From Candidatus Omnitrophota bacterium (GTDB lineage: Bacteria; Omnitrophota; Omnitrophia; Omnitrophales; Aquincolibacteriaceae), in contig JAKLFP010000008.1 of assembly GCA_022711115.1 (NCBI GenBank), positions 70,617 to 132,783 on the forward strand: DNA of 62,167 bases. The letters run 5' to 3'. Made by a program: the position numbers and the translations under genes. Below are positions 1 through 62,167 of the stretch, piece after piece; the stretch's first letter is position 1; every line of letters starts with the position of its first letter. Under the pieces are notes generated by a model that was given only the letters and a program-made list of their open reading frames with translations, was not told the origin of the DNA and made no database searches.

Positions 1-1
1 T

Positions 2-517
<516 letters not shown>

Positions 518-530
518 AAGGATAGCTTTT

Positions 531-1466
531 ATGGCAAATATCTACAGTGATATTACAAAAATAATAGGGAATACCCCTCTCATTAAAGTGAATCGGTTAG
601 CCCAAGGGCTTGGGGCTTCAATTTTGGTGAAACTTGAATCTGCCAATCCGCTTGCTAGCGTCAAAGACCGAATCGGCGTAGCGATGATCGATGCTGCGGA
701 GAAAACCGGAAAACTCAAACCGGGCGGTACCATTGTAGAACCCACCAGTGGGAACACGGGGATCGCCTTGGCTTTTGTAGCGGCGGCGCGTGGGTATCGG
801 TTGATTTTGACGATGCCGGAAACGATGAGCATCGAGCGCCGGCAATTATTAAAAATCTTGGGTGCGGAAGTTGTCTTGACTGAAGGGACAAAGGGGATGA
901 GGGGTGCGGTTGAAAAAGCGGATGAAATTGCAAGAACGACTCCGGGGAGTTTGGTGCTTCAACAATTTTTGAATCCCGCAAATCCGGATATTCACAGAAA
1001 GACAACCGCCGAAGAAATTTGGAACGATACCGATGGAGCAGTGGATATTTTTGTGGCAGGCATTGGAACCGGGGGTACGATCACGGGCGTTGGGGAAGTA
1101 CTTAAGCAAAGGAAGCCTTCGGTGAAAGTTGTTGCTGTAGAACCGGTAGATTCTCCTGTTCTTTCGGGTGGAAAACCTGGAGCGCATAAGATTCAGGGAA
1201 TTGGGGCCGGGTTTGTGCCGGGTGTTCTCAATACCAAAGTTTATGATGAAATTCTTAAGGTTCGTCACGAAGACGCGGGAGAGATTGCACGCAAGCTGGC
1301 CAGAAACGAAGGGATTCTCGGGGGTATTTCCGCGGGAGCCAACGTTTGGGCAGCACTTGAATTGGCGAAAAGACCGGAATCTAAAGGAAAAACAATAGTG
1401 ACCGTTATTTGCGATACCGGAGAACGATATCTTTCAACCTGGCTTTTTCAGGAATTTTTAGGCTAA
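531..1466 (+). CDS. cysK: Cysteine synthase A (O-acetylserine sulfhydrylase)
   Basis: Beta-family PLP enzyme of 311 residues, the usual CysK length, making cysteine from O-acetylserine and sulfide. The PLP lysine is K45 in ASVKDRIG and the substrate-binding loop TSGNTG sits at 72-77; [10 protein letters not shown] near 180 is the phosphate-binding loop and GGISAGAN near 265 follows. A purine-rich GGAT precedes the ATG. It sits between metY and metX with very short gaps, so the three are probably one sulfur-assimilation operon. No serine acetyltransferase for cysteine synthesis lies next to it; the LbH protein at 27.9 kb sits in a glycan cluster. Confidence 0.95.
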
Positions 1467-1469
1467 GAC

Positions 1470-2591
1470 ATGACCGCAAAGACTCTCGGAAAAATAGAAA
1501 CCAAGTATTTTACTTTTGCACAGCCTTCGCATGAGTTCAAGCTGGAATCGGGGCGGACCTTCGGCCCCATTACCGTTGCTTATGAGAGCTACGGACAGCT
1601 CAATGCAGATAAAAGCAATACCATTCTTGTGATGCATGCGTTTTCCGGAAACGCACATGTCGCGGGACCTGTCAGCGAAGAACAAGATCCGCCGTGGTGG
1701 GATTTCATGGTAGGTCCTGGGAAGGCTCTTGATACGGAAAAATATTTTGTTCTTTGCGCCAATGTCATCGGTGGCTGTAAAGGGACTACCGGACCGTCTT
1801 CCATGAATCCCAAAACAGGAAAGCCCTATGCTCTTGATTTTCCGCTTATCACGATCGGAGACATGGTGCGCGTCCAAAAAACTTTGATCGATCATCTTGG
1901 CATTAAGAAACTTCATGGGGTGATTGGCGGTTCCATGGGGGGGATGCTCGCGCTTCAATGGGTCGCTTTATACCCGGACGCTGTGGAGTGTGTGATTCCG
2001 ATCGCAGCCACGTTAAAACATTCACCCCAGCAAATTGCATTTAATGAAGTGGGGCGTCAAGCGATTATGGCAGATCCTGCCTGGAATTATGGGAATTATT
2101 ACGGCGGGGCTTTGCCGGAAAAAGGCCTTGCTGTGGCGCGCATGGTTGGGCACATTACCTACATGAGCAATGATTCCATGGAAAAAAAATTTTCCCGGCG
2201 GCTTAAAGACGATCATTCCGGATTTAAATTCTCGGCCGATTTTGAAGTGGAGGGGTATCTTCAGCATCGCGGTATGAGTTTTGTAAAACGCTTTGATGCG
2301 AATTCCTATCTCTATATCACCAAGGCGATGGATTATTTTGATCTCTCGGATGCAAAATGGATCCCGCCGCAGGGCCTTCCGAATGTCCGGTTTTTGGTGA
2401 TAGCCTTTAAATCCGATTGGCTTTATCCTTCCGTTCAATCGCAGGAAATGGTTCGCCAGCTCAAGATGCGGCAGATCGATGCGACTTATTGTGAGATTGA
2501 TGCTAGTTACGGGCACGATTCCTTTTTAATCGAAAGTGAATCGGAAAAGCAGTCGCATCTTATCAAGCACTTTCTTGCCAAAAGAAAATAA
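1470..2591 (+). CDS. metX: Homoserine O-acetyltransferase
   Basis: Alpha/beta-hydrolase-fold acyltransferase (373 residues) that activates homoserine with acetyl-CoA for methionine synthesis. The nucleophile elbow GGSMGGM places the catalytic serine at S155; the acid and base are D316 (KSDWLYPS) and H349 (YGHDSF), completing the triad. NVIGGCKGTTGPSS near 100-111 is a MetX family signature. It begins 3 bp after cysK and is followed by metW, the common metX-metW partner. Whether it uses acetyl- or succinyl-CoA cannot be read safely; the presence of metY favours acetyl. Confidence 0.94.
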   Translation: MTAKTLGKIETKYFTFAQPSHEFKLESGRTFGPITVAYESYGQLNADKSNTILVMHAFSGNAHVAGPVSEEQDPPWWDFMVGPGKALDTEKYFVLCANVIGGCKGTTGPSSMNPKTGKPYALDFPLITIGDMVRVQKTLIDHLGIKKLHGVIGGSMGGMLALQWVALYPDAVECVIPIAATLKHSPQQIAFNEVGRQAIMADPAWNYGNYYGGALPEKGLAVARMVGHITYMSNDSMEKKFSRRLKDDHSGFKFSADFEVEGYLQHRGMSFVKRFDANSYLYITKAMDYFDLSDAKWIPPQGLPNVRFLVIAFKSDWLYPSVQSQEMVRQLKMRQIDATYCEIDASYGHDSFLIESESEKQSHLIKHFLAKRK

Positions 2592-2614
2592 AACCCCCTT
2601 TCATTTGGTTTTCC

Positions 2615-2643
2615 TTGAAAAAAATAGCGAGGAGGAATACTAT
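2615..2643 (+). promoter_or_regulatory. Sigma70-like promoter in front of metW
   Basis: TTGAAA (2615-2620), a 17-bp spacer and TACTAT (2638-2643) lie between metX and metW. Transcription would start near 2650 and leave a short leader with an AAAGGAAA ribosome site before the ATG at 2673. This suggests metW can be expressed separately from metYX. Confidence 0.5.
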
Positions 2644-2672
2644 CTCTACTCAAATAAAAGGAAACGGATAGA

Positions 2673-3266
2673 ATGAAATCGACTATGAAACGGCTTGATG
2701 ATCAGGTTATTTATGGGATCGTGGCATCCGGTGCCAGTGTGCTCGATCTCGGATGCGGGAGTGGCGACTTATTAAGCTTATTGGTCCAGGGTAAACAAGT
2801 GAAGGCTCAGGGAGTCGAGCTGAACAACGATGCGATTCATGCCTGCGTCGAAAAAGGATTAAGTGTTTTTCATAGCGATATCGATAGCGGGTTGCCTTAT
2901 TATCCCGAACAATCCTTTGATTATGTGATTCTGAACCAGAGTTTGCAGGAAGTGAAAGGAGTGGAAACGGTTATCAGCGAGGCGTTACGGGTCGGTAAAA
3001 AGGTGATCATCGGTTTTCCGAATTTTGCACATATTGAATCACGAATCCTGATGTTTTTTGGGGGTCGTGCACCCATCAGTTCTTCTTTGCCCTATTCTTG
3101 GTACAGTACCCCGAACCTGCGTTTTCTTTCCATCAAGGATTTCCGGGATTTTTGCCGGATCAAGCATTACAAAATCCTGGAAGCTCATTATCTCGGTCTG
3201 CGTGGGGAAATTCACATCCTTCCCAATCTTTTTGCTCTCAACGCCATCTTCGTGATCACGAAATAA
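2673..3266 (+). CDS. metW: Methionine biosynthesis protein MetW
   Basis: Class I SAM-dependent methyltransferase-like protein of 197 residues. The SAM motif I VLDLGCGSGDLL is at about residues 23-34 and FDYVILNQSLQEV is motif IV. The tail with GGRAPISSSLPYSWYSTPNLRFLS is diagnostic of MetW, which in other bacteria acts together with MetX in homoserine acylation. It follows metX and has its own candidate promoter and an AAAGGAAA ribosome site. The gene ends inside a strong hairpin. Confidence 0.93.
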   Translation: MKSTMKRLDDQVIYGIVASGASVLDLGCGSGDLLSLLVQGKQVKAQGVELNNDAIHACVEKGLSVFHSDIDSGLPYYPEQSFDYVILNQSLQEVKGVETVISEALRVGKKVIIGFPNFAHIESRILMFFGGRAPISSSLPYSWYSTPNLRFLSIKDFRDFCRIKHYKILEAHYLGLRGEIHILPNLFALNAIFVITK

Positions 3267-3312
3267 AAGAGGCTGGCACCCGTTCATTCTAAAAGGCGTC
3301 AGCCTCTTTTCC
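3265..3312. terminator. Bidirectional intrinsic terminator between metW and the DUF6515 gene
   Basis: AAAAGAGGCTG (3265-3275) pairs with the arm ending GCCTCTTTT (to 3310), with only one mismatch-like position, so both strands end the stem in a T-run. It starts at the metW stop codon and lies just beyond the end of the minus-strand gene at 3336, so it can serve both convergent transcripts. Confidence 0.8.
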
Positions 3313-3335
3313 TTTCCACGGACACAGCGAATTTT

Positions 3336-4103
3336 TTATTTAGCGTACATAATTTTCAATTGATCCATGGTCGGTTTTTCTTTGTAATATTCACCAGAAG
3401 GTCCCACATAACCGTCTTTGGTTCGCGTCATAGTGACTTTCGTGAAACTCCCATTTTTATTAGGCACTTGAAAAACGAGTTCTTCCGGAAGAGGTCTTTC
3501 AGCGGCCGATGAATCTTTCGCATACATGGCTTTCAATTGATCGATGGTGGGATAATCCGGATAAAATTCTCCATTCGGTCCTTTATAGCCATTACTGTAT
3601 TTTTCCAAAGTCACGGGCATATAGCTGCCATTCGGATTGGGGACTGTCACCATAACAGTTTTTTCCGGCGCTTCGACAGCGGGTGGATTTGATGTCACAA
3701 CCTGGGGAGGCGGAGTGACAACGGTATATCCAGAAGGTTCCTGGACATAATAGGTGTTGTTGTAAAAGTAATAGTTCCTTCCCTCATAGGGGATTTGTCG
3801 GTAGTAGGGAGGTAATGTTGGAATAGCAGCGCCCAAAGGTGCGGAAACAACGACATAACCTGCGGGGGTGTACTGGTAATACATGCCGCTCGCGTAATAA
3901 TAAAGCATGTCTGCGATTCTCAAAGTAAGATAACCCCGCGGAAGTGCATGATAGTAATGAAATGGCCGGGCATAAAAAGCCTCATGGCGCTCATGCCCTC
4001 CCCTCATCTCATGGCCTCCTCGAGGGGCTGCAACTGCTGTTTGAGTAAATGAGAAAATGCTTACAAATAGCATAACATAGAAGAAACTTTGCCTTGTCTT
4101 CAT
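3336..4103 (-). CDS. Secreted DUF6515-like protein with two C-terminal repeats
   Basis: Protein of 255 residues with a clear signal peptide (positively charged start, hydrophobic core, cleavage near AVAAPRG at about 25). Residues 60-135 are tyrosine-rich with the YYYASGMYYQ...GYVVVSAPLGA...LPP...YYFYNNTYY pattern I recognise as DUF6515. Two tandem copies of a ~47-residue unit follow, each reading VPNxNGSx..VT....GYxGPxGEFY...PTxDQLKxMYAK; the protein ends exactly at the end of the second copy. AAAGGAGA precedes the ATG. Likely periplasmic or surface located; function unknown. The repeats bracket a K/R-E-rich hinge. Confidence 0.8.
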   Translation of the reverse strand: MKTRQSFFYVMLFVSIFSFTQTAVAAPRGGHEMRGGHERHEAFYARPFHYYHALPRGYLTLRIADMLYYYASGMYYQYTPAGYVVVSAPLGAAIPTLPPYYRQIPYEGRNYYFYNNTYYVQEPSGYTVVTPPPQVVTSNPPAVEAPEKTVMVTVPNPNGSYMPVTLEKYSNGYKGPNGEFYPDYPTIDQLKAMYAKDSSAAERPLPEELVFQVPNKNGSFTKVTMTRTKDGYVGPSGEYYKEKPTMDQLKIMYAK

Positions 4104-4247
4104 GGGATGTCTCCTTTAATTGGTTTCACTGGTAAGAGCTTATCCTTCTATCTCTTTTCACTTCATTAGACAGCAAAGATCTTTGGAAAGTTCCATGTTT
4201 TTAGAACTGAACTTTGAGGAAGGTTAAACGAAAAAGCTTGGAAATCA

Positions 4248-4281
4248 AAGGAGACAGGCCGCGACTTGAGCCTGTCTCCTT
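4248..4281 (-). terminator. Hairpin after thi4
   Basis: A perfect 12-bp stem (4248-4259 with 4270-4281, arm AAGGAGACAGGC) and a 10-nt loop lie just past the thi4 stop codon. The following bases on the minus strand are only moderately T-rich, so it may work as a terminator or as a 3' stabilising hairpin. Confidence 0.65.
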
Positions 4282-4286
4282 GATGG

Positions 4287-5072
4287 CTAAGCAGCTTGAG
4301 GGAGCAATAATTTTTCTTTGAGAATCGTGGCGATTTTCTTGCCGGATAGCAACATGCCTCCGAAGGTAGGACCCATCCGAGGAATACCATAGGCCGTGGA
4401 AACAGCCATGCCGGTCACATAAAGTCCTGGGAAAATCTCCCCGGTTTTTTCCACCAAAAGATCTTCGGAACCGCAAACATCCATGGGGCCGAAATCCGCG
4501 ATCTTGAGCAGCTTCCGTTTTTCAAGGCTTCGCAGGACCCAGGCGTCATGTCCGGTCGCATCGACTACCGCTTTGGATTCTAAAGCGATCGGATCCACGC
4601 AGGTAATGGCTTTTGGTAAGGCTGATACCGGCGACCAATTAATGACTGCACCTTCCACTCGTCCCTGACGCAAGATCACGTCATCAAACTTGGTAAGGTT
4701 CAAGATCTTAACGCCGGCATCACATGCGGCAGCGATGAGTTTGGAACAAGCCGTCGGGCCATCCGCAATAAAGAGATTTTTTTCCGCTTCCCGGTAGGGG
4801 ATATTTAATTCATCGAGTACTTCCTGGCTGGGGGCACGGAATGTGACGGTATTCATGAAGTAACCACCGACCCAGAACCCTCCGCCGATGTAATTGTTGC
4901 TTTCGATGATCAAGGTCTTGGATCCCGTCCGTGCGAGATCGCGGCCGGCAATAAGACCGCTTGGACCTGCGCCGACGATGATGACGTCGGAGATGATGTA
5001 CTCGTTGAACCAGCGGGCAAAATCTCCGACAATCGCCCGGGTGATGCTCGCTTCCGTGACTTTTTGGAACAT
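4287..5072 (-). CDS. thi4: Thi4-family thiazole synthase (ADP-thiazole / sulfide-dependent type)
   Basis: Flavin-fold enzyme of 261 residues that builds the thiamine thiazole from NAD and glycine. The dinucleotide-binding motif VGAGPSGLIAG spans 33-43, followed by E57 in IIESN and GGGFWVGG; the C-terminal GMAVSTAYGIPRMGPTFGGM is the Thi4 signature. The residue aligned with yeast sulfur-donor Cys205 is C158 in the TCVDP motif, whereas the catalytic M. jannaschii enzyme has His there; this points to a single-turnover enzyme. It is preceded by a TPP riboswitch and GGAG ribosome site, which fixes its role in thiamine supply. It is divergent from the Rrf2 operon. Confidence 0.93.
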   Translation of the reverse strand: MFQKVTEASITRAIVGDFARWFNEYIISDVIIVGAGPSGLIAGRDLARTGSKTLIIESNNYIGGGFWVGGYFMNTVTFRAPSQEVLDELNIPYREAEKNLFIADGPTACSKLIAAACDAGVKILNLTKFDDVILRQGRVEGAVINWSPVSALPKAITCVDPIALESKAVVDATGHDAWVLRSLEKRKLLKIADFGPMDVCGSEDLLVEKTGEIFPGLYVTGMAVSTAYGIPRMGPTFGGMLLSGKKIATILKEKLLLPQAA

Positions 5073-5104
5073 GGTGATCTCCTTTTAAAGTGAGATCTGG
5101 GATA

Positions 5105-5136
5105 AGAAAACCCCGTATCAGAAATCGACCGGGGCC
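5105..5136 (-). terminator. Riboswitch expression platform (candidate attenuator)
   Basis: Downstream of the aptamer on the minus strand, CCCCG and CGGGG (5130-5134 with 5111-5115) form a short GC hairpin followed by TTTTCTT. Placed between aptamer and thi4, it fits a TPP-controlled transcription terminator. The stem is only 5 bp, so control at translation cannot be excluded. Confidence 0.55.
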
Positions 5137-5140
5137 AAGA

Positions 5141-5240
5141 AGGGGATGGCAGTTTCCCTACGCTGGCATTATCCAGATCAGGTTATTAGGGTCATCCGCT
5201 TTAGCGGAACTCTCAGGCCTTGAAACGACCTCCCCATTTA
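5141..5240 (-). promoter_or_regulatory. TPP riboswitch (THI element)
   Basis: Read on the minus strand, the segment carries CTGAGA, then ACCCTAATAACCTGATCTGG, then ATAATGCCAGCGTAGGGA, the conserved core of the thiamine pyrophosphate aptamer. GGGG at 5232-5235 and CCCC at 5142-5145 can close the basal P1 helix. It lies about 70 nt upstream of thi4 and would switch the gene off when TPP is plentiful. Confidence 0.96.
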
Positions 5241-5254
5241 GAAAAAACGAACAT

Positions 5255-5283
5255 ATTAAATCAGATCGAAATATTCTTCACAA
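5255..5283 (-). promoter_or_regulatory. Candidate promoter for the riboswitch-thi4 transcript
   Basis: On the minus strand TTGTGA (5283-5278), a 17-bp spacer and TTTAAT (5260-5255) place a start near 5248, just ahead of the aptamer. The -10 is weak, but the position is right. Confidence 0.4.
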
Positions 5284-5320
5284 CAAAAATTTCAAAACGG
5301 CTATAAATAAAAAGTTTTTA

Positions 5321-5370
5321 TTGACGAAAAGATTTAAGAGATTACAATTCCTACTAACCTTATAGGAATT
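5321..5370 (+). promoter_or_regulatory. Promoter with overlapping palindromic operator for the Rrf2 operon
   Basis: TTGACG (5321-5326), 16 bp and TACAAT (5343-5348) form a good sigma70 promoter. A perfect 8-bp inverted repeat, AATTCCTA (5346-5353) and TAGGAATT (5363-5370) around a 9-bp centre, overlaps the -10 and ends exactly at the ATG of the regulator. This arrangement predicts autorepression by the Rrf2 protein. If the -10 is right the start site would fall inside the palindrome and leave a leader of about 15 nt. Confidence 0.75.
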
Positions 5371-5772
5371 ATGAAACTAACGACGCGCAGTGAATATGCT
5401 TTTCTTGCCATGCTGAGTATTGCCCGCTCGAAAGAGAAGGGCTATATCCCGCTTTCTAAAATCGCCAAAGAACAAAAATTACCGATAAAGTATATGGAGC
5501 AACTCATGCAGACTTTATGTAGAGCCGGTTATCTCTCCAGCACACGAGGGAAAGAAGGGGGATACCGTCTAGCGAAACCTTCCCAGGAAATTACAATCGC
5601 GGAAATCATTCGTTTATTTGATGGGGCGCTGGCGCCGACGGAATCTGTAAGCACTTATTTTTATCGTTCGACACCTCTTTTGAAAGAAAAAAAGCTGATC
5701 AAGATGATGAAAAAAATCCGCGACTATATTGCCCATACGCTAGAAACGCATACGCTCGCGGATGTCATTTGA
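5371..5772 (+). CDS. Rrf2-family transcriptional regulator
   Basis: Protein of 133 residues with the Rrf2 winged helix-turn-helix: MKLTTRSEYAFLAML at the start, IPLSKIAKEQKLPIKYMEQL as recognition region, and the wing STRGKEGGYRLAKP. The C-terminal region reads DGALAPTESVS, where cluster-binding members usually carry a cysteine; only one Cys (C50) is present in the whole protein, so it is unlikely to bind an Fe-S cluster as IscR or NsrR do and is closer to the clusterless CymR type. It heads the operon with the ABC ATPase, GTPase and Fe-S protein and has a palindrome over its own promoter. Confidence 0.9.
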   Translation: MKLTTRSEYAFLAMLSIARSKEKGYIPLSKIAKEQKLPIKYMEQLMQTLCRAGYLSSTRGKEGGYRLAKPSQEITIAEIIRLFDGALAPTESVSTYFYRSTPLLKEKKLIKMMKKIRDYIAHTLETHTLADVI

Positions 5773-5791
5773 AAATTTTTAATTTAAAACA

Positions 5792-5807
5792 TACTAATCA
5801 TATAGGA
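5792..5807 (+). promoter_or_regulatory. Second operator-like site before the ABC ATPase gene
   Basis: TACTAATCATATAGGA matches 14 of 16 bases of the centre and right half of the upstream palindrome (TACTAACCTTATAGGA at 5352-5367). The left arm is degenerate (AAAACATA). The AGGAG here is also the ribosome site of the next gene, so part of the match may be due to that. Confidence 0.35.
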
Positions 5808-5818
5808 GAAGCATAGAA

Positions 5819-6604
5819 ATGATTGAATCCATCACTATTTTAAGCGGGCGGGGCAAGCAAGGAATATCCGAGACTGTCAGACGCATTGATTTCAAAATGG
5901 GAGATGTGGTCAGTATTGTTGGACCAACGGGATCAGGTAAAACCACTTTAATCAATGATATTGAGTTATTTGCGGATGGGACCACGCCTACGGGGCGAAC
6001 GGTGTTGATTAACGGGATGCAGCCGTCTTCAGAATACCGGGATAACCCAGCGTGCAATCCCATAGCTCTCATTACACAGCATACGACATTCCTCTCTGAT
6101 TTGCCGGTTCATGAGTTTTTGAAAGCGCATGCGCGTATCCGTTCCAATTCCGACAGGGGCAGCCAGGAACTTATACAACAGACACTTGATTTTGCCAATC
6201 AATTGACAGGGGAACCGATTGTGCTGACCAGTCAGATGACGGAACTTTCGGGAGGTCAGACGCGGGCGCTTTTGATTGCGGATGCAACCATAATTTGTAA
6301 CACACCGATTGTGCTATTAGATGAAGTAGAAAACGCGGGGATTCATCGGACCCGAGCGCTTGAACTTTTGCGCCAATATAAAAAGATATTTGTCTTTGTC
6401 ACTCACGATCCGCGCATTGCTCTGCTTTCCGATTATCGGATTATTATGCGCCAGGGATGCATCACGGATGTGCTGTATGCAAGTGAAGAAGAACGTGAAT
6501 GTGCTGTCAGGGTAAGTCATCTGGATGATTTGTTAACGAAAATGCGGGATAAACTGCGCTATGGAGAGCGACTCACTATTGAGGAATTGGAGGGTGTATT
6601 ATGA
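5819..6604 (+). CDS. ABC-type ATPase, stand-alone, unknown partner
   Basis: Protein of 261 residues with a complete ABC nucleotide-binding domain: Walker A GPTGSGKT (35-42), Q-loop near Q87, signature LSGGQ (143-147), Walker B IVLLDE (164-169) and switch VTHD (194-197). No permease gene is nearby, and Walker B is followed by VENAGIHR, not the usual transporter PT.ALD, so a soluble ATPase role seems likelier than transport. The last ~45 residues are a charged helical tail. The stop overlaps the next start (ATGA), implying coupled synthesis with the GTPase. AGGAG lies 8 nt before the ATG. Confidence 0.8.
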   Translation: MIESITILSGRGKQGISETVRRIDFKMGDVVSIVGPTGSGKTTLINDIELFADGTTPTGRTVLINGMQPSSEYRDNPACNPIALITQHTTFLSDLPVHEFLKAHARIRSNSDRGSQELIQQTLDFANQLTGEPIVLTSQMTELSGGQTRALLIADATIICNTPIVLLDEVENAGIHRTRALELLRQYKKIFVFVTHDPRIALLSDYRIIMRQGCITDVLYASEEERECAVRVSHLDDLLTKMRDKLRYGERLTIEELEGVL

Positions 6605-7302
6605 AACTGGTGGTGTGTGCGGGACCGGCAACAACCGGTAAAACGGCAGTCTTACGGCATATGATTCGTAAGTTGTTGGCAAAAAACCTTCGCTCGGCGT
6701 TTTTAAAAATCGATGTGCAATATGCCGAGGAAGATGAAATTTTCGCCAGAGAATTCGAGATCCCGACACGCAAAGTTTACTCCGGAGAGCTTTGTCCTGA
6801 TCATTGCAATGTGATGGTTTTGGGAGATGCACTGCGGTGGGCCAGTGACGAAAGTTGCCAGGTGCTTATGGTGGAGACGGCCGGATTGTGTTTACGGTGT
6901 TCTCCCTATGTGGATGGCGGCTTGGGGATGGTTGTTTTGGAGGCAACCAGCGGTATGAATCTTCCCTTGAAGGTAGGTCCGATGTTGTCGCTGGCGGATA
7001 TTGCTGTTATTACCAAAATCGACCGGGTTTCCCAGGCGGAGCGGGAAGTGTTTCGATATCGTATTCAGGATGTGGCCCCTCAAGTGCGTATTCGCGAGGT
7101 TAATGCACTCTATGGTATCGGGATCGATCCTTTGGTCGCAAGCGTGGAGGCATTTCCGGATGCGGGAGAAAATCTGTTGCTTCGGGGCAATCCTCCGGTC
7201 GGGACCTGTACGATTTGCGTCGGGAAAAAAGAAGTGGGCTGGCAGGCGCATTTCGGAGTGGTACGGGCTCTCGACAATCAGGTTTTTTATCGGGGAGAGT
7301 AA
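6601..7302 (+). CDS. HypB/CobW-like P-loop GTPase with cysteine motifs
   Basis: Protein of 233 residues of the SIMIBI class. P-loop GPATTGKT is at 8-15, LKIDVQYAEED (35-45) resembles a switch region, VETAGLC (91-97) occupies the Walker B/G3 place, and TKID (138-141) is the G4 guanine-specificity motif. Candidate metal ligands are C65 and C69 (ELCPDHC), C97 and C100 (CLRC) and C203 and C206 (CTIC near the C-terminus). These features resemble nickel or cobalt insertion GTPases, but it is not HypB, UreG or CobW. Start overlaps the ATPase stop. A role in loading metal or an Fe-S cluster is inference. Confidence 0.75.
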   Translation: MKLVVCAGPATTGKTAVLRHMIRKLLAKNLRSAFLKIDVQYAEEDEIFAREFEIPTRKVYSGELCPDHCNVMVLGDALRWASDESCQVLMVETAGLCLRCSPYVDGGLGMVVLEATSGMNLPLKVGPMLSLADIAVITKIDRVSQAEREVFRYRIQDVAPQVRIREVNALYGIGIDPLVASVEAFPDAGENLLLRGNPPVGTCTICVGKKEVGWQAHFGVVRALDNQVFYRGE

Positions 7303-7385
7303 CAAGCAAAATTTGTGATCCCTACGACTGAAATAGAAAAGACTACTTTAGCGATTATTGGATTAAATTCCAAGGAGGCACTTTC

Positions 7386-8087
7386 ATGGCGACGACTGAA
7401 CTAAAATTACCGGGATTGAATTGCGGGCTTTGCGGGTACAGAACTTGCGCAGAAATGGCGGAGCAGCTTTCGACTAAGCCGGAACTGCTTAAACGTTGTT
7501 TGCCTTTATCGGAACATCATGAGCAGACGTCTTCTGTGAAGCCTTTTATCACTCCGGCGCCGAAAAAAGATTGCGGGGGTTGTTCGACCGGATGTGTGAC
7601 GGGATATACCGAGGCAACTCAATGGAAAGACAGCCTTGATCGGGAATTTGATTTTTATCTCGAGCATTTTCCGGAGGAACCGGGGCCGCGTGAAATTATT
7701 ATTCCTCATAATCCGATGATTACTCGCGAAATGGATCTCCAGCGTGGTGATATTTTAATCGGGCGTCCGCTTGGTATGTCCTGCGGTTGTCCGATCACGC
7801 ATTGTGGTGTAGTCACGGAAGTGGACAAACGTACGGGAGTGATTGTTTGGTGTGTCACAGGTCCTTTACAGCCCCGCCAGCATGGATATAAGGATATCGG
7901 CTATTACATTGCAGAAGGCTATGAGGGATTGATCAAACAGAGCCGTTGCGAACTCAAAATTGGTATGCGCTATTATTTTCAACCGCGGTTATGTATGCTT
8001 CAATGGCGGCACAGCGGTCTCATCAATTATCTGAATAGACTCAAAGACAGCTACCAAGTACGTCTCGAAGGCCTCTGGATCGGTTAA
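7386..8087 (+). CDS. Cysteine-rich 4Fe-4S domain protein, uncharacterised
   Basis: Protein of 233 residues. The N-terminus LPGLNCGLCGYRTC with C38 (C13, C16, C21, C38) is the Fe-S domain found in CO dehydrogenase/corrinoid subunits and electron-transfer proteins. A second group C63, C66, C70 (CGGCSTGC) and a third C133, C135, C140 (CGCPITHC) follow, plus C156, C188 and C203. The ~150-residue C-terminal region with IIIPHNPMITREMDL and GDILIGRPLG is not one I recognise. AAGGAGG precedes the ATG. It is 83 bp after the GTPase gene on the same strand and is the likely client or partner of the ATPase-GTPase pair. Confidence 0.75.
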   Translation: MATTELKLPGLNCGLCGYRTCAEMAEQLSTKPELLKRCLPLSEHHEQTSSVKPFITPAPKKDCGGCSTGCVTGYTEATQWKDSLDREFDFYLEHFPEEPGPREIIIPHNPMITREMDLQRGDILIGRPLGMSCGCPITHCGVVTEVDKRTGVIVWCVTGPLQPRQHGYKDIGYYIAEGYEGLIKQSRCELKIGMRYYFQPRLCMLQWRHSGLINYLNRLKDSYQVRLEGLWIG

Positions 8088-8168
8088 TCACACCATTCTG
8101 AAAGATTGTGAGATAAGTCTGTGGTAATAAACTAGAATCTTCCATCTGTTTTTATCAGGCAATGCTTG

Positions 8169-8177
8169 TGATATAAT
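8169..8177 (+). promoter_or_regulatory. Extended -10 promoter immediately before queF
   Basis: TG-A-TATAAT (8169-8177) is a perfect extended -10 element. Only 8 nt separate it from the queF ATG and no ribosome site is present, so transcription would begin at or next to the start codon. Confidence 0.6.
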
Positions 8178-8185
8178 TCCCTCTT

Positions 8186-8557
8186 ATGCCGATACAACCT
8201 TCTAAGAAACTTGAAATTTTTAAAAATCCGAATGCAAATCGGAATTATAATATCGATCTCGAATGCCCGGAATTCACGTGTCTTTGCCCCAAGACCGGTC
8301 AACCCGACTTTGCCACGATCCGTATCCGTTATGTTCCCGATGAATTTTGTGTTGAACTGAAGAGTTTTAAGCTTTATTTATGGAGTTATCGTAATGAAGG
8401 AGCGTTTCATGAGGCGGTTACGAACAGGATTCTTGATGATCTGGTGAAAGCGATCAAACCGAGACAAATGACTGTCGAAGCTGATTTTTATGTTCGGGGC
8501 GGCATTCATACAGTGATCACAATCGCTTATTCCAAGAACCGAAAAAGAAGATCTTAA
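8186..8557 (+). CDS. queF: 7-cyano-7-deazaguanine reductase (NADPH-dependent)
   Basis: Tunnel-fold enzyme of 123 residues that reduces preQ0 to preQ1 in queuosine synthesis. [17 protein letters not shown] holds the thioimide-forming C34 and the acid D41; [14 protein letters not shown] carries the substrate-binding E and H. Length matches the short, unimodal QueF form. The gene stands alone, with no queC, queD or queE close by, and its promoter suggests a leaderless mRNA. It is followed 27 bp later by tpx. Confidence 0.94.
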
Positions 8558-8584
8558 ACAAAAATATCTAAGGAGGAAAATCCC

Positions 8585-9109
8585 ATGGTGCAAGAGCGAA
8601 AGGACGTAGCGACTTTTCAAGGAGGGCCTCTGACGCTGATGGGTCCCGAACTGAAGGTGGGAGATAAAGCCCCGGATTTTAAGCTTATCGACACGAGTCT
8701 GAAACCGGTGATGCTTGCCAGCAGCAAAGGAAAAACACGCTTGATCAGTGTCGTGCCTTCCATCGATACCCCTGTCTGTGATCTTCAGACAAAACGTTTC
8801 AATCAAGAAGCTTCCAAACTCCCAGGAGATATCGTTGTGTTGACAGTCAGTATGGATCTCCCTTTTGCGCAAAGTCGCTGGTGCGGGGCTGTGGGTGCGG
8901 ATAAAGTCCAAATGCTTTCGGATTATCAGGAACATTCTTTCGGGGCGGCTTACGGTGTTCTTATCAAAGAGCTGAAACTTCTCAGCCGCGCTATTTTTAT
9001 CGTGAGCCCAAATGACAAAATCAGGTATGTCGAATATGTCAAAGAAATCACTCAGCATCCGGATTATGACAAGGCGCTTGGGGCTCTCAAGTGCAAGTCT
9101 TGTGCTTAA
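8585..9109 (+). CDS. tpx: Thiol peroxidase (2-Cys peroxiredoxin)
   Basis: Peroxiredoxin of 174 residues that reduces lipid and hydrogen peroxides with thioredoxin. Peroxidatic C65 lies in PSIDTPVCDLQT and resolving C100 in SRWCGAVGA, the spacing of the Tpx subfamily; VGDKAPDF near 25 is also typical. AAGGAGG precedes the ATG. Two extra cysteines (CKSC) end the protein. The 3' end overlaps the following signal-peptide gene. Confidence 0.95.
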   Translation: MVQERKDVATFQGGPLTLMGPELKVGDKAPDFKLIDTSLKPVMLASSKGKTRLISVVPSIDTPVCDLQTKRFNQEASKLPGDIVVLTVSMDLPFAQSRWCGAVGADKVQMLSDYQEHSFGAAYGVLIKELKLLSRAIFIVSPNDKIRYVEYVKEITQHPDYDKALGALKCKSCA

Positions 9110-9458
9110 GCGGGTCACATTCTCTCTTATCGTTTTTTTAACGTTCCCATTGTGCACTCAAGCATCTGAGTCTGTGCTTAGAACCTTGAGTGCACGAGTG
9201 GTCTCGGTTGATTCGGACGGCGCCAAGCTCGATGTCGATTTCAGACATCCGGCTACGGAAAAGATCCAACGGCTGATATTTTTTATGGATAATCAAAGCG
9301 GGCTTTCCGGCATTGACAAACTTCAGGATCTTCGTTCAGGACAAGTCGTGAACATTGACTACGTAGAAGGGGAAAAAGGTCGATTGCTTATCCGGCATCT
9401 TGTTCGAGTCAGATTGTCAGGGCCGCCTCCGGGACTTGAAAATTTCCGTGGACTTTGA
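9066..9458 (+). CDS. Small exported protein, unknown function
   Basis: Reading frame overlapping the tpx end. From ATG 9066 (130 residues) it has a basic start then LIVFLTFPLCTQA as a signal peptide; a GTG at 9102 would give an even more compact signal peptide and only an 8-nt overlap with tpx. The mature part of ~95 residues (LSARVVSVDSDGAKLDVDF...RSGQVVNIDYVEGEKGRLLIRHLVRV) looks like a small beta-barrel with an OB-like alternation of short strands. It overlaps the next gene by 11 bp, suggesting coupled translation with the TPR protein. Function unknown. Confidence 0.6.
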   Translation: MTRRLGLSSASLVLKRVTFSLIVFLTFPLCTQASESVLRTLSARVVSVDSDGAKLDVDFRHPATEKIQRLIFFMDNQSGLSGIDKLQDLRSGQVVNIDYVEGEKGRLLIRHLVRVRLSGPPPGLENFRGL

Positions 9459-10272
9459 TCGATTTCTTTTTGTAGCCCTTTTTTTTTCTTTATTAGCACC
9501 TTCCTGTCTTTTAGCGCAAGGGGAAGAATCCCGTCCGGACGATGCATTGATCAGTTTTCAAGGTGAACCTCAGAGGAATTATTCCGAACAGACAGATGCG
9601 GAGCTTTTTGCGGCCGAGCGGGATTTGAAAAGCCATATTGCCAAGGAGCCTAACAATGCGTTCTATTATTTTGAATTGTCGGAAATCTATACGGTGCTTT
9701 TTGACAGGACTCGGACGAAAAAAGGCAAACAGTCAGACGAATGGATTTGGAGAAGCGGTGATGTTCTGGAGAAGGTTGTGATGATTGAGCCGTCCAATAA
9801 AGTGGCCCATTTTAATCTCGGCGTGGTTTATAAAAGACAAGGTAAGATGGAAAAGGCTCGGGAAGAGCTGAAAAAAGCGATACGGCTTTGTCATGTACAA
9901 CAAGACGTATCTATTATTTTCGCCGCATGGATGGAAATCGGTTTTATCTATGAAGAACAAGGTTTTTGGGATGAGGCGCAAGCTTCTTTTCTAAAAGCAC
10001 GAGAATATGATTATGGGAATCAGGATGTGGCGGAAGCGCTCCGTGAGGTTCAGTCCAGAAAACAGCATGAAACCGGCTCTTCAACGCCGTTTATGATGCC
10101 CTCCATGGGTTCTTTGGTTGGAAACTCGTCAGGACCTGTTGTGGCGCCGGATCCCCATCGGGATAGCGGGACACAATACCCAGGGATGCAGGCATTGCCT
10201 TATTTGGGTTCTATGCTGGCTCAGAAATTTACTGGGGGACAACAGGATGGAGCCAATGATGAAAAATATTGA
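9448..10272 (+). CDS. Exported TPR-repeat protein
   Basis: Start chosen at GTG 9448, giving a signal peptide (FDRFLFVALFFSLLAPSCLLAQG); the open frame extends upstream to 9400 but only within the previous gene. After a linker come at least three TPR-like helical pairs: AERDLKSHIAKEPNNAFYYF, VVMIEPSNKVAHFNLGVVYK and the AWMEIGFIYEEQGFWDEAQA unit. The C-terminal 70 residues are Gly/Pro/Ser/Met-rich and probably disordered. Likely a periplasmic scaffold; the neighbouring small exported protein is a possible partner. Confidence 0.75.
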   Translation: MDFDRFLFVALFFSLLAPSCLLAQGEESRPDDALISFQGEPQRNYSEQTDAELFAAERDLKSHIAKEPNNAFYYFELSEIYTVLFDRTRTKKGKQSDEWIWRSGDVLEKVVMIEPSNKVAHFNLGVVYKRQGKMEKAREELKKAIRLCHVQQDVSIIFAAWMEIGFIYEEQGFWDEAQASFLKAREYDYGNQDVAEALREVQSRKQHETGSSTPFMMPSMGSLVGNSSGPVVAPDPHRDSGTQYPGMQALPYLGSMLAQKFTGGQQDGANDEKY

Positions 10273-10999
10273 AAACCAAACAGTGCTTTCCCCAGGAATC
10301 AAGGCGGTTTTTTTTGATGCCGGCGGAACACTTTTCCGCCCTTTTCCTTCCGTGGGTCATCATTACAGCCAAGTCGCATCGCGTTATGGCTGCCGGGCAG
10401 GTAGTCAGGAGATTGAAGATGCTTTTCACCGGGTCTGGCGCGAACATGACATAATCGGCGGGATGCACGGCCAGTGCAGCGAAAAGATCGAAAAAGATTT
10501 CTGGCGCAAAATTGTTTCCGGGGTTTTTAAGGGATTCAGCGGCCTTTCGGATTTCGACTCTTTTTTTGAAGAACTGTATGATCTCTTCGCGAGGCCCGAG
10601 GTGTGGCGTTTCTTTCCGGAATCCGAAGAAGTATTGCATCGGCTGAAGGAACAGGGTTATATTCTTTGCATGATTTCAAATTGGGACAGTCGGCTTGTGA
10701 GACTTTGTGAAGGACTTGGTTTGGACCGTTTTATGGATCATTACGTGATCAGTGCAATTTTCGGAATCGCAAAACCGGATCCAAGAATTTTTCAAGAAGC
10801 TTTAAAAAAAACCGGTGTCAAAGCTGAAGAAGCGGTTCATGTCGGTGACAGCCTTGAAGATGATGTCCGCGGTGCAACTCTTGCCGGGATTAAGGCCGTT
10901 TGGCTGGATCGTTCCGGACGACATCAAAATTTAACGCAAGATCATCAGAATTCTGTAAGCGTAATTCAAGATCTTCGAGAACTGATTCCGAGGAAATAA
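10256..10999 (+). CDS. HAD-superfamily hydrolase (HDHD3-like)
   Basis: Phosphatase-like protein of about 247 residues. Motif I FFDAGGTLF has the nucleophile Asp but AGG in place of the usual D.DGT general acid, as in HDHD3-type members; motif II is MISNWDS, motif III the lysine in AKPDPRIF, and motif IV GDSLEDDVRGA. The frame is open from 10118 but GGATGG before the tandem ATGs at 10256/10259 sets the start. It overlaps the TPR gene by 17 bp and abuts the next ATG without a gap. Substrate cannot be inferred. Confidence 0.88.
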   Translation: MMKNIENQTVLSPGIKAVFFDAGGTLFRPFPSVGHHYSQVASRYGCRAGSQEIEDAFHRVWREHDIIGGMHGQCSEKIEKDFWRKIVSGVFKGFSGLSDFDSFFEELYDLFARPEVWRFFPESEEVLHRLKEQGYILCMISNWDSRLVRLCEGLGLDRFMDHYVISAIFGIAKPDPRIFQEALKKTGVKAEEAVHVGDSLEDDVRGATLAGIKAVWLDRSGRHQNLTQDHQNSVSVIQDLRELIPRK

Positions 11000-12028
11000 A
11001 TGGGGATTGAAAAAGAATTGTTGAAGGCGGGGGGAGTGTTGCGTGATGCCAAGTTATCGCCTGCCCCAGGCGATTTTCCTTTTATTGGCGGTAAATTTGA
11101 TGGCCGCATAGCTCAATGGGGTATCGGGAAAGCCAGTAAGAAAAAAACAGAAGTTTTTTTCAAGATTTGTCTCCTGAAACCGCTGGACCTTCCTTTTTGG
11201 CTCCAGGAACATTGTCCGATCGATCTTGGAACCGCGGGGCATCCTCAAACAAGCAATTTGAGCATTGAAGAAAAAATATGGCTGGTGGAGCATATCCCGC
11301 TTCAAGAAGACAGGGAAAGCTATTTTTCTGCTCAGACAGATACCTCGATACGGGAGCATTTCGCCGGACTTTCAGACATTGCTTTCAAACTCGAGTCGGG
11401 GGAGGTTTCGTTAGAAAGGATTGTCAACGATTTTCAAAGGACAAGCGTGCGCGATTACTTTAAAACTTTGTTGATCGGATTGTGCGTGGTGGTGGCGCTG
11501 ATTGTTCTGTTTGTTGTTTTCGCGATTAATAAAAGGGCTGGTGTCGGCGGAGGGGAGCAGCAACTCGAGGAGCAGACTATCAAAAAGGGAGAACTCCAAC
11601 CTGCCAAAGCTGTCCGAAAGCGCCGGATCGTTCCTTCCGATAACAACGTTTTTTTGAAAGTTGCAGTGGATAAAACAGTGGTACCGCTCAATGAGTCAGT
11701 GACTTTGACGTATGATTTGTTCACGCGTTATGAAACAAGATTTTGGGGCTTTTATAACGAAGGAAATTTTACGGGTTTTCAAAAAATCGAAAAAGATGTC
11801 GGTACCGATATTCTTCGGGAAATGGTTGATTACGAAGGTCAAAAATTCTCCAAAGTCCTTATCGGATCGTATACTCTTGTTCCTCTTAGAACGGGTAAGC
11901 AAACCATTCATCCGGGTGTGGCTTTGGTCTCCGTGAAAACTAAAAGAGGAGAAATTGTGGACATGTACCTTAAGGCACGGCCGATCGAGATCACGGTCGA
12001 AGCGAAAAAAGACATGGCGGTATCGTGA
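11000..12028 (+). CDS. Membrane protein: unknown N-terminal domain + BatD-like C-terminal domain (copy 1)
   Basis: Protein of 342 residues. Residues 1-150 form a soluble domain I do not recognise (GGKFDGRIAQWGIGKASKKKTEVFFK, then SIREHFAGLSDIAFKLESGE). One transmembrane helix lies at about 155-177. The C-terminal 130 residues (NVFLKVAVDKTVVPLNESVT...FWGFYNEG...YTLVPLRTGKQTIHPGVA...RPIEITV) match the beta-sandwich of BatD/oxygen-tolerance proteins. With cytoplasm-in topology the BatD-like domain would face the periplasm. No BatA, BatB or MoxR gene is in the window. The adjacent gene is a paralogue. Confidence 0.7.
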   Translation: MGIEKELLKAGGVLRDAKLSPAPGDFPFIGGKFDGRIAQWGIGKASKKKTEVFFKICLLKPLDLPFWLQEHCPIDLGTAGHPQTSNLSIEEKIWLVEHIPLQEDRESYFSAQTDTSIREHFAGLSDIAFKLESGEVSLERIVNDFQRTSVRDYFKTLLIGLCVVVALIVLFVVFAINKRAGVGGGEQQLEEQTIKKGELQPAKAVRKRRIVPSDNNVFLKVAVDKTVVPLNESVTLTYDLFTRYETRFWGFYNEGNFTGFQKIEKDVGTDILREMVDYEGQKFSKVLIGSYTLVPLRTGKQTIHPGVALVSVKTKRGEIVDMYLKARPIEITVEAKKDMAVS

Positions 12029-13077
12029 TGCCTTCCCACGCGCTCTTTTTGAAATTTTGCGATATTTTAAAAGATGCAAAAGTCTCTGAGGAACCAAATT
12101 TAGCTGATGGGGATATAAATATTGTAGGTCAATTTGAAGAAAGAAATGCCCGTTTTGGGGTCCGGAAGGGTGCTGGGAAAAAGATGGTGGAAGCCTTTTT
12201 TCAGATTGGCATCAGTTTACCAGCGGATCTTGCTATGACAGGAATTCCTTACTGTCCTTTTGAGGCAGATGGCAGGTCTGGATTTCAAAAAGCAAATCTG
12301 GGAATTGAAAACGGCAAGTGGCTCACCGAACGTATTTATCTTTCTCGGGGAGAGGATGTTTATTTTGGCGTCCAATCGGAGGAGTCACTCCGTGAACATT
12401 TCGCCAAGCTTGGGCAATTGGCTTCCCGAATAGAAGAAAATGAATTCTCGCTCAAAGAAAACATGGTCGAAGTGAAAGGGAAAAATGAACGATTTATTTT
12501 TTTGATGCTGCTGCTGGCCTTGCTCGCGATTGTTTTTGCCGTCGCAGTCATTTCGGGGCCCGTTGTGTCCGGCCGGAAAAATTTCAATCAAAGAGGCGTT
12601 CAAAAATCTACTGAGACAAGAGTTCTTAAAAAACAAACAGTTCAAAAGCAAGTGGCTTATGGTGTTCGCGAACGCAGGATCGTTCCTTCGAATTCCAACA
12701 TTTTTCTCAATGTTATTCCCGATCGGACATCCGTTCCCATGGGCGAGAAAGTCATTTTGAATTATTCGATATTCACCCGGTTCGGGACAAAGTATTGGGG
12801 TTTTTATAATGAGGGCAAGTTTCAGAATTTCCGAGTAGAACGCAACGATATTGATGGAGGGGGGGAGCGGGAGGTCGTTCAATATAAAGGGAAAAAATTT
12901 ATAAAATTTGATGTGGGAACCGTTTCGCTTTTTCCGCTCAAAACGGAGAAACAACAGATCTATCCGGGGGCTGCGTTTGTGTCCGTTAGGAGCGAAAAAG
13001 GGGACATTATGGATATGTATCTCAATACGAAACCCCTTGAAATCACAGTCCTGGAACCTATCGATCAGAGTTCATGA
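12028..13077 (+). CDS. Membrane protein: unknown N-terminal domain + BatD-like C-terminal domain (copy 2)
   Basis: Paralogue of the preceding gene, 349 residues, with the same order: cytoplasmic domain, single helix at about 157-179, BatD-like domain. Shared stretches are REHFAKLGQLASRIEENEFS and RRIVPSNSNIFLNV...FTRFGTKYWGFYNEGKF...PLKTEKQQIYPGAAFVSVRSEKGDIMDMYL. Start is the ATG in TGATG with the previous stop (GTG at 12025 is one codon earlier). Copies differ most around the helix and the linker after it. A heteromeric pair is plausible but is inference. Confidence 0.7.
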   Translation: MPSHALFLKFCDILKDAKVSEEPNLADGDINIVGQFEERNARFGVRKGAGKKMVEAFFQIGISLPADLAMTGIPYCPFEADGRSGFQKANLGIENGKWLTERIYLSRGEDVYFGVQSEESLREHFAKLGQLASRIEENEFSLKENMVEVKGKNERFIFLMLLLALLAIVFAVAVISGPVVSGRKNFNQRGVQKSTETRVLKKQTVQKQVAYGVRERRIVPSNSNIFLNVIPDRTSVPMGEKVILNYSIFTRFGTKYWGFYNEGKFQNFRVERNDIDGGGEREVVQYKGKKFIKFDVGTVSLFPLKTEKQQIYPGAAFVSVRSEKGDIMDMYLNTKPLEITVLEPIDQSS

Positions 13078-13694
13078 TGCAAAAAAATATCCTTGTGCTG
13101 GATCTTGAAACGCAGAGATCATTCAAAGAAGTCGGGAAGACCAAGGCGATGAGTCTTTCCAAGCTCAAGGTATCTGTGGTTTGTGTTTACGATTATCTTA
13201 ACGGGCAGTACACGGCTTATGAAGAAAAAGAGATTATGAAACTAGATCAGCGTTTTCAGTCCGTGGATCTGATCATCGGATTCAATATACGGCGTTTTGA
13301 TATGCCAGTGCTGGAGCCGTATCTTTTTAAGTCTATCGCAACTTTGCCGGTTTTAGATCTTCTGGATGACATCGAAAAAGCCCGCGGCCATCGGGCAAGT
13401 TTGGACAGTGTGGCGCGCGCGACTCTGAAAGAAGGAAAAACAGGGAGTGGTATGGATGCGCTTGTTTATTACAAAGAGGGGCGCATGGAAGAATTAAAAA
13501 AATATTGTTTGGATGATGTGCGTCTGACCAAAGATGTTTATGAATACGGTTGCCGGGAAGGAAAGATCCTTTTTACTTCGACCTGGGATTTCAAGACCTA
13601 TGAGATTCCGGTGAATTGGAAACAGGCGACCCAGGAGTTTATTGATAAAAGCAAGAAAAGTGTGGCTACCGATTTTCCGACCAGTCTGTTTTAA
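13074..13694 (+). CDS. DEDD-family 3'-5' exonuclease-like protein
   Basis: RNase H-fold protein of 206 residues. VLDLETQRS near 9-13 gives the first D and E, IIGFNIRRFDMPVL the third acid (ExoII), and LKKYCLDDVRLTKDVY the ExoIII Y-x(3)-D motif, making it the DEDDy type. No polymerase or helicase domain is attached. The start codon overlaps the stop of the BatD-like gene (ATGA). Substrate (DNA or RNA) unknown; similar proteins are often annotated as ribonuclease H-like or YprB-like. Confidence 0.8.
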   Translation: MMQKNILVLDLETQRSFKEVGKTKAMSLSKLKVSVVCVYDYLNGQYTAYEEKEIMKLDQRFQSVDLIIGFNIRRFDMPVLEPYLFKSIATLPVLDLLDDIEKARGHRASLDSVARATLKEGKTGSGMDALVYYKEGRMEELKKYCLDDVRLTKDVYEYGCREGKILFTSTWDFKTYEIPVNWKQATQEFIDKSKKSVATDFPTSLF

Positions 13695-13715
13695 TTGAAG
13701 GAGTAAAAAATCTTT

Positions 13716-14942
13716 ATGATGCCAGGGATACTGACCTACTTGAGTTATTTTGTCCTGGGGTTGGGACTTAACTTGACTCCCTGTATTTACCCCATGCTGA
13801 CGATCACGCTCTCGGTTTTTCGAAATCCGAAGGATGAATCCAGATGGAATGCGTTCAGGAGGGCTTTTCTTTATGTGTGTGGCATTGTGGCGATGTATAC
13901 CTTTCTGGGCGTATTGGCGGCTTTTACGGGGCAGCTTTTTGGAAGCTTACTACAGAATTCCTGGGTTCTTTTACTGATCAGTTTGTTTATTTTTATACTT
14001 TCGTTCAGTATGCTCGGCTTTTACACCTTCCGGCTTCCTTCTTGGCTCATGCCGCAGCAAGGCGTTTCGCGGCAGTCGCTTTTCGGTCTTTTTTTGTCTG
14101 GAATTTTGGTTGGCGTAATCGCCGCGCCTTGTATGGGACCTGTGGTTCTTTCGCTTTTGGCGCATATCAGCCAGGATCAAGATCCGATCTTTGGAGCGCT
14201 TTCTTTTTTTATGCTGGCTCTTGGCTTGGGAACGCCCTACCTGATTCTTGGAACTTTTACGGGGCTTTTAAAGAAACTGCCGCGGTCAGGGGCTTGGCTT
14301 GTCTGGTTTGAAAGGGTGCTTGGCGTGGTTCTGCTTACTATCGGATCTTTCTACTTGATCATTGCACTCCGGCTGTCCATCCTGCCATGGCTGGTTCCAA
14401 CGGCCTGTTGGTTTGGCGGAATTTATTTAGGTTGGGTGGAACGTTCTGCGGAGACATCAAAGAAGTTTTTAGTTTTTAAAAGATTGATCGGAAGCCTGAT
14501 GGCTGTTATCGGATTTTTCATGATGATGGGGATGATCGGGCTTCATCCGAAAAGCGGTGTAGTTTGGGAATCCTATCGTGCCGGAGTTTTAGAAGATGCC
14601 CGTGAAAAAGAACAACCGGTTATTCTGGATTTTTATGCGGATTGGTGCATCTCATGCCATGAGTTGGATCGATTTACCTATTCGGACCCAGAAGTGATCC
14701 GGATCCTAAACGCTTTTCGGAGGATCAAGGTTGATGCGACTTCGATGGATTCGAGGGACGTGCAACAAGTGGTTCGCAGGTTTGATGTCTTCGGACTTCC
14801 GACCGTTGTTTTTTTGGATGAACAGGGTCATGAAGTCCCGGAAATCCGTGTTGATGGTGCTATTCCCGCGAAAGAATTTATCGCCATGCTGCGTTCTTCC
14901 CGTCTCAGGAAATTTACCAGTCCGCCCGAACCCTCAACTTGA
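13716..14942 (+). CDS. DsbD/CcdA-like thiol electron carrier with C-terminal thioredoxin domain
   Basis: Protein of 408 residues. Eight or so hydrophobic segments make up a CcdA-type core; the redox cysteines lie in NLTPCIYPM (helix 1) and AAPCMGPVV (helix 4). A thioredoxin-like domain follows from about residue 285 with active site DWCISC. The N-terminal periplasmic alpha domain of E. coli DsbD is missing, so the arrangement is the short form. It would pass electrons from cytoplasmic thioredoxin to periplasmic thiols, possibly to the DsbA-like protein at 58.3 kb (inference). Confidence 0.87.
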   Translation: MMPGILTYLSYFVLGLGLNLTPCIYPMLTITLSVFRNPKDESRWNAFRRAFLYVCGIVAMYTFLGVLAAFTGQLFGSLLQNSWVLLLISLFIFILSFSMLGFYTFRLPSWLMPQQGVSRQSLFGLFLSGILVGVIAAPCMGPVVLSLLAHISQDQDPIFGALSFFMLALGLGTPYLILGTFTGLLKKLPRSGAWLVWFERVLGVVLLTIGSFYLIIALRLSILPWLVPTACWFGGIYLGWVERSAETSKKFLVFKRLIGSLMAVIGFFMMMGMIGLHPKSGVVWESYRAGVLEDAREKEQPVILDFYADWCISCHELDRFTYSDPEVIRILNAFRRIKVDATSMDSRDVQQVVRRFDVFGLPTVVFLDEQGHEVPEIRVDGAIPAKEFIAMLRSSRLRKFTSPPEPST

Positions 14943-15009
14943 CAAAGAAGGTGATGGCTTCTAAGATGCCCCAAAGCATGTATTCATCATTTGCGAGAGA
15001 CAATTCAAA

Positions 15010-16089
15010 ATGAAAATCCTGCAGCGTTATGTTTTTAAAGAGCTGATCTTGCCGTGTGCCCTTTGCTTTGCCGTTCTCTGTTTTATTTTTATGGCGGGCT
15101 ATCTTGTGAAAGCGGCGGACATGATCATTGGACGCGGAATCCCTTTCACACAGACGCTTTATGTCTTGCTACTGATATTCCCCTCGGTGGTCAGTTATAC
15201 CGCGCCGATGAGTCTGCTGACAGGTGTTTTGATTGTTTTCGGCAGCTTTTCCCAGCACAATGAATTTCGCGCCATGAAGGCTTCCGGGGTGCATCCACTC
15301 AAGTTTATGGCGCCTCCGCTTATTCTTGGGGTGGCGTTAAGTCTGGTGATGTTTGCCTTTAACGATCAACTTGGGCCTGTGGCGCGTTTTGAATTTCGTA
15401 AGGCTACCAAAAAAATGATCATGCAGCATCCTATGGCACTTATCGAACCTGGACGATTTGTGAAGCTCAGCAACAATATTCTTTTTCTTGCTAAGCGGGT
15501 AGAAGGTAATGAGATGAAGGACATTGTGGCTCACGAAGGCGTGGATACGGAAAAGCCCGTGCGCACCATCGTAGCTGAGCGTGGAGAAATCCGTATGGAT
15601 TCGAATAATGGGCAGCTCGAAGTGCATCTCTATGACGGAAGCGTTTCGGAATCGCAGGATAAGGGGATCCAATCCGTTCAGTTCAAGACGTATAAATTTC
15701 CGGCGATGGGGGAAAATGATATCAGGCAAATGAACAAGAAGAAAAAAGACATGAGCCTGGCGGAAATCCTTGTCGATGTCTCGGAGAAAACCGAGAAAAA
15801 AGAGCGTCGCGAACTCTGGACTGTTTTTCACCAAAGGATTTCGTTTTCGTTTGCTTCTCTGGTGTTCGTTTTTATCGGTATCCCCATCGGGGCCATTGTA
15901 AAACGCGGGGATGTGGTGGTCAGTTTTGGTATCTCCATGGCTGCAGCATGTATTTATTATGTTCTTTTTGCTCTCGCAACAGCGGTCTCAACGCGGGGTG
16001 GGTTGCCTCCTGTGATCAGTCTCTGGCTTCCCAATATTTTGTTATTTGTTATTGGCACTTACCTTCTCAGGAAAGCAATCCTTTCTTAA
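15010..16089 (+). CDS. lptG: LptF/LptG-family permease (YjgP/YjgQ)
   Basis: Protein of 359 residues with transmembrane helices near the N-terminus (LPCALCFAVLCFIFMAGYLV, QTLYVLLLIFPSVVSYTAPM, LGVALSLVMFAF) and three at the C-terminus, around a periplasmic beta-jellyroll of about 150 residues, the YjgP/YjgQ architecture. MKILQRYVFKELILP at the start is typical. LptF and LptG form the inner-membrane channel that extracts LPS, which supports an LPS-bearing diderm. Only one copy is in the window; whether it is F or G is uncertain. It is convergent with the HAD gene. Confidence 0.88.
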   Translation: MKILQRYVFKELILPCALCFAVLCFIFMAGYLVKAADMIIGRGIPFTQTLYVLLLIFPSVVSYTAPMSLLTGVLIVFGSFSQHNEFRAMKASGVHPLKFMAPPLILGVALSLVMFAFNDQLGPVARFEFRKATKKMIMQHPMALIEPGRFVKLSNNILFLAKRVEGNEMKDIVAHEGVDTEKPVRTIVAERGEIRMDSNNGQLEVHLYDGSVSESQDKGIQSVQFKTYKFPAMGENDIRQMNKKKKDMSLAEILVDVSEKTEKKERRELWTVFHQRISFSFASLVFVFIGIPIGAIVKRGDVVVSFGISMAAACIYYVLFALATAVSTRGGLPPVISLWLPNILLFVIGTYLLRKAILS

Positions 16090-16155
16090 CCTCCAGCCTC
16101 AAAGTTCGCTTTTTTCTTTTGCTTGATCTCTAAAATGAAAGATATCCGCTGAAGT

Positions 16156-17151
16156 CTACTTAATGTCAAGAAGTTTGCAAAGATCGGCAGGCGTCTTCAT
16201 GATGTGATCTGGCTTGATGGTTTCGATGGCCTTCAGGGCATGAAAAGGATCTGAGGCAAGCATGGGAAAGGCGACTGACGAAATGGAAATGGTATTTTTG
16301 GCGCGGTTTGCCGCCAAAATATCATCCGGGAGATCGCCTACATAAAGAAATTTCTTTTTAACACCGAGAGCTTGAGCGGTTTTAATCAAGGAAAATGGAT
16401 GAGGTTTGCGAAGAGATTCTTTTTTTTCTCGTTCTTCTTTTTTGACGTCATCCATGGTTGTCATCGCGTCGAAGAGGTCTGTGATTTCAAAAGATTTCAG
16501 GGCATAAGAGGCTTCGTAGTAAGAACGTCCTGTTGCAATCCCAAGTTTGTAGCCGTGGTTCTTTAGTTTTTGGAGCAGAGGTTTTTTGAAAACAAGTTTC
16601 TCCCGGTGGATAAGACCGCGTTTTTTCCAGTAACGCATTTTGTTTTGGGTGAGTCGCGGGAAGATATCTTTACCGAGGTAAACTTCCTGAAAAATGCGGG
16701 CAACTCTTTCAATGGTGATCGTTGTAGGTCTGCCGAAAAGTGCAGTAATCCCGGCCACACGAAGAGGCCGATCCTTAACGGTTTTTGAAAATTTTTCGAT
16801 ATCAACAGCTTTTTTGAGGGCCTCGACGGTGCGTTTGGCGACCGGCAGTGAGAGGAGATAGATCAAAAGACCGTAACAACAGTCCCAGTCATCATTAAAA
16901 CCACCCAAGAGCTTGAAACGATCAACGTCTTCAGGGCTCAAAAGGTTCGGGAATTTTCCTCCTATTGAGCGGCTGAAAAAAGGGACTGGGCCATGCGTCA
17001 GGTAAAGTTCTACCGTATTACGAATGGCTTCCAAATAGGAATGTCGGGTGTCTACCAGCACATTGTCGATATCAAAAATGATCGCATCAACTTTGAGTTT
17101 CTCAGAGGGAGTAGAAAGGATTTTATTTTTAGGATGAATAGCATGTTTCAT
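16156..17151 (-). CDS. HAD-superfamily phosphatase with long cap insertion
   Basis: Protein of 331 residues. Motif I IIFDIDNVLVDTRHSY is at 24-39, motif II GIATGRSYYE near 205, a lysine in RKPHPFSLIK and motif IV YVGDLPDDILAA near 276. About 160 residues lie between motifs I and II, much more than a simple C1 cap; they include GKFPNLLSPEDVDRFKLLGGF, reminiscent of HAD enzymes acting on sugar or histidinol phosphates. Transcribed away from the tRNA and glycan cluster. The promoter TTTACA-17-TAAACT ends only 6 nt before the ATG, so the message may be leaderless. Confidence 0.82.
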   Translation of the reverse strand: MKHAIHPKNKILSTPSEKLKVDAIIFDIDNVLVDTRHSYLEAIRNTVELYLTHGPVPFFSRSIGGKFPNLLSPEDVDRFKLLGGFNDDWDCCYGLLIYLLSLPVAKRTVEALKKAVDIEKFSKTVKDRPLRVAGITALFGRPTTITIERVARIFQEVYLGKDIFPRLTQNKMRYWKKRGLIHREKLVFKKPLLQKLKNHGYKLGIATGRSYYEASYALKSFEITDLFDAMTTMDDVKKEEREKKESLRKPHPFSLIKTAQALGVKKKFLYVGDLPDDILAANRAKNTISISSVAFPMLASDPFHALKAIETIKPDHIMKTPADLCKLLDIK

Positions 17152-17157
17152 GTGTTC

Positions 17158-17186
17158 AGTTTACGCACTTCAAAGGGTTCTGTAAA
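17158..17186 (-). promoter_or_regulatory. Sigma70-like promoter for the HAD gene
   Basis: On the minus strand TTTACA (17186-17181), a 17-bp spacer and TAAACT (17163-17158) lie directly before the gene. Six bases separate the -10 from the ATG at 17151, too few for a leader with a ribosome site. Confidence 0.6.
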
Positions 17187-17301
17187 GGTCTGATTTTGTT
17201 TGCGTAAGCAGACTTGTGCATTTCCTCAGGGCTGTGCTAATATAACGATTTTCAAAGCCGATTTTCGATGAAACGTGACGAAAAAGAGCAAGTTTTTTAA
17301 A

Positions 17302-17321
17302 GAGGATTTTTTTAAATCCTC
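17302..17321. repeat. Perfect inverted repeat upstream of the tRNA gene
   Basis: GAGGATTT (17302-17309), TTTT loop and AAATCCTC (17314-17321) form an 8-bp hairpin in the 210-bp gap between the HAD gene and the tRNA. It overlaps the place where a -35 for the TATTAT box at 17330-17335 would be, so it may be a regulatory dyad or just a terminator-like fold. I see no protein-coding gene in this gap. Confidence 0.4.
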
Positions 17322-17361
17322 AAAAAAAGTATTATCCTTTCACAGATTTCTGTCATGATGC

Positions 17362-17435
17362 GCCGGGGTAGCTCAGTTGGCTAGAGCGAGGGACTCATAA
17401 GCCCTAGGTCGCCAGTTCAATCCTGGCCCCCGGCA
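17362..17435 (+). tRNA. tRNA with CAT anticodon (Met, or Ile2 if lysidinylated)
   Basis: A 74-nt cloverleaf: acceptor GCCGGGG/CCCCGGC (7 perfect pairs), D-arm GCTC/GAGC, anticodon stem AGGGA/GCCCT with loop CTCATAA, and T-arm GCCAG-TTCAATC-CTGGC; discriminator A at 17435. The 3' CCA is not encoded; a T-run follows. The fifth anticodon-stem pair is an A-G mismatch. C1-A72 and the GGG/CCC anticodon stem of initiators are absent, so it is an elongator-type tRNA. Met and Ile2 cannot be separated by eye. Confidence 0.93.
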
Positions 17436-17574
17436 TTTTTTAGCTGACACGGCGAATGACTTATACAGTCCTTGGAGTAGGTGTAGCTGTTTTAAAAAAT
17501 AAGCTTGAAAAGAAAGTGATTTTTTAAAAGACAGCAGCAGAGTAGGATCATCATCAGGCGGAAGGGAGCTTTTT

Positions 17575-18345
17575 ATGAAAGTGGTTATCTTGGCTGGAGG
17601 TTACGGAGCTCGGTTGGGGAATGTTACGGAAGCGATCCCCAAACCTATGGTTCGAATAGGCAACAAACCATTGCTTTGGCATTTAATGAGATATTACGCT
17701 TCCTTCGGCCATAAAGATTTTATCCTCAGCGTCGGTTTCAAAGCGGATGTGATCAAACATTTCTTTTTTAATTATTATTCTCAAGTCAACGATTTTACGA
17801 TCAATCTTGCCACAGGAGGTTTCAAATCACTTAATAATCAAAACACTGTGGATTGGAATGTGACCGTGATGGATACTGGAGTGGATACCCTGAAAGGGGC
17901 ACGCCTCAAAAGACTCGAGCCGCATCTTGATGATGTCAATTTCCTGACTTATGGGGACGGTCTATCGGATGTGGATCTGGATGTGCTGCTTGAATTCCAT
18001 CGATCCCACGGGAAAATGCTGACGATCTCCGGGGTTCATCCTCCGGCCCGGTTTGGGAATATCGAGGAAAAAAACGGCAATGTTCTTTTTTTTAACGAAA
18101 AAAGGCAGTCTTCCCAGGGATTTATTAACGGCGGATTTATGGTGTTTAACAAATCTCTTCTAAAATACTTGCGTGCTGATGAAAATCAAGACCTCGAGAC
18201 AGAAACTTTTCAGCAATTAGCTGACGACGGAGAGCTGATGGTCTATAAACATGAAGGCAACTGGGAATGCGTGGATACGGGTCGTGACCTCAAGCACATC
18301 GAGCAACTATGGAAAGAAGGCAAGGCTTTCTGGGTTCGAGGGTGA
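17575..18345 (+). CDS. rfbF: Glucose-1-phosphate cytidylyltransferase
   Basis: Nucleotidyltransferase of 256 residues that makes CDP-glucose, the first step to CDP-3,6-dideoxyhexoses. VILAGGYGARLGNVTEAIPK is the nucleotide-binding signature, FLTYGDGLSDVDLD carries the metal-binding acids, and GGFMVFNKS and the WECVDTGRDL block are family hallmarks. Length equals RfbF/DdhA. An AAGGGAG ribosome site precedes it. First gene of a 15-gene same-strand cluster; a 140-bp gap after the tRNA is the likely promoter region, where I see no strong promoter. Confidence 0.95.
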   Translation: MKVVILAGGYGARLGNVTEAIPKPMVRIGNKPLLWHLMRYYASFGHKDFILSVGFKADVIKHFFFNYYSQVNDFTINLATGGFKSLNNQNTVDWNVTVMDTGVDTLKGARLKRLEPHLDDVNFLTYGDGLSDVDLDVLLEFHRSHGKMLTISGVHPPARFGNIEEKNGNVLFFNEKRQSSQGFINGGFMVFNKSLLKYLRADENQDLETETFQQLADDGELMVYKHEGNWECVDTGRDLKHIEQLWKEGKAFWVRG

Positions 18346-18348
18346 AAC

Positions 18349-19443
18349 ATGCCGTTTTTTGGCGATGTTTATAAAAATAAAAAAATCCTAGTTACCGGCC
18401 ACACAGGCTTTAAAGGTTCCTGGTTGTGTTTTTGGCTCTCAAAACTTGGGGCACAAATTTGCGGTTATTCGTTGCAGGCGCCCACAAATCCCGCGCATTA
18501 TCATCTGATCGGATTTCCGCATCACAACATCATTGGCGATATTCGTGACGTCTCTCATGTGGAGCAGGTTTGTCATGATTTTTCCCCGGATTTTGTTTTT
18601 CATCTGGCGGCGCATTCGCTTGTTCGCTCTTCTTATGAAAATCCTCTGGAAACATTTAATACCAACGTCATGGGCACAGTAAATGTCCTGGAAACCTGTC
18701 GCTGCCAGTCATCAGTTCGCGCAGCGATTATCATTACAAGCGATAAATGTTATGAGAATCAAGAAACACTTCGGCCATATCAAGAAACGGATCCGATGGG
18801 AGGACACGATCCTTATAGCGCCTCGAAAGGATGTGCGGAACTTGCGGTAACCGCTTACCGCCGTTCTTTCTTTCAGGAAGGGATCATTCAGGGTGGCCGG
18901 GAAATGCTTTTAGCCAGTGCTCGAGCCGGGAATGTTATGGGAGGCGGTGATTGGGCCGAGGACCGCCTGATGCCGGATCTCGTGCGTGCTGCTGCAACCG
19001 GCACTTCTGTTAAAATACGTCATCCACAGTCTGTTCGGCCTTGGCAACATGTATTGGATGCTTTGAGCGGATACCTTTTGCTAGGCCAAAAACTTCTTGA
19101 AGGAGATTCGGCTTTTGCGGAAGCATGGAATTTCGGGTCGGATACGTCGCATGTCCGGAATGTTCAATATCTTGTCGAGAAATCCTGTGCGATTTGGCCT
19201 AAGATTAAAGTGGATATAAGCAAAACAACACAAGGGCTTCATGAAGCAGGATTGCTCATGCTGGATCCTTCCAAAGCCCGGCAGAAACTTTCATGGGCAC
19301 CGGTCTGGGATACGGACACGGCGATTGATAAGGCCGTAAATTGGTATAAAACATTTTACGAAAAAAATTCAGTGGTTACAGAAGATGATTGGAATGCCTA
19401 TATCCAGGATGCGATGCGCCAAGGAGCGGTATGGACAAAATGA
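18349..19443 (+). CDS. rfbG: CDP-glucose 4,6-dehydratase
   Basis: Extended SDR enzyme of 364 residues converting CDP-glucose to CDP-4-keto-6-deoxyglucose. NAD-binding TGHTGFKGSW is at 17-26, the catalytic tyrosine and lysine are Y157 and K161 in DPYSASKG, and VMGGGDWAEDRLMPD is specific to this dehydratase. It starts 3 bp after rfbF and overlaps rfbH, giving a tight rfbFGH unit. Confidence 0.95.
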   Translation: MPFFGDVYKNKKILVTGHTGFKGSWLCFWLSKLGAQICGYSLQAPTNPAHYHLIGFPHHNIIGDIRDVSHVEQVCHDFSPDFVFHLAAHSLVRSSYENPLETFNTNVMGTVNVLETCRCQSSVRAAIIITSDKCYENQETLRPYQETDPMGGHDPYSASKGCAELAVTAYRRSFFQEGIIQGGREMLLASARAGNVMGGGDWAEDRLMPDLVRAAATGTSVKIRHPQSVRPWQHVLDALSGYLLLGQKLLEGDSAFAEAWNFGSDTSHVRNVQYLVEKSCAIWPKIKVDISKTTQGLHEAGLLMLDPSKARQKLSWAPVWDTDTAIDKAVNWYKTFYEKNSVVTEDDWNAYIQDAMRQGAVWTK

Positions 19444-20783
19444 CCTCTGAAGAAAAACTGAGGCAAGAGATTCTTGGGAAAACTCGCGAATATTACGCCA
19501 AGGCGTTGGCACAAGAACAAGGGCCGTTTATTCCCAGAAAGACACAGGTTCATTACGGCGGCCGTGTCTTTGATGCAAAAGAAGTGGAAGCCCTCGTGGA
19601 TGCTTCGTTGGATTTCTGGCTCACGTACGGCCGTTTTTCCCATGAATTTGAAAAAAAAATTGCGGCCTGTCTCGGAGTCAATTGGGCGTTTTTGGTCAAT
19701 TCGGGATCTTCGGCGAATTTGTTGGCATTGATGGCATTGACATCGCCGCATCTCAAAGAGCGCCGTATCTGTCGAGGGGATGAAGTGATCACGGTTTCGG
19801 CAGCATTTTCGACCACCGTGGCACCTATCATGCAATACGGTGCTGTGCCGGTTTTTGTGGATGTCTTGCTAGGCACCTATAACATCGATGCTTCCGCGCT
19901 TGAAGCCGCAATCTCAAAACGCACCAAAGCCGTAATGCTTGCCCATACCATGGGGAACCCTTTTGATATCAACGCGGTAAAAACCTTTTGCGCGAAACAT
20001 CATCTTTTTCTTATCGAAGACAACTGTGATGCCTTGGGTTCCCGCTACCAGGGTCAGCTGACGGGTGTCTTTGGGGATATAGGGACCAGCAGTTTTTATG
20101 CCTCGCATCACATCACAACAGGAGAGGGCGGAGCGGTTTATACCAGCGATCCGGTCCTGAAAAAAATCCTGTTGTCTTTGCGTGATTGGGGGCGCGATTG
20201 CTGGTGCGATTCGGGGAAGGATAATACCTGCGGCCAGCGTTTCTCCCAACAATGCGGCACGCTTCCTTACGGTTATGATCATAAATATATTTATAGCCAC
20301 TTCGGATATAATGTTAAAGCGACCGAGATGCAGGCCGCTATCGGATGCGCGCAACTTGACAAACTTATGCTTTTTACGGATGCGCGCCGCAAGAATTTCG
20401 CGTTTTTGTATGAGCGTTTGAAGAAATACGAAGACGTTTTTATTTTACCGGAGGCGACTAAAGACAGTGATCCGTCTTGGTTCGGATTTCCACTGACTTT
20501 GCGGGATGACGTGAAATTCACTCGGGGTGAGCTTATGAGCTTCCTAGAAAGTAAAAACATTCAAACAAGGAATCTTTTTGCGGGCAATATCATAAGGCAC
20601 CCTTGTTTTGATGGTCTTAAAGAAGGTGCGGATTATCGGGTGGTCGGGAACCTTAAGAATGCGGACAAAATCACACGGGATACGTTTTGGGTCGGCCTTT
20701 ACCCGGGGATGACGCCGGATCATTTGGCGTATATGGCCGATACCTTCAGTGAATTTTCCAAAAAGGAGAAAAATCACTTATGA
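19431..20783 (+). CDS. rfbH: CDP-4-keto-6-deoxyglucose-3-dehydrase (E1)
   Basis: PLP and [2Fe-2S] enzyme of 450 residues that removes the C3 hydroxyl of CDP-4-keto-6-deoxyglucose. As in E1, the usual PLP lysine is replaced by histidine (H226 in YASHHITTGEGG), and the cluster ligands C257, C259 and C267 sit in RDCWCDSGKDNTCGQ. Start is ATG 19431 with AAGGAG just before it; ATG 19440 is an alternative. The frame overlaps rfbG by 13 bp. Its reductase partner (DdhD/RfbI) is not in the window. Confidence 0.95.
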   Translation: MDKMTSEEKLRQEILGKTREYYAKALAQEQGPFIPRKTQVHYGGRVFDAKEVEALVDASLDFWLTYGRFSHEFEKKIAACLGVNWAFLVNSGSSANLLALMALTSPHLKERRICRGDEVITVSAAFSTTVAPIMQYGAVPVFVDVLLGTYNIDASALEAAISKRTKAVMLAHTMGNPFDINAVKTFCAKHHLFLIEDNCDALGSRYQGQLTGVFGDIGTSSFYASHHITTGEGGAVYTSDPVLKKILLSLRDWGRDCWCDSGKDNTCGQRFSQQCGTLPYGYDHKYIYSHFGYNVKATEMQAAIGCAQLDKLMLFTDARRKNFAFLYERLKKYEDVFILPEATKDSDPSWFGFPLTLRDDVKFTRGELMSFLESKNIQTRNLFAGNIIRHPCFDGLKEGADYRVVGNLKNADKITRDTFWVGLYPGMTPDHLAYMADTFSEFSKKEKNHL

Positions 20784-22309
20784 CCGGTAACGACCTGTTC
20801 CAGCGGCTTTTTATATTTGAATTAGCAAACAATCATTCCGGAGATGTAGCGCACGGCATCCGGACGATACAAGAAATCCTTGGCGCGGCGAAAAAGTTTA
20901 ATTTTCATTTCGCTTTCAAATTTCAATACCGGAATCTGGAAACCTTCATCCATCCGGATTACAAAAACAGAATGGATTTGAAATACATCAAAAGATTTTC
21001 CGAAACGGTCTTAACGGAAGAAGATTTCTTGAAAATGAAAAAGGAAGTTGAAGCGCACGGAGCCTTGACCATCTGCACTCCCTTTGACGAAGAGTCGGTG
21101 GATCGTGTCGTAAAGCACCAATATGACATTTTGAAAATAGCCAGTTGTTCTTTCACGGATTGGCCTTTATTGGAAAAGATCGTCCGGACGGAACTGCCGA
21201 TCATTGCTTCGACAGCAGGTGCTTCCTTGGAAGAGATCGATCAAGTGGTTGCTTTTTTTGAGCATCGGAATAAGCAACTGTGTATCATGCATTGTGTGGG
21301 GGAGTATCCGATCAAGCGGGAAAACCTTCAACTGAATCAAATTGTTTTACTGAAAAAACGTTATCCCGGAATTCCTATAGGATTTTCAACCCATGAAGAG
21401 CCGGACAACACGGAGGCTATCAAGATGGCCATCGCAAAAGGAGCCACGGTTTTTGAAAGGCATGTGGCTGTTGAATCTTCCACCTATCCGGTTAATGCCT
21501 ATTCCTCGACGCCGCTTCAAATCACTCAGTGGCTCCGATCCGCGCAGGAGGCTTACCTCATGAGCGGGGTGGAAGATGAACGTTATGCGATTACTGAAAA
21601 AGAAAAAAATGATTTGCAGGGCCTGAAACGAGGAGTGTTTGCAAAAGGGATACTTCAAAAAGGCGATAAGATAACGAAGGATAACGTTTTTTATGCGATT
21701 CCCTGCACCGAAGGACAACTGGTCGCGAATGATCTTTCAAAATACACCGAATATACCCTGGAAAGAGATCTGCAACTAAAAGAGGCTGTCTGTTTTAAGG
21801 ATTTGAAGGTCCGGCATCTGCGTGAGCAAGTTTTAAAAATCGTCAAAGAGCTTAAAGAAATGCTTTTAAAAGCGCATGTAGCCCTGCCGAACAAAGTGGA
21901 TCTGGAATTGTCCCATCACTATGGCATAGAAAAGTATGAGGAATGGGGCGCAGCGATCTTAAATTGCATCAATCGGGAATACTGTAAAAAACTCATCGTG
22001 CTTTTACCGGGACAGAAACATCCGGTTCATCATCACCTCAAGAAAGAAGAAACCTTTTATATTTTATACGGAAGTATGGAAGTGCTGGCGGGTGCAGAAA
22101 AAAAATCGCTCAAAGCTGGCGATATGTTAACTCTCGAGCGAGGCATGAATCATGACTTCTCGACGGCAGAAGGCGTTATTTTTGAGGAAGTATCGACCAC
22201 CCACTATGAAAACGATTCGTTCTATGAAGACGAAAGAATCGGCCGCAACCAGGACAGAAAAACCGCATTAACTTTCAGGGCGGATTGGCTCTACAAATCA
22301 CTTAAATGA
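20780..22309 (+). CDS. NeuB-family synthase fused to SAF and cupin domains
   Basis: Protein of 509 residues. Residues 1-270 are a NeuB TIM barrel (FIFELANNHSGD, AFKFQYRNLET, TICTPFDEESVD, LKIASCSFTDWPL, GFSTHEEPDN) that condenses PEP with an aldose in nonulosonic acid synthesis. A SAF/antifreeze domain follows (RGVFAKGILQKGDKITKDN, 275-345). The last 140 residues form a cupin with PVHHHLKKEETFYILYGS and a later MNHDF, resembling sugar isomerases. The canonical EKHFT.D....GPDH loop is changed to ERHVAVESSTYPVNAYSSTP, so the substrate may be unusual. Start overlaps the rfbH stop (ATGA). Confidence 0.88.
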   Translation: MTGNDLFQRLFIFELANNHSGDVAHGIRTIQEILGAAKKFNFHFAFKFQYRNLETFIHPDYKNRMDLKYIKRFSETVLTEEDFLKMKKEVEAHGALTICTPFDEESVDRVVKHQYDILKIASCSFTDWPLLEKIVRTELPIIASTAGASLEEIDQVVAFFEHRNKQLCIMHCVGEYPIKRENLQLNQIVLLKKRYPGIPIGFSTHEEPDNTEAIKMAIAKGATVFERHVAVESSTYPVNAYSSTPLQITQWLRSAQEAYLMSGVEDERYAITEKEKNDLQGLKRGVFAKGILQKGDKITKDNVFYAIPCTEGQLVANDLSKYTEYTLERDLQLKEAVCFKDLKVRHLREQVLKIVKELKEMLLKAHVALPNKVDLELSHHYGIEKYEEWGAAILNCINREYCKKLIVLLPGQKHPVHHHLKKEETFYILYGSMEVLAGAEKKSLKAGDMLTLERGMNHDFSTAEGVIFEEVSTTHYENDSFYEDERIGRNQDRKTALTFRADWLYKSLK

Positions 22310-22319
22310 AAGAGCCGAG

Positions 22320-22922
22320 ATGATCACAATTGCCTGGGATGTGGATGATGTATTGAATGATCTGATGAGGGTATGGTTTGACGAAAAGTGGAAGATCGAG
22401 CATCCGGAATGCGGCGTGCAGTATGAAACGATCACGAAGAACCCTCCTCCTGAACTTTTAGGGATTTCATTGGAGGAATATCGGGCCTCGCTCGATGAGT
22501 TCCGATTGTCAGGAAAGTACAAAGAACTTACTCCTGTAGCAGAAGTTCTGAAATGGTTTGAAGCATGCGGTCATTTGTTCAGGCATATTGCCGTGACTGC
22601 GGTTCCCATAAAGGCAGCCTCCGTAAGTGCAGACTGGGTGATGTGTCATTTTGGTACGTGGATTCGTACTTTTCATATGGTTCCTTCTCCCAGAAAAACG
22701 GATTCCATCCCGCAATATGATCAAAATAAAATCGATTTTCTAAAATGGTTTGGAAAAGTCGATGTGTTCATGGATGATTGTGAGGCAAATATCGTGGGAT
22801 GCGCGCAAGCCGGCATTAAAGGGATTGTATTCCCGAGGCCCTGGAACGGGAATCGCTCGACAGTTTCGCAAGTGCTTCACTCTCTGGGCTCGTTGCCATC
22901 TCATCCCAGGGCTTTGAACTAG
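22320..22922 (+). CDS. HAD-like phosphatase (5'-nucleotidase type)
   Basis: Protein of 200 residues with motif I AWDVDDVLNDL at 5-15 (nucleophile D7, acid D9), HIAVTAVPIKAAS in the motif II place and VDVFMDDCEANIVGCAQAGI as motif IV. The overall layout resembles NT5C-type 5'(3')-nucleotidases and small sugar-phosphate phosphatases. It starts 10 bp after the NeuB-like gene, so dephosphorylation of the nonulosonate 9-phosphate or a precursor is a reasonable guess. Confidence 0.75.
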   Translation: MITIAWDVDDVLNDLMRVWFDEKWKIEHPECGVQYETITKNPPPELLGISLEEYRASLDEFRLSGKYKELTPVAEVLKWFEACGHLFRHIAVTAVPIKAASVSADWVMCHFGTWIRTFHMVPSPRKTDSIPQYDQNKIDFLKWFGKVDVFMDDCEANIVGCAQAGIKGIVFPRPWNGNRSTVSQVLHSLGSLPSHPRALN

Positions 22923-22967
22923 TATTTCAAATCAACGTGAAAAATCTTTCAGGAAAAAGTTGAGTTT

Positions 22968-24062
22968 ATGACAGATCAAAAACTAAGGCCCGAAGAGGCC
23001 AATCGGAGAAACAAGCTCAAAGAAGAGAAACCTCTTGTCTACGAAAAAATCATGAAATTTGATGAAAAAATCAGACGAGGGGAGAGCATTGCGATCATCC
23101 AGTTCCAGTATAACTATGTATGCAATTTTGCTTGTCAGCACTGCTCCATCAAAAGATTTCAGGGCAAAAAAGAAGGTCGTACCTTCACCATTCCTGATGT
23201 AAAAGATCTCTTTCGGCAGGCGGATGAGATGGGTTTGGCACGTGTGACCATTACGGGTGGTGAACCGCTGGTGTTCAAGGACTTTGATGAGCTTGTTGCG
23301 GCGATTGATCCTCAAAAATTCTATATCAACTGTGATACAAATGGATGGCTTTTGGATGTAAAGAGGGCCAAGCATCTGAAAAAGATCGGTGTGGACAGGA
23401 TTCAATTGAGTCTTGATAGCCTTAACGCCAAAGAGCATGACGATTTTAGAAAGGCCCCGGGTTCCTTTGAAAGAGCCATGAAAGCGGTTGACGCAGCTTT
23501 GGATGCAGGATTGGGCATTTTTATCCAGACCGTCGTAACGAAACAGAGATTGCACTCCAAAGAATTCATCGATTTTATTGAGTATTTTAATAAAAAAGGC
23601 ATCGGCGTCTTTGTCACCTACGCCAAACCAGTCGGGTCTTGGGAAGGTAACTTTGACGTTTTGGTGGATAAAAATGATATGAACTACATGAGAGAACTTG
23701 AAAAAAAGCACAAGGTGTTCACTCATTTAACGCCGGCGTACGGACTTGATATGGGCTGCATTGCGGTCAAAGGCATGTTTTCTGTAACTCAGTACGGCGA
23801 TGTGTTGCCTTGTCCGTATATCCACACGTCGATCGGGAATGTTTTTAAGGAACCTCTCAAGGATATTGTGCAGAGAGGATTGAGCATCAAATATTTTGGT
23901 GAATATGTGGACACTTGTCTTATTGCGGAAGATAAGGATTTTATTGATCAATATATTGTGAAACGAATCTATGGCAAGCCGTTGCCGGTCCCATGTTCTG
24001 AGGTTTTTACCGAAGAAGATAAAACTCAAAAGCCGTTCCATCAGCATGATGCTGGAAAATAG
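22968..24062 (+). CDS. Radical SAM protein with SPASM-like C-terminus (1)
   Basis: Protein of 364 residues. The cluster motif C52-x3-C56-x2-C59 lies in YVCNFACQHCSIK, preceded by an 50-residue N-terminal extension; ITGGEPLVF and DTNGWLL are the SAM-contacting strands. In the C-terminus, GCIAVKGMFSVTQYGDVLPCPYI and several later cysteines suggest an auxiliary cluster (SPASM/twitch type). Substrate unknown; the setting within NulO and dideoxyhexose genes suggests sugar or lipid-linked sugar chemistry. Confidence 0.85.
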   Translation: MTDQKLRPEEANRRNKLKEEKPLVYEKIMKFDEKIRRGESIAIIQFQYNYVCNFACQHCSIKRFQGKKEGRTFTIPDVKDLFRQADEMGLARVTITGGEPLVFKDFDELVAAIDPQKFYINCDTNGWLLDVKRAKHLKKIGVDRIQLSLDSLNAKEHDDFRKAPGSFERAMKAVDAALDAGLGIFIQTVVTKQRLHSKEFIDFIEYFNKKGIGVFVTYAKPVGSWEGNFDVLVDKNDMNYMRELEKKHKVFTHLTPAYGLDMGCIAVKGMFSVTQYGDVLPCPYIHTSIGNVFKEPLKDIVQRGLSIKYFGEYVDTCLIAEDKDFIDQYIVKRIYGKPLPVPCSEVFTEEDKTQKPFHQHDAGK

Positions 24063-24118
24063 CAATCATCAAGACAAATTCCTTTCGGGTGGCTGCCCAT
24101 AGAAATGAGCATTGTCCC

Positions 24119-25033
24119 ATGACGAATCTAAATGATGACAGTCAGGAGCTTTTAACGCGACCCCAACATGTCCGGTGTCCGGTCTGCGGCCACCCTCTTT
24201 TCAAAAAGAAGTACTCAATCAATCACTACACCCTCGTGCAGTGTTGTGCCTGTCAGGTAATTTTTGTCAGAGAAAAACTATCACAGCAAGACTTGGACCA
24301 ATATTATTTCAAAGAGGTAGACGGTGCGGAGGGAAAGAAAGACTGTGTTTATTTGGATGAAGAGAATATTGAAAATTTAAGCTATTACTACCGTCGTTTA
24401 AAAGCACTTATTTTAAAAAGGATTCAAACAGGAAAGGTTCTCGATATCGGGTGCAATGCGGGATATTTTTTGGATGTTATGGATGGTTTTGAGTGCTACG
24501 GTGTCGAAAGATCTCCGGACTACTCGAAAGTTGCGAAAAGCAAACATGGGGAACGTATCTTTGAGGGAACTTTTGAGGATTACCAGGTTCCTGATAATTT
24601 TTTTGATTGCATCAGCATGCAAGATGTTTTTGATCATATGCTGGATCCCATGGCGGTATTGGAAAAATGTCGCCGTCTTCTCAAGCCGGACGGCATTTTA
24701 GTAGTTAAAGTCCATGACCTATCCTGTTTGTACGCGAGGATGACGGGGAAGAATTTTTATGCCTTAATTCCTCCTGCGCACTTGTTCTTTTACAACAGGC
24801 CTTCTCTTAAAACAGCTCTCCAAAAGGCTTCTTTTGAGATTATTTTTTCCAAGCATATCGGTCACTTGATGTTCTTAAGTACCATCGTCTATCGATTATC
24901 GAGAAAAGATCCCCAAAGCATCTTCTTTCACTTGCATCGATGGATCGAAAAAACCTGGTTCGGAAGGCAAAAAATACATAAAAATCTCCACGACATTATC
25001 ACCATCATAGCTGTGAAGAAAAGTCAAGGATAG
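24119..25033 (+). CDS. SAM-dependent methyltransferase with N-terminal zinc ribbon
   Basis: Protein of 304 residues (start ATG 24119; an upstream in-frame GTG at 24089 lacks a ribosome site). A four-cysteine zinc ribbon (RCPVCG and QCCACQ; C20, C23, C42, C45) is followed by a class I methyltransferase fold with VLDIGCNAGYFLDVM and an ISMQDVFDHMLDP motif. This zinc-ribbon/methyltransferase order is common in C- or O-methyltransferases of glycan clusters. A hydrophobic patch near 225-255 (YALIPPAHLFFYN) is typical of this family too. Confidence 0.85.
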   Translation: MTNLNDDSQELLTRPQHVRCPVCGHPLFKKKYSINHYTLVQCCACQVIFVREKLSQQDLDQYYFKEVDGAEGKKDCVYLDEENIENLSYYYRRLKALILKRIQTGKVLDIGCNAGYFLDVMDGFECYGVERSPDYSKVAKSKHGERIFEGTFEDYQVPDNFFDCISMQDVFDHMLDPMAVLEKCRRLLKPDGILVVKVHDLSCLYARMTGKNFYALIPPAHLFFYNRPSLKTALQKASFEIIFSKHIGHLMFLSTIVYRLSRKDPQSIFFHLHRWIEKTWFGRQKIHKNLHDIITIIAVKKSQG

Positions 25034-25037
25034 CGGC

Positions 25038-26063
25038 ATGAATCCGAAATGGAGCCATTTGTATGAAATGTCCCGCAAAATTCATTCGGTGCAAGCGATG
25101 CCGAAAGTTTGGAATTATCTCAAATACCGTTGTGCTAAAAGGGGATCAAAAATTTCCATCAAACATTTCACCCCGCAGATCGCTGCCTTATGGGTTACCC
25201 AGCGTTGCAATTTAAACTGCTGGTTTTGCGGTGCGAGTGATTTCGTGAATAAAAAGGATGCCGGCAAGCCCGGAACCGAAGCCACCCTTGCAAAAGTCGA
25301 ACGGATTTTTGAAAGTCCATTATTTTCAAGCTGTCTGTTGGTGGATTTAGAAGGAGGTGAGCCGTTGCTGGTGGATGAGCTTGGTCGCATAGTTGCCTAT
25401 CTTGCCCATAAGGGACATCTTGTTAATACTTCCACGAATGGTTTATTGCTGGCCGATCGCGTAGTCGAACTTAAAAAAGCCGGCATTTCGAGAATCAATC
25501 TATCGTACTATGATGAAAACCATGCTGTGGTAGAACGCAATCTCGAAAAGATTAACCGCATTTTCCCTGTCCATATGAGCATGTTATTGCTGCGGAGCAA
25601 GGTTGAAAACCATCAGGACGAGATTTTGCGGGCCGCGAAGTTCTTTCGTGAGGCAGGGTGCCGTAGTCTTCGCTTTTGGATTTATCGGCCTATGGGAACC
25701 GACCCCAAACCAGATGAGATTGTTTATGATACGAGCCAGGCCTACATGGAATTTCAGCAACGGATCGAGAAGGAATTGCCGGGGTTCTGTTACTGGCCTG
25801 TTGCGAAACAAGGCGTTAAAATACAAAAACGCTGTCCTCGTTTATGGCAATGGATCGGTTGCGATATGTTAGGGAACATGGCGATTTGTTGTGGCACGAA
25901 TATGCTGCTGCAAGGGCCCCAAAGCAATCTCTTTCAAAGTGATCCGGAAGCTCTTTTAAATCATCCCATGTTTGTTATGATGCGCAGCCAGTTGATGGAT
26001 CCTCAAAGCGCTCCTCCTGAGATCTGCAAAAACTGTAATTTGTTGGGTGATCCTGGCTGGTGA
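25038..26063 (+). CDS. Radical SAM protein with C-terminal cysteines (2)
   Basis: Protein of 341 residues with C57-x3-C61-x2-C64 in QRCNLNCWFCGAS, LEGGEPLLVDE and STNGLLL. The C-terminus has CPRLWQWIGCDMLGNMAICCG and EICKNC, consistent with a SPASM-type auxiliary cluster. It starts 4 bp after the methyltransferase. The fold is like heme/quinohemoprotein-type rSAM peptides enzymes, but no precursor peptide is certain here. Confidence 0.85.
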   Translation: MNPKWSHLYEMSRKIHSVQAMPKVWNYLKYRCAKRGSKISIKHFTPQIAALWVTQRCNLNCWFCGASDFVNKKDAGKPGTEATLAKVERIFESPLFSSCLLVDLEGGEPLLVDELGRIVAYLAHKGHLVNTSTNGLLLADRVVELKKAGISRINLSYYDENHAVVERNLEKINRIFPVHMSMLLLRSKVENHQDEILRAAKFFREAGCRSLRFWIYRPMGTDPKPDEIVYDTSQAYMEFQQRIEKELPGFCYWPVAKQGVKIQKRCPRLWQWIGCDMLGNMAICCGTNMLLQGPQSNLFQSDPEALLNHPMFVMMRSQLMDPQSAPPEICKNCNLLGDPGW

Positions 26064-26095
26064 TTAAAGATTGATGGAAAAAGATAGACAATAGC

Positions 26096-26227
26096 ATGCC
26101 TAGTATGACGTTCACAGCAGCTTTGGAGAGCACAATTCGGGAATTCGTGATCGGTTTTTTTGCTAAAGCTTCGAATCATACAATCAGTACAGCCACGATT
26201 TGGCTCAAGGGTTTCTTTCATGCATAA
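26096..26227 (+). CDS. Possible 43-residue small ORF ahead of the B12 radical SAM gene
   Basis: Open frame ATG 26096 to TAA 26227 filling the only long gap (156 bp) inside the cluster and overlapping the downstream ATG by 8 bp. The product, roughly MPSMTFTAALESTIREF at its start and ISTATIWLKGFFHA at its end, is amphipathic and Thr/Ala/Phe-rich. No convincing ribosome site is seen. It may be a leader peptide, a genuine small protein or chance. Confidence 0.2.
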   Translation: MPSMTFTAALESTIREFVIGFFAKASNHTISTATIWLKGFFHA

Positions 26228-27872
26228 AATTTTGTTCGTCATTCCTCCCTATGTAACCTTCGATAGATTTGTGCATCCGACTTTCAATGAACGTGTTGTC
26301 GCTAAAAAAAATGGTTTTTTTGGAAGTGTTCTCACAGATATGCCGATCGGAGTGCTATCCTTGAGTGCTTATTTAAAAAAATACAACCCAGCGCAAACCC
26401 AACTTTTGGACTTTAATATCCTTCTCAGCAAGGCAGAGAAGTTCGAATATCAATCCTTTTCGGAATTATTTCGTGCGGTTTTTGCTGAAAAAAAATGGAT
26501 GGACTATGCTCCGGATATTATAGGAATCTCTACGCTCTTTACGCCTTCCTATTACAGCATGCTGGATTTAGCGGCTGTCACGCGAGAGATTTATCCCAAG
26601 GCCTTGATTGTGGCAGGCGGGGGTGTGCCGACCAATATGTATCAAGAGATCTTTAGCAAAAGCTCGTGTTTTGATGCCCTCTGTTATGGGGAAGGGGAAA
26701 AACCTTTTCGGGAGCTGATCGAAGCCAAAGACAAGACAGGTTTTTTAGAAACCAGTCGATCCTGGATCACGAAGCGAAAAACAGAGCATGGTGAATCCTT
26801 TCAGCATGACTTTATCCATCATCTCGATGAAATTCCTTTTTGTGATTATGGGCTATGTAATATTGAGGATTATGGATTGAATCCTGCAATCACGGCTTAT
26901 AACGCCGGAAAAAATGAAAAGGAAAGAGCTTTTCACGTTATGACGTCTCGGGGCTGTCCTTTTCATTGCTGTTTTTGTGCCTCCCATACGGTGCACGGTC
27001 GGAGCATGCGTTATAACAGTATTGCCAGGATTCGAGAGGATTTTAAAAAACTTCGAGATGAATATGGAGCGAAAACCTTGGTATTCCAAGATGATCACTT
27101 CATGGCAGACAAACAGAGGGTTTATGCGATTATTGATATCGTTAAGGAACTGGGCGTCAAGGTTGTTTTTCAAAACTCATTGGCTCTTTATGCGTTGGAC
27201 CGAAGCATGCTGGAGGCTTTAAAAAGTGCCGGGCTCGATCAACTGGTGCTGTCGATTGAATCCGGTAGCAGCCGGGTTTTAAAAGAGATTATGCACAAAC
27301 CTTTTGACCTTTCCATGGCCCGGCAGGTAGTGAAGGATTGCCGTGATCTTGGCATCTATACCAATGCGAATATTCTCATAGGACTTCCCGGAGAAACAAA
27401 AAAGGATATCGAGGATACCAGGGAATTTTTAAGGACGCTCGACGCTAACTGGTACATTATATTTTGCGCGACACCTTTACTGGGGAGTGAAATGTTCAAA
27501 ATTTGTCTCGAGAAAGGATACTTTAAAGGGCATTATATGGATTGTGACTACAAAAAAGCGATTGTCGAAACAGAGGATTTCACAACGGCATTCATAGAAG
27601 AAAAGGCTTACGCGTTGAACTTAGAATTAAACTTTGTGGAGAATAGTGATTTAAGGCATGGGCGCTACGAAACAGCATTGAAGGGATTTGAAAATGCCAT
27701 AAGGGCGAAAAACGATCATGCCTTTGGTTTTTATTTTGCGGCAAAGTGCTGTAAAATGATGGATCATACTGAGAAACATCTTTTTTATAAAACAAAGTAC
27801 CAAGAAACGATTGAAAAATCTTCTTTCTGGAGGAATTACGCCAAACAATTTGGTTTGATTTCTCTCGGATAA
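26220..27872 (+). CDS. B12-binding radical SAM protein
   Basis: Protein of 550 residues (start ATG 26220; the frame upstream to 26160 lacks a ribosome site). MHKILFVIPPYVTFDRFVHP and the VAGGGVPTNMY block at 130-140 form the cobalamin-binding Rossmann domain. The radical SAM motif C246-x3-C250-x2-C253 is in GCPFHCCFCAS, followed by FQDDHFM and NILIGLPGET. The C-terminal 90 residues look like TPR helices (DLRHGRYETALKGFENAIRA). Members of this class do methylations, ring contractions or C-C couplings; the substrate is unknown. Confidence 0.9.
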   Translation: MHKILFVIPPYVTFDRFVHPTFNERVVAKKNGFFGSVLTDMPIGVLSLSAYLKKYNPAQTQLLDFNILLSKAEKFEYQSFSELFRAVFAEKKWMDYAPDIIGISTLFTPSYYSMLDLAAVTREIYPKALIVAGGGVPTNMYQEIFSKSSCFDALCYGEGEKPFRELIEAKDKTGFLETSRSWITKRKTEHGESFQHDFIHHLDEIPFCDYGLCNIEDYGLNPAITAYNAGKNEKERAFHVMTSRGCPFHCCFCASHTVHGRSMRYNSIARIREDFKKLRDEYGAKTLVFQDDHFMADKQRVYAIIDIVKELGVKVVFQNSLALYALDRSMLEALKSAGLDQLVLSIESGSSRVLKEIMHKPFDLSMARQVVKDCRDLGIYTNANILIGLPGETKKDIEDTREFLRTLDANWYIIFCATPLLGSEMFKICLEKGYFKGHYMDCDYKKAIVETEDFTTAFIEEKAYALNLELNFVENSDLRHGRYETALKGFENAIRAKNDHAFGFYFAAKCCKMMDHTEKHLFYKTKYQETIEKSSFWRNYAKQFGLISLG

Positions 27873-27910
27873 TTTAAAAATATAGTGCGTTCCTTGCAAA
27901 GGTGGAGTTT

Positions 27911-28603
27911 ATGAACCTATCCATGCCGTTTTCAGAATTGAAACCATATATTGCCAAACAGCTCGATCATTTCTTTCCGGATTCATATCGGTTCGACGGC
28001 GCGGACGTCGATAGCGCATTGGATGCCGCGATTCAAAGGGCGGAATACTGTTTTAAGCATGTCGATATGCGTTATTACAATGATGAACGAGGGGCTTGTT
28101 TTTATCATTTGCACTCAGATCAATATACTTCCTTTCTTTATTTTTTATCTAATAGTTTATGGCTTAAATCGCAAAACAAACCTCTTTGCGATAAACTATT
28201 ATTCCTGAACAAGACCCTCAACTCTATGTTCATTTCGTATCACTGCAAACTTCCGGACATCTTTGTTTTTTCTCATGCGATCGGATCCGTTATCGGCAAT
28301 GCTGTCTATTCTGATTTTTTAGTGGTCTTTCAAAATGTCACCATCAATACGGGAGATGACACGGGTGTGTGGCAGCCTCCGAAACTTGGGAAGGGTGTTT
28401 TTCTTGGCGCGGACGTGAAGATTATCGGCAGTGGGACAATCGGTCATTTTTCTTCCATCGGGGTGGGTTCCTGTATTTATAAGTTTGATGTGCCGGATCA
28501 TTCGGTTGTTTTCACTGATACAAACGGAAAATTGAATATTAAGAAGCATGAAAAACCTTGCCGTGCGCAAGCCTACTTCAACGTGGATATTCAGAAACAC
28601 TAG
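27911..28603 (+). CDS. Left-handed beta-helix acyltransferase (serine acetyltransferase-like)
   Basis: Protein of 230 residues (ATG 27911 with GGTGGAG before it). The N-terminal half is helical; the C-terminal half carries hexapeptide repeats (VIGNAVYSDFLVVFQNVTIN, LGKGVFLGADVKIIGSGTIG, SSIGVGSCIYKFDVP) as in CysE-like acetyltransferases. Placement among glycan genes, far from cysK, suggests O- or N-acylation of a sugar and not cysteine synthesis. Confidence 0.8.
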   Translation: MNLSMPFSELKPYIAKQLDHFFPDSYRFDGADVDSALDAAIQRAEYCFKHVDMRYYNDERGACFYHLHSDQYTSFLYFLSNSLWLKSQNKPLCDKLLFLNKTLNSMFISYHCKLPDIFVFSHAIGSVIGNAVYSDFLVVFQNVTINTGDDTGVWQPPKLGKGVFLGADVKIIGSGTIGHFSSIGVGSCIYKFDVPDHSVVFTDTNGKLNIKKHEKPCRAQAYFNVDIQKH

Positions 28604-28633
28604 GGTGATATTTGATGCCACAACCGAGGATTT

Positions 28634-29128
28634 ATGAACATAGCTGATGCCATAGCTTTGCTCGATCGGGAAGTGCCGGATCCGTCGAGAGGCTTGCCCG
28701 AAGCTCTCTTTTTTTATATCAGTAGAACGACACCGCTGGTCAATGTTGACCTTTTAATCAAGGATGAAAACGGACGCGTCCTTTTGGCGTGGAGAGACGA
28801 TCCGTATAGCGGCAACGGCTGGCATATTCCTGGCGGCATCGTCCGGTTCAAAGAAACTTTGGAGCAAAGAGTCAACAAAGTGGCTGAGACAGAAATAGGA
28901 ACTTTGGTTGAGTTTAATCCAGTGCCGATCGCAGTCAAGCAGTGCATTCACCATGAGCGGGAAATACGGAGTCATTTTATTTCTATTTTATATCAATGCT
29001 CTCTTCCTAGTTCCTTTATGCCGGAGAATAAAGGTCTTTCCGAAGGGGATGCCGGGTATCTCCAGTGGCATGAGCAATGTCCCGAGCATTTATTGAAATG
29101 TCATGAAATGTACCGCAATTATTTATAG
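28634..29128 (+). CDS. Nudix hydrolase, GDP-mannose mannosyl hydrolase-like
   Basis: Protein of 164 residues. GWHIPGGIVRFKETLEQRVN begins a degenerate Nudix box in which the usual REUXEE becomes VNKVAETE, a feature of GDP-mannose mannosyl hydrolases (WHIPGG and the flanking LAWRDDPYSGNGW fit too). Such enzymes hydrolyse or edit nucleotide sugars. Located between the acyltransferase and a radical SAM gene. Confidence 0.8.
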   Translation: MNIADAIALLDREVPDPSRGLPEALFFYISRTTPLVNVDLLIKDENGRVLLAWRDDPYSGNGWHIPGGIVRFKETLEQRVNKVAETEIGTLVEFNPVPIAVKQCIHHEREIRSHFISILYQCSLPSSFMPENKGLSEGDAGYLQWHEQCPEHLLKCHEMYRNYL

Positions 29129-29149
29129 ATTTAAGCGAAAGGGCATCAT

Positions 29150-30175
29150 TTGAAAGCAAAGGATATTAGCGGTCAGGCGCCAGGGGGGAGAAGAACAAAG
29201 TTGGCTGAAGCGCTTCCTCTGGACACGCCTTTTGTGGTGCAGATATTTCCAGTTTACGCCTGCAATTTTACCTGTCATTACTGCATTTTCTCAATTGATA
29301 AGAAAAAGCATGGCTTCATTTCGGACGAAGTCGTTATGGACCTCTCCCTTTATAAGAAATGCGTGGATGATATGACAGCTTTTCCCCATAAAATCAAAGT
29401 GCTGCGCTTTGTAGGGATTGGGGAGCCGCTCCTGCATAAACATATAGCAGAGATGATCCAATATGCTGCCTCAAAAAATATCGCTGAAAGGATAGAACTT
29501 CTCACAAACGGACTCCTTTTGACTCCTCCCATGTCCGACAAGTTGCTTGCCGCCGGCCTGTCACGGCTGGTCGTATCTCTTCAAGGCATCACGGCAGAAA
29601 AATATAAGGAAATTTGCGGCGTCACCATTGATATGAGCCAGTTTATCGATAACCTGCGTTATTTTTTTCACCATAAAGGTCAGGCTCAGATGTATATCAA
29701 GATCATCGATTGCGCTTTGAAAGATAAAGAAGAGGAACGCCAATTCTTCCAGCTTTTCGGGGATATTTGCGACACTCTTGCCGTGGAACATGCGGTGCCG
29801 ATCCATTCTGGTGTTGATTATAAAACTATTTTGGGGAAAGAAAAGATGCCGGTGACCCAATTCGGGCTTCCTGTTTCAGAAGTTAAAATTTGCCCGCAGC
29901 CTTTTTTTACCATGCAGATCAATCCTGATGGAAAAGTCGTGCCCTGTTATTCCTTTGAGTACCCGCAGATTATGGGCAATTGTCATGACCAATCAGTTTG
30001 TGAGATTTGGAATGGGAAACCTTACAGGCAATTTCGGTGTTTGATGCTGGATGGAATTCAAAATGTGGGCGTGGTGTGCGCGCATTGCAACATTATTAAA
30101 TACAGGCTATTCCCAGAAGATGTTCTCAATGAAGATGCGGAAAGGCTCAAGAAATTATACGGAACAGACGAATAG
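29150..30175 (+). CDS. Radical SAM/SPASM protein (3)
   Basis: Protein of 341 residues starting at TTG 29150; GAAAGGG lies about 8 nt upstream and no ATG fits before the cluster motif. C38-x3-C42-x2-C45 is in ACNFTCHYCIF, IGEPLLH and LTNGLLLT follow. The C-terminal SPASM region has CPQPFFTMQINPDGKVVPCY, CEIW and VCAHC. It follows the Nudix gene by 21 bp. Confidence 0.85.
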   Translation: MKAKDISGQAPGGRRTKLAEALPLDTPFVVQIFPVYACNFTCHYCIFSIDKKKHGFISDEVVMDLSLYKKCVDDMTAFPHKIKVLRFVGIGEPLLHKHIAEMIQYAASKNIAERIELLTNGLLLTPPMSDKLLAAGLSRLVVSLQGITAEKYKEICGVTIDMSQFIDNLRYFFHHKGQAQMYIKIIDCALKDKEEERQFFQLFGDICDTLAVEHAVPIHSGVDYKTILGKEKMPVTQFGLPVSEVKICPQPFFTMQINPDGKVVPCYSFEYPQIMGNCHDQSVCEIWNGKPYRQFRCLMLDGIQNVGVVCAHCNIIKYRLFPEDVLNEDAERLKKLYGTDE

Positions 30176-30226
30176 AGACGGAACCATCAACAAGGCTTTT
30201 TGATCGCGGTATGGAGGAACGGAAAC

Positions 30227-31162
30227 ATGCAGAAAAAACTTATCAGCATTGTCACTCCTTGTTATAACGAAGAAGGCAATATTCTGGATCTGTATCACCA
30301 AGTCAAAGAGGTGATCAACCAATTTTCAAATTATGATTTCGAATTTATTTTTATCGATAATGCTTCCCAGGATAACACCGTCAATATTTTGAGAGAGCTT
30401 GCCAGCAAGGATAAAGTTGTCAAAGTCATCGTGAATGCAAGGAATTTCGGCCCGTTGCGGTCTCCGATCCATGCCATTTATCAAGCGAAGGGGGATGCCA
30501 TTATCATCATGGCATCCGATCTGCAGGATCCTCCGCCGGTCATCGAAAAGTTCATAAAAAAATGGGAAGAGGGTTTTAAGATTGTGATTGGCGTCAAAGA
30601 AGGAAGCAAAGAGAACAAGCTTATGTTTCTCGTGCGCCGAATCTATTATTACCTGCTGGCCAATATTTCTGAGACAAAGCAAATCAAGAATTTCAATGGG
30701 TTCGGACTCTATGACAGGGTGTTCATTGATACCGTCCGCCGTCTCGATGACCCTTATCCTTATTTTCGAGGATTGGTTACGGAATTTGGTTATTCAAAAG
30801 CCGAAGTGTCTTATGTGCAAGGGAAACGGGAAAAGGGGAAAACAAAAAATAGCTTTTATATTTTATACGATGCGGCGATGCTGGGGATTGTGAGCCATTC
30901 AAAGTTGCCGCTGAGGTTGGCAAGTTTTGTCGGTTTCGGAACGGCTTTCATCAGTGTGATTTGTGGCATGGTCTATTTGATCTACAAACTGCTTTTTTGG
31001 GATACTTTCCCGGGAGGGATTGCTCCGCTTGTGATCGGGTTGTTTTTTATGGGAGGTGTTCAATTGTTTTTTCTCGGAGTCATCGGAGAATATATCGGCT
31101 CGATCCATACAAAGCTCGTGCATATGCCGTTAGTCGTCGAAAAGGAGCGCATTAATTTCTAA
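30227..31162 (+). CDS. Membrane glycosyltransferase, GT2 (polyprenyl-phosphate sugar transferase type)
   Basis: Protein of 311 residues; ATG 30227 with GGAGG upstream is preferred over TTG 30200. SIVTPCYNEEGNILDLY begins a GT-A fold, with DLQDPPPVIEKF as the metal-binding DxD equivalent. Two C-terminal helices (ASFVGFGTAFISVICGMVYL and the GGIAPLVIGLFFMGGVQLFF region) end in GEYIGSIHTK, the layout of GtrB/ArnC-like enzymes that load a sugar onto undecaprenyl phosphate. It may attach the cluster's sugar to a lipid carrier. Confidence 0.87.
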   Translation: MQKKLISIVTPCYNEEGNILDLYHQVKEVINQFSNYDFEFIFIDNASQDNTVNILRELASKDKVVKVIVNARNFGPLRSPIHAIYQAKGDAIIIMASDLQDPPPVIEKFIKKWEEGFKIVIGVKEGSKENKLMFLVRRIYYYLLANISETKQIKNFNGFGLYDRVFIDTVRRLDDPYPYFRGLVTEFGYSKAEVSYVQGKREKGKTKNSFYILYDAAMLGIVSHSKLPLRLASFVGFGTAFISVICGMVYLIYKLLFWDTFPGGIAPLVIGLFFMGGVQLFFLGVIGEYIGSIHTKLVHMPLVVEKERINF

Positions 31163-32968
31163 ATGATCAAACTATCTGATTATGTCTTTCAATTTGTTGC
31201 CCGTTTAGGGGTGCAGCATGTTTTTTTGCTGCCGGGCGGCGGGTGTATGCATCTGGTGGATTCTTTGGGAAGCCAGAAAAGTCTGGAATACGTGAGCTGT
31301 CTTCATGAGCAGGCCGCAGTGATTGCAGCGGAGGCCTACGCCCAATATACCCATAACATCGGAGTTGCCTTGGTGACGACAGGGCCTGGTGGGACCAATG
31401 CCATTACCGGTGTGGCCGGGGCATGGATTGATTCGACGCCTCTCTTGGTACTCTCAGGGCAGGTAAAACGTTCGGACATGATCGGTTCGAGTGGGCTCAG
31501 ACAATTGGGCATTCAGGAAACGGATATTGTTTCCATGGTGAAATCAATTACAAAATACGCCGTGACTGTGACCAATCCTTCACGCATCAAATACCATCTT
31601 GAAGAAGCGGTCTATCGTGCAAAGACAGGACGACCCGGTCCGGTTTGGATCGATATCCCGTTGGATGTGCAAGGCGCTATGATTGAAGAAAAAAAACTAG
31701 AAGGGTTTATCCCACCGGCAGCTTTCGTGCAAGAACATCATCCGGATCTTGCTTCACTTGTTGATCAAACCATTGCCCTTTTAAACAATGCCGAACGTCC
31801 CGTGATCCTTGCGGGGAATGGTATCCGCCTGGCTGGCGGCTTGGAAGCATTCCTAGATCTTATTGAATTCCTGCATATCCCTGTGTTGACAACTTGGAAA
31901 GCGATCGATTTCCTGCCGGAAGACCACAAATTTTTCTTCGGGCGGCCCGGTTCGATCGGACAACGCGGAGCCAATTTTATTCAGCAAAATAGCGATTTGT
32001 TGCTTGTATTGGGTGCGAGACTGGACCTTGCGCAGGTGGGGTACGAACACCAGAACTTTTGCCGGGCAGCCCAAAAAATCATTGTCGATATGGATGAAGC
32101 TGAAATTAAGAAACTAAAAATGAATATTGAGTTACCCGTTTGTGCGAGCGCCAAAGATTTCCTGCAAGAATTTTTCCAGCAGAAGGCAAAAGTGAAATTC
32201 AAAGAACGTTCGACATGGCTTACGCGTTGCCGTGACTGGAAAGAAAAGTATCCTGTGATATTGCCGCAATATTGGGATAAAAAAGAAGATGTGAACACCT
32301 ATGTTTTAGTGGATGTTTTGTCCGAGTTATTGACGGGAAACGATTTGTGTGTGCCGGGGAGTTCAGGGAGTTGCAGTGAAATTACCATGCAAGCATTTCG
32401 GGTGAAAAAAGGTCAGCGTCTTTTGAACAGTCCCGGTCTCGGCGCTATGGGATTCGGTTTGCCGGCCGCGATCGGGGCATGTCTGGCCAGCGGACGGAAA
32501 CGTACCATCAGTATTATCGGAGACGGGGGTTTGCAGCATAATATTCAAGAGCTGGAAACTTTGACGCGTTTGAAGCTTCCCTTGAAGTTGTTTATTTTGA
32601 ATAATAACGGTTATGCTTCGATCCGTAACACACAAAATACTCATTTTCAAGGACGGCTTGTTTCCTGTGATCCTTCAAGCGGATTATCGCTTCCCGACAC
32701 GGCGGCCATTGCTTCGGCCTATGGTTTAAAGTATAAAAAAATCTCCAATCACCAGAACATCCGTGAAAATATCGCCGAAGTTTTAGCCGGCGAAGGACCG
32801 ATGGTCTGTGAGGTCATGACGGATCCTGGGCTTGTGACCGCGCCCCGACTTTCCTCGGAAATCATGCCGAATGGTTCCATAGTTTCCAAGCCTTTGGAAG
32901 ACCTTTGGCCGTTTTTAGACCGTAAAGAATTTTATGAAAATATGATCATCCCTCCAGTGAAGCCATGA
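31163..32968 (+). CDS. Thiamine-diphosphate enzyme, acetolactate-synthase-like (YerE-like candidate)
   Basis: Protein of 601 residues with all three domains of the ALS/pyruvate-oxidase family. The cofactor-activating glutamate is E49 in LHEQAAV; GPGGTNAITGVAGA lines the active site; the TPP motif begins IIGDGGLQHNIQELETLTRL and ends at NNNGYAS. No small regulatory subunit or other branched-chain amino-acid genes are nearby. Together with rfbFGH and the following SDR it fits YerE, which adds a two-carbon unit from pyruvate to a CDP-4-keto-3,6-dideoxyhexose. Its ATG follows the GT2 stop directly. Confidence 0.85.
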   Translation: MIKLSDYVFQFVARLGVQHVFLLPGGGCMHLVDSLGSQKSLEYVSCLHEQAAVIAAEAYAQYTHNIGVALVTTGPGGTNAITGVAGAWIDSTPLLVLSGQVKRSDMIGSSGLRQLGIQETDIVSMVKSITKYAVTVTNPSRIKYHLEEAVYRAKTGRPGPVWIDIPLDVQGAMIEEKKLEGFIPPAAFVQEHHPDLASLVDQTIALLNNAERPVILAGNGIRLAGGLEAFLDLIEFLHIPVLTTWKAIDFLPEDHKFFFGRPGSIGQRGANFIQQNSDLLLVLGARLDLAQVGYEHQNFCRAAQKIIVDMDEAEIKKLKMNIELPVCASAKDFLQEFFQQKAKVKFKERSTWLTRCRDWKEKYPVILPQYWDKKEDVNTYVLVDVLSELLTGNDLCVPGSSGSCSEITMQAFRVKKGQRLLNSPGLGAMGFGLPAAIGACLASGRKRTISIIGDGGLQHNIQELETLTRLKLPLKLFILNNNGYASIRNTQNTHFQGRLVSCDPSSGLSLPDTAAIASAYGLKYKKISNHQNIRENIAEVLAGEGPMVCEVMTDPGLVTAPRLSSEIMPNGSIVSKPLEDLWPFLDRKEFYENMIIPPVKP

Positions 32969-32981
32969 GGAGGAATTATCG

Positions 32982-33863
32982 ATGAAGATCTTTATTTCAG
33001 GAGGTTCAGGTTTTATCGGGAGAAATCTTAAAGAACAGTTAGCCGGGAAATATGAAATTCATGCCCCGGGCAGGGAGGAGCTCGATCTTTTGGATCCGGA
33101 GAAAGTCAGGAGCTTTCTCAAAGATCATCATTTTGATATTGTGATTCACTGCGCCACCTGGAATGCCACAAGGAATTCCAAAAAAGACACCGCCAAAATT
33201 CTAGAAAATAATCTTCGTATGTTCTTTAATCTCGCCAGATGTTGCGGAGACTTTGGCAGATTGATTAACTTTGGTTCGGGGCAGGAATATGACAGGGAAC
33301 ATTGGATCCCGAAGATGAAAGAAGAATATTTTGACATGCATGTGCCGCAAGATCAGGCCGGATTTTCGCGCTATCTTATCGGTCGTTATGTGGCGTTGGC
33401 GCATAATATCGTTAACTTGCGCCCTTTTGCCGTGTTTGGGAAATATGAAGACTGGGAAATACGTTTCATTTCAAACGCCTGTTGCAAGGCGGTATGGGAT
33501 TTGCCGATCACCATCAAAAAGAATGTTTTTTATGATTATCTTTATATCGATGATTTAGTAAAAATCACCAATTGGTTTATCCAGAACCGGCCTAAGGAAA
33601 AGGTTTATAATATTTGCACGGGTAGGACTTATGATTTATTAACATTAGCCAAAAAGGTTTTAAAAGTTTCCGGTAAAAACCTTGAGATTAAGATCGCTCA
33701 ACCAGGGATCGATAAAGAATATAGCGGGGACAACGCAAGGCTGTTTCAAGAGATGGGGTCGGTTTCCTTTGAAGATATCGACCATAGTATCTCAGCATTG
33801 TATGAATGGTATAAAATTCACAAGAAGGATATTAACCGCGAACTGTTATTGAAAGATAAGTGA
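32982..33863 (+). CDS. NAD-dependent epimerase/reductase (SDR), YerF-like candidate
   Basis: Extended SDR of 293 residues with NAD(P)-binding SGGSGFIGRN at 6-15 and an INFGSGQEYDRE active-site strand. The YxxxK position reads Y131-LIG-R135, so the usual lysine appears as arginine; NLRPFAVFGKYEDWE and IDDLVK are otherwise typical. It is 14 bp after the TPP enzyme, with AGGAGG before the ATG, and would reduce the branched ketosugar made there (inference). Last gene of the cluster. Confidence 0.82.
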   Translation: MKIFISGGSGFIGRNLKEQLAGKYEIHAPGREELDLLDPEKVRSFLKDHHFDIVIHCATWNATRNSKKDTAKILENNLRMFFNLARCCGDFGRLINFGSGQEYDREHWIPKMKEEYFDMHVPQDQAGFSRYLIGRYVALAHNIVNLRPFAVFGKYEDWEIRFISNACCKAVWDLPITIKKNVFYDYLYIDDLVKITNWFIQNRPKEKVYNICTGRTYDLLTLAKKVLKVSGKNLEIKIAQPGIDKEYSGDNARLFQEMGSVSFEDIDHSISALYEWYKIHKKDINRELLLKDK

Positions 33864-33911
33864 TTCGAGTCTGTCTCGCGTACGGAGATTTTTTTCATCT
33901 CATTCCAAAAT

Positions 33912-34928
33912 ATGGCACAACATTCACAAGATCTTTCTTCTCGATTTGAAGAACATCTCAAGTTAAAGCAATATTTCAAGCCCAACGACAGAATTTTTGT
34001 GGCCTGTTCCGGAGGGCCGGATTCCGTGGCGCTTTTTCATTTAATGTGGCAGCTTGCCGCAAATTACCATTGGAAACTTGGTCTCCTTCATTTTAATCAT
34101 CAGCTTCGGCCTGCTGCGGCTAAAAGAGATGAGTTGTTTGTTAAGAATTTGGCAAAAAAACACAAAATCGCATTTTACTGCGGGTCAGGAAACGTGACTC
34201 GGGAAGCAAAACGAGAAAAAACTTCGATAGAAGAATGCGCAAGGAAGATGCGCTATGATTTTTTCCTGAGGGTAGCGCACCAAAAGAAATTCTCAAAGAT
34301 TATTTTTGCCCATACCCAGGATGACCAAGCCGAGACCGTGCTGATGAGGATTTTGCAAGGGACCGGGTTGCGCGGTCTGTCCGGCATTCGCGAGAAAACC
34401 CCGATGGGACGCGTGACATTGCTTCGTCCGCTTTTGGCCTTTACTAAAAAAGAACTGCTTTGTTTTTTGACCCAACACCGCATCCGTTATTGCACGGATA
34501 ACAGTAACCGTTCTTTGCGGTTTATTCGCAACCGTATTCGTATAAAACTTATTCCCAGCCTACAGCGTGATTACAATCCGCGTCTTGTCGAAACTTTATC
34601 GCGCCTGCCAACAATCGTGGCGGAAGAAAATGAGTTGTTTTCAGAGCTTGAGGCAATCGCATGGCGGAAGGTTTTTAAAAGATGCGATGGGTCGAAAGTG
34701 GAGTTCCGGCGGGCAATCTTCCTGAAATTTCCGGCACCCCTGCAATTCCGTTTGGTAGAGAAGGCCCTTAGGAAACTTGATAAGCAAAGCGGGCTTTCTT
34801 TCGATGCATGGGAACGTCTTCGGCTTGGAATGAACAGAAAACGTTATCGATGTTCACTCCCGAAGGATATCGACTTTGCGCTAACTCCAAAAAATGTCAT
34901 AATTTACAAGAAAAAAAGACCCGCATAA
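33912..34928 (+). CDS. tilS: tRNA(Ile)-lysidine synthase
   Basis: N-type ATP pyrophosphatase of 338 residues that converts C34 of tRNA-Ile2 to lysidine. The PP-loop SGGPDS is at 33-38, followed by LLHFNHQLR and the HTQDDQAETVLMR helix. RFIRNRIRIKLIP is the conserved TilS block; a short C-terminal domain follows. There is no clear ribosome site. A CAT-anticodon tRNA lies 16 kb upstream in this window and could be its substrate if it is Ile2. Confidence 0.93.
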   Translation: MAQHSQDLSSRFEEHLKLKQYFKPNDRIFVACSGGPDSVALFHLMWQLAANYHWKLGLLHFNHQLRPAAAKRDELFVKNLAKKHKIAFYCGSGNVTREAKREKTSIEECARKMRYDFFLRVAHQKKFSKIIFAHTQDDQAETVLMRILQGTGLRGLSGIREKTPMGRVTLLRPLLAFTKKELLCFLTQHRIRYCTDNSNRSLRFIRNRIRIKLIPSLQRDYNPRLVETLSRLPTIVAEENELFSELEAIAWRKVFKRCDGSKVEFRRAIFLKFPAPLQFRLVEKALRKLDKQSGLSFDAWERLRLGMNRKRYRCSLPKDIDFALTPKNVIIYKKKRPA

Positions 34929-34934
34929 TCAAGT

Positions 34935-34963
34935 TTGATATCTTAAAGACCTCATGCTAAACT
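34935..34963 (+). promoter_or_regulatory. Sigma70-like promoter for ftsH
   Basis: TTGATA (34935-34940), 17 bp and TAAACT (34958-34963) lie in the tilS-ftsH gap. The start near 34970 leaves a ~35-nt leader without an obvious ribosome site before the ATG at 35005. Confidence 0.55.
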
Positions 34964-35004
34964 ACATTTCCTTTTTCATTGAACCATATAGAAAATAAAC
35001 CCAT

Positions 35005-36957
35005 ATGACGCCTGTGAACAATTTTAAAAAGAAATTGCCCCCTTTCAAAAATGGACGGAATCGTCGTCCGGCCCCGAAACCGGGCGGAGACCCGGAGCGT
35101 AAGAAATTGATCGCTTTATTTTTAGTGCCTCTTGCGATCTTTATTCTTCTTCAGATTTTCGTGTTTCCGGGTTTTGAACTTAAAGAACTCAGCTATTCTG
35201 AATTCTACAGGATGCTGCAGCGCAATGCGGAAACCGGCGAAATCCTTTCCTGCGAATTAGTGGAGAACGTCGTGCAGGGGAAAACCATTACAGGTTCATT
35301 CTTCCAAGTTCATGTCCCTTTAAGCGATCCTGAAATTATTCCCCTGATCAGAAAAAACGTTCCGAATTTTTCGGTCAATCCGCCGCAAACTTTTTGGCGC
35401 AATCTTTTTGCCGGAATTATCCCGACACTTTTGCTGATCGGTTTCTTTTGGTTTTTTGTCTACCGGGGCGTGCAACAGGGAGGGAATCGTGTTTTCTCGT
35501 TCGGGAAGTCCCGCGCAAAACTGGCGGATAAAGAAAAAAGTCCGATTACGTTCAAGGATGTTGCGGGAGTGGATGAAGCCAAGGAGGAACTTCAGGAGAT
35601 CATTGAATTTCTGAAAGACCCCATGCGCTTTACCAAACTTGGCGGGCGTATCCCGAAAGGTGTTATTCTCATGGGGCCCCCGGGGACCGGGAAGACGCTT
35701 CTTGCGAAGGCTGTTGCCGGTGAAGCCGAGGTGCCGTTTTTTTCGATCAGCGGATCGGATTTTGTGGAAATGTTTGTCGGTGTCGGTGCGGCACGCGTGC
35801 GTGATCTTTTTGAACAGGCCAAACGAGCTGCTAAGGCCGGCGGACATGGTGCGATCATTTTTATTGATGAAATCGATGCCGTAGGCCGTCAGCGTTTTGC
35901 CGGTATCGGCGGGGGCCATGACGAACGGGAACAGACCCTGAATGCACTTCTTGTGGAGATGGATGGCTTTGACACACATGCGGGTGTGATCCTGATCGCT
36001 TCCACGAACAGGCCGGATGTGTTGGATCCTGCGCTGCTTCGTCCTGGGCGTTTTGACCGGCAGGTGGTGGTTCCTTTGCCGGATTTGGTGGGCCGGGAGG
36101 CAATCCTGAAGGTCCATGCCGAAAAAGTGAAGCTTGATCCCATCGTTGATTTTAAAACCATTGCGAAGCAAACGACTTATTTTTCCGGGGCCGATCTCGC
36201 CAACCTTGTGAACGAAGCGGCGCTTTTAGCGGCGCGTCTTAAAAAAGAATCCGTTGGGATGATCGAGCTGCAGGAATCCATTGAGCGCGTGATGGCCGGT
36301 CCGCAGCGTCGGAGCAAGAAAGTTTCGGATAAGGAACGGAAAATCGTGGCTCATCACGAATCCGGGCATGCGCTTGTGGCGCTTTTGACACCCGGCGCTG
36401 ATCCTGTCCACAAGGTAACAATTATCCCTCGGGGGATGGCGGGCGGATACACGATGAGTTTGCCGGAAGAAGATCGGACGCTTCACAGCAAGACATTCTT
36501 TTTGTCATCCATCCCGGTGCTGATGGGCGGCCGGGTTGCCGAAGAAATCATTTTTGGAGATATTACGACCGGTGGGCATAACGACCTTCAGAAAGCCACA
36601 CAGATTGCCAGAGAAATGGTTTGCCGTTTTGGGATGAGTGAAAAAATGGGACCCGTGGTGCTTGGCAAAGAGGGCGGCATGGTTTTTCTTGGCCGGGACC
36701 TCATGGAAGAAAAAAATTATTCTGAAGACACGGCACGTATGATCGATGCTGAGGTCAAAAGGATCCTTGAAGAAGGCTACAAAATGGCGAAGAAGCTCCT
36801 CACTGAAAACCGGGAAAAACTGGAAGCTTTGGCGAAGCTGCTTTTAGAAAAAGAAACCCTTGATGCCGAAGAGATCCGAAAGGTTACCGGACTCGGCAAT
36901 GTTCCTGCGCCTGCGAATATCAATGTGTCTGCAGAAGGCGAGAAGCCTGCGGCGTGA
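35005..36957 (+). CDS. ftsH: ATP-dependent zinc metalloprotease FtsH
   Basis: Protein of 650 residues. Two transmembrane helices (about 34-55 and 130-152) flank a periplasmic segment. The AAA+ module has Walker A GPPGTGKT, Walker [12 protein letters not shown] and the second region of homology [20 protein letters not shown]. The zinc site HHESGH sits near residue 450 with the third ligand in the [10 protein letters not shown] area. Degrades membrane and regulatory proteins in the inner membrane. The stop overlaps the folP GTG, the common ftsH-folP pairing. Confidence 0.97.
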
Positions 36958-37790
36958 TCTGGCAGATCCGACAGAACACCCTTTCGTTTGATCGGACCGT
37001 CCTGATGGGCATCCTGAACGTAACCCCGGATTCTTTTTCGGATGGGGGCTGTTATCTGGATGGAGAAAAGGCCTTTGAACGTGCTTTGCAAATGATCGAA
37101 GAAGGTGCGGATATCCTGGATCTGGGAGCAGAATCCACACGTCCAGGAGCCAAGTCGGTATCGGCAGAAGAAGAACTTGGACGATTATTACCGCTCGTTA
37201 CGCGTCTTCGCCAGAAAGTAAATCTTCCGATTTCGATCGATACCACCAAGGTGGAGGTGGCGCGTCAATGCTTGGAAGCCGGGGCGGATATCATCAATGA
37301 TGTTAGCGGTCTGAGACGATCCGGCAGCGAGATGGCGAAGATTGCTCGACAATTCGGTTCAGGGATGGTTTTGATGCACAGCCGGGGCACACCTGAAACG
37401 ATGCAAGGCTTGGCGGAATACCGGGATGTTGTGACGGAAGTCGTGAGGGAGCTTCGTGAAAGTGTCTGTTTTGCCACGGAGGCCGGCGTGAAACCCGAAC
37501 AGATTGTGATCGATCCCGGGCTCGGGTTTGCGAAGACTGCAGGGCAAAGTTTTGAAATATTGAAGCATTTGCGTGTTTTTCATGAAATCGGTTTACCGCT
37601 TATGATAGGTCCTTCCCGGAAGTCTTTTGTCGGGCAAGTAACGGGGAGAAACCCGAAGGAGCGCGAATTTGGAACAGCCGCTTGCGTGGCAGTGGCGGTG
37701 ATGCGTGGAGTGCAGATTCTAAGGGTCCATGAAGTTGGTGCGATGCGTGATGTGATCCGTATGACAGAAACCATTAAAGGAGATGAATGA
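36954..37790 (+). CDS. folP: Dihydropteroate synthase
   Basis: TIM-barrel enzyme of 278 residues in folate synthesis. MGILNVTPDSFSDGG is the first signature, DLGAESTRPGA the second, and VIDPGLGFAKT and the GPSRKSF loop (sulfonamide and phosphate site) are intact. Start is GTG overlapping the ftsH stop (GTGA). It overlaps the small lipoprotein gene by 1-4 bp at its end. Confidence 0.96.
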   Translation: MIWQIRQNTLSFDRTVLMGILNVTPDSFSDGGCYLDGEKAFERALQMIEEGADILDLGAESTRPGAKSVSAEEELGRLLPLVTRLRQKVNLPISIDTTKVEVARQCLEAGADIINDVSGLRRSGSEMAKIARQFGSGMVLMHSRGTPETMQGLAEYRDVVTEVVRELRESVCFATEAGVKPEQIVIDPGLGFAKTAGQSFEILKHLRVFHEIGLPLMIGPSRKSFVGQVTGRNPKEREFGTAACVAVAVMRGVQILRVHEVGAMRDVIRMTETIKGDE

Positions 37791-38077
37791 TGAAACCCAA
37801 AATATCTTTTTATCCGGTCATTTTGATTTTAGTCGCAAGTATTGCCCTAGGGGGTTGTTTTATGGAAAAACCTTTGCTGGAAGAGGGAATGCCTAAAGAT
37901 GAGGTTCTTTTAATATTGGGGGCACCGACTAAAATAGAAAAAGTGAATGGCAAGGAAGTCCATGTTTATATTGTAAAAACTAACGTGGATTCTTGGGCGC
38001 GAAGAATTACATACGATAAGAAAAATCTTATAGAAAATATTGAGGCCGTCGACTATAAAGAAGAGACCAAGTCATAG
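37790..38077 (+). CDS. Small lipoprotein, BamE/SmpA-like
   Basis: Protein of 95 residues with a lipobox (ALGGC, modified Cys near 23) and a mature part EEGMPKDEVLLILGAPTKIE...VHVY, the helix-strand pattern of BamE/SmpA-OmlA domains that clip to outer-membrane assembly machinery. Start is one of two tandem ATGs (37787/37790) overlapping the folP stop. A role in outer-membrane biogenesis is inference. Confidence 0.7.
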   Translation: MKPKISFYPVILILVASIALGGCFMEKPLLEEGMPKDEVLLILGAPTKIEKVNGKEVHVYIVKTNVDSWARRITYDKKNLIENIEAVDYKEETKS

Positions 38078-38101
38078 GATATCTCTAAAGGAGCCATCGT
38101 C

Positions 38102-38851
38102 ATGTCAGGACATTCGAAGTGGGCGAGTATCAAACATAAAAAAGCGCTCGTAGACGCCAAGCGCGGCCAGGCTTTTACCAAATTCATTCGCGAGATTACT
38201 GTGGCCGCGAAATCCGGAGGCGGGGATCCGAATACAAACCCGCGTCTTCGCACGGCAATCCAGTCGGCTAGGGAAGCCAACATGCCGGCAGACAATATCG
38301 ACCGCGCGATCAAAAAAGGAACCGGTGAACTCGAGGGTGTGTCCTATGAAGAAGTGACCTACGAAGGGTTTGGTTCTGAGGGGACTGCGGTCCTTGTCGC
38401 GTGTCTGACAGATAATAAAAACCGATCGGCATCCGAAATCCGTAGTGTGTTCAACAAAAACGGCGGGAACATGGGAGGTGCCGGGGCGGTGGCTTGGATG
38501 TTTGAGAAAAAAGGTCTTATGGTCATTCAAAAATCGGCGACCACAGAAGACCAGCTTATGGAGATCGTGCTAGGTGCCGGGGCCGAAGACATGTCCTCAA
38601 CGGACCAGGTCTTTGAGGTGATCACGGCGACGCATGATCTTTGGACGGTTCGAGAAGCTGTGGAAAAGGCGGGGATCAAGGTTGAAAGTGCGAACCTGAC
38701 CATGATTCCCAAAAACATGGTCAAAGTCAGTGCGGACACCGGCCGTACCGTCTTAAAATTGATCGAAGCGCTTGAAGATCATGACGATGTGCAGAATGTT
38801 TATTCCAACGCGGATATTCCGGATGAAGTGATGAAGGAGATCGCCGGTTGA
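38102..38851 (+). CDS. yebC: YebC/PmpR-family protein
   Basis: Protein of 249 residues starting MSGHSKWASIKHKK, the family's invariant N-terminus, with the three-domain YebC layout (GEGTAVLVACLTDNKNR-like strand present as GSEGTAVLVACLTDNKN). Known members act as regulators or ease ribosome stalling at proline stretches. AAAGGAG precedes it. As often seen, it sits before ruvC-ruvA-ruvB, although a strong terminator separates them here. Confidence 0.95.
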   Translation: MSGHSKWASIKHKKALVDAKRGQAFTKFIREITVAAKSGGGDPNTNPRLRTAIQSAREANMPADNIDRAIKKGTGELEGVSYEEVTYEGFGSEGTAVLVACLTDNKNRSASEIRSVFNKNGGNMGGAGAVAWMFEKKGLMVIQKSATTEDQLMEIVLGAGAEDMSSTDQVFEVITATHDLWTVREAVEKAGIKVESANLTMIPKNMVKVSADTGRTVLKLIEALEDHDDVQNVYSNADIPDEVMKEIAG

Positions 38852-38876
38852 TTTTGTCCATCCGAACGAGCAATAT

Positions 38877-38915
38877 GGGACAGGCGTTGATTGACAGCCT
38901 GTCCCGTTTGTTTTT
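38877..38915 (+). terminator. Intrinsic terminator between yebC and ruvC
   Basis: GGGACAGGC (38877-38885) and GCCTGTCCC (38897-38905) form a perfect 9-bp stem with an 11-nt loop, followed by GTTTGTTTTT. The ruvC ribosome site begins right after the T-run, so ruvCAB either has read-through supply or a promoter hidden in this segment. Confidence 0.88.
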
Positions 38916-38926
38916 CAGGGGGGCCC

Positions 38927-39418
38927 ATGCTCGTTTTAGGGGTTGATCCCGGCACTCACAAAACAGGTGTCGGCATCCTTGAGGCCGACGGCCAGCAATT
39001 CAAGCTCATTCATTGCGGTACAATCCGCGCCAATTCCAAAGATCCGGTTGGGAAGCGACTTCTGCACGTTTTTGATTCCCTCCAAACCGTGATCCGCAGC
39101 TTTCATCCTCGGGTGATGGCGCTTGAGACTCTTTTTTTTTCAAAAGACATTCAGGCCGTGGAACGGATCGGTCAAGCGCGCGCCTGTGCCATGCTCGCAG
39201 CTACCAAGGAGGGGATCGAGGTGGTAGAATACGGTCCGATGGTTGTCAAAAAATCCGTGACAGGGAACGGGCACGCGACGAAAGAACAGGTGCAGTTCAT
39301 GATCAAGCGGCTTTTGAATTTAAAAGACGCTCCGGCGCTCGATGCCTCGGATGCGCTGGCCATCGCCATGTGCCATTTGCATAATTCTAAGAGGAAGGTT
39401 CTATGTACCATTACCTGA
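38927..39418 (+). CDS. ruvC: Holliday junction resolvase RuvC
   Basis: Endonuclease of 163 residues. LGVDPGTHKTG gives the first catalytic Asp (D7), ALETLFF the Glu, and APALDASDALAIAMCH the two C-terminal acids. ATG 38927 with GGGGGG upstream is preferred to the earlier TTG at 38891, which lies in the terminator. Overlaps ruvA by 16 bp. Confidence 0.94.
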   Translation: MLVLGVDPGTHKTGVGILEADGQQFKLIHCGTIRANSKDPVGKRLLHVFDSLQTVIRSFHPRVMALETLFFSKDIQAVERIGQARACAMLAATKEGIEVVEYGPMVVKKSVTGNGHATKEQVQFMIKRLLNLKDAPALDASDALAIAMCHLHNSKRKVLCTIT

Positions 39419-40005
39419 ACGGAAAAATCGCGGAAAAAACACCGGCGGCAGTCATCCTGGACGTAAACGGAATCGGTTATGAAATCCGGATCTCGGTGAA
39501 TACGTTTTCCGCGTTGCCGGGACTTGGCCAACCCGCAAAATTGCTGACGCATTTTATCGTGCGCGAAGACGCACAGTTGCTGTTCGGTTTTGCCACAGAA
39601 GAAGAGCGGGAGCTTTTTAAATTATTGCTCTCGGTTTCCGGGATTGGTCCTAAGATGGCAATCACATTACTTTCCGGTATGACGATTTCGGAACTTAAAG
39701 CGGCGATTCGAGAAGGTTCGTTGGCGGTACTGACTTCAGTGTCCGGGATTGGACGAAAGACGGCGGAGCGTGTGGTCGTAGAACTGAAAGACAAATTGCC
39801 TCGCGAAACCGGCAAAGACTCCAAAGACATCATTCATGATATGAGCGTTTCCGATCAAATCGTGGAAGATGCGGTCCAGGCGCTTGTGTCGCTCGGTTAT
39901 GTCAAGCAAAAGGCCAAAGAAACCGTTCAGAAAGTATTGAAAGTCAGTCTTGGGAAAAAACTAACGGTCGAAGAGATTATCCGGGCGGCGTTGAAACATG
40001 TATAA
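39403..40005 (+). CDS. ruvA: Holliday junction branch migration protein RuvA
   Basis: Protein of 200 residues with an OB-fold start (MYHYLNGKIAEKTPAAVILD), two helix-hairpin-helix motifs (VSGIGPKMAITLLSG and VSGIGRKTAERVV) and a C-terminal UBA-like domain (VQALVSLGYVKQKAKETVQK) that contacts RuvB. It tetramerises on Holliday junctions. Starts within the ruvC end. Confidence 0.96.
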   Translation: MYHYLNGKIAEKTPAAVILDVNGIGYEIRISVNTFSALPGLGQPAKLLTHFIVREDAQLLFGFATEEERELFKLLLSVSGIGPKMAITLLSGMTISELKAAIREGSLAVLTSVSGIGRKTAERVVVELKDKLPRETGKDSKDIIHDMSVSDQIVEDAVQALVSLGYVKQKAKETVQKVLKVSLGKKLTVEEIIRAALKHV

Positions 40006-40006
40006 A

Positions 40007-40036
40007 ACCCCTGTCAAATCCGGGATTTGCCAGGGT
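40007..40036 (+). other. Hairpin in the ruvA-ruvB gap
   Basis: CCCCTGTCAAATCC and GGATTTGCCAGGG pair almost perfectly (one mismatch) just after the ruvA stop, but no T-run follows. The ruvB ribosome site AAGGAG begins 5 nt downstream, so it may be an RNA-processing or translation-tuning element and not a terminator. Confidence 0.5.
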
Positions 40037-40050
40037 GATAAGGAGATAGG

Positions 40051-41070
40051 ATGCCGGAAGAGAGATTCATAGATCAGGACGCAAGGCCGGAAGAGGTTGA
40101 ATTTGAAGTTACGCTTAGACCGACCACGCTCGACGAATTTATCGGCCAGATACGATTAAAAGAAAATCTCAAGGTTTTTATCGAGGCCGCGCTGGGTCGC
40201 AAGGAATCGCTCGATCATATCCTGCTTTTCGGGCCTCCGGGGCTTGGAAAGACCACGCTTGCCAATATTATCGCTAACCGAATGAAAGCCAAGATTCATC
40301 AGGTGTCCGGTCCGGTGCTGGAACGGGCGGGGGATTTGGCGGGAATCCTGACCAACCTTGAAAAGGGAGATGTGCTTTTTATCGATGAAATCCACCGCAT
40401 CCCGCATGTGGTGGAGGAATATCTTTATTCCGCTATGGAAGATTTCTCGATCGAAATCATGATTGATAAAGGGCCGCACGCGCGTTCGGTCAAGATGCAG
40501 TTGCCGCGATTTACTTTGATTGGTGCGACCACGCGTAGCGGACTTCTCACAGCACCTTTGCGTTCACGGTTCGGAATTGTGGAACGACTCAATTACTACG
40601 AGGCCGAATACCTTGCGCAGATCGTGAAGCGTTCTGCCAAACTTCTTGAAATCGGGATCGATGAAAAAGGAGCGCGTGAGATCGCAGGCCGCTCGCGCGG
40701 TACCCCGCGTATTGCAAACCGTTTGCTTCGCCGTGTTCGGGATTACGCGCAAGTCAAAGCCGATGGAAAGATTACGGCCGAAGTCGCGGATCAAGGACTC
40801 AAGATGCTCGGCGTTGATCAGGAGGGTCTGGATCCTATGGACAAAAGGATCCTGGAATATATTCTCAAAGAATGCAAAGGCGGTCCGGTGGGTATCAACA
40901 GCCTTGCCGTGGGTGTTGGCGAAGACGGCGAAACAATCGAAGAAATTTATGAGCCTTATCTGATTCAGCAGGGATTTTTAAAGCGCACTGCTTCCGGACG
41001 CGTTCTGACCGAACGTGCTTATCAACATTTCAACGTCGAACCTCCCGCTCACTCCCAACAACTTTTCTGA
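40051..41070 (+). CDS. ruvB: Holliday junction branch migration helicase RuvB
   Basis: AAA+ motor of 339 residues. Walker A GPPGLGKT is at 61-68, Walker B VLFIDEIH ends at 115, sensor I is IGATTRSG and the arginine finger region reads PLRSRFGI; the C-terminal winged helix ([15 protein letters not shown], ending [11 protein letters not shown]) is intact. AAGGAG precedes the ATG. The membrane glycosyltransferase gene follows 9 bp later. Confidence 0.97.
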
Positions 41071-41079
41071 TCCGATGTC

Positions 41080-42924
41080 ATGAAAAAAGACGTCATGGCC
41101 GTCGGAGACAGAAAAGAAAGAACCCTTTTGCTCCTTTTGGTGGCCGTTGCGCTTCTGCTCCGTGCGTTTTGGTTCAGTGATTATGCAAAGGCGGATTTTT
41201 TCCCTTTTATCAAAGATTCGGACAGCCAGGAATATTTTCTGAAAGCCAACGACATCGCTGCGGGCGACTTCTTTCGGAAAGACCTTAATCTGAGCTGGCC
41301 TTTTTATGCCTATTTTCTCGGATTTTTTCTGAAGCTTTTTTCCGGGAATCTGGTCCCGGTGCTGCTCCTGCAGTATTTGCTGGGGGCGGTGAATGGCGTT
41401 CTGATTTTTTTGATTGGCAAAAAACTTTTCAATCCGACGGTAGGATGGATTGCCGCACTTCTATGCGCCTGCTACGCTCTTTTTGTTTTCTATGAAAGCA
41501 TGCTGATGTACACAAGTCTCTCCGTCTTTCTGACGTCACTGTTTTTTCTTGTGCTCCTGGAGCTACAAGAGCGTCTCTCGTTGAAGCGGATGCTGGGAGC
41601 CGGGATTCTTTTCGGGATCGGGAATCTAACCCAGGCGAATATGCTCATTTTTGGTTTTCTCGCGATCCTTTGGGTCTTATGGCACCGAAAGGAAAGCTTT
41701 AAAAAGGCGTGGATCTTTTCCGCTGTTTTTTTTACGGGCTTTTTTATGGTCGTCCTGCCCCAGATGGCGCGTGATTCTGTCGCCAGTAAAGCGCTGACCC
41801 TTGGGCCACAGAACCTGGGGGTGAATTTCTATATAGGAAATAATCCCGAGGCAGGCGGCGTTTTTGTCTGTCCTTCAAATTTTACCAGTACTCAGAGAGG
41901 AATCTATAGCGATGCAAGAGCGATAGCGAGGGGAACTCTCAACCGGGATTTAAAAGACTCTGAAGTGTCGGGGTTCTGGGTTGGCAAAGCCCTTGCTTTT
42001 ATGCGGGAGCATCCTAAGGCGTATCTGAAATTGCTTCTTCAAAAGTTTGAAAATATTTTTTCGGGCAAGGAGTTTGTGATGGAACATGAGTACCGCTACG
42101 TCAAGGACAGCATCAGGGCGTATCGGCTGATGCTCCAGGATCTGAAGTGGGTCCTGCCGTTTGCGATTTTAGGCATGATTCTTTCTTTTCGGGCATTCGA
42201 AAGACATTTTCTATTGTTTCTCGCAATCGCTGCGATGGTTCTAGGGATGCTTATGTTTGTGGTCACTGAAAAACACCGCCTCGGCATTATCCCGTTCCTG
42301 AGTATTTTTGCCGGCCATTGTATTTTGGGTTTTTGGGAAACGTGGAAACAAAAACGGTATGGGTTGATTTTTTTAATGGTGGTTGTATTGTCCGGCTTAT
42401 ATCTGCTTTGCAATCAAGACGTTGCTGCGTCTCCTTCGCACCAGCGAGGTTGGGATGCGCATCAAGTTGATGAACGCCTTCTTCGCGTGAAAGATGATTT
42501 GGATCATGCGCGTTATCATTCAGCTTTGATCGAACTGGACTTATTGAATCGTAGGGTGCCGCGCAACCGTTTTGTCGTTTTTCATCAAGGGGCGGCTTAT
42601 TTTCTAAGAGGGGATCTGGAAGAGGCCGAGAATAAATTCAAAGAGGCCGTTAGGATTTTTCCATATTATGTCGATGCGCTTTATAATCTGGGGCTGCTTT
42701 ACAATAAAGAAGGGAAATACCCGGAAGCGGAAGCGATGTTGCGGAGGGCAATTTTTTTAGATCCTGACGATGTGGGAGTGGCCTTTGAGCTGGGTCTGAC
42801 GCTGAAAGCGACCGGGAGAAGGGAAGAAGCAAAAGCAGAATTCCAAAAGGCTCTTGGAGGGATGAACCGGTGGCGGACGGGTGATATCGCGATGATCCAA
42901 AAAGCATTAAAAGAACTCTCATAG
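41080..42924 (+). CDS. GT-C family membrane glycosyltransferase with C-terminal TPR repeats
   Basis: Protein of 614 residues. Residues 15-450 hold about ten transmembrane helices; the first extracytoplasmic loop has DSDSQEYFLKANDI, an acidic motif like that of PMT/ArnT (GT39/PMT_2) enzymes that use polyprenyl-phosphate sugars. From about residue 480 at least three TPR units follow (VFHQGAAYFLRGDLEEAENK, ALYNLGLLYNKEGKYPEAEA, GVAFELGLTLKATGRREEAK). The acceptor, lipid A, protein or glycan, cannot be told. Confidence 0.8.
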   Translation: MKKDVMAVGDRKERTLLLLLVAVALLLRAFWFSDYAKADFFPFIKDSDSQEYFLKANDIAAGDFFRKDLNLSWPFYAYFLGFFLKLFSGNLVPVLLLQYLLGAVNGVLIFLIGKKLFNPTVGWIAALLCACYALFVFYESMLMYTSLSVFLTSLFFLVLLELQERLSLKRMLGAGILFGIGNLTQANMLIFGFLAILWVLWHRKESFKKAWIFSAVFFTGFFMVVLPQMARDSVASKALTLGPQNLGVNFYIGNNPEAGGVFVCPSNFTSTQRGIYSDARAIARGTLNRDLKDSEVSGFWVGKALAFMREHPKAYLKLLLQKFENIFSGKEFVMEHEYRYVKDSIRAYRLMLQDLKWVLPFAILGMILSFRAFERHFLLFLAIAAMVLGMLMFVVTEKHRLGIIPFLSIFAGHCILGFWETWKQKRYGLIFLMVVVLSGLYLLCNQDVAASPSHQRGWDAHQVDERLLRVKDDLDHARYHSALIELDLLNRRVPRNRFVVFHQGAAYFLRGDLEEAENKFKEAVRIFPYYVDALYNLGLLYNKEGKYPEAEAMLRRAIFLDPDDVGVAFELGLTLKATGRREEAKAEFQKALGGMNRWRTGDIAMIQKALKELS

Positions 42925-43014
42925 ATTCTCAGCGGGCACTATTTTATTGAATGAAACTGTTTGAGGTCTTCATCGGATTTCTCATCCGTGTCGACGGATC
43001 GGGGGATGATTTTT

Positions 43015-43605
43015 ATGAAGCCAGACTTGGAAACAAGGGAAAAAGCTTTTTTCGACGCAGCGGCGGTATGGTGTAACGGGAAAAACGGGTTCGTACGGTT
43101 ACCGCTTCTCGGTTGGTTTGCTTATGTTTTTGTGAGATCCTTGGGTGATCCTCATTATCAAAGTGCTTTAAGCCTGCTTAATCTGGGCTTTCACGAGATC
43201 GGTCACTTGCTCTTTTCCTATTTTGGAAAGTTTATGTCTATTTTGGGCGGGACGATTCTGGAAACTCTCATACCTCTCTATGCCATGTTTCATTTTTACC
43301 GCCAAAAAGATTTTTTTGCGGTTGCGATGAGTTTCGGATGGCTTTCGACCGTTTTGTTCGGGATCGCCCGGTATGCCGGGGATGCGCAGAAAATGACGAT
43401 CCCTCTTGTTTCTCTTTCCTGGGAACCTACCATTCTGCATGATTGGAACTACCTCTTAAGCCAAGTCGGTCTTTTAAAACATGATGCATGGGTTGCTTTT
43501 CTTTTCCGTATAGCGGGAACTGGGTCCATGCTTTTGTGTTTTGGCTTTGGCGGCTGGTTAATCGTGCGGATGATTCTTGGAAAAAAAACAGGCCAGGAAG
43601 GATAA
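43015..43605 (+). CDS. Membrane protein with HExxH motif, uncharacterised
   Basis: Protein of 196 residues (ATG 43015, GGGGG 9 nt upstream; frame open from 42961). HEIGH at 60-64 sits in NLGFHEIGHLLFSYFG, next to hydrophobic segments, and further helices run through FFAVAMSFGWLSTVLFGIAR and the C-terminal GTGSMLLCFGFGGWLIVRMI. The motif matches the zinc-binding site of gluzincin/site-2-type proteases, but I do not recognise the family and see no certain third ligand; D/H in ILHDWNYLL is a candidate. Confidence 0.6.
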   Translation: MKPDLETREKAFFDAAAVWCNGKNGFVRLPLLGWFAYVFVRSLGDPHYQSALSLLNLGFHEIGHLLFSYFGKFMSILGGTILETLIPLYAMFHFYRQKDFFAVAMSFGWLSTVLFGIARYAGDAQKMTIPLVSLSWEPTILHDWNYLLSQVGLLKHDAWVAFLFRIAGTGSMLLCFGFGGWLIVRMILGKKTGQEG

Positions 43606-43714
43606 CCGTTTCTGTGAGGAGGTCTTCGGAGATTTCCGAGGTCTTTTCAGATATTTTTCTTTAAGTAAAAATCCTTGGCGTGTTATATTATCGTGATTGG
43701 AGATAGGTGAAATC

Positions 43715-43930
43715 ATGAGCGACCTTGCAAAAACCCTGATTTTTTTTGGGCTCATCCTTGTGGGCATGGGTATCTTTACGATTTTTTTTGACAAAGTCCC
43801 GGGATTAGGCAGACTTCCCGGGGATATTTTTTTTCGCAGAGGAAGCTTCACCTTCTATTTTCCTTTCACAACCTGTGTTTTATTAAGTCTCATCCTTACA
43901 CTCGCCTTCACTCTTTTTGGGAAAAAATGA
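43715..43930 (+). CDS. DUF2905 family small membrane protein
   Basis: Protein of 71 residues with two transmembrane helices (LIFFGLILVGMGIFTIFF and FPFTTCVLLSLILTLAFTLF) joined by KVPGLGRLPGDIFFRRGSFTFYFP, the DUF2905 signature. ATG 43715 has GGAGATAGG upstream; TTG 43697 is less likely. Function unknown. Followed at once by cdaA. In the ~110 bp before it, TATATT at about 43683 may be a -10. Confidence 0.87.
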   Translation: MSDLAKTLIFFGLILVGMGIFTIFFDKVPGLGRLPGDIFFRRGSFTFYFPFTTCVLLSLILTLAFTLFGKK

Positions 43931-43931
43931 T

Positions 43932-44756
43932 ATGTGGGAGTTTTTAACATCGTTCTGGCGACCGGCCATAGAAATCCTCTTTATTTGGTTCCTCATTTAT
44001 TCTGTGATCAGGTTTTTCCAGGGCACGCGCGCCATGCAGTTGCTTCTAGGATTGATTATCCTTGTCGTGATTTTTCTTGCGGCCAAATTTTTCGAGCTTA
44101 ATAGCATTATCTGGGTGCTTTCAAAAGTCTTCGCGGTCGGCGTGGTGGCAATCCTTATCATTTTTCAGCCTGAGATGCGCCGGGCACTGGTTCGTATCGG
44201 TTCTACCATGTCGGGCGGTTTTCTGCGGGGAAGCGGGACCATCGAAGAAGTGATCCGTGCCTGCGATCAAATGTCGAGGCGCGGGGTGGGGGCCTTGATC
44301 GCTTTTGAAAGGGATGTGGGACTCAAGAACTACATTGAAAGCGGTATGATGATCGACGCCAAGATCACCGCGGAACTTCTTGTCAGCATTTTTGACCCTA
44401 ATACGCCGACGCATGACGGTGCTGTCATCATTGCGGGGGACCGATTGGCTTCTTGCGGTTCGCTTTTTCCACTGACACAGGCCAGTGACTTGCCCTCTTC
44501 GATGGGCACGCGACACCGTGCGGCGATTGGTATTACGGAAGAAAGCGATGCGGTTTGCGTTGTCGTTTCGGAAGAAACAGGCAATATTTCGGTTTCGGTT
44601 TTTGGAAATTTGACCAAGGCGCTTGATCTTGAAGACTTAAAACGGATCCTTGAGGGATTATTCAAACCTGCGGAAAAGGATAAGAATTTTTTTAAGGAAT
44701 TCATCAAGAAGAACCAGAAACTTTTTCAATTTCATGGAAAGACTAAGGAATCATGA
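43932..44756 (+). CDS. cdaA: Diadenylate cyclase CdaA
   Basis: Membrane-bound c-di-AMP synthase of 274 residues. Three N-terminal helices (to about residue 78) precede the DAC domain with DGAVIIAGD at 162-170 and GTRHRAAIG at 192-200, both nucleotide-binding motifs intact. ATG 43932 is chosen over an in-frame TTG at 43917 inside the previous gene. The stop overlaps the cdaR start. glmM, which often follows, is not present. Confidence 0.94.
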   Translation: MWEFLTSFWRPAIEILFIWFLIYSVIRFFQGTRAMQLLLGLIILVVIFLAAKFFELNSIIWVLSKVFAVGVVAILIIFQPEMRRALVRIGSTMSGGFLRGSGTIEEVIRACDQMSRRGVGALIAFERDVGLKNYIESGMMIDAKITAELLVSIFDPNTPTHDGAVIIAGDRLASCGSLFPLTQASDLPSSMGTRHRAAIGITEESDAVCVVVSEETGNISVSVFGNLTKALDLEDLKRILEGLFKPAEKDKNFFKEFIKKNQKLFQFHGKTKES

Positions 44757-45691
44757 CGGAATGGAGATGGATTATTCATAATTGGGGGTTGCGGGTTATT
44801 TCTTTGGTGCTTGCCATCGGATTGTGGTATTACGCCATGGGGGAAGAAAGTATCGATGTGACCCGGTCCATCCCGCTCAAAGTCCAAATAGACAACCCTC
44901 AAATGACCATTTCCGATATTTCAACGCGAGTGCTTCATGTAACTCTTTCTGCCCCGCGATCATTGATTGCGAATCTTGCAAGTCAGGATATCCAAGCCGA
45001 GCACAAGATCGGACCCGAGATTAAAACGGCCGGGGAGTACTCTTTTCGCGTAGAGCCGAGCGAAATCCGGCTTCCAAGTTTTCAGATCCGTATCATCAAG
45101 ATCGTCCCTGAAAGCGTGACGGTGAAAATGGATGAAGTGATTTCGCAAAAGGTTGAAATTCAACCTGATCTTGTCGGAGAGCCGGCGATGGGGTACAAAT
45201 TGCTTACCGAGGAAATTCGTATCGATCCGAATGCCATTCTGACTCAAGGGCCCAAAAGCGTTCTTGAAAAAATGAAAACCGCAAAAACCGATCCTATTGA
45301 TCTTGTGGGGCGTATTCGTTCTTTTCACCGGACCGTAGAAATGCGCCTGCCTCCCGGCGTCCAACCCTTGAGTGATTCTTTAGTGGATGTTTATATCCCG
45401 ATTCGTGAAGAGTTTGACGAAAAGGAATTTAAGGATGTGGCAGTGCACCTTATGAATGTACCGGGTTTGAATAACAGCATTGATATTAGTCCGGAGAAGG
45501 TGACTCTGCTGCTTAAAGGATCTAAACGGCATTTGGAAAAAATGGTTCCCGCCAATCTTCTCGCCTATGTGAATCTTTCCGGTCTAAAAAAAGGAGAATA
45601 TGATTTGCCGTTGCAAATTGTCTTGCCGGAAGATCTGAGTCTGAAAACAAAACAACCCATTCTCATCAAGACGGCCATCGGTAAGAAATGA
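44753..45691 (+). CDS. cdaR: CdaR / YbbR-domain protein
   Basis: Protein of 312 residues with one N-terminal helix (LRVISLVLAIGLWYYAMG) and an extracytoplasmic part of about three YbbR repeats (for example QKVEIQPDLVGEPAMGYKLL and the VTVKMD / VTLLLKGSK strand ends). CdaR regulates CdaA in bacteria where it has been studied. ATGA overlap with cdaA. Confidence 0.9.
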   Translation: MTEWRWIIHNWGLRVISLVLAIGLWYYAMGEESIDVTRSIPLKVQIDNPQMTISDISTRVLHVTLSAPRSLIANLASQDIQAEHKIGPEIKTAGEYSFRVEPSEIRLPSFQIRIIKIVPESVTVKMDEVISQKVEIQPDLVGEPAMGYKLLTEEIRIDPNAILTQGPKSVLEKMKTAKTDPIDLVGRIRSFHRTVEMRLPPGVQPLSDSLVDVYIPIREEFDEKEFKDVAVHLMNVPGLNNSIDISPEKVTLLLKGSKRHLEKMVPANLLAYVNLSGLKKGEYDLPLQIVLPEDLSLKTKQPILIKTAIGKK

Positions 45692-45698
45692 GTCTCTT

Positions 45699-46433
45699 AT
45701 GCCTCTAGCATTGATACCCCGAAAACTCGGGGTCAATATCGACCATGTAGCCACCTTAAGACAAGCCCGGGGCGGGATTGAACCGTCTGTCGTCGAGGCA
45801 GCGCTTGATGCGGAACAGGGAGGTGCGGACAGTATTACGGTCCATTTGCGCGAAGACCGTCGCCATATCCAGGATGAGGATATTTTTGAACTTTTGCAAA
45901 AAATCTATGTCCCTCTTAACCTGGAAATGTCGATCTCGCCGGAGATTCTCAAGATCGCCCTCAAAGCAAAACCCGAAAAGGCATGTCTGGTCCCGGAAAA
46001 GCGCCAAGAACTCACGACCGAAGGTGGTTTAGACCTTTTTTCAAAAAAAAATCTGCTGGCACGCACCGTAGACGATTTATCCGCAAAGAAAGTCGAAGTC
46101 AGTCTTTTTATCGATCCGGTTGAAAAACAAGTCCGGGAAGCGGCTCAACTCGGGGCTTATGCCATTGAGATTCATACCGGTTCATATGCCAACGCCAAAG
46201 AAACAGCGAAGGATAAAGAAATTGGGCGAATCAGGAAGGCCGCACAGCTTGGCGCGGAACTCGGTTTGAAAGTTCATGCCGGTCACGGTCTTAATTACGA
46301 AAATATTTTTCCTCTTTTAAATATTCCTGAAATCGTCGAATTCAATATCGGTCACTCGATTATTAGTCGGGCAGTGTTTGTGGGATTAAATAAGGCTGTT
46401 TCCGAGATGAAACGGCTTATTCGAACCAAATGA
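45699..46433 (+). CDS. pdxJ: Pyridoxine 5'-phosphate synthase
   Basis: TIM-barrel enzyme of 244 residues that closes the pyridoxine ring. LGVNIDHVATLRQARGG is the N-terminal signature, SITVHLREDRRHIQDED carries active-site residues, and KVHAGHGLNYEN near the end binds phosphate. Presence implies DXP-dependent vitamin B6 synthesis and a Gram-negative-type lineage. acpS, the common neighbour, is absent; nnrD overlaps its stop. Confidence 0.96.
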   Translation: MPLALIPRKLGVNIDHVATLRQARGGIEPSVVEAALDAEQGGADSITVHLREDRRHIQDEDIFELLQKIYVPLNLEMSISPEILKIALKAKPEKACLVPEKRQELTTEGGLDLFSKKNLLARTVDDLSAKKVEVSLFIDPVEKQVREAAQLGAYAIEIHTGSYANAKETAKDKEIGRIRKAAQLGAELGLKVHAGHGLNYENIFPLLNIPEIVEFNIGHSIISRAVFVGLNKAVSEMKRLIRTK

Positions 46434-47293
46434 ACCTTCGCGAGATAACAAAAAAACTTAAAAGGCCCGTTACCGCGCACAAAGGAAATTGCGGCAGGGT
46501 TTTTATTCTAGCGGGTTCTCGCGGCATGACGGGTGCCGCAAATCTTGCCGGCATGGGAGCTCTCAGGGCCGGAGCGGGACTTGTGACCATAGGGGTTCCG
46601 GATGCGGTTTATCTTATTATTGCCAAACGCGATTCCGAACTCATGACGAAACCATTTCCTTCCACTGTCAAAGGAACCCTTTCGTTAAAAGGCTTTTCCG
46701 AAATCAAACGTTTTTGTTGCACACAAGATGTGCTGGCGATAGGGCCGGGACTTTCCCAACATGTGACAACGCAACAGCTTGTTCGAAAAATTCTCCAGGA
46801 GACCAGACTGCCGCTTGTGATTGATGCTGACGGTCTGAATGCTTTAAAAGGAAATCTTTCTGTTCTTCAAAAATGCCGGGGTCGAGCTGTTTTGACACCT
46901 CATCCCGGAGAATTTTTGAGATTATTTGGCGGTAAATTAAATGATGCGGCCCTTCTTCGGAAGACACGAACACGCGAGGCCGCCAGAGAACACGGTGTGG
47001 TGATCGTGCTCAAAGGACATCATACGGTGATTGTTTCTCCCGAGGGTGAAGTCCATGTGAATGCCACCGGCAATGCGGGAATGGCGACGGCCGGTTCGGG
47101 AGATGTGCTGACCGGCGTGATCGCCGCTTTGATCGGACAAGGCCTTTCCTGTTTTGAGGCCGCCTGTCTAGGGGTGTATGCCCACGGGTTGGCCGGGGAC
47201 ATGGCCGCTAAAAAAGTCGGACAAATAAGTCTTATCGCTGGTGATCTTCTCTCTTTTCTACCGGATGCCTTAAAAACTGTTGCTCCTGCCTGA
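46430..47293 (+). CDS. nnrD: ADP/ATP-dependent NAD(P)H-hydrate dehydratase
   Basis: Ribokinase-fold repair enzyme of 287 residues (YjeF C-terminal domain only; the NnrE epimerase domain is missing). AGSRGMTGAANLAG is the first signature, LVIDADGLNAL and VLTPHPGEFLRL the substrate site and NAGMATAGSGDVLTGVIAAL the catalytic Asp region. ATGA overlap with pdxJ. Confidence 0.94.
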   Translation: MNLREITKKLKRPVTAHKGNCGRVFILAGSRGMTGAANLAGMGALRAGAGLVTIGVPDAVYLIIAKRDSELMTKPFPSTVKGTLSLKGFSEIKRFCCTQDVLAIGPGLSQHVTTQQLVRKILQETRLPLVIDADGLNALKGNLSVLQKCRGRAVLTPHPGEFLRLFGGKLNDAALLRKTRTREAAREHGVVIVLKGHHTVIVSPEGEVHVNATGNAGMATAGSGDVLTGVIAALIGQGLSCFEAACLGVYAHGLAGDMAAKKVGQISLIAGDLLSFLPDALKTVAPA

Positions 47294-47301
47294 TATCTTT
47301 C

Positions 47302-48240
47302 ATGACCGTCTTGGATGCTTATAAAAATTGCACGCTTTGTCCTCGTGATTGCAAAGTTGATCGCACTCAAGGTGTTTTAGGGGTATGCGGTGAAAGCTCC
47401 ATCTGCCGCATTTCTTTCATCGGGCCTCATTTTGGCGAAGAGCCATCGTTTACCGGAACGCTTGGGTCGGGGACGATTTTTTTTAGCGGTTGTTCAAGTC
47501 GGTGTTTTTTCTGCCAGAATTACCAGATCTCTCTCCAGCATGAGGGACGGACTTTTTCTTCCGAACAGTTGTTTTCTGAAGTCAAGGCACTGGCTGCCAA
47601 AGAAGTTCATAATTTGAATTTTGTGACGCCGGATCATTTTTGGCCTCACATTCAAGCGCTCTGCGCAGAACTTACCAAAATGGGGATCAAGATCCCGAAG
47701 ATCTTCAACAGTTCGGGTTACCAGCGGCCGGAACTGATAGAGGCATACGCTCAATGCATGGATATTTTTATGCCGGATTTTAAATTTGCGGAGCCGGAAC
47801 TGGCGAAGCAGTGTATGAAAGATGAACAGTATCCGGACATTGCGCTGAAAGCCATTCGTGAAATGGTCCGGCTTAAAGGATTTCTGCAGCCTTGGGATCC
47901 GACCGGAGAGCAGCCCGCTCGGCAAGGGGTCTTAATCCGACATCTGGTACTTCCGGGACATGTTGAGAACAGTTTAAAGGTGCTCCGGTTGCTGCATCAA
48001 GAGTTCGGGCCCGGCATCCCGCTTTCTGTCATGAGCCAGTTTTGTCCTGTGCCGGGTTGTTCCGGGCATAAAGAATTTCAGAAAGGCCTTCAGGCCGGAG
48101 AATATGAACAGGTCCTTGGGCTTGTCAAAGCACTTGGTTTTGAACGTGTGTATGTTCAGGAACTTGTGGAAAAGACGGCATTTTTGCCCGATTTTCATGA
48201 TCCGGAAGATCCTTTCCCAGGAAATCGACAGCGTGAATAG
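47302..48240 (+). CDS. Radical SAM protein, PflA-like (PflX type)
   Basis: Protein of 312 residues. An N-terminal cysteine group (C10, C13, C17, C29) precedes the radical SAM motif C64-x3-C68-x2-C71 in SGCSSRCFFCQN. NFVTPDHFWPHI and NSSGYQRPELIEAY follow. This layout is that of PflA-related proteins annotated PflX or YgiQ-unrelated 'putative pyruvate formate-lyase activating enzyme'; no formate lyase is nearby and its substrate is unknown. Confidence 0.87.
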   Translation: MTVLDAYKNCTLCPRDCKVDRTQGVLGVCGESSICRISFIGPHFGEEPSFTGTLGSGTIFFSGCSSRCFFCQNYQISLQHEGRTFSSEQLFSEVKALAAKEVHNLNFVTPDHFWPHIQALCAELTKMGIKIPKIFNSSGYQRPELIEAYAQCMDIFMPDFKFAEPELAKQCMKDEQYPDIALKAIREMVRLKGFLQPWDPTGEQPARQGVLIRHLVLPGHVENSLKVLRLLHQEFGPGIPLSVMSQFCPVPGCSGHKEFQKGLQAGEYEQVLGLVKALGFERVYVQELVEKTAFLPDFHDPEDPFPGNRQRE

Positions 48241-48307
48241 ATCATCTTAGGGTTTCTTGACGGCCAAGATATTCTTATAAAAAGTAGCCCGTCCAGTTCA
48301 TCGGTTA

Positions 48308-48313
48308 TATAAT
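48308..48313 (+). promoter_or_regulatory. -10 box directly before the nuclease-like gene
   Basis: TATAAT lies 6 nt before the first possible ATG (48320). No convincing -35 is found at 16-18 bp. If used, the message would begin at the ATG, or an ATG at 48353 would be used after a short leader. Confidence 0.45.
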
Positions 48314-48319
48314 AGACAG

Positions 48320-49024
48320 ATGCTTGGAAAGGTAAAAACTCCCAATACAATCATGCTAAAAGAAATTGCTTTATCACCATCGGCATTGAATCTTTTTAAG
48401 GATTGTTCGCGTTGTTTCTGGCTTGAAAAAGTGCGCGGGATCAAACGACCTCGGGGTATTTTTCCGTCCCTTCCAGGGGGCATGGACCGGATCATCAAAC
48501 TTTATTTTGATGCGTATCGTGCCAAAGGAACGCTTCCGCCTGAGCTTCAGATAGGTCATTTTGACGGAGTTTCTCTTTATGATAATTTGCCGCAGCTTGA
48601 GCGATGGCGTAGCTGGCGTACCGGTTTGGAATTTCACGAGAACGGCAATTTGCTTTCCGGGGCTTTTGATGATCTTCTTGTGAAGGGAGATCGATACATT
48701 CCGTTTGATTACAAAACCAAAGGTTCGCCGACGAGCGAAGAAGATGCAACGAAGTATTATCAAACTCAGCTGGATTGTTATGCCCTGATGCTTGACGCAA
48801 ACGGTCTGAAAACCATCGGGTATGGGTTCCTGCTTTATTATTCGCCGAAGATCGTCCTGGAACAGGGGCACGTTGATTTTGAGATCCAGCCCATCAAGAT
48901 CGAAACGAACACGGAACGCGCGAAAGAATTGTTCCGGAGAGCGATTGCCGTCTTGAGCGAGCCGGCGCCGAAGGCTTCTGCGAAATGTGAATATTGCACG
49001 TGGCTGGAAAAGTTCAGAAAATAA
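48320..49024 (+). CDS. PD-(D/E)XK nuclease-superfamily protein (RecB/Cas4-like)
   Basis: Protein of 234 residues. IALSPSALNLFKDCSRCFWL is the usual N-terminal helix of RecB-like nucleases; LSGAFDDLLV and YIPFDYKTKG give the metal-binding D and D-x-K of the core, with Q in YYQTQLDCY after it. Two cysteines at the end (KCEYCTWL) with C near 24-28 could bind an Fe-S cluster, as in Cas4/AddB. No CRISPR or helicase genes are near, so it is likely a stand-alone repair nuclease. Start 48320 or 48353. Confidence 0.8.
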   Translation: MLGKVKTPNTIMLKEIALSPSALNLFKDCSRCFWLEKVRGIKRPRGIFPSLPGGMDRIIKLYFDAYRAKGTLPPELQIGHFDGVSLYDNLPQLERWRSWRTGLEFHENGNLLSGAFDDLLVKGDRYIPFDYKTKGSPTSEEDATKYYQTQLDCYALMLDANGLKTIGYGFLLYYSPKIVLEQGHVDFEIQPIKIETNTERAKELFRRAIAVLSEPAPKASAKCEYCTWLEKFRK

Positions 49025-49040
49025 AAAGGAGTGTGAACCC

Positions 49041-49325
49041 ATGAGTACGCAGACAGTTCTGAAGATCAAAGTGGAAAAACCCACCCAACAGCAATTGGAT
49101 CGTTTGAAAGTTTTTAGCTGGCCGGTCTGGACAAAAGAGGTTTCGACGTTCGATTGGTCTTATAGCGAACAGGAGATTTGTTATTTTCTGGAGGGAGAGG
49201 TGACGGTCAAGACAAAGAGTGAAGAGGTCTCTTTCGGAAAAGGAGATTTGGTAACCTTCCCTCAGGGACTAGACTGTGTCTGGAATGTTAAAAGTGCTGT
49301 GAAAAAACATTATAAATTCGGATAA
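49041..49325 (+). CDS. Cupin-domain protein (DUF861/EutQ-like)
   Basis: Protein of 94 residues. FSWPVWTKEVSTFDWSYSEQ, EICYFLEGEVTVKTKSEEVS and FGKGDLVTFPQGLDCVWNV match the small DUF861 cupins. Metal-binding histidines of classical cupins are absent, leaving E and D/C at equivalent places. AAGGAG precedes ATG 49041. Role unknown. Confidence 0.85.
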   Translation: MSTQTVLKIKVEKPTQQQLDRLKVFSWPVWTKEVSTFDWSYSEQEICYFLEGEVTVKTKSEEVSFGKGDLVTFPQGLDCVWNVKSAVKKHYKFG

Positions 49326-49352
49326 GCTATTTTCTAAACGGAAAGGAAATTT

Positions 49353-49781
49353 ATGACAGTGCCTACGCCCAAAACAAACGCCATGCTCATCTGTGATTAT
49401 GTGATCACCGAGCGCGGTACAAACAAGAAAAGTCTGATCGGTGTTTTCGAAAATATCGGAGCCGCGACCTTTCCCTGCACTCACTTCGCGCTGTCCGTTT
49501 ATATCAAATTAACGGATGCACAAGGGAATTACCGTTTTCGATTGGAACTGGTCGATTTGCAAAGTGACGTGCTGATCGGAAAAAGTGAAATGCCTGAAGA
49601 AGTTCACGTTCCGAGTCCTCTGGACGCGCATGAATTGGTGTTCAATCTGCGCGGCGTCCGGTTCATGCACGCCGGGAAGTATGAATTCCGGATTTTTGCC
49701 AATGACAAAATCTTTGGACAAAAGCGGCTTGTGGTGGACCAAATGCCCCAGAATCCGCCTGGAGCAGACGAAAACAGATAA
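49353..49781 (+). CDS. DUF6941-like protein
   Basis: Protein of 142 residues: NAMLICDYVITERGTNKKSL, LIGVFENIGAATFPCTHFAL and YEFRIFANDKIFGQKRLVV are the pattern I associate with DUF6941, a small all-beta family of unknown function. AAAGGAAA upstream. 28 bp after the cupin gene, same strand. Confidence 0.75.
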   Translation: MTVPTPKTNAMLICDYVITERGTNKKSLIGVFENIGAATFPCTHFALSVYIKLTDAQGNYRFRLELVDLQSDVLIGKSEMPEEVHVPSPLDAHELVFNLRGVRFMHAGKYEFRIFANDKIFGQKRLVVDQMPQNPPGADENR

Positions 49782-49796
49782 GAGGAGGACTCTTCC

Positions 49797-50351
49797 ATGG
49801 CCAAAACAGCTATCGTGATCCTAGCAGAAGGTTTTGAAGAGGTGGAGGCGCTTGCGCCTGTGGATGTTTTAAGACGTGCCGGAGTGCGTGTGATGATTGC
49901 GGGGTTGACCGATAAAATCGTTACTAGCTCACGAGGGATAAAAGTACAGACCGATATTCTCTTCAAGGATTCTCAAGAGCTTCCGGATGCATTGATCCTT
50001 CATGGCGGGGTGCCTGGGGCCGAGAATCTTTCCCAATCACCGGACCTTGCGGACTTCATTAAGAAAATGAACAAAGCCGGGAAGATCGTGGCGGCTATTT
50101 GTGCGGCTCCGGCGGTTGTTTTGGCCCCGACCGGTATCCTTGATGGCAAAACAGCGACATGTTATCCCGGTTGCGAAAGCAACTTTTCGAAAGCGACCGT
50201 TCATTCCAAAGACCGGGTTGTTGCCGACGGGCCTATCATTACAAGCCAGGGGCCAGGAACGGCTTTGGAGTTTTCCTTGGAAATTGTCAGACAACTGGTC
50301 AGTGAAGATATGGCCAGGAATCTCCGCGAAAAAATGCTGATCAAAGCATAA
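49797..50351 (+). CDS. DJ-1/PfpI family protein
   Basis: Protein of 184 residues with the DJ-1 fold: AIVILAEGFEEVEALAPVDV (catalytic-site Glu), LILHGGVPGAENL and the nucleophile elbow VAAICAAPAVVLAP with Cys near 100. YajL/DJ-1-like proteins are redox-linked chaperones or glyoxalases. AGGAGG before ATG. Ends 4 bp before the CYTH gene. Confidence 0.92.
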   Translation: MAKTAIVILAEGFEEVEALAPVDVLRRAGVRVMIAGLTDKIVTSSRGIKVQTDILFKDSQELPDALILHGGVPGAENLSQSPDLADFIKKMNKAGKIVAAICAAPAVVLAPTGILDGKTATCYPGCESNFSKATVHSKDRVVADGPIITSQGPGTALEFSLEIVRQLVSEDMARNLREKMLIKA

Positions 50352-50355
50352 CGGC

Positions 50356-50865
50356 ATGAAATTCTTCGAAATCGAACAAAAATACCGCTTAGCAGATCCT
50401 AAGCCCGTTCGAGCCATACTTAAAAAACTTGGTGCAAAGAAGATTTCAAGCGGCGCTGAATCCAACGAGTTTTTTGATAAGGATCATTTTCTTAAAAAAC
50501 AAAAAATCGCGCTAAGGCTCCGGCGGAGCGCAGGGAAAAAGGCAACGTTGACATTGAAAGGGCCGCGTCTTGCGTCGAAATTTACGAAGCGTATGGAGAT
50601 TGAAACGCCGGTAGATTACAGGGCAACGAAATCACTTCTTCGATTTTTGGGTTTCAAAGTCCATAGGCAGTATACCAAAAATCGTGAGAGCTACAAACTG
50701 GGCCGCGCCATGGTGACCGTGGATTATCTTGAGAAATTCGGATGGTTTCTTGAGATCGAGGCACAGCCCCGAGAGATCGCTCGTTTGGCGAAAGAAATCG
50801 GGTTGCGGCAGAAGGACCGCGAGGGGAAATCCTATCTTCAGATGCTTTTTAATTGGAAACATTAA
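50356..50865 (+). CDS. CYTH-domain protein (class IV adenylate cyclase / CyaB-like)
   Basis: Protein of 169 residues. The ExExK motif is EIEQK (residues 5-9), and RLRRSAGKKATLTLKGPR and the ...VTVDYLEKFGWFLEIEAQ strand supply the other charged tunnel residues. Members bind triphosphates as adenylate cyclase, thiamine triphosphatase or tripolyphosphatase; which one applies here is unknown. Confidence 0.85.
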   Translation: MKFFEIEQKYRLADPKPVRAILKKLGAKKISSGAESNEFFDKDHFLKKQKIALRLRRSAGKKATLTLKGPRLASKFTKRMEIETPVDYRATKSLLRFLGFKVHRQYTKNRESYKLGRAMVTVDYLEKFGWFLEIEAQPREIARLAKEIGLRQKDREGKSYLQMLFNWKH

Positions 50866-50886
50866 TTAAGAATCGGGAGGAATATT

Positions 50887-51459
50887 ATGATCATAGCATC
50901 GGATGTCCGGGTCAACAATGTGATCCATATGGAAGGAAAAGCGTGCAAAGTCCTGACGCAAGAAATTCGCGGGACCGGTAAGTTCGGGAAAATGGTCCAT
51001 GTAAAGCTCAAAAGTCTTGAAGACGGGCATATCCTGGAAAAAAGTTTTCGTGCTGATGACAAAGTGGAAGATGTTTCGGTGCATTTTGTGAAGATGCAAT
51101 ACCTTTACCGGGAAAGCGACCAATTCGTTTTTATGAACATGGAGAGTTACGAGCAGTTCAGTATTTCGGCCAAGGCGGTGGGAAGGCATGAGGTTTTTTT
51201 GAAAGAGAATGATGTAATCGAAGTGCTGTTTGGAGAAGGGAAAGTCCTGAGTATTGTATTTCCCAAAATCGTGGAACTCAAAGTTGCAAGTGCGCCGCCC
51301 GGGACCAAAGGCCAGAGCGATTCGACCTATAAAGAAGCCGAGCTTGAAAATGGTCTCAAGATTCTTGTCCCGCAATTCGTCAACGAAGGAGAGAAAATAC
51401 GGGTCAACACCGAAGACCTGAGCTATCTTGAGCGGGTCCCTCTTAAAAGTCTTTCTTAA
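50887..51459 (+). CDS. efp: Elongation factor P-family protein
   Basis: Three-beta-domain protein of 190 residues that helps ribosomes through proline stretches. MIIASDVRVNNVIHMEGKAC starts the KOW-like domain I; the C-terminal domain ends with SYLERV. The tip loop of domain I reads RGTGKFGKM (K32) and not the canonical PGKG around E. coli K34. No epmA/epmB genes are in the window. AGGAGG precedes the ATG. Confidence 0.88.
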   Translation: MIIASDVRVNNVIHMEGKACKVLTQEIRGTGKFGKMVHVKLKSLEDGHILEKSFRADDKVEDVSVHFVKMQYLYRESDQFVFMNMESYEQFSISAKAVGRHEVFLKENDVIEVLFGEGKVLSIVFPKIVELKVASAPPGTKGQSDSTYKEAELENGLKILVPQFVNEGEKIRVNTEDLSYLERVPLKSLS

Positions 51460-51465
51460 ACAAAC

Positions 51466-52047
51466 ATGGATCATGCCATGAAAATCCTGAAGCTTTTCGG
51501 GGTAACGATTGTTTCAACCATGCTTTTCATTTGTCCGGGTTATGGGCAAAGGGAGGGAAATATGCCATCGAAAATCGCTATGACCAGTCCTTCTTTCCGG
51601 AATGGGGAGATGCTTCCCAGAGAGCACACTTGTGACGGAAGCGATATTTCGCCGGCGCTTCAGTGGTCGGGAATTCCGGAAGCCACTCAAAGTTTGGCCC
51701 TTATTTCCGATGATCCGGATGCTCCCGCGGGAGATTGGGTTCACTGGGTTGTTTATGACCTGCCGCCTTTAACGACAAGTTTGCCGGCCGGGGTGCCTTC
51801 ACTTGAAAAACTCCCGATGGGAGGAACTCAGGGCCGAACAGATTTCGGAAGAGTGGGTTATGGCGGGCCTTGTCCACCAAGCGGGACACACCGTTATTTC
51901 TTCAAGATCTATGCTCTGGATGTTAAGCTTCATTTACCGCCTGGGCGGACTAAAAAAGAACTGCTTGCGGCCATGCAAGGGCATATTCTTGCTGAAGGAC
52001 AGCTGATGGGAAAGTATCAGCGCGAGAAAGTTGCGAGGAGATTTTAG
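51466..52047 (+). CDS. Exported YbhB/YbcL (PEBP, Raf-kinase-inhibitor-like) protein
   Basis: Protein of 193 residues (ATG 51466; ATG 51478 is also possible). LKLFGVTIVSTMLFICPGYG is a signal peptide. The PEBP fold shows CDGSDISPALQWSGIPEATQ, LISDDPDAPAGDWVHWVVYD and GYGGPCPPSGTHRYFFKIYAL, all conserved ligand-pocket residues. Likely periplasmic; role unknown. Stop overlaps the response regulator GTG by one base. Confidence 0.9.
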   Translation: MDHAMKILKLFGVTIVSTMLFICPGYGQREGNMPSKIAMTSPSFRNGEMLPREHTCDGSDISPALQWSGIPEATQSLALISDDPDAPAGDWVHWVVYDLPPLTTSLPAGVPSLEKLPMGGTQGRTDFGRVGYGGPCPPSGTHRYFFKIYALDVKLHLPPGRTKKELLAAMQGHILAEGQLMGKYQREKVARRF

Positions 52048-52451
52048 TGGCGGAAGAACAAGTGCATCACCGGAAGAAAAAGATCCTTGCCGTCGATGAC
52101 GATGGTCTTGTCAGAAAATCAATCGGGATTTTTTTAAAAGATGCTGGATACGAACCTACGGTCGCTGCGAGCGGTCCCGAGGCGCTTCGTTTTCTGGCGG
52201 AGAGGCATTATGATCTGGTGATCACGGATATTCGGATGCCAGGGATGGATGGCCTGCAGGTCATCCAGGCCGTGCGTGATTATTGTCAGCAGATGAAAAA
52301 ACCTTCGATCCCGATGATCGTTCTGACGGCTTACAATGATGAACCGGTCAGGCTTTCTACCGAAAAAATGGGAGTAAGGGAATTTGTTTTTAAGCCGTTT
52401 AAATTAGAGGATTTTGTAAAGGTCCTTGAACGCCAACTCGGGCCTCGCTAG
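52047..52451 (+). CDS. Single-domain response regulator
   Basis: CheY-like receiver of 134 residues with acidic pocket DDD (17-19), phospho-acceptor D61 in VITDIRMPGMDG, T in VLTAYND and K in VFKPFKL. No output domain, and no histidine kinase gene is adjacent. GTG start after GAGGAG. The charged N-terminus (HHRKKK) is short. Confidence 0.9.
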   Translation: MAEEQVHHRKKKILAVDDDGLVRKSIGIFLKDAGYEPTVAASGPEALRFLAERHYDLVITDIRMPGMDGLQVIQAVRDYCQQMKKPSIPMIVLTAYNDEPVRLSTEKMGVREFVFKPFKLEDFVKVLERQLGPR

Positions 52452-52464
52452 CACCTTTCGTTGT

Positions 52465-52493
52465 TTGCATTGTGTTTTCAGATAAGGTATGAT
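52465..52493 (+). promoter_or_regulatory. Sigma70-like promoter before the TPR gene
   Basis: TTGCAT (52465-52470), a 17-bp spacer and TATGAT (52488-52493). Six bases lie between -10 and the ATG at 52500, so the message is probably leaderless. Confidence 0.55.
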
Positions 52494-52499
52494 GGATTG

Positions 52500-52871
52500 A
52501 TGAAATCAAACGATTTGGATTTTGAAATTTCTTTTCTGGAAGGTGTTCTCAAACGCCGCCCCAATTACATCGATGCCCTTGCCCCTCTGGCGGAGGCGTA
52601 TACCCGGCGTGGTCTTTATGAAAAAGGGCTTGAGATCGATAAAAAGCTCGCTTTTTTGTGTAAAGATGATCCGATCGTGCATTATAACCTTGCGTGCAGT
52701 TATGTGCTTTCCGGCTATACGGCCAAAGCATTGCTGGCATTGAAACGCTCGGTGCGGCTTGGTTTTTGGGATATTGAGCATATCGTGAAGGATTCGGACC
52801 TGAAGGCCCTTCAGAAGTACGCCCCTTTCCAAAAATGGTTTGCAACCTTGTCCGAAAAAATTAAAAAATAA
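52500..52871 (+). CDS. Small TPR-repeat protein
   Basis: Protein of 123 residues (ATG 52500). Three TPR-like helix pairs: DFEISFLEGVLKRRPNYIDA, LAEAYTRRGLYEKGLEIDKK and HYNLACSYVLSGYTAKALLA, then LKRSVRLGFWDIEHIVKDSD and a PFQKW tail as in TPR-DUF proteins. Cytoplasmic adaptor with unknown partner. No ribosome site before the ATG. Confidence 0.8.
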   Translation: MKSNDLDFEISFLEGVLKRRPNYIDALAPLAEAYTRRGLYEKGLEIDKKLAFLCKDDPIVHYNLACSYVLSGYTAKALLALKRSVRLGFWDIEHIVKDSDLKALQKYAPFQKWFATLSEKIKK

Positions 52872-52887
52872 AGGAAGCCTCTTCATA

Positions 52888-53997
52888 ATGCTTCTTGCTC
52901 CTCCAAAATCAAAAAATACGATCCAAGTCAACATCGCCGCGAAGAACGGGAAAAAGCTGTTGAGGTTTCTCGAGAAGAAAAAAGACTCAATCTCACCGCT
53001 TCTGATCGTGACGCATGATTATCCCGATCCTGATGCGATTGCGACTGCGGTAGCTCTTCAATATCTTGCGGAACGCCTCCATGGGATCAAATCGCGGATC
53101 ACCTATAAAGGGATCATCGGCAGGACGGAGAACCGTGCCATGGTGAATCTCCTCAAAATTCCGATCCATAAGATCCGTCCCTCTGATATCCGGCAATACG
53201 AGCATGCGGCGCTTATCGACACACAGCCGGAGTTCGAAAATAATCCTTACCCGCGTAATCGCAAAGTCACCATGGTGGTCGACCAACATCCTTATGTCAA
53301 AAAGCCTTTTGCGGAATTAGCCATTATCGATACGGAATGCGGGGCCACGAGCGTCATTCTGACACAGGCGCTGCTTTTGAGCGGGCTTGAAATTCCGAGG
53401 AGGATCGCCACAGCGCTTGCGTACGGCATTCTTTCGGATACACTCAATCTTTATCGTGCGCACCGGACGGATATTATTCAGACGTATCTGGATATCCTTC
53501 CGCTTTGTGATATGCGAACGCTTATTCGCATCCAGAATCCTCCGAAATCAAAAAAATTTTTCAGCACTTTAAATCGCGGACTCCAAGGCGCTAAGGCTTT
53601 TCGTGGCGTGATCGTTTCTCACCTGGGGGAAGTGGAACATCCCGACTTGGTGTCCGAAATCGCGGATTTTCTTGTGACCTATAAAGGCATGAATCGATCG
53701 CTTTGTACTGGCCGTTATAAAGATAAACTGCATGTTTCTTTGCGGAGCAATCGGCCGACCGATGATACTCCCGAGATTCTCCGTGATATTTTTGATGATC
53801 ACAAAGAAGCAGGCGGGCATGACATGGTCGCGGGAGGGAGTTTCCATGTGACCGGCAAGGACAAAAATGACAGTCGGTGGCAAGAAGCGGAAGCCATGTT
53901 GGTGGCACGGCTTTTGAGACGTTTGAGGTTGCCAGCGAAAGCGGATTTTTACGCCCCGTTTCACCAAGAAAAGATCAAAATCACCGCGGGAAGTTAA
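52888..53997 (+). CDS. DHH/DHHA1-family phosphoesterase (NrnA-like)
   Basis: Protein of 369 residues. THDYPDPDAIATA (motif I), ALIDTQPEF (motif II) and MVVDQHPY (DxH in place of DHH) form the Mn-binding site, and GGHDMVAGGS in the C-terminal domain matches the DHHA1 signature. Members degrade nanoRNA or cyclic dinucleotides; since cdaA is in the window, pApA or c-di-AMP turnover is a possibility. ATG 52888 is preferred over 52840 because AAGGAAG precedes it. Confidence 0.85.
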   Translation: MLLAPPKSKNTIQVNIAAKNGKKLLRFLEKKKDSISPLLIVTHDYPDPDAIATAVALQYLAERLHGIKSRITYKGIIGRTENRAMVNLLKIPIHKIRPSDIRQYEHAALIDTQPEFENNPYPRNRKVTMVVDQHPYVKKPFAELAIIDTECGATSVILTQALLLSGLEIPRRIATALAYGILSDTLNLYRAHRTDIIQTYLDILPLCDMRTLIRIQNPPKSKKFFSTLNRGLQGAKAFRGVIVSHLGEVEHPDLVSEIADFLVTYKGMNRSLCTGRYKDKLHVSLRSNRPTDDTPEILRDIFDDHKEAGGHDMVAGGSFHVTGKDKNDSRWQEAEAMLVARLLRRLRLPAKADFYAPFHQEKIKITAGS

Positions 53998-54048
53998 TCT
54001 GTCGCTGTTTCCTGTTGAAATTCCTTTTTTAATCATTTTGTTGAGGGC

Positions 54049-54054
54049 TATAAT
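54049..54054 (+). promoter_or_regulatory. -10 box for the lemA operon
   Basis: TATAAT in the 101-bp gap after the DHH gene. The place for a -35 is a run of T. A start near 54061 leaves a ~38-nt leader with GGGAGAGG ahead of the lemA ATG. Confidence 0.5.
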
Positions 54055-54098
54055 AACACATTGTTTTTACAACCTATTTAAAATCCGGGAGAGGTGTC

Positions 54099-54695
54099 AT
54101 GAAAAAAACGCTATGGGTTATTTTAGGGATTATCGTACTGGTCATTGCCGTGAGTGTTTCTGTTTTTGGCGGTGCCTATAACAAGTTGGTAACCAAAGAA
54201 GAAGCCGTGAACAGCGCTTGGGCGCAGGTGGAGAACGTTTATCAAAGGCGCGCGGACCTTGTCCCGAATCTCGTGGAAACGGTGAAAGGGTATGCCGCGC
54301 ACGAGAAAGAAACTCTTCAAAATGTTGTCAATGCACGTTCCAAGGTCGGGCAGATCACCGCTTCTCCTACGATTATCAACGATCCCGATCAGCTTGCTAA
54401 GTTTCAGGAAGCCCAGGTCCAACTCACTTCCGCTTTAAGCCGATTGCTTGTGGTCGTCGAGAAATATCCGGACCTCAAGGCCAGTCAGAATTTCCTTGCG
54501 CTCCAGACACAATTGGAAGGCACGGAAAACCGGATTACGGTCGAAAGACGGCGTTTCAATGAAGCAGCCCAGGATTTCAACGCTTTTCGCCGCACCTTTC
54601 CGAATGTGGTGGTGGCCAACGCTATGGGTTTTAAGAGCAAGGCCTATTTTCAGGCAGCTCAAGACGCCAGGACAGCGCCTCAGATCAAATTCTAA
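54099..54695 (+). CDS. lemA: LemA family protein
   Basis: Protein of 198 residues with one N-terminal helix (LWVILGIIVLVIAVSVSVFG) and a long helical bundle; YNKLVTKEEAVNSAWAQVEN, RRADLVPNLVETVKGYAAHE and FNAFRRTFPNVVVANAMGFK are family signatures. Function unclear; typically next to YgcG-type TPM proteins, as here (3-bp gap). Confidence 0.95.
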   Translation: MKKTLWVILGIIVLVIAVSVSVFGGAYNKLVTKEEAVNSAWAQVENVYQRRADLVPNLVETVKGYAAHEKETLQNVVNARSKVGQITASPTIINDPDQLAKFQEAQVQLTSALSRLLVVVEKYPDLKASQNFLALQTQLEGTENRITVERRRFNEAAQDFNAFRRTFPNVVVANAMGFKSKAYFQAAQDARTAPQIKF

Positions 54696-54698
54696 AGA

Positions 54699-55433
54699 AT
54701 GCGCGGTTTTTCGAAGGTTTTATCCAGCGGGCTTCTGTTTTTTCTCCTGTGTCTGCCTGTTCTTTTTGCCCTTGAAGTCCCAAAACGGGCAGACGGTTAT
54801 GTGACCGATCACGCCAGACTTTTATCACTTTCCGCGAAAGCCAATCTCGAAGCGCTCCTGAAATCTTTTGAAGACCAAACCAGCAATCAGGTTATTGTCG
54901 CGACCTTTCCGTCGCTTGAAGGGAATTCTCTGGAAGATTTTTCCATGAGACTTGCCGAAGCCTGGAAGGTCGGGCAAAAAGGAAAAGATAACGGGGTCAT
55001 TTTTCTTATCTTCAAAAATGACCGGAAAATCCGGATAGAGGTTGGGTATGGTCTGGAAGGTGTTCTGACGGATGCGACCTCCGGGCAAATCATCAACCAG
55101 GTGGTCGCGCCTTATTTCAGAAAAGAGGATTATCAGTCCGGTATTGTTGCCGGCGTGGATGCCATCATGAAAGCGACGCAAGGGGAATTTAAGGGGAGCG
55201 ATAAAAGAGATCATACAAACCTCAAGCTTCTCTTTTTATTTTTGACCTTTATTCTGACCCACTGGATTTTACGGTTACTTTCTTCAGGAACTGGCACAGG
55301 CGGACGGCGGTTTGGTGGGGGTACCGGTTTTTATACGGGTGGCTATTGGGGGGGTGGGGGATCGAGTGGCGGCGGAGGTTTCAGCGGGGGCGGTGGAAGT
55401 TTTGGCGGCGGCGGAGCGAGCGGAAGATGGTAA
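54699..55433 (+). CDS. TPM-domain protein with Gly-rich tail (YgcG family)
   Basis: Protein of 244 residues: signal peptide (LLFFLLCLPVLFALEVP), TPM domain (RADGYVTDHARLLSLSAKAN, GVIFLIFKNDRKIRIEVGYG, LEGVLTDATSGQIINQVVAP), a transmembrane helix near 175-192 and a Gly/Ser-rich tail that ends the protein. TPM domains are associated with photosystem repair in plants and with membrane quality control in bacteria. Its 3' end overlaps the next TPM gene. Confidence 0.92.
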   Translation: MRGFSKVLSSGLLFFLLCLPVLFALEVPKRADGYVTDHARLLSLSAKANLEALLKSFEDQTSNQVIVATFPSLEGNSLEDFSMRLAEAWKVGQKGKDNGVIFLIFKNDRKIRIEVGYGLEGVLTDATSGQIINQVVAPYFRKEDYQSGIVAGVDAIMKATQGEFKGSDKRDHTNLKLLFLFLTFILTHWILRLLSSGTGTGGRRFGGGTGFYTGGYWGGGGSSGGGGFSGGGGSFGGGGASGRW

Positions 55434-55882
55434 CTTTTAAGAAGTGGTTTCCTTATCCTGTTTTTTTCTTCTCGAAAAAGGAGAAAAAACAAATCCTGGA
55501 GGCGCTTCGTGAGGCAGAAAAAGATACTTCCGGCGAGATCCGTGTGCATCTCGAATACAAAGCCCGAGGGCCTGTGTTTGGCCACGCCAAGAAGGTTTTT
55601 CATAAAATAGGGATGACAAGAACGGCGCAGCGCAACGGTGTGCTGATTTTTCTGGCTACCAAGGATAAAAAATTCGCGGTGCTCGGGGATGTGGGGATCG
55701 ATGAGAAGGTCCCGCATGGTTTTTGGAACGATGTGGTTCAGATCTTGCAGGATCATTTCAAACAGGACAAATTCGCCGAAGGCATTTCGGAAGCGATCCT
55801 GCGCATTGGCATGAAACTCAAAGCATATTTTCCTTTTAAGAAAACTGATAAAAACGAACTTTCTGACGATATCTCTTACTAA
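55427..55882 (+). CDS. Second TPM-domain protein, soluble
   Basis: Protein of 151 residues from ATG 55427, which overlaps the stop of the previous gene. FSKKEKKQILEALREAEKDT, SGEIRVHLEYKAR, RNGVLIFLATKDKKFAVLGD and GIDEKVPHGFWNDVVQ are the short TPM form seen behind YgcG in other genomes. It has no signal peptide or helix, so it is likely a cytoplasmic partner of the LemA-YgcG pair. Confidence 0.87.
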   Translation: MVTFKKWFPYPVFFFSKKEKKQILEALREAEKDTSGEIRVHLEYKARGPVFGHAKKVFHKIGMTRTAQRNGVLIFLATKDKKFAVLGDVGIDEKVPHGFWNDVVQILQDHFKQDKFAEGISEAILRIGMKLKAYFPFKKTDKNELSDDISY

Positions 55883-55901
55883 GCAAGAGGCCCGTACTTT
55901 T

Positions 55902-56447
55902 ATGGATATTCATGAATCTTGGGAAAAGGCACTGAAATTCACCGAGGTCATTCGTCCGCGTATCCAACCCCTGCCGACCTTTGAAGCGACACCCATCCCG
56001 TATATTTTTCTGGCCGAATCGCAGGTCAATCATGGGGATACCGTGGTACGTCAAGGCAAGGTCATGCTGGATAAACCCTCCATCATCCTGCCGTCTTATC
56101 TGCCGCAATTCGAGGGGTTCGAATTTGAAAAGAATTTTGCGAACGCGGAGGATTATCTCACGACGTTTCTCCTTGTGCGCGGAATACGCTTTCCCTCCAT
56201 GAAATATGAGAATAAAATAACATCTCTGGATATTCGCGAAGAAAAATTGCCGAAGGCGATCGATTTCTTTTTGCATACGCTTCAGAAACAGGAAAATGTT
56301 TCTACCGGACTTGTCATCGGCCCGGAGGATTGCTGGCAATTCTCGATCCTGATATTGCTTTGCAGCCAAGTGGTGCGTTCCGCGGAAGGGGATATCCGGA
56401 AGATCTTTGAGCGTTTCAGGGAACAGGGTGGCGCGAATGCTTCATAA
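55902..56447 (+). CDS. Uncharacterised protein
   Basis: Protein of 181 residues with no domain I recognise. It has an alpha-beta pattern (FEATPIPYIFLAESQVNHGD, KVMLDKPSIILPSYLPQFEG, FEKNFANAEDYLTTFLLVRG) and ends in a helix. No signal peptide, cysteine motif or membrane segment except a hydrophobic stretch FSILILLCSQVV. It lies between the TPM gene and malQ on the same strand with short gaps. Confidence 0.6.
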   Translation: MDIHESWEKALKFTEVIRPRIQPLPTFEATPIPYIFLAESQVNHGDTVVRQGKVMLDKPSIILPSYLPQFEGFEFEKNFANAEDYLTTFLLVRGIRFPSMKYENKITSLDIREEKLPKAIDFFLHTLQKQENVSTGLVIGPEDCWQFSILILLCSQVVRSAEGDIRKIFERFREQGGANAS

Positions 56448-56468
56448 ACAGGGTCAAGGAAAGGATCT

Positions 56469-58307
56469 ATGCATACGGACTATAGTTCATTCTTGAAATC
56501 CGCTTGCGACAGGATATGGAAAAAGATCGGCGCGCACCGCCGCGCCGGCGTGACGACCCCGCTTTTTTCGATCTATTCCCAGCGGAGTGTGGGGATCGGA
56601 GAGGCGCCGGACTTAAAGCTCCTTATTGACTGGTGCCGTAAAACAGGACTTTCGATCATTCAATTGTTGCCGCTGAATGATGTGGGGTTTGATTTCCGTC
56701 CCTATGATGCCCAAAGCAGTATGGCCCTTGATCCCATGTATCTTTCGTTGACGGAACTCGCGGATTGTGACCCGAAGCTTTTTGAAAGTGACATCGCTGA
56801 TTTGCGTAAAAGATTCCCGGCCGGGAAAAACCGAGTGGATTACGGTATCAAAAAAGAGAAACTAAAAATTTTAGAGAAAATCTTCAGCCACACGACGACT
56901 GTCCGGAACGGAAAAAAAATCCGGAGTTATTTCAAGGCGAACAAGGCGTGGCTGGAGGATTACGCGGTTTTTAAGGCGTTGAAAGAGAATTTTCAGAATG
57001 CGGGATGGATGGATTGGCCGGAGGCATTCAAGCGCAAGGATGCCGCGGCGATTGCGAAATTTTCAAAAGACAACCAGGAAAAAATTCTTTTTAATAAATG
57101 GCTTCAGTGGCAGCTTTTTGAGCAATTCAGTGATGTTAAAAAATATGCGGCACAGAAAGGCGTCCTGTTGATGGGGGATATGCCTTTCTTGGTTTCTCGC
57201 GACAGCGCGGATGTGTGGTCGCAGCAACATTACTTCAAACTGGATCTTTCCTCCGGAGCGCCGCCCGACCTGTATTTTTCGCAAGGCCAGCGGTGGGGCA
57301 TGCCGCCGTATGATTGGGACCGGATTGCGGCGGACCATTATGCTTCTGTGCGACGGAAAATGGGTTATGCCGAAAACTTCTTTAACCTTTACCGGATCGA
57401 TCACTTTGTGGGAATGTTCCGGCTGTGGACGATCCTGCTTAACGAACCGGTCGAGCACGCCGGATCGCGCGGGCGTTTTGACCCTGAAGACGAATCTTTA
57501 TGGAAAGAGCACGGTAAAAAAATTCTGGACGTGATGCTGGATAGTGCCGACATGCTTCCGTGTGCCGAAGACCTGGGTGTGGTCCCGAAATGTTCTTACG
57601 AGATCCTTGAAGAATACAAAATTCCGGGCTCGGATGTCCAGCGGTGGGTCCGGCATTGGGGCAAGGATTATCACTTCAAGAGCGGTGATGCGTATCGCCC
57701 CAATTCCATGGCCATGCTCTCCACACACGATACCAGTCCTTTTTGCGCCTGGTGGGAATATGAGGCCGGGACCGTGGATGAATGGTTTTTCCGGAAAAAA
57801 TGCGGAGAATGCGGCGTCTCTTTTGATGCGGTCAAGGAAAAGCTTTTCGATCTGAGACATTCCCGCTATGGCAGGTTGCGGTGGCATGAAGAGGTTGAGA
57901 GCGTTGGCATGCTGCTGGCGATCCTCGGCAAGACACGGGATGAGGCGTGGCATTTAGTGGATGCCTACTTGAGTTCGTTTGGGGAACAAAAGCTTTATTG
58001 GCAGCATGTCGGTATGACCGGCCACCCCGAGAAAAAAGCCTCTCTGAAATTCATGAAAAAGGCAATCGGGAGTGCGCATCATACCGAGTCGGTTTTTAGT
58101 TTGCAGATACTTCAGGACCTTCTTTCATTGGCCGAATTTAAAGAACGGGATTCTTGGGATTACCGTATCAATGTCCCGGGATCGATGGGGGCGCAAAACT
58201 GGTCCTTGGTAGCGCCCTTTTCTCTGGAAGCCATGCAGGAACTTGTCATCAATAAGGCGATCCATGAGATCGTGGTTGATTCGAAACGGCATGTTTCAAC
58301 AAAATAA
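56469..58307 (+). CDS. malQ: 4-alpha-glucanotransferase (amylomaltase)
   Basis: GH77 enzyme of 612 residues acting on maltodextrins or glycogen. IYSQRSVGIGEAPDLKLLID, LLPLNDVGFDFRPYDAQSS, MGDMPFLVSRDSADVW, then the nucleophile Asp near residue 310 in YRIDHFVGMFRLW, the acid/base in EDLGVVP and STHDTSPFCAWW are all present. No glycogen synthase, phosphorylase or transporter is near. About 100 residues longer than the Thermus enzyme. Confidence 0.94.
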   Translation: MHTDYSSFLKSACDRIWKKIGAHRRAGVTTPLFSIYSQRSVGIGEAPDLKLLIDWCRKTGLSIIQLLPLNDVGFDFRPYDAQSSMALDPMYLSLTELADCDPKLFESDIADLRKRFPAGKNRVDYGIKKEKLKILEKIFSHTTTVRNGKKIRSYFKANKAWLEDYAVFKALKENFQNAGWMDWPEAFKRKDAAAIAKFSKDNQEKILFNKWLQWQLFEQFSDVKKYAAQKGVLLMGDMPFLVSRDSADVWSQQHYFKLDLSSGAPPDLYFSQGQRWGMPPYDWDRIAADHYASVRRKMGYAENFFNLYRIDHFVGMFRLWTILLNEPVEHAGSRGRFDPEDESLWKEHGKKILDVMLDSADMLPCAEDLGVVPKCSYEILEEYKIPGSDVQRWVRHWGKDYHFKSGDAYRPNSMAMLSTHDTSPFCAWWEYEAGTVDEWFFRKKCGECGVSFDAVKEKLFDLRHSRYGRLRWHEEVESVGMLLAILGKTRDEAWHLVDAYLSSFGEQKLYWQHVGMTGHPEKKASLKFMKKAIGSAHHTESVFSLQILQDLLSLAEFKERDSWDYRINVPGSMGAQNWSLVAPFSLEAMQELVINKAIHEIVVDSKRHVSTK

Positions 58308-58316
58308 AAAGGGTTT

Positions 58317-59060
58317 ATGATGAAAATCAATTTTCGTTCCATAATAGTGGGTGTCATATTTTTGGCCATTCTGGTGGGAGGAATCTTTTTCCTTAAAATG
58401 AAGAAAGCGCAAAAGCCGGTGGAGGTATCCCGCGGGATTCCGCTTCCGGCCGGTGCGATGATCTATCGCGCGCCGGAAAAGGCGCGCGGCCCCAGCAATG
58501 CGCCCGTGAAGCTGCTGGAATACAGCGATTTTGAATGTCCGGCTTGCCGTGGTGTCCAGGATGTTGTGAACGAGCTGTTTAAAAAATATCCTGGCAAAAT
58601 TCAGCTGACCTTTAAGCATTATCCTCTTCAAAATCACAGATGGTCGATGTACGCACATCAGGCCGCTGAATGCATGAGCGTGCAGGGAAAATTCTGGGCC
58701 TATCATGACAAACTCTATACCAAACAACAGGAATGGGCGGTGTCCTTGACTCCGCCCGTGGAAACATTCATAAAGTATGCACAGGAAATCGGTGCGGACA
58801 TGGACCGTCTGGGGGCATGCCTCAGCGATGTTGCGGTTACCCGCGAGATTTATGCCGAAAAAGAACAAGGTACCGCGGTACAAGTAAGCGCGACGCCGAC
58901 ATTTTTCCTGGGGAAAGAAAGGTTTGTCGGTCCCAAGGAAATGAAGGAACGGGCGGAAAATGCGGTCAGGGCTGTTTTAGGATTGCCGCCCATTTCTGTC
59001 CCTGTAAACCAAAAACCGGCTGAATCTCAGGCCGCGAATGCCGCTAAAACAGGGATCTAA
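58317..59060 (+). CDS. DsbA-like thioredoxin-fold protein, membrane-anchored
   Basis: Protein of 247 residues with an N-terminal helix (SIIVGVIFLAILVGGIFFL). The active site is CPAC in YSDFECPACRGVQDVV (CxxC) and the cis-proline loop is SATPTFFLG; both agree with DsbA/DsbG-like thiol oxidoreductases with an inserted helical domain. It pairs with the MauE/DoxX gene that follows, a combination seen in periplasmic disulfide formation and in methylamine dehydrogenase maturation. The tail is Ala/Asn-rich. Confidence 0.87.
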   Translation: MMKINFRSIIVGVIFLAILVGGIFFLKMKKAQKPVEVSRGIPLPAGAMIYRAPEKARGPSNAPVKLLEYSDFECPACRGVQDVVNELFKKYPGKIQLTFKHYPLQNHRWSMYAHQAAECMSVQGKFWAYHDKLYTKQQEWAVSLTPPVETFIKYAQEIGADMDRLGACLSDVAVTREIYAEKEQGTAVQVSATPTFFLGKERFVGPKEMKERAENAVRAVLGLPPISVPVNQKPAESQAANAAKTGI

Positions 59061-59064
59061 TATC

Positions 59065-59529
59065 ATGAAGTTGCCTGGCTATTCAATCTATTTTCTCGGA
59101 CGGATCTTTATTGGTCTTGTTTTTGCATATTCCGGTTATACAAAACTCATGGAACCGGTCGAGAATTTTCGTGGCGTGATGGCCTCTTATGAGATCATTC
59201 CTTATGCGGTCATCCCGATCCTTGCCCCTGTCATTCCCTGGATCGAGTTTGTTTTTGGTGCCTTCATGATCCTTGGCTTTCAATCCCGTGCTAGCGCCTT
59301 TGTTTTGGCTTCTATGTCCTTCAGTTTTGTGGTTCTGATCCTTATAACACGCATTGTGACAGGGGCTCTCCCAGCAGATTGCGGCTGTTTTGGTGAGGGA
59401 AGCATCATCCATCTGACGCCTATGCAGGTCCTGTTTTTAGACATCTTTAATACAGTGATGGGTATTCGCCTTGCTCTCTATAGAAATCACTTATTTAGCG
59501 TGGATTTCATTTTGAATAAGAAAGATTAA
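59065..59529 (+). CDS. MauE/DoxX family membrane protein
   Basis: Protein of 154 residues with four transmembrane helices; GRIFIGLVFAYSGYTKLMEP, PWIEFVFGAFMILGF and ADCGCFGEGS (two cysteines, CGC) match the MauE-DoxX family, in which paired cysteines are oxidised with quinone. ATG 59065 is used; the frame upstream overlaps the DsbA-like gene. It is a plausible electron acceptor for the neighbouring DsbA-like protein. Confidence 0.85.
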   Translation: MKLPGYSIYFLGRIFIGLVFAYSGYTKLMEPVENFRGVMASYEIIPYAVIPILAPVIPWIEFVFGAFMILGFQSRASAFVLASMSFSFVVLILITRIVTGALPADCGCFGEGSIIHLTPMQVLFLDIFNTVMGIRLALYRNHLFSVDFILNKKD

Positions 59530-59938
59530 AAAAGATTAAATTTAGATATAAATAGCCATAAAAGATATTATCCCGCCTCGTTTGTTTCAAAAATAACTAA
59601 ATAAAATATCAAAGAATAAATTTGTCATAAATGCTATAAAATACTATATTTATTAATTAGTAAGCACCTTGCAAAAGTATTTCTAACCTGTTATTAATTA
59701 CAATATCATTATGAAATATCTAAGGACCAATCACTCGAAAAAGGAATGTCAATGAGGCGAATGAAAAACGAAATCACATCGAGTCAATGGACCCACAACC
59801 ATGATATCTTTTCCGATTCCACTATCTCCTTTTTCAGCAATATTCCCATACAATTCTGCGTTGCTAGCTGGACGCCGCAACAGGAAACCAAAGTTTGCTT
59901 TTCAATTTCCAAATTTCTCAAAAGGAGAACCAAAGGCC
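59530..59938 (+). promoter_or_regulatory. AT-rich intergenic region with promoter for the large secreted protein
   Basis: TTGTCA (59622-59627), exactly 17 bp and TATATT (59645-59650) form a strong promoter, followed by a ~290-nt leader before the ATG at 59939. The first 170 bp are strikingly AT-rich. A 71-codon ORF (59746-59961) with AAGGA before an ATG lies in the leader and overlaps the next gene; its product has no recognisable features. I see no RNA gene. Confidence 0.6.
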
Positions 59939-62167
59939 ATGAACACACTCAAGGTGAATAAAGCGGTCGCGGTGATTGTCATTATTAGTTTTTTATTTTC
60001 GCAGGGAATTCCGTCAGGATGGGCATTGCAAGCCCCGATCACCGAACAGCAGGCCCAAAGTGTGTCTACGCCCACCACCGATGCAACAGCAACGACGGCA
60101 CCCACAACATCGCCAACGACTCAGCCGGCAACCTCGCCGACCAGTACGGACTTTTTGGCAACGTCAACGCCGATTACTCCGAGCATCTCCACTAGCACTC
60201 CGGATAATAATACGATGGTTGCCGCCGGAGATAGCACCGTTATGCCAAAAGATGTGCAGCTCAAGAGCCTTGAACCGGATCAGTTTCAACTGGGTAATCC
60301 GGTGATCAACCCGGATGGGAGCCGGATGATCACGATGGAGATCGCAGGTCCCGGTGTCGGATACTATTGGCTTCAGCGAACGACCAATTTTACGACTTTT
60401 ACCAATGTGACCCCCGGTACTCCGCAATTCGTCATCGACGTTGGTGATCTTCCAACGGGTTCAACGGCAGTCGGACGTATCTTGGATGCCGCTTATATGT
60501 CCACTTCCATGGTTTTTTACCGGGGTTGCCGAAGTACCGATGTGACGGGGTGTAGCACTGGGGCAAAAACGATGGCATTAAGTGATTCCACGGGGACTTC
60601 ACCAACGTCGATGCTCACATTCCCTAAAGTTGCCGATCAAACTGCCGGCATGAATATCATTTCCATTCTGCCCGGAACAACCGCTCCTCAACTTTATGAG
60701 GTGCAATATAACACCGATGCGACCACGGGGAATACGAATTGGAAGCCGCTGATGACCTACAGGACCAGTACGAGTGTGACCCAAGTCGCGTTTGTGGACC
60801 CCAATCCTACGCAGGAAAACCGGTATTACCGGATCGTCGCGAAAGGTCCTGCTCCCATCATTCCTGCCGAGATTATGCCCGTTCTGCAAAAATATTACGG
60901 CGTGACCAATATCACCGCGAACATCCGTGCGGAAGTGAATCCTCAAAATCCCAATGAGACCAAAGTCATTATTTCCGAAATTCAAAACGGTGTCTCGGTC
61001 GATGTGGGGAATATCGTGATCATGAATTATGGCGGCCAGAGAATTATCACGCGGGTTCGGGATATGAAGACGGGGACGATGGCCCAATTTAATTATGTCG
61101 CGCCCAATGGTATTTATCAGGTTTCTTCTATTTATCGTACGACCTGCAGTGATCTCAATTGTCTGGGAGGCTCTTGGCGATCGCAGATCAGTTTTACCAC
61201 CCTTGATACCGGATCCGTTAGTAGCACAGCAACTGTGAAGTCAGTCTTTTCGCCAACATTCCTTGTTTGGACGGATCCAACGCCTGTTACTTTTACCAGC
61301 CTTTCGGATCTGATCAAACAGGCGACGGATATGGATGTTACTGCCGCCGTAGCGAGCGCACTTTCTTCAGTTAAGAACAGCATCGGCATTTTGAAATTCA
61401 ATTATGCCTATGTGAAAGATTTAAAAGGTTTTAGAGTCGTTATCACCAACCCCAACCCGGTGGTGGGCGGATTAAGCCGGATGGAGTTTGTGATTAAACG
61501 CGATGGTTCCATTCATTTTGTTTCGGCAAGTTATGCTGGTGAGAATTGGGAGGTTGGAAGAACGCTGTTTGATGCATTGCCGCTTATTCATAAAACAACC
61601 CATGTAACGCCTACCATCCAGGATCTTGTAGATATGGCCAAAATTAACGTCACTGAGTCATGGACATATCGTGACATGCCGTGGCCTTACCAATATCCCC
61701 CCTACCATGAGTATTATGACATTAAATTTTCCCTCGCAGGGAAAGGCTATGATATTCAAGTTATAAGAACTAGTACTGATATAGATCACCCCGAGACGTG
61801 GTCGACTGTTTTGCAATTAACAGGTTTGGTGAATGTGACTGCGGCTGGGACGGCATTAGCCGGGGCACTTAGTCCGGACTATCGATTGCAAGAAACAATC
61901 AATGTTTCTTATACTTCCGGCACCCGAGTGCCTTTTTCGAATTTCACAACAGATATAAGTGTGACCACAAATATTAAAACAGTTCTTTCGGCTACATCCG
62001 TCACAGGCAGCAGCGGTGAGTGGAAAGTTGCTTTTAATTATCCAGAACCCGGGATGTATCAGCTGCAAGCATGCACGGACCAACGAGTTTGTGAACGTTA
62101 TGGTTATTGGAATGTTGGTGAACCTAAGTTAGTTACCGCTGCTTCAGGAACTGATTTTTTGATTGAT
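59939..62167 (+). CDS. Large secreted protein, 5' part (743+ codons)
   Basis: The frame from ATG 59939 (AAAGGAGA 12 nt upstream) stays open to the window end, so the gene is truncated. Residues 1-30 are a signal peptide (VAVIVIISFLFSQGIPSGWA). Residues 35-95 are Thr/Pro/Ser-rich and probably a flexible, glycosylation-prone linker. The rest is beta-rich with extracellular-domain patterns such as YYWLQRTTNFTTF and the LYEVQYNTDATTGNTNWKPL strand, and ENRYYRIVAKGP, which resemble Fn3-type modules. Few cysteines are present. I do not recognise a catalytic domain; likely a surface or adhesin-like protein. Confidence 0.8.
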   Translation, partial: MNTLKVNKAVAVIVIISFLFSQGIPSGWALQAPITEQQAQSVSTPTTDATATTAPTTSPTTQPATSPTSTDFLATSTPITPSISTSTPDNNTMVAAGDSTVMPKDVQLKSLEPDQFQLGNPVINPDGSRMITMEIAGPGVGYYWLQRTTNFTTFTNVTPGTPQFVIDVGDLPTGSTAVGRILDAAYMSTSMVFYRGCRSTDVTGCSTGAKTMALSDSTGTSPTSMLTFPKVADQTAGMNIISILPGTTAPQLYEVQYNTDATTGNTNWKPLMTYRTSTSVTQVAFVDPNPTQENRYYRIVAKGPAPIIPAEIMPVLQKYYGVTNITANIRAEVNPQNPNETKVIISEIQNGVSVDVGNIVIMNYGGQRIITRVRDMKTGTMAQFNYVAPNGIYQVSSIYRTTCSDLNCLGGSWRSQISFTTLDTGSVSSTATVKSVFSPTFLVWTDPTPVTFTSLSDLIKQATDMDVTAAVASALSSVKNSIGILKFNYAYVKDLKGFRVVITNPNPVVGGLSRMEFVIKRDGSIHFVSASYAGENWEVGRTLFDALPLIHKTTHVTPTIQDLVDMAKINVTESWTYRDMPWPYQYPPYHEYYDIKFSLAGKGYDIQVIRTSTDIDHPETWSTVLQLTGLVNVTAAGTALAGALSPDYRLQETINVSYTSGTRVPFSNFTTDISVTTNIKTVLSATSVTGSSGEWKVAFNYPEPGMYQLQACTDQRVCERYGYWNVGEPKLVTAASGTDFLID

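Follow-up and report, generated by a model that had tools for sequence, protein, structure and literature searches.

Systems for the assembly of Fe-S and other metal clusters are few (ISC, SUF, NIF and the minimal MIS/SMS), and each of them opened a field. SUF comprises a cysteine desulfurase, a soluble ABC ATPase without a permease and a cluster-binding partner, while the metal-insertion GTPases HypB, UreG and CobW are G3E-type P-loop GTPases with metal-ligand Cys and His residues. In methanogens, a triad of COG2000 Fe-S protein, ATPase and Ni2+-binding GTPase genes beside the coenzyme M genes was published in 2025, its association with MMP16 (CoM synthase) being reported over methanogen orders, for archaea only and with no role assigned to the triad there (PMC12068725). 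A literature search covering few subscription journals returned no description of a bacterial module of this kind.

The locus analysed here lies in a 62,167-nucleotide stretch of a Candidatus Omnitrophota genome (GCA_022711115.1, contig JAKLFP010000008.1), referred to as the window; coordinates are those of the window, and all features listed with coordinates are on the + strand. One unit at 5371-8087 encodes an Rrf2-family regulator (5371..5772; Pfam Rrf2 6e-30), a soluble ABC ATPase (5819..6604; Pfam ABC_tran 2e-15; Walker A, LSGGQ and Walker B intact), a HypB/UreG/CobW-type GTPase (6601..7302; Pfam cobW/HypB/UreG 5e-10) and a COG2000-like two-domain Fe-S protein, designated fes (7386..8087; Pfam FeS PF04060 3e-9). 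The ATPase and GTPase ORFs are joined by an ATGA overlap. A predicted sigma-70-type promoter (5321..5348) was read from the sequence as a good pair of a -35 element, TTGACG (5321-5326), and a -10 element, TACAAT (5343-5348), spaced by 16 nt. It is directly followed by an Rrf2-type operator, TCCTACTAACCTTATAGGAATT (5349..5370), whose inverted repeat (ATTCCTA..TAGGAAT) spans the transcription start, and a second copy, ACATACTAATCATATAGGAGAA, lies 5' of the ATPase gene (5789..5810). A preliminary description, made from the sequence alone, had placed these four genes in one transcription unit with the ATGA overlap, and the ORFs were found as described. Its statement that none of the products matches Isc, Suf, Nif, Hyp, Cob or Ure was borne out, since no operon protein passed a cut-off for any of these systems: the GTPase scored 46 bits for HypB (cut-off 121) and 26 bits for UreG (cut-off 204), the Rrf2 protein 82 bits for IscR (cut-off 208) and 87 bits for CymR (cut-off 195), and no NCBIfam model exceeded its cut-off on fes. 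Neither SufB/SufD (PF01458), an IscU/NifU scaffold (PF01592) nor a group I cysteine desulfurase (IscS/NifS) was found among the operon proteins, and PF04060 was the only match of fes.

The three cysteine pairs of the GTPase in the preliminary description were recovered (C65/C69, C97/C100 and C203/C206) and show conservation of 96% or more across 76 homologues, with the exception that C69 is Met in methanogen-type copies. The predicted metal-ligand sets of this protein are CPDH(C), CLRC, CTIC and H217, and its Cys/His sets are invariant in bacteria and archaea. The GTPase is of the same G3E P-loop type as HypB, UreG and CobW, yet has its own set of three cysteine pairs, stays well short of the HypB and UreG cut-offs and is not accompanied by HypA, UreE or a hydrogenase or urease partner. 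In the ABC ATPase, motif invariance extends over 73 sequences, including the D-loop ENAGI, and no permease gene was found in the window operon or recurring in the flanks of related loci. The PF04060 match of fes covers residues 8-40 only, corresponding to a predicted N-terminal four-cysteine Fe-S domain (C13, C16, C21, C38); this is followed by a linker CxxC and a C-terminal beta domain in which C135, H139, C203 and H209 are invariant and for which the AlphaFold2 model is confident (pLDDT 93). Sequence relatives of fes were confined to CFeSP/RnfB N-domains, which resemble its first 40 residues; the C-terminal 156 residues matched no Pfam, NCBIfam or PDB family, and structural searches with whole fes and with its C-domain gave no relative at E<=0.001. 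From these conserved residues we infer metal and cluster binding by the module proteins.

Related loci with enough flanking sequence all have the gene order ABC-GTPase-fes (72/72), in many bacterial phyla and some archaea, and this constancy is far beyond chance; the preliminary description had asked whether the triplet is always together, and homologues were found in this order and not scattered. The 4-nt overlap of ATPase and GTPase recurs in 52/72 loci, and the three proteins show correlated divergence across loci. The distribution is patchy even inside a genus, with the module present in 8/193 Omnitrophota genomes, as three full-length matches in 297 genomes of one phylum and in 5/293 genomes of one archaeal phylum; no plasmid-borne copy was found among the annotated ones. 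Rhodoblastus sphagnicola and Pararhodospirillum oryzae are culturable hosts.

A fourth member, in most lineages, is nifS, which lies between the GTPase gene and fes in 43/80 loci, including those of the window's two sister genomes (G021, G022). Its product fits TIGR03402 NifS best, with an invariant catalytic Cys, but in the 43 loci it does not reach the equivalog cut-offs of NifS and IscS. The window, judging from the sister genomes, has lost its nifS (corresponding site 7303..7385), and no relative was found in the window genome at E<=1e-30. The linker CxxC of fes is weakly associated with NifS presence (30/41 vs 20/31). The preliminary description overlooked nifS as well as a metY (3' part)-cysK-metX-metW cluster at 1-3266 (NCBIfam). 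The recurring nifS, the invariant Cys/His residues and the Rrf2 control strengthen its proposal of a function in metallocentre or Fe-S maturation; fes indeed belongs to the set, but it reads better as a carrier or scaffold inside the machine than as the client that the description made of it.

The same Rrf2 gene lies upstream of the triad in 30 loci, with an operator in common, and the motif was found 5' of rrf2 and of abc in homologous loci. Unlike the [Fe-S] sensors IscR and NsrR, the module Rrf2 is without conserved cluster-ligand cysteines, as no conserved Cys column was present in 28 orthologues. Beyond the module sites, a genome-wide search with the operator pattern gave only one notable gene, encoding an MBL-rhodanese protein and preceded by two operator copies in two Chloroflexota; in two loci this gene follows fes. 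The remaining matches were chance-like, lying inside genes or 5' of unrelated genes, and a reversed-pattern control gave a matching number. No operator was found at threshold 5' of the window metY operon.

The methanogen triad consists of these three genes in identical order, and homology extends along the proteins: HMMs of the window families found their archaeal counterparts at 1e-92, 1e-92 and 1e-41, and archaeal fes keeps C13, C16, C21, C38, C135, H139, C203 and H209. From the shared gene set and this homology we infer that fes is the COG2000 protein. In two methanogen-type genomes (G659/G662) the triad is followed by MMP16, cysteate synthase and sulfopyruvate decarboxylase genes. The bacterial copies, in contrast, mostly lack a COG1900 enzyme, often have nifS and Rrf2 and lie beside cysK, metY or CBS genes, and no CoM biosynthesis genes were found around the window or the bacterial loci. 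Compared with SUF, the module has no SufB/D homologue; fes is unrelated in sequence, the desulfurase is of the NifS and not the SufS type, and a GTPase is added.

Recurring neighbours of the module are cysK, metY and CBS/CGL, and coenzyme M genes in methanogen-type genomes. Among same-strand genes 3' of the module, members of the PALP (10) and Cys_Met_Meta_PP (5) families, identified as CysK, CBS, MetY and CGL, are over-represented, and sulfur-assimilation neighbours were found in 13/80 loci from at least five phyla (total flank 915 kb). In the window genome and a sister, metY-cysK-metX-metW lies beside the module, in the window upstream of the operon. The explanation we favour, at about even chances, is that the module is a machine for mobilising sulfur and for building or transferring a metal-sulfur group used in small-thiol synthesis. 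Sulfur would be loaded onto fes by NifS or, in loci without nifS, by another desulfurase or from free sulfide; the GTPase would supply or check the metal via its Cys/His sets, and the ABC ATPase would power a conformational step, like SufC in SUF. The fes N-terminus would carry a [4Fe-4S] cluster, and the sulfur or metal-sulfur unit would be held at the C-domain site C135/H139/C203/H209. Recipients of the product would be enzymes that use sulfide or form thiols (CysK, MetY and CBS/CGL in bacteria, MMP16 in methanogens), and Rrf2 would tie the operon to cysteine or persulfide status. As part of this explanation, and on the same even footing, the module would be accessory and horizontally spread. 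Against the explanation stand the loci without a sulfur-assimilation neighbour, which are the majority (Planctomycetota, Hydrogenedentota, Alphaproteobacteria and others), and the fes C-domain, which offers no structural relative to argue from. CysK and MetY, moreover, use free sulfide, and we know of no accessory that they require. CysK, CBS and CGL could also be suppliers and not clients, because they could simply provide cysteine to NifS.

The last point is shared by the strongest alternative, in which the four proteins together make a particular metal-sulfur cluster destined for a single metalloenzyme encoded elsewhere in the genome, and the sulfur genes only feed cysteine to NifS. A HypB-like GTPase, an ABC ATPase, a desulfurase and an Fe-S carrier are a classic maturation parts list, and the patchy distribution suits such a role, but across about 80 loci no gene for a metalloenzyme is a recurrent neighbour of the module, and thiol biosynthesis is associated with it in bacteria and methanogens alike, via different enzymes; dedicated maturation is possible, if rather improbable. 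An Rrf2-controlled stress or repair system, directed at Fe-S clusters or at reactive sulfur species, is suggested by the operator and position of the MBL-rhodanese (persulfide-dioxygenase-like) gene; this pattern is, however, confined to Chloroflexota, the methanogen arrangement is biosynthetic and the Rrf2 protein is without the cysteines of IscR/NsrR-type sensors, which makes it unlikely. That the module donates sulfur solely to COG1900 aldehyde sulfurtransferases (MMP16 and the homocysteine synthase L-ASST) is very unlikely: the triad is directly 5' of MMP16 in the two methanogen-type genomes, in line with the association over methanogen orders (PMC12068725), but PF01837, which detects MMP16, was found in 1/8 module-bearing Omnitrophota and, with the two methanogen-type genomes left out, in 6/52 module genomes. 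By these counts a COG1900 client was rejected for bacteria in general, and it could hold in methanogens only. General-purpose Fe-S assembly in place of ISC/SUF, suggested by the SUF-like combination of desulfurase, ABC ATPase and scaffold, is highly improbable and was rejected, given that module genomes retain NifU_N-type scaffolds (53/57) and SufBD (29/50) and that the module is patchy within a genus; because nearly all of them keep NifU/IscU- or SufBD-type systems, the module is additional to general Fe-S assembly.

Fe/S delivery to the adjacent thiazole synthase Thi4, which the preliminary description had proposed from the common intergenic region and with which the score of Thi4, exceeding the cut-off set for the model of sulfide-dependent ADP-thiazole synthase, would agree, is hardly credible and is refuted as a general link, as thi4 is transcribed away from the module under its own TPP riboswitch, neighbours no other module locus and is absent from both module-bearing sisters, Thi4 being present in 2/8 module genomes vs 79/185 others. 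At a distant locus (L089), thiamine genes follow a decayed fes and cysK, which counts on the side of such delivery.

Returning to the sulfur-mobilising machine, the module shares the parts list of Fe-S assembly systems but differs from them in its scaffold and in its additional GTPase. Tentatively, it may represent a further kind of machine for metal-sulfur assembly and sulfur delivery, in which both an ABC ATPase and a HypB-type GTPase drive an unrelated scaffold whose fold, that of the fes C-domain, would be new; such a machine would be common to bacteria and methanogens and would supply thiol-forming enzymes, CoM synthase among them, with bound sulfur or a special cluster. In methanogens this triad is found within the coenzyme M pathway, and the bacterial forms add two clues beyond the methanogen ones, a cysteine desulfurase encoded within the operon and a regulator whose operator can be read; as two named cultured bacteria carry the module, gene-removal tests are possible.

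The four open reading frames were confirmed where the preliminary description had placed them, namely rrf2 (5371-5772, forward strand), the ABC ATPase gene (5819-6604), the HypB-like GTPase gene (6601-7302) and fes, encoding a two-domain Fe-S protein (7386-8087), in a host genome of 2.5 Mb. Upstream of rrf2 lie a putative promoter (5321-5348) and an inverted repeat (5349-5370), which recurs ahead of the ATPase gene (5789-5810). Pfam matches for the four proteins were Rrf2, ABC_tran, cobW/HypB/UreG and FeS (PF04060), the last covering the first 40 residues of fes; the remaining 190 residues had no Pfam match. That none of the proteins matches Isc, Suf, Nif, Hyp, Cob or Ure also held, 0/4 passing an NCBIfam equivalog cut-off for these systems.

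Bacterial and archaeal species genomes were scanned once with fes as query, giving 173 relatives, of which 80 were analysed with their flanks. Their hosts were Omnitrophota, Planctomycetota, Chloroflexota, Hydrogenedentota, Acidobacteriota, Myxococcota, Alphaproteobacteria (Rhodoblastus sphagnicola and Pararhodospirillum oryzae), a Clostridiaceae bacterium, and archaea including Thermoplasmata. The question whether the triplet is always together was answered by the gene order ABC-GTPase-fes in all 72 loci having the three genes; the other 8 were truncated at contig ends (6) or carried fes only (2, L089 and L091). In L089 (9968-10677), fes is a decayed, frame-shifted copy that lacks the ATPase and GTPase genes; cysK comes after it, together with two genes of thiamine salvage (hydroxyethylthiazole kinase and thiamine phosphate synthase). 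In L091 (3855-4682), from an archaeon with a genome of only 0.8 Mb, fes is solitary, with no ATPase or GTPase gene nearby. The 4-nt ATPase/GTPase overlap was present in 52/72 loci, pairwise distances of the three proteins were correlated (r = 0.45-0.63; 0/500 permutations as high), and the ATPase occurred in only 8/193 Omnitrophota genomes, all 8 with the full triad; therefore, the module moves and is inherited as one block.

In 43 loci, the GTPase gene and fes are separated by a gene for a cysteine desulfurase; both sister genomes, whose fes is 82-83% identical to that of the window, are among them. This desulfurase is nearest to NifS (TIGR03402, score slightly under cut-off) and its catalytic cysteine is invariant. 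In the window, an 83-nt gap stands in its place, and no NifS/IscS-type relative was found in the genome at E ≤ 1e-30.

Possible ligands invariant in bacterial and methanogen-type copies were C13, C16, C21 and C38 in the N-domain of fes, C135, H139, C203 and H209 in its C-domain, and C65, H68, C97, C100, C203, C206 and H217 in the GTPase; these residues would bind a metal or cluster. In the ATPase, the nucleotide motifs are intact and the D-loop is invariant and unusual, with ENAGI where SALD is usual. AlphaFold2 gave a confident, mostly-beta model of the fes C-domain (pLDDT 93, pTM 0.86), and no solved structure resembling it was retrieved by Foldseek at E ≤ 0.001.

An orthologous Rrf2 gene lies immediately upstream in 30 loci; unlike the Fe-S sensors IscR and NsrR, these orthologues have no conserved cysteine. 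A motif near TNTGACTAANNCNATAGGNTAA scored 13 or more out of 17 in 32% of upstream regions versus 0.24% of shuffles, an optimistic figure as the consensus was drawn from the same regions. In two Chloroflexota, two copies of the motif also precede an MBL-rhodanese gene, and two further loci have a similar rhodanese gene immediately after fes. A sigma-54-type regulator homologue, which could be an alternative regulator of the module, recurs nearby in L046, L057, L064 and L092, most of them without an Rrf2 gene (e.g. L057).

Same-strand genes 3' of the module were enriched in cysteine synthase, cystathionine beta-synthase, O-acetylhomoserine sulfhydrylase and cystathionine gamma-lyase (13/80 loci, at least five phyla). 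In two archaeal genomes, MMP16 (coenzyme M synthase), cysteate synthase and sulfopyruvate decarboxylase directly follow the triad, in agreement with a 2025 paper reporting that coenzyme M genes adjoin those of a COG2000 Fe-S protein, an ATPase and a Ni2+-binding GTPase, all three of unknown role (PMC12068725). Just upstream of the module, metY, cysK, metX and metW (1-3266; also L215, 7363-11883) are headed by a second Rrf2-like gene lying outside the window, a CymR-like arrangement shared with a sister genome; no copy of the module operator preceded this cluster at threshold. A secreted protein without NCBIfam match (3336-4103, reverse strand) carries the C-terminal motif GxNGxYxPVTx..GYxGPxGEYY..PTxDQLKxMYAK twice, and queF (preQ1 synthase) and a thiol peroxidase gene follow the module (8186-9109), likewise in both sister genomes. 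Housekeeping Fe-S systems coexist with the module.

A maturation set dedicated to one unknown enzyme ranks second among the readings and is rather improbable. COG1900 enzymes were rejected as a general client, being present in 1/8 module-bearing Omnitrophota and in 6/52 module genomes outside the methanogen-type ones. The proposed link to Thi4 failed, as thi4 lies on the opposite strand with its own TPP riboswitch (5138-5246, reverse strand; RF00059, 61.1 bits), which explains its side of the intergenic region, neighbours no other module locus and is absent from the sister genomes.

The module resembles SUF in outline of working but is not a member, having no SufB/D or SufS and an unrelated scaffold. 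The triad is already known in methanogens, without an assigned function; no description of a bacterial triad with NifS and Rrf2 was found in the literature, of which coverage was incomplete. Gene content and order, conservation, the operator motif and the neighbours are established by the data, and from them we infer binding of sulfur and metal, the direction of transfer and the clients. A constant core of two NTPases and fes, to which a desulfurase may be added, is consistent with a machine drawing sulfur from cysteine or sulfide, depending on the host, and the recurrent neighbours are enzymes that place sulfide in small molecules or make the cysteine needed by NifS. We therefore favour, with about evenly balanced confidence, an accessory machine for metal-sulfur assembly or for the delivery of sulfur, which would serve thiol biosynthesis.

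Follow-up and report, generated by a model that had tools for sequence, protein, structure and literature searches.

Within the window analysed here, a 62,167 nt stretch of DNA from Candidatus Omnitrophota, 15 genes between 17575 and 33863, all on the plus strand, form one operon. It probably follows a YerE-type route to a higher-carbon, 4-C-branched sugar, which radical SAM (rSAM) enzymes would tailor and which is then mounted; the operon is common to very distant bacteria and archaea. All four rSAM genes of this region belong to it. The backbone chemistry would be mainly ThDP carboligation and NeuB condensation, both of which the preliminary description of this DNA had missed. The genes are:

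17575..18345 (+), rfbF-like glucose-1-phosphate cytidylyltransferase (TIGR02623, 275.1 bits, just below the cut-off of 300.25)
18349..19443 (+), rfbG, CDP-glucose 4,6-dehydratase (TIGR02622, 461.6 bits, above the cut-off of 278.45)
19431..20783 (+), rfbH, CDP-6-deoxy-4-hexulose 3-dehydrase, E1 (NF011936, 700.8 bits, above 423; start inferred, ORF from 19389)
20780..22309 (+), NeuB-SAF-cupin fusion, PEP-dependent ulosonate synthase with D-lyxose-isomerase-like cupin (Pfam NeuB and Cupin_2; SAF by eye)
22320..22922 (+), putative HAD-like phosphatase, adjoining NeuB (HAD-type motif by eye)
22968..24062 (+), rSAM1, core radical SAM/twitch enzyme and cassette signature (Radical_SAM, 96.4 bits)
24089..25033 (+), class I SAM methyltransferase, accessory, partner of rSAM2 (Methyltransf_23)
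25038..26063 (+), rSAM2, rare accessory radical SAM protein (Radical_SAM, 51.3 bits)
26220..27872 (+), rSAM3, B12-binding radical SAM protein, frequent accessory (Pfam B12-binding and Radical_SAM)
27902..28603 (+), CysE-like acyltransferase (NF041874, 50.3 bits, below cut-off)
28634..29128 (+), NUDIX hydrolase of the GDP-mannose mannosyl hydrolase (Gmm) type (PDB matches to Gmm only, 33 bits)
29150..30175 (+), rSAM4, radical SAM/SPASM enzyme, frequent accessory (Radical_SAM 57.8 and SPASM 52.6 bits)
30200..31162 (+), GT2, polyprenyl-phosphate sugar transferase, ArnC/PgfS-like (NF047588 184.3 and NF007986 108.8 bits, both below cut-off)
31163..32968 (+), YerE-like ThDP carboligase (best PDB match JanthE, 8rph, 427.5 bits)
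32982..33863 (+), SDR reductase, inferred YerF-like role (Pfam Epimerase; adjoins the ThDP gene in the window and in genome G005)

The intergenic gaps are small, and a scan for promoters and terminators gave no clear excess over shuffled sequences (33 versus 31.8; 26 versus 21.0, sd 4.7). Every gene named in the preliminary description is present, and profile matches confirmed the neighbours rfbF, rfbG, rfbH, NeuB-cupin, methyltransferase, CysE-like acyltransferase and GT2; its gene set had, however, left out the ThDP enzyme, the SDR, the NUDIX and the HAD protein. A counterpart of the CysE-like acyltransferase was found in none of 80 related loci (blastp, E 1e-5; best 80 of 98 rSAM1 relatives).

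Judged by its sequence, the ThDP enzyme encoded at 31163 is a YerE-like carboligase and the key gene of the operon. The match to 8rph covers residues 2–594 and includes the C-terminal tail, and the next PDB match is acetolactate synthase 5ahk with 304.9 bits; thus, over its full length, the protein is nearer to JanthE, the YerE-like representative compared, than to acetolactate synthase. The HEQAA motif with the catalytic glutamate aligns with JanthE, and a GDGG motif stands where JanthE has CDGG. JanthE is a YerE-like enzyme according to PMC12188165. Such enzymes couple an alpha-keto acid to CDP-4-keto-3,6-dideoxyglucose, and the donor of YerE is pyruvate, whereas ErwE prefers longer hydroxy keto acids (PMC12247030).

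By family, the upstream RfbFGH proteins should make this acceptor, CDP-4-keto-3,6-dideoxyglucose. The best PDB match of rfbH is 3bcx at 522 bits versus about 204 for the Wbdk/ColD type, and its HH pair, which we take to replace the PLP lysine, is aligned with that of 3bcx. The ThDP enzyme is encoded together with RfbFGH as acceptor source, with exceptions among the loci of Lachnospiraceae.

The distribution of the cassette was followed in the best 80 of 98 rSAM1 relatives; the main counts refer to 46 of these 80 loci, those in which rSAM1 is flanked by 8 kb or more on each side. The loci carry 21 phylum labels among 70 rows and belong to many uncultured lineages and a few named strains, such as Marinitoga lauensis and Butyrivibrio. 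In 45 of the 46 well-flanked loci a ThDP enzyme is found, and a NeuB synthase likewise in 45 (41 cupin-fused, 4 short). The 20 kb of locus L087 contain no ThDP gene, and locus L095 has no NeuB. RfbH with at least 45% identity lies inside the locus in 31 of the 46, and three more have distant relatives only (28–32%). Genome-wide, as tested for 24 of the 80 cassette genomes, RfbH is present in 23 of these 24 (at 50% identity or more) versus 22 of 145 genomes of the phylum. Most loci of Lachnospiraceae have no true RfbH nearby; theirs is elsewhere in the genome, in three cases near a cytidylyltransferase-family gene, and may serve another sugar. The co-occurrence with rfbH and NeuB-cupin proposed as a check is thus borne out for rSAM1 in these loci and genomes. 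NUDIX genes occur in 34 of the 46 loci. In the phylum itself, rSAM1 (at least 70%) and rSAM3 (at least 58%) are found in the same four of 145 genomes, all with NeuB-cupin and ThDP enzyme; the three other than our own have rSAM3 at 58–63%. Genome G039 has NeuB-cupin, HAD, SDR and RfbH, and the ThDP gene on another contig, the contigs being broken at NeuB and at ThDP. As it gave no rSAM1 match, the link of rSAM1 to NeuB-cupin is not a strict one.

What the carboligase would use as donor is suggested by the genes at its side. The AF2 model of the NeuB-cupin protein (pLDDT 90.8) matches 3g8r in Foldseek with TMt 0.95 at 50% identity and the D-lyxose isomerases 2y0o/7nzq with TMt 0.67–0.68. Seven residues, K47, K119, H205, H228, H419, E424 and H458, are identical in 27 of 27 sequences, the first four of them being the NeuB catalytic residues. 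The HAD protein had no match in Pfam, NCBIfam or PDB; its family is present in 25 loci (from the best 80 of 98), in 23 of which it directly adjoins NeuB, and in L045, L072, L089 and L099 its place is taken by Pfam HAD_2 proteins, which are of another kind. The NUDIX protein reaches 40.7 bits with NF011963 (cut-off 146), and its Nudix box presumably departs from the consensus at the same place as that of Gmm.

The operon could also combine a YerE-type backbone that takes pyruvate as donor, giving a yersiniose, with a different sugar built in the same cassette by NeuB, NUDIX and the rSAMs. YerE itself takes pyruvate, as noted above, and genome G016 has rfbF, rfbG, SDR, ThDP and rfbH together, like the yersiniose set, with neither NeuB nor another keto-acid synthase seen. 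We nevertheless consider this unlikely. Where both genes exist, NeuB and ThDP genes are at most 1.3 kb apart and on the same strand in 52 of 59 loci, and this tight linkage extends over loci with 21 phylum labels (both from the best 80 of 98). Furthermore, in genome G043 the ThDP gene lies beside an acetaldehyde dehydrogenase and a 4-hydroxy-2-oxovalerate aldolase, both above cut-off, so that a predicted keto-acid maker of an unrelated family occupies the NeuB slot. The ThDP gene of G051 has a short NeuB and a phosphatase of the KdsC type as neighbours.

The same observations bear on another reading, in which the cassette makes two separate sugars of one glycan, a nonulosonic (sialic-type) acid by NeuB-cupin and a 3,6-dideoxyhexose by RfbFGH, and the rSAMs decorate one of them. 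NeuB does belong to the sialic acid synthase family, and RfbFGH alone leads to 3,6-dideoxyhexoses in other bacteria. However, the closeness of NeuB to the ThDP gene argues against it, and so does the fact that other keto-acid makers can replace NeuB next to these ThDP/RfbH genes. The search for a CMP-ulosonate synthetase points the same way: no CTP_transf_3 gene (PF02348, NeuA/KdsB-type) was found on the cassette contig in four of four Omnitrophota genomes mapped, among 19 searched. PF02348 matches do occur in G000, G005, G025 and G134, on contigs other than that of the cassette, and at most one of 66 unassigned ORFs of 180–300 aa within 8 kb of rSAM1 matched it (25 of 91 families listed). To two separate sugars we therefore give little probability, and we prefer a NeuB-made donor for the YerE-like enzyme.

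All four rSAM ORFs lie where they had been placed and score above the Pfam Radical_SAM cut-off, and each protein has the Cx3Cx2C motif, which is invariant in 71 of 71 rSAM1 rows of the alignment (from the best 80 of 98 relatives). The start of rSAM3 at 26220 stands, as homologues align from that methionine; the TTG start of rSAM4 is consistent with its homologues. A B12-binding domain was found by Pfam in rSAM3 only, as described before. Three of the four had been called SPASM-like, which is clear for rSAM4 (52.6 bits), weak for rSAM1 (24.8 bits, cut-off 21.5), and without a Pfam SPASM match for rSAM2. In rSAM1 six cysteines are invariant, of which only three (264, 282 and 317) are auxiliary; rSAM2 and its single close homologue have seven C-terminal cysteines in common. 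The AF2 model of rSAM1 (pLDDT 93.5) has SkfB, SuiB, viperin, BlsE and MoaA as fold neighbours, which are generic for SPASM/twitch proteins and single out no reaction. BlsE, DesII and BtrN, rSAMs acting on small sugars, share the fold and are among these neighbours, but identities to all of them are as low as 13–21%, so that function is not transferable. The closest solved chain to rSAM3, 80 bits over the rSAM part, is 6fd2, apramycin oxidoreductase 4 (AprD4), again with low identity and no transferable function. AprD4 is a diol dehydratase. Compared with B12 rSAM C-methyltransferases, rSAM3 has the B12 and rSAM domains, and its best NCBIfam models stay far below cut-off. A plasmid search with rSAM1 gave no match at E 1e-40.

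SPASM domains are common among RiPP maturases, and the top fold neighbours of rSAM1, SkfB and SuiB, are such enzymes, so that the rSAM/SPASM proteins might modify a peptide. This is very improbable. In 47 loci, 199 small ORFs lie in gaps at most 5 kb from rSAM1, and none of their families was found in more than two loci; the tightly packed genes, with a largest gap of 156 bases, leave no room for a precursor in the operon; and it is enzymes of sugar and keto-acid metabolism that constantly accompany rSAM1. We therefore reject a RiPP system. The proposal of a sugar cluster with radical steps is supported by these partners, but the idea of the four rSAMs as a single unit is not. From the best 80 of 98 relatives, rSAM4 occurs in 20 of the 46 well-flanked rSAM1 loci by family (18 at 35% identity or more), rSAM3 in 12 and rSAM2 in 2 (3 of all 80 loci). 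In the phylum, rSAM2 is found in 2 of 145 genomes, our own included, and a relative of the methyltransferase adjoins it in L024, L028 and L029. Thus rSAM1 is the core, rSAM4 and rSAM3 are frequent and rSAM2 is rare. CMT and rSAM4 alternate across loci (Fisher 7e-8); on a tree built from the window and 70 of the 80 loci, this amounts to one independent pair on supported branches and six on all, with which a sign test cannot reach significance. The two were not retained as exchangeable enzymes, and with so few independent pairs their alternation is largely from shared descent and a hint only.

The density of rSAM genes had itself been taken as remarkable. Radical_SAM matches number 37 in the 2.5 Mb of the genome, and the tightest group is formed by these four within 7.5 kb. 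There are, however, four within 16 kb on another contig, three within 10 kb on a third, and about seven rSAM-like genes in 20 kb at two loci of other Omnitrophota. What sets the locus apart is therefore its conserved partnership and not the density by itself.

Taken together, the pathway would start with RfbF, RfbG and RfbH, which by family are well supported to yield the CDP-4-keto-3,6-dideoxyglucose acceptor. The lyxose-isomerase-like domain of NeuB-cupin would turn a ketose into an aldose, and condensation of the latter with PEP would yield a 3-deoxy-2-keto acid; any phosphate present would be taken off by the HAD protein, and the Gmm-like NUDIX may release the free sugar from an NDP-sugar. 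Family and context suggest that the YerE-like enzyme then decarboxylates this keto acid and transfers the acyl unit to the keto group at C4 of the acceptor, so that a tertiary alcohol results, and that the SDR reduces the new ketone. The rSAMs may modify either the donor piece or the product of the coupling, with rSAM1 acting in a near-constant step and rSAM4, rSAM3 and rSAM2 in optional ones, before GT2 probably loads the sugar onto polyprenyl phosphate. A C5 aldose would lead to a product of about 13 carbons, a C6 aldose to one of about 14. More tentatively, two sugars might here be fused C-to-C: the NeuB/lyxose-isomerase fusion would provide a C8–C9 keto-deoxy acid (KDN- or KDO-like), decarboxylated by the YerE-like enzyme onto C4 of the CDP-dideoxyhexose, and radical SAM enzymes would rebuild the C13–C14 sugar, a surface-glycan unit across bacterial and archaeal phyla. 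We hold this fuller picture to be possible rather than probable.

If right, a large unexplored branch of YerE-type branched sugars would exist, with donors from a NeuB synthase instead of pyruvate or a small aldolase and with radical chemistry within envelope-sugar biosynthesis, and it would be a source of new ketone-accepting carboligases. Since a few named strains (see above) carry the cassette, the prediction is open to direct glycan analysis.

Most likely we deal with a YerE-type branched-sugar pathway with a NeuB-made donor and rSAM steps, a combination that we did not find described. Among the literature matches listed, none connects YerE-type sugars with either radical SAM enzymes or NeuB, and neither 'NeuB' nor 'radical SAM' occurs in the accessible part of the text of PMC12247030; Krug 2024, Steitz 2022 and Lanza 2024 may contain an earlier description. 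The yersiniose A pathway (RfbFGH, YerE and YerF) has RfbF/G/H, a YerE-like ThDP enzyme and an SDR clustered as here. There YerE takes pyruvate (PMC12247030) and no separate keto-acid synthase is involved, whereas here a NeuB-type synthase is encoded both in the window and by 45 of the 46 well-flanked loci (from the best 80 of 98), and NUDIX, HAD and at least one rSAM are added. The erwiniose and caryophyllose pathways (ErwE, MMAR_2332) resemble ours in a YerE-like enzyme with a longer hydroxy alpha-keto acid (PMC12247030), but here the donor maker is NeuB-cupin. Finally, the pathways to sialic and other nonulosonic acids and to KDN (NeuB, KDN-9-P synthase with HAD phosphatase) also place a PEP-dependent synthase beside a phosphatase; in the cassette contigs of the four genomes mapped, the ThDP enzyme is found instead of their CMP-ulosonate synthetase.

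The four radical SAM genes which the preliminary description had placed within a sugar cluster are real, all four proteins scoring above the Pfam cut-off. They lie in a run of 15 genes on one strand, in which the largest intergenic gap is 156 bases:

17575-33863, + strand: rfbF, rfbG, rfbH, NeuB-cupin (a cupin-fused NeuB, 20780-22309), HAD, rSAM1 (22968), methyltransferase, rSAM2 (25038), rSAM3 (B12-binding, 26220), CysE-like, NUDIX, rSAM4 (29150), GT2, ThDP enzyme (31163), SDR

Downstream follow tilS and ftsH, named by eye from the translation. The whole genome (2.5 Mb) holds 37 Radical_SAM matches, among which the cassette is the tightest group, but other groups exist there. A fifth radical SAM gene in the window (47302-48240; Radical_SAM 40.9 bits, Fer4_12) is not part of the cassette. 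The DsbD-like protein encoded at 13716-14942 scores best in NCBIfam with the model of the TsoB selenoproteins (361 bits, under the cut-off). Downstream of the cassette, at a distance of 8 kb, lies a gene for a PMT_2-type membrane glycosyltransferase with fused TPR repeats (41080-42924); this enzyme may draw on polyprenyl-phosphate sugars. Two loci of other Omnitrophota (L021, L023) have about seven genes resembling the radical SAM proteins of the window (21–35%) within 20 kb, without ThDP or NeuB-cupin partners beside them.

An alignment scan with rSAM1, the core of the cassette, over 84,980 species, each represented by a single genome, yielded 98 relatives, from which the best 80 loci were retained. 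The main partner counts rest on the 46 loci in which rSAM1 is flanked by 8 kb or more on either side. The ThDP enzyme is present in 45 of these (absent in L087) and NeuB likewise in 45 (absent in L095), with 41 of the cupin-fused type and four short ones; the proposed co-occurrence of rSAM1 with NeuB-cupin thus holds. The other partners are RfbH (34 by family, 31 at ≥45% identity), NUDIX (34), rfbF (29), a C-methyltransferase family (CMT, 29), rfbG (27; 17 at the 35% limit), rSAM4 (20; 18 at the 35% limit), GT2 (19), HAD (18), rSAM3 (12) and rSAM2 (2). Among the best 80 of 98 loci, many of them on cut contigs, 67 have ThDP, 56 NeuB-cupin and 44 RfbH (≥45%). Where NeuB and ThDP genes are both found, they lie at most 1.3 kb apart on one strand in 52 of 59 loci. 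The HAD gene immediately adjoins NeuB in 23 of 25 HAD-bearing loci; in four others (L045, L072, L089, L099) a Pfam HAD_2 protein of a different type adjoins the NeuB or ThDP gene instead. As a small control, four of seven loci with rSAM1-like proteins at only 28–33% were read, and ThDP and NeuB partners were seen in none. A further radical SAM family of about 400 aa (cluster 14; L045:7468-8670 and 10 other loci) is found near rSAM1 in 11 of the 80 loci.

The expected association with rfbH was also followed beyond the locus. The 24 genomes chosen for this from the 80 with a cassette include 17 picked because a true RfbH had not been seen in the locus. An RfbH with 50% identity or more is encoded in 23, among them a Marinitoga genome in which rfbH is split over two frames; only G157 had none. 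In the phylum sample RfbH was found in 22 of 145 genomes at E 1e-120. In three Lachnospiraceae (G145, G150, G151) RfbH lies about 5–7 kb or less from a CTP_transf_3 gene, which makes its link to the cassette less sure there.

The ThDP gene was missing from the preliminary description. Among solved structures its product matches 8rph with 427.5 bits over residues 2–594, C-terminal tail included, compared to 304.9 bits and a match ending at 563 for the best acetolactate synthase. 8rph is JanthE, a YerE-like enzyme (PMC12188165). According to the review PMC12247030, CDP-4-keto-3,6-dideoxyglucose is the acceptor to which such enzymes attach alpha-keto acids: YerE uses pyruvate and leads to yersiniose A, ErwE uses longer hydroxy keto acids and leads to erwiniose, and MMAR_2332 belongs to the caryophyllose route. 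This acceptor is the product of RfbF, RfbG and RfbH. RfbG and RfbH score above their family cut-offs and RfbF slightly below its own; RfbH reaches 522 bits to 3bcx, a CDP-hexulose 3-dehydrase, versus about 204 for the Wbdk/ColD type. The sugar would be built by ThDP carboligation onto the RfbFGH-made acceptor, followed by radical tailoring. The suggestion of a new sugar is likely correct, and the first interpretation as a whole half so. Our literature search, the main survey of YerE-like clusters lying outside it, found no paper joining radical SAM or NeuB genes to YerE-type sugars.

Two other readings were considered. A RiPP system was rejected, no small ORF family near rSAM1 being common to more than two of 47 loci. 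Plain sialic acid synthesis is unlikely, without a CMP-ulosonate synthetase-type gene on the cassette contig in G000 (the window's own genome), G005, G025 or G134; the mapping covered these four Omnitrophota genomes of the 19 genomes searched. Among 66 unassigned ORFs of 180–300 aa near rSAM1, the matches listed contain at most one of this family.

rSAM1 has three invariant auxiliary cysteines in addition to the SAM cluster, which we take to be a MoaA-like count. Its model (pLDDT 93.5) has many fold neighbours among SPASM/twitch enzymes (SkfB, SuiB, viperin, BlsE, MoaA), and none of them decides the reaction; hence we commit only to the radical SAM enzymes tailoring the donor or the coupled sugar, with rSAM1 as the putative near-constant step. 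The closest solved chain to rSAM3 is AprD4. CMT and rSAM4 are mostly exclusive in the 46 loci (25 CMT only, 16 rSAM4 only, four both, one neither), a pattern with few independent contrasts on the tree.

Within 145 Omnitrophota genomes rSAM1 occurs at ≥70% in G000, G005, G025 and G134, and after a sharp gap the next matches fall to ≤33%. The same four have rSAM3 (≥58%), three of them rSAM4 (≥65%) and NUDIX, and two rSAM2. NeuB-cupin (≥50%) is found in these and in G039, which has no rSAM1 match but in which contig breaks interrupt both NeuB and the ThDP gene. The tree comprises 70 of the best 80 loci, 60 with 21 phylum labels and 10 unlabelled, some rows being archaeal bins. On supported branches the Omnitrophota rows fall into two or more groups, and the window's rSAM1, 83% identical to that of a same-family genome, is equally close to one on a contig labelled Kiritimatiellaeota. 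This suggests transfer between phyla, which is not proved because bins can hold stray contigs. Named strains also have cassettes, Marinitoga lauensis (L071) and Butyrivibrio (L064, L094), and these are the best targets for glycan chemistry.

NeuB synthases condense an aldose with PEP to a 3-deoxy-2-keto acid, and the extra CH2 of erwiniose and caryophyllose is at the position expected from such an acid after decarboxylation. In the AlphaFold model of NeuB-cupin (pLDDT 90.8) the N-terminal part, 50% identical to 3g8r, is followed by one resembling D-lyxose isomerases (TMt 0.61–0.69), a few of whose structures contain mannose or fructose. H419, E424 and H458 are identical in 27 of 27 sequences, position 417 being H in 19 and Q in eight. 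Because of this isomerase-like fold and the kept residues, NeuB-cupin plausibly makes its own aldose out of a ketose. The only solved relatives of the NUDIX protein are Gmm, GDP-mannose hydrolase, at a weak match; this likeness would agree with a substrate resembling mannose and with a C9 acid. Three related clusters in other Omnitrophota differ in what adjoins the ThDP gene. In G051 it is a short NeuB together with a phosphatase of the KdsC type (109.5, cut-off 106.95), with RfbH and a 34% rSAM4 relative adjoining; no rSAM1 of the ≥70% group was seen in the stretch read. In G043 (L112:1-6532, contig C74) rfbG, acetaldehyde dehydrogenase (394.5, cut-off 282.25), 4-hydroxy-2-oxovalerate aldolase (372.4, cut-off 286), the YerE-like enzyme, SDR and an rfbH truncated by the contig end are found. 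G016 has rfbF, rfbG, SDR, ThDP and rfbH only, with neither aldolase-type nor NeuB-type donor genes. These sets resemble the ulosonate situation in G051, that of erwiniose in G043 and that of yersiniose in G016.
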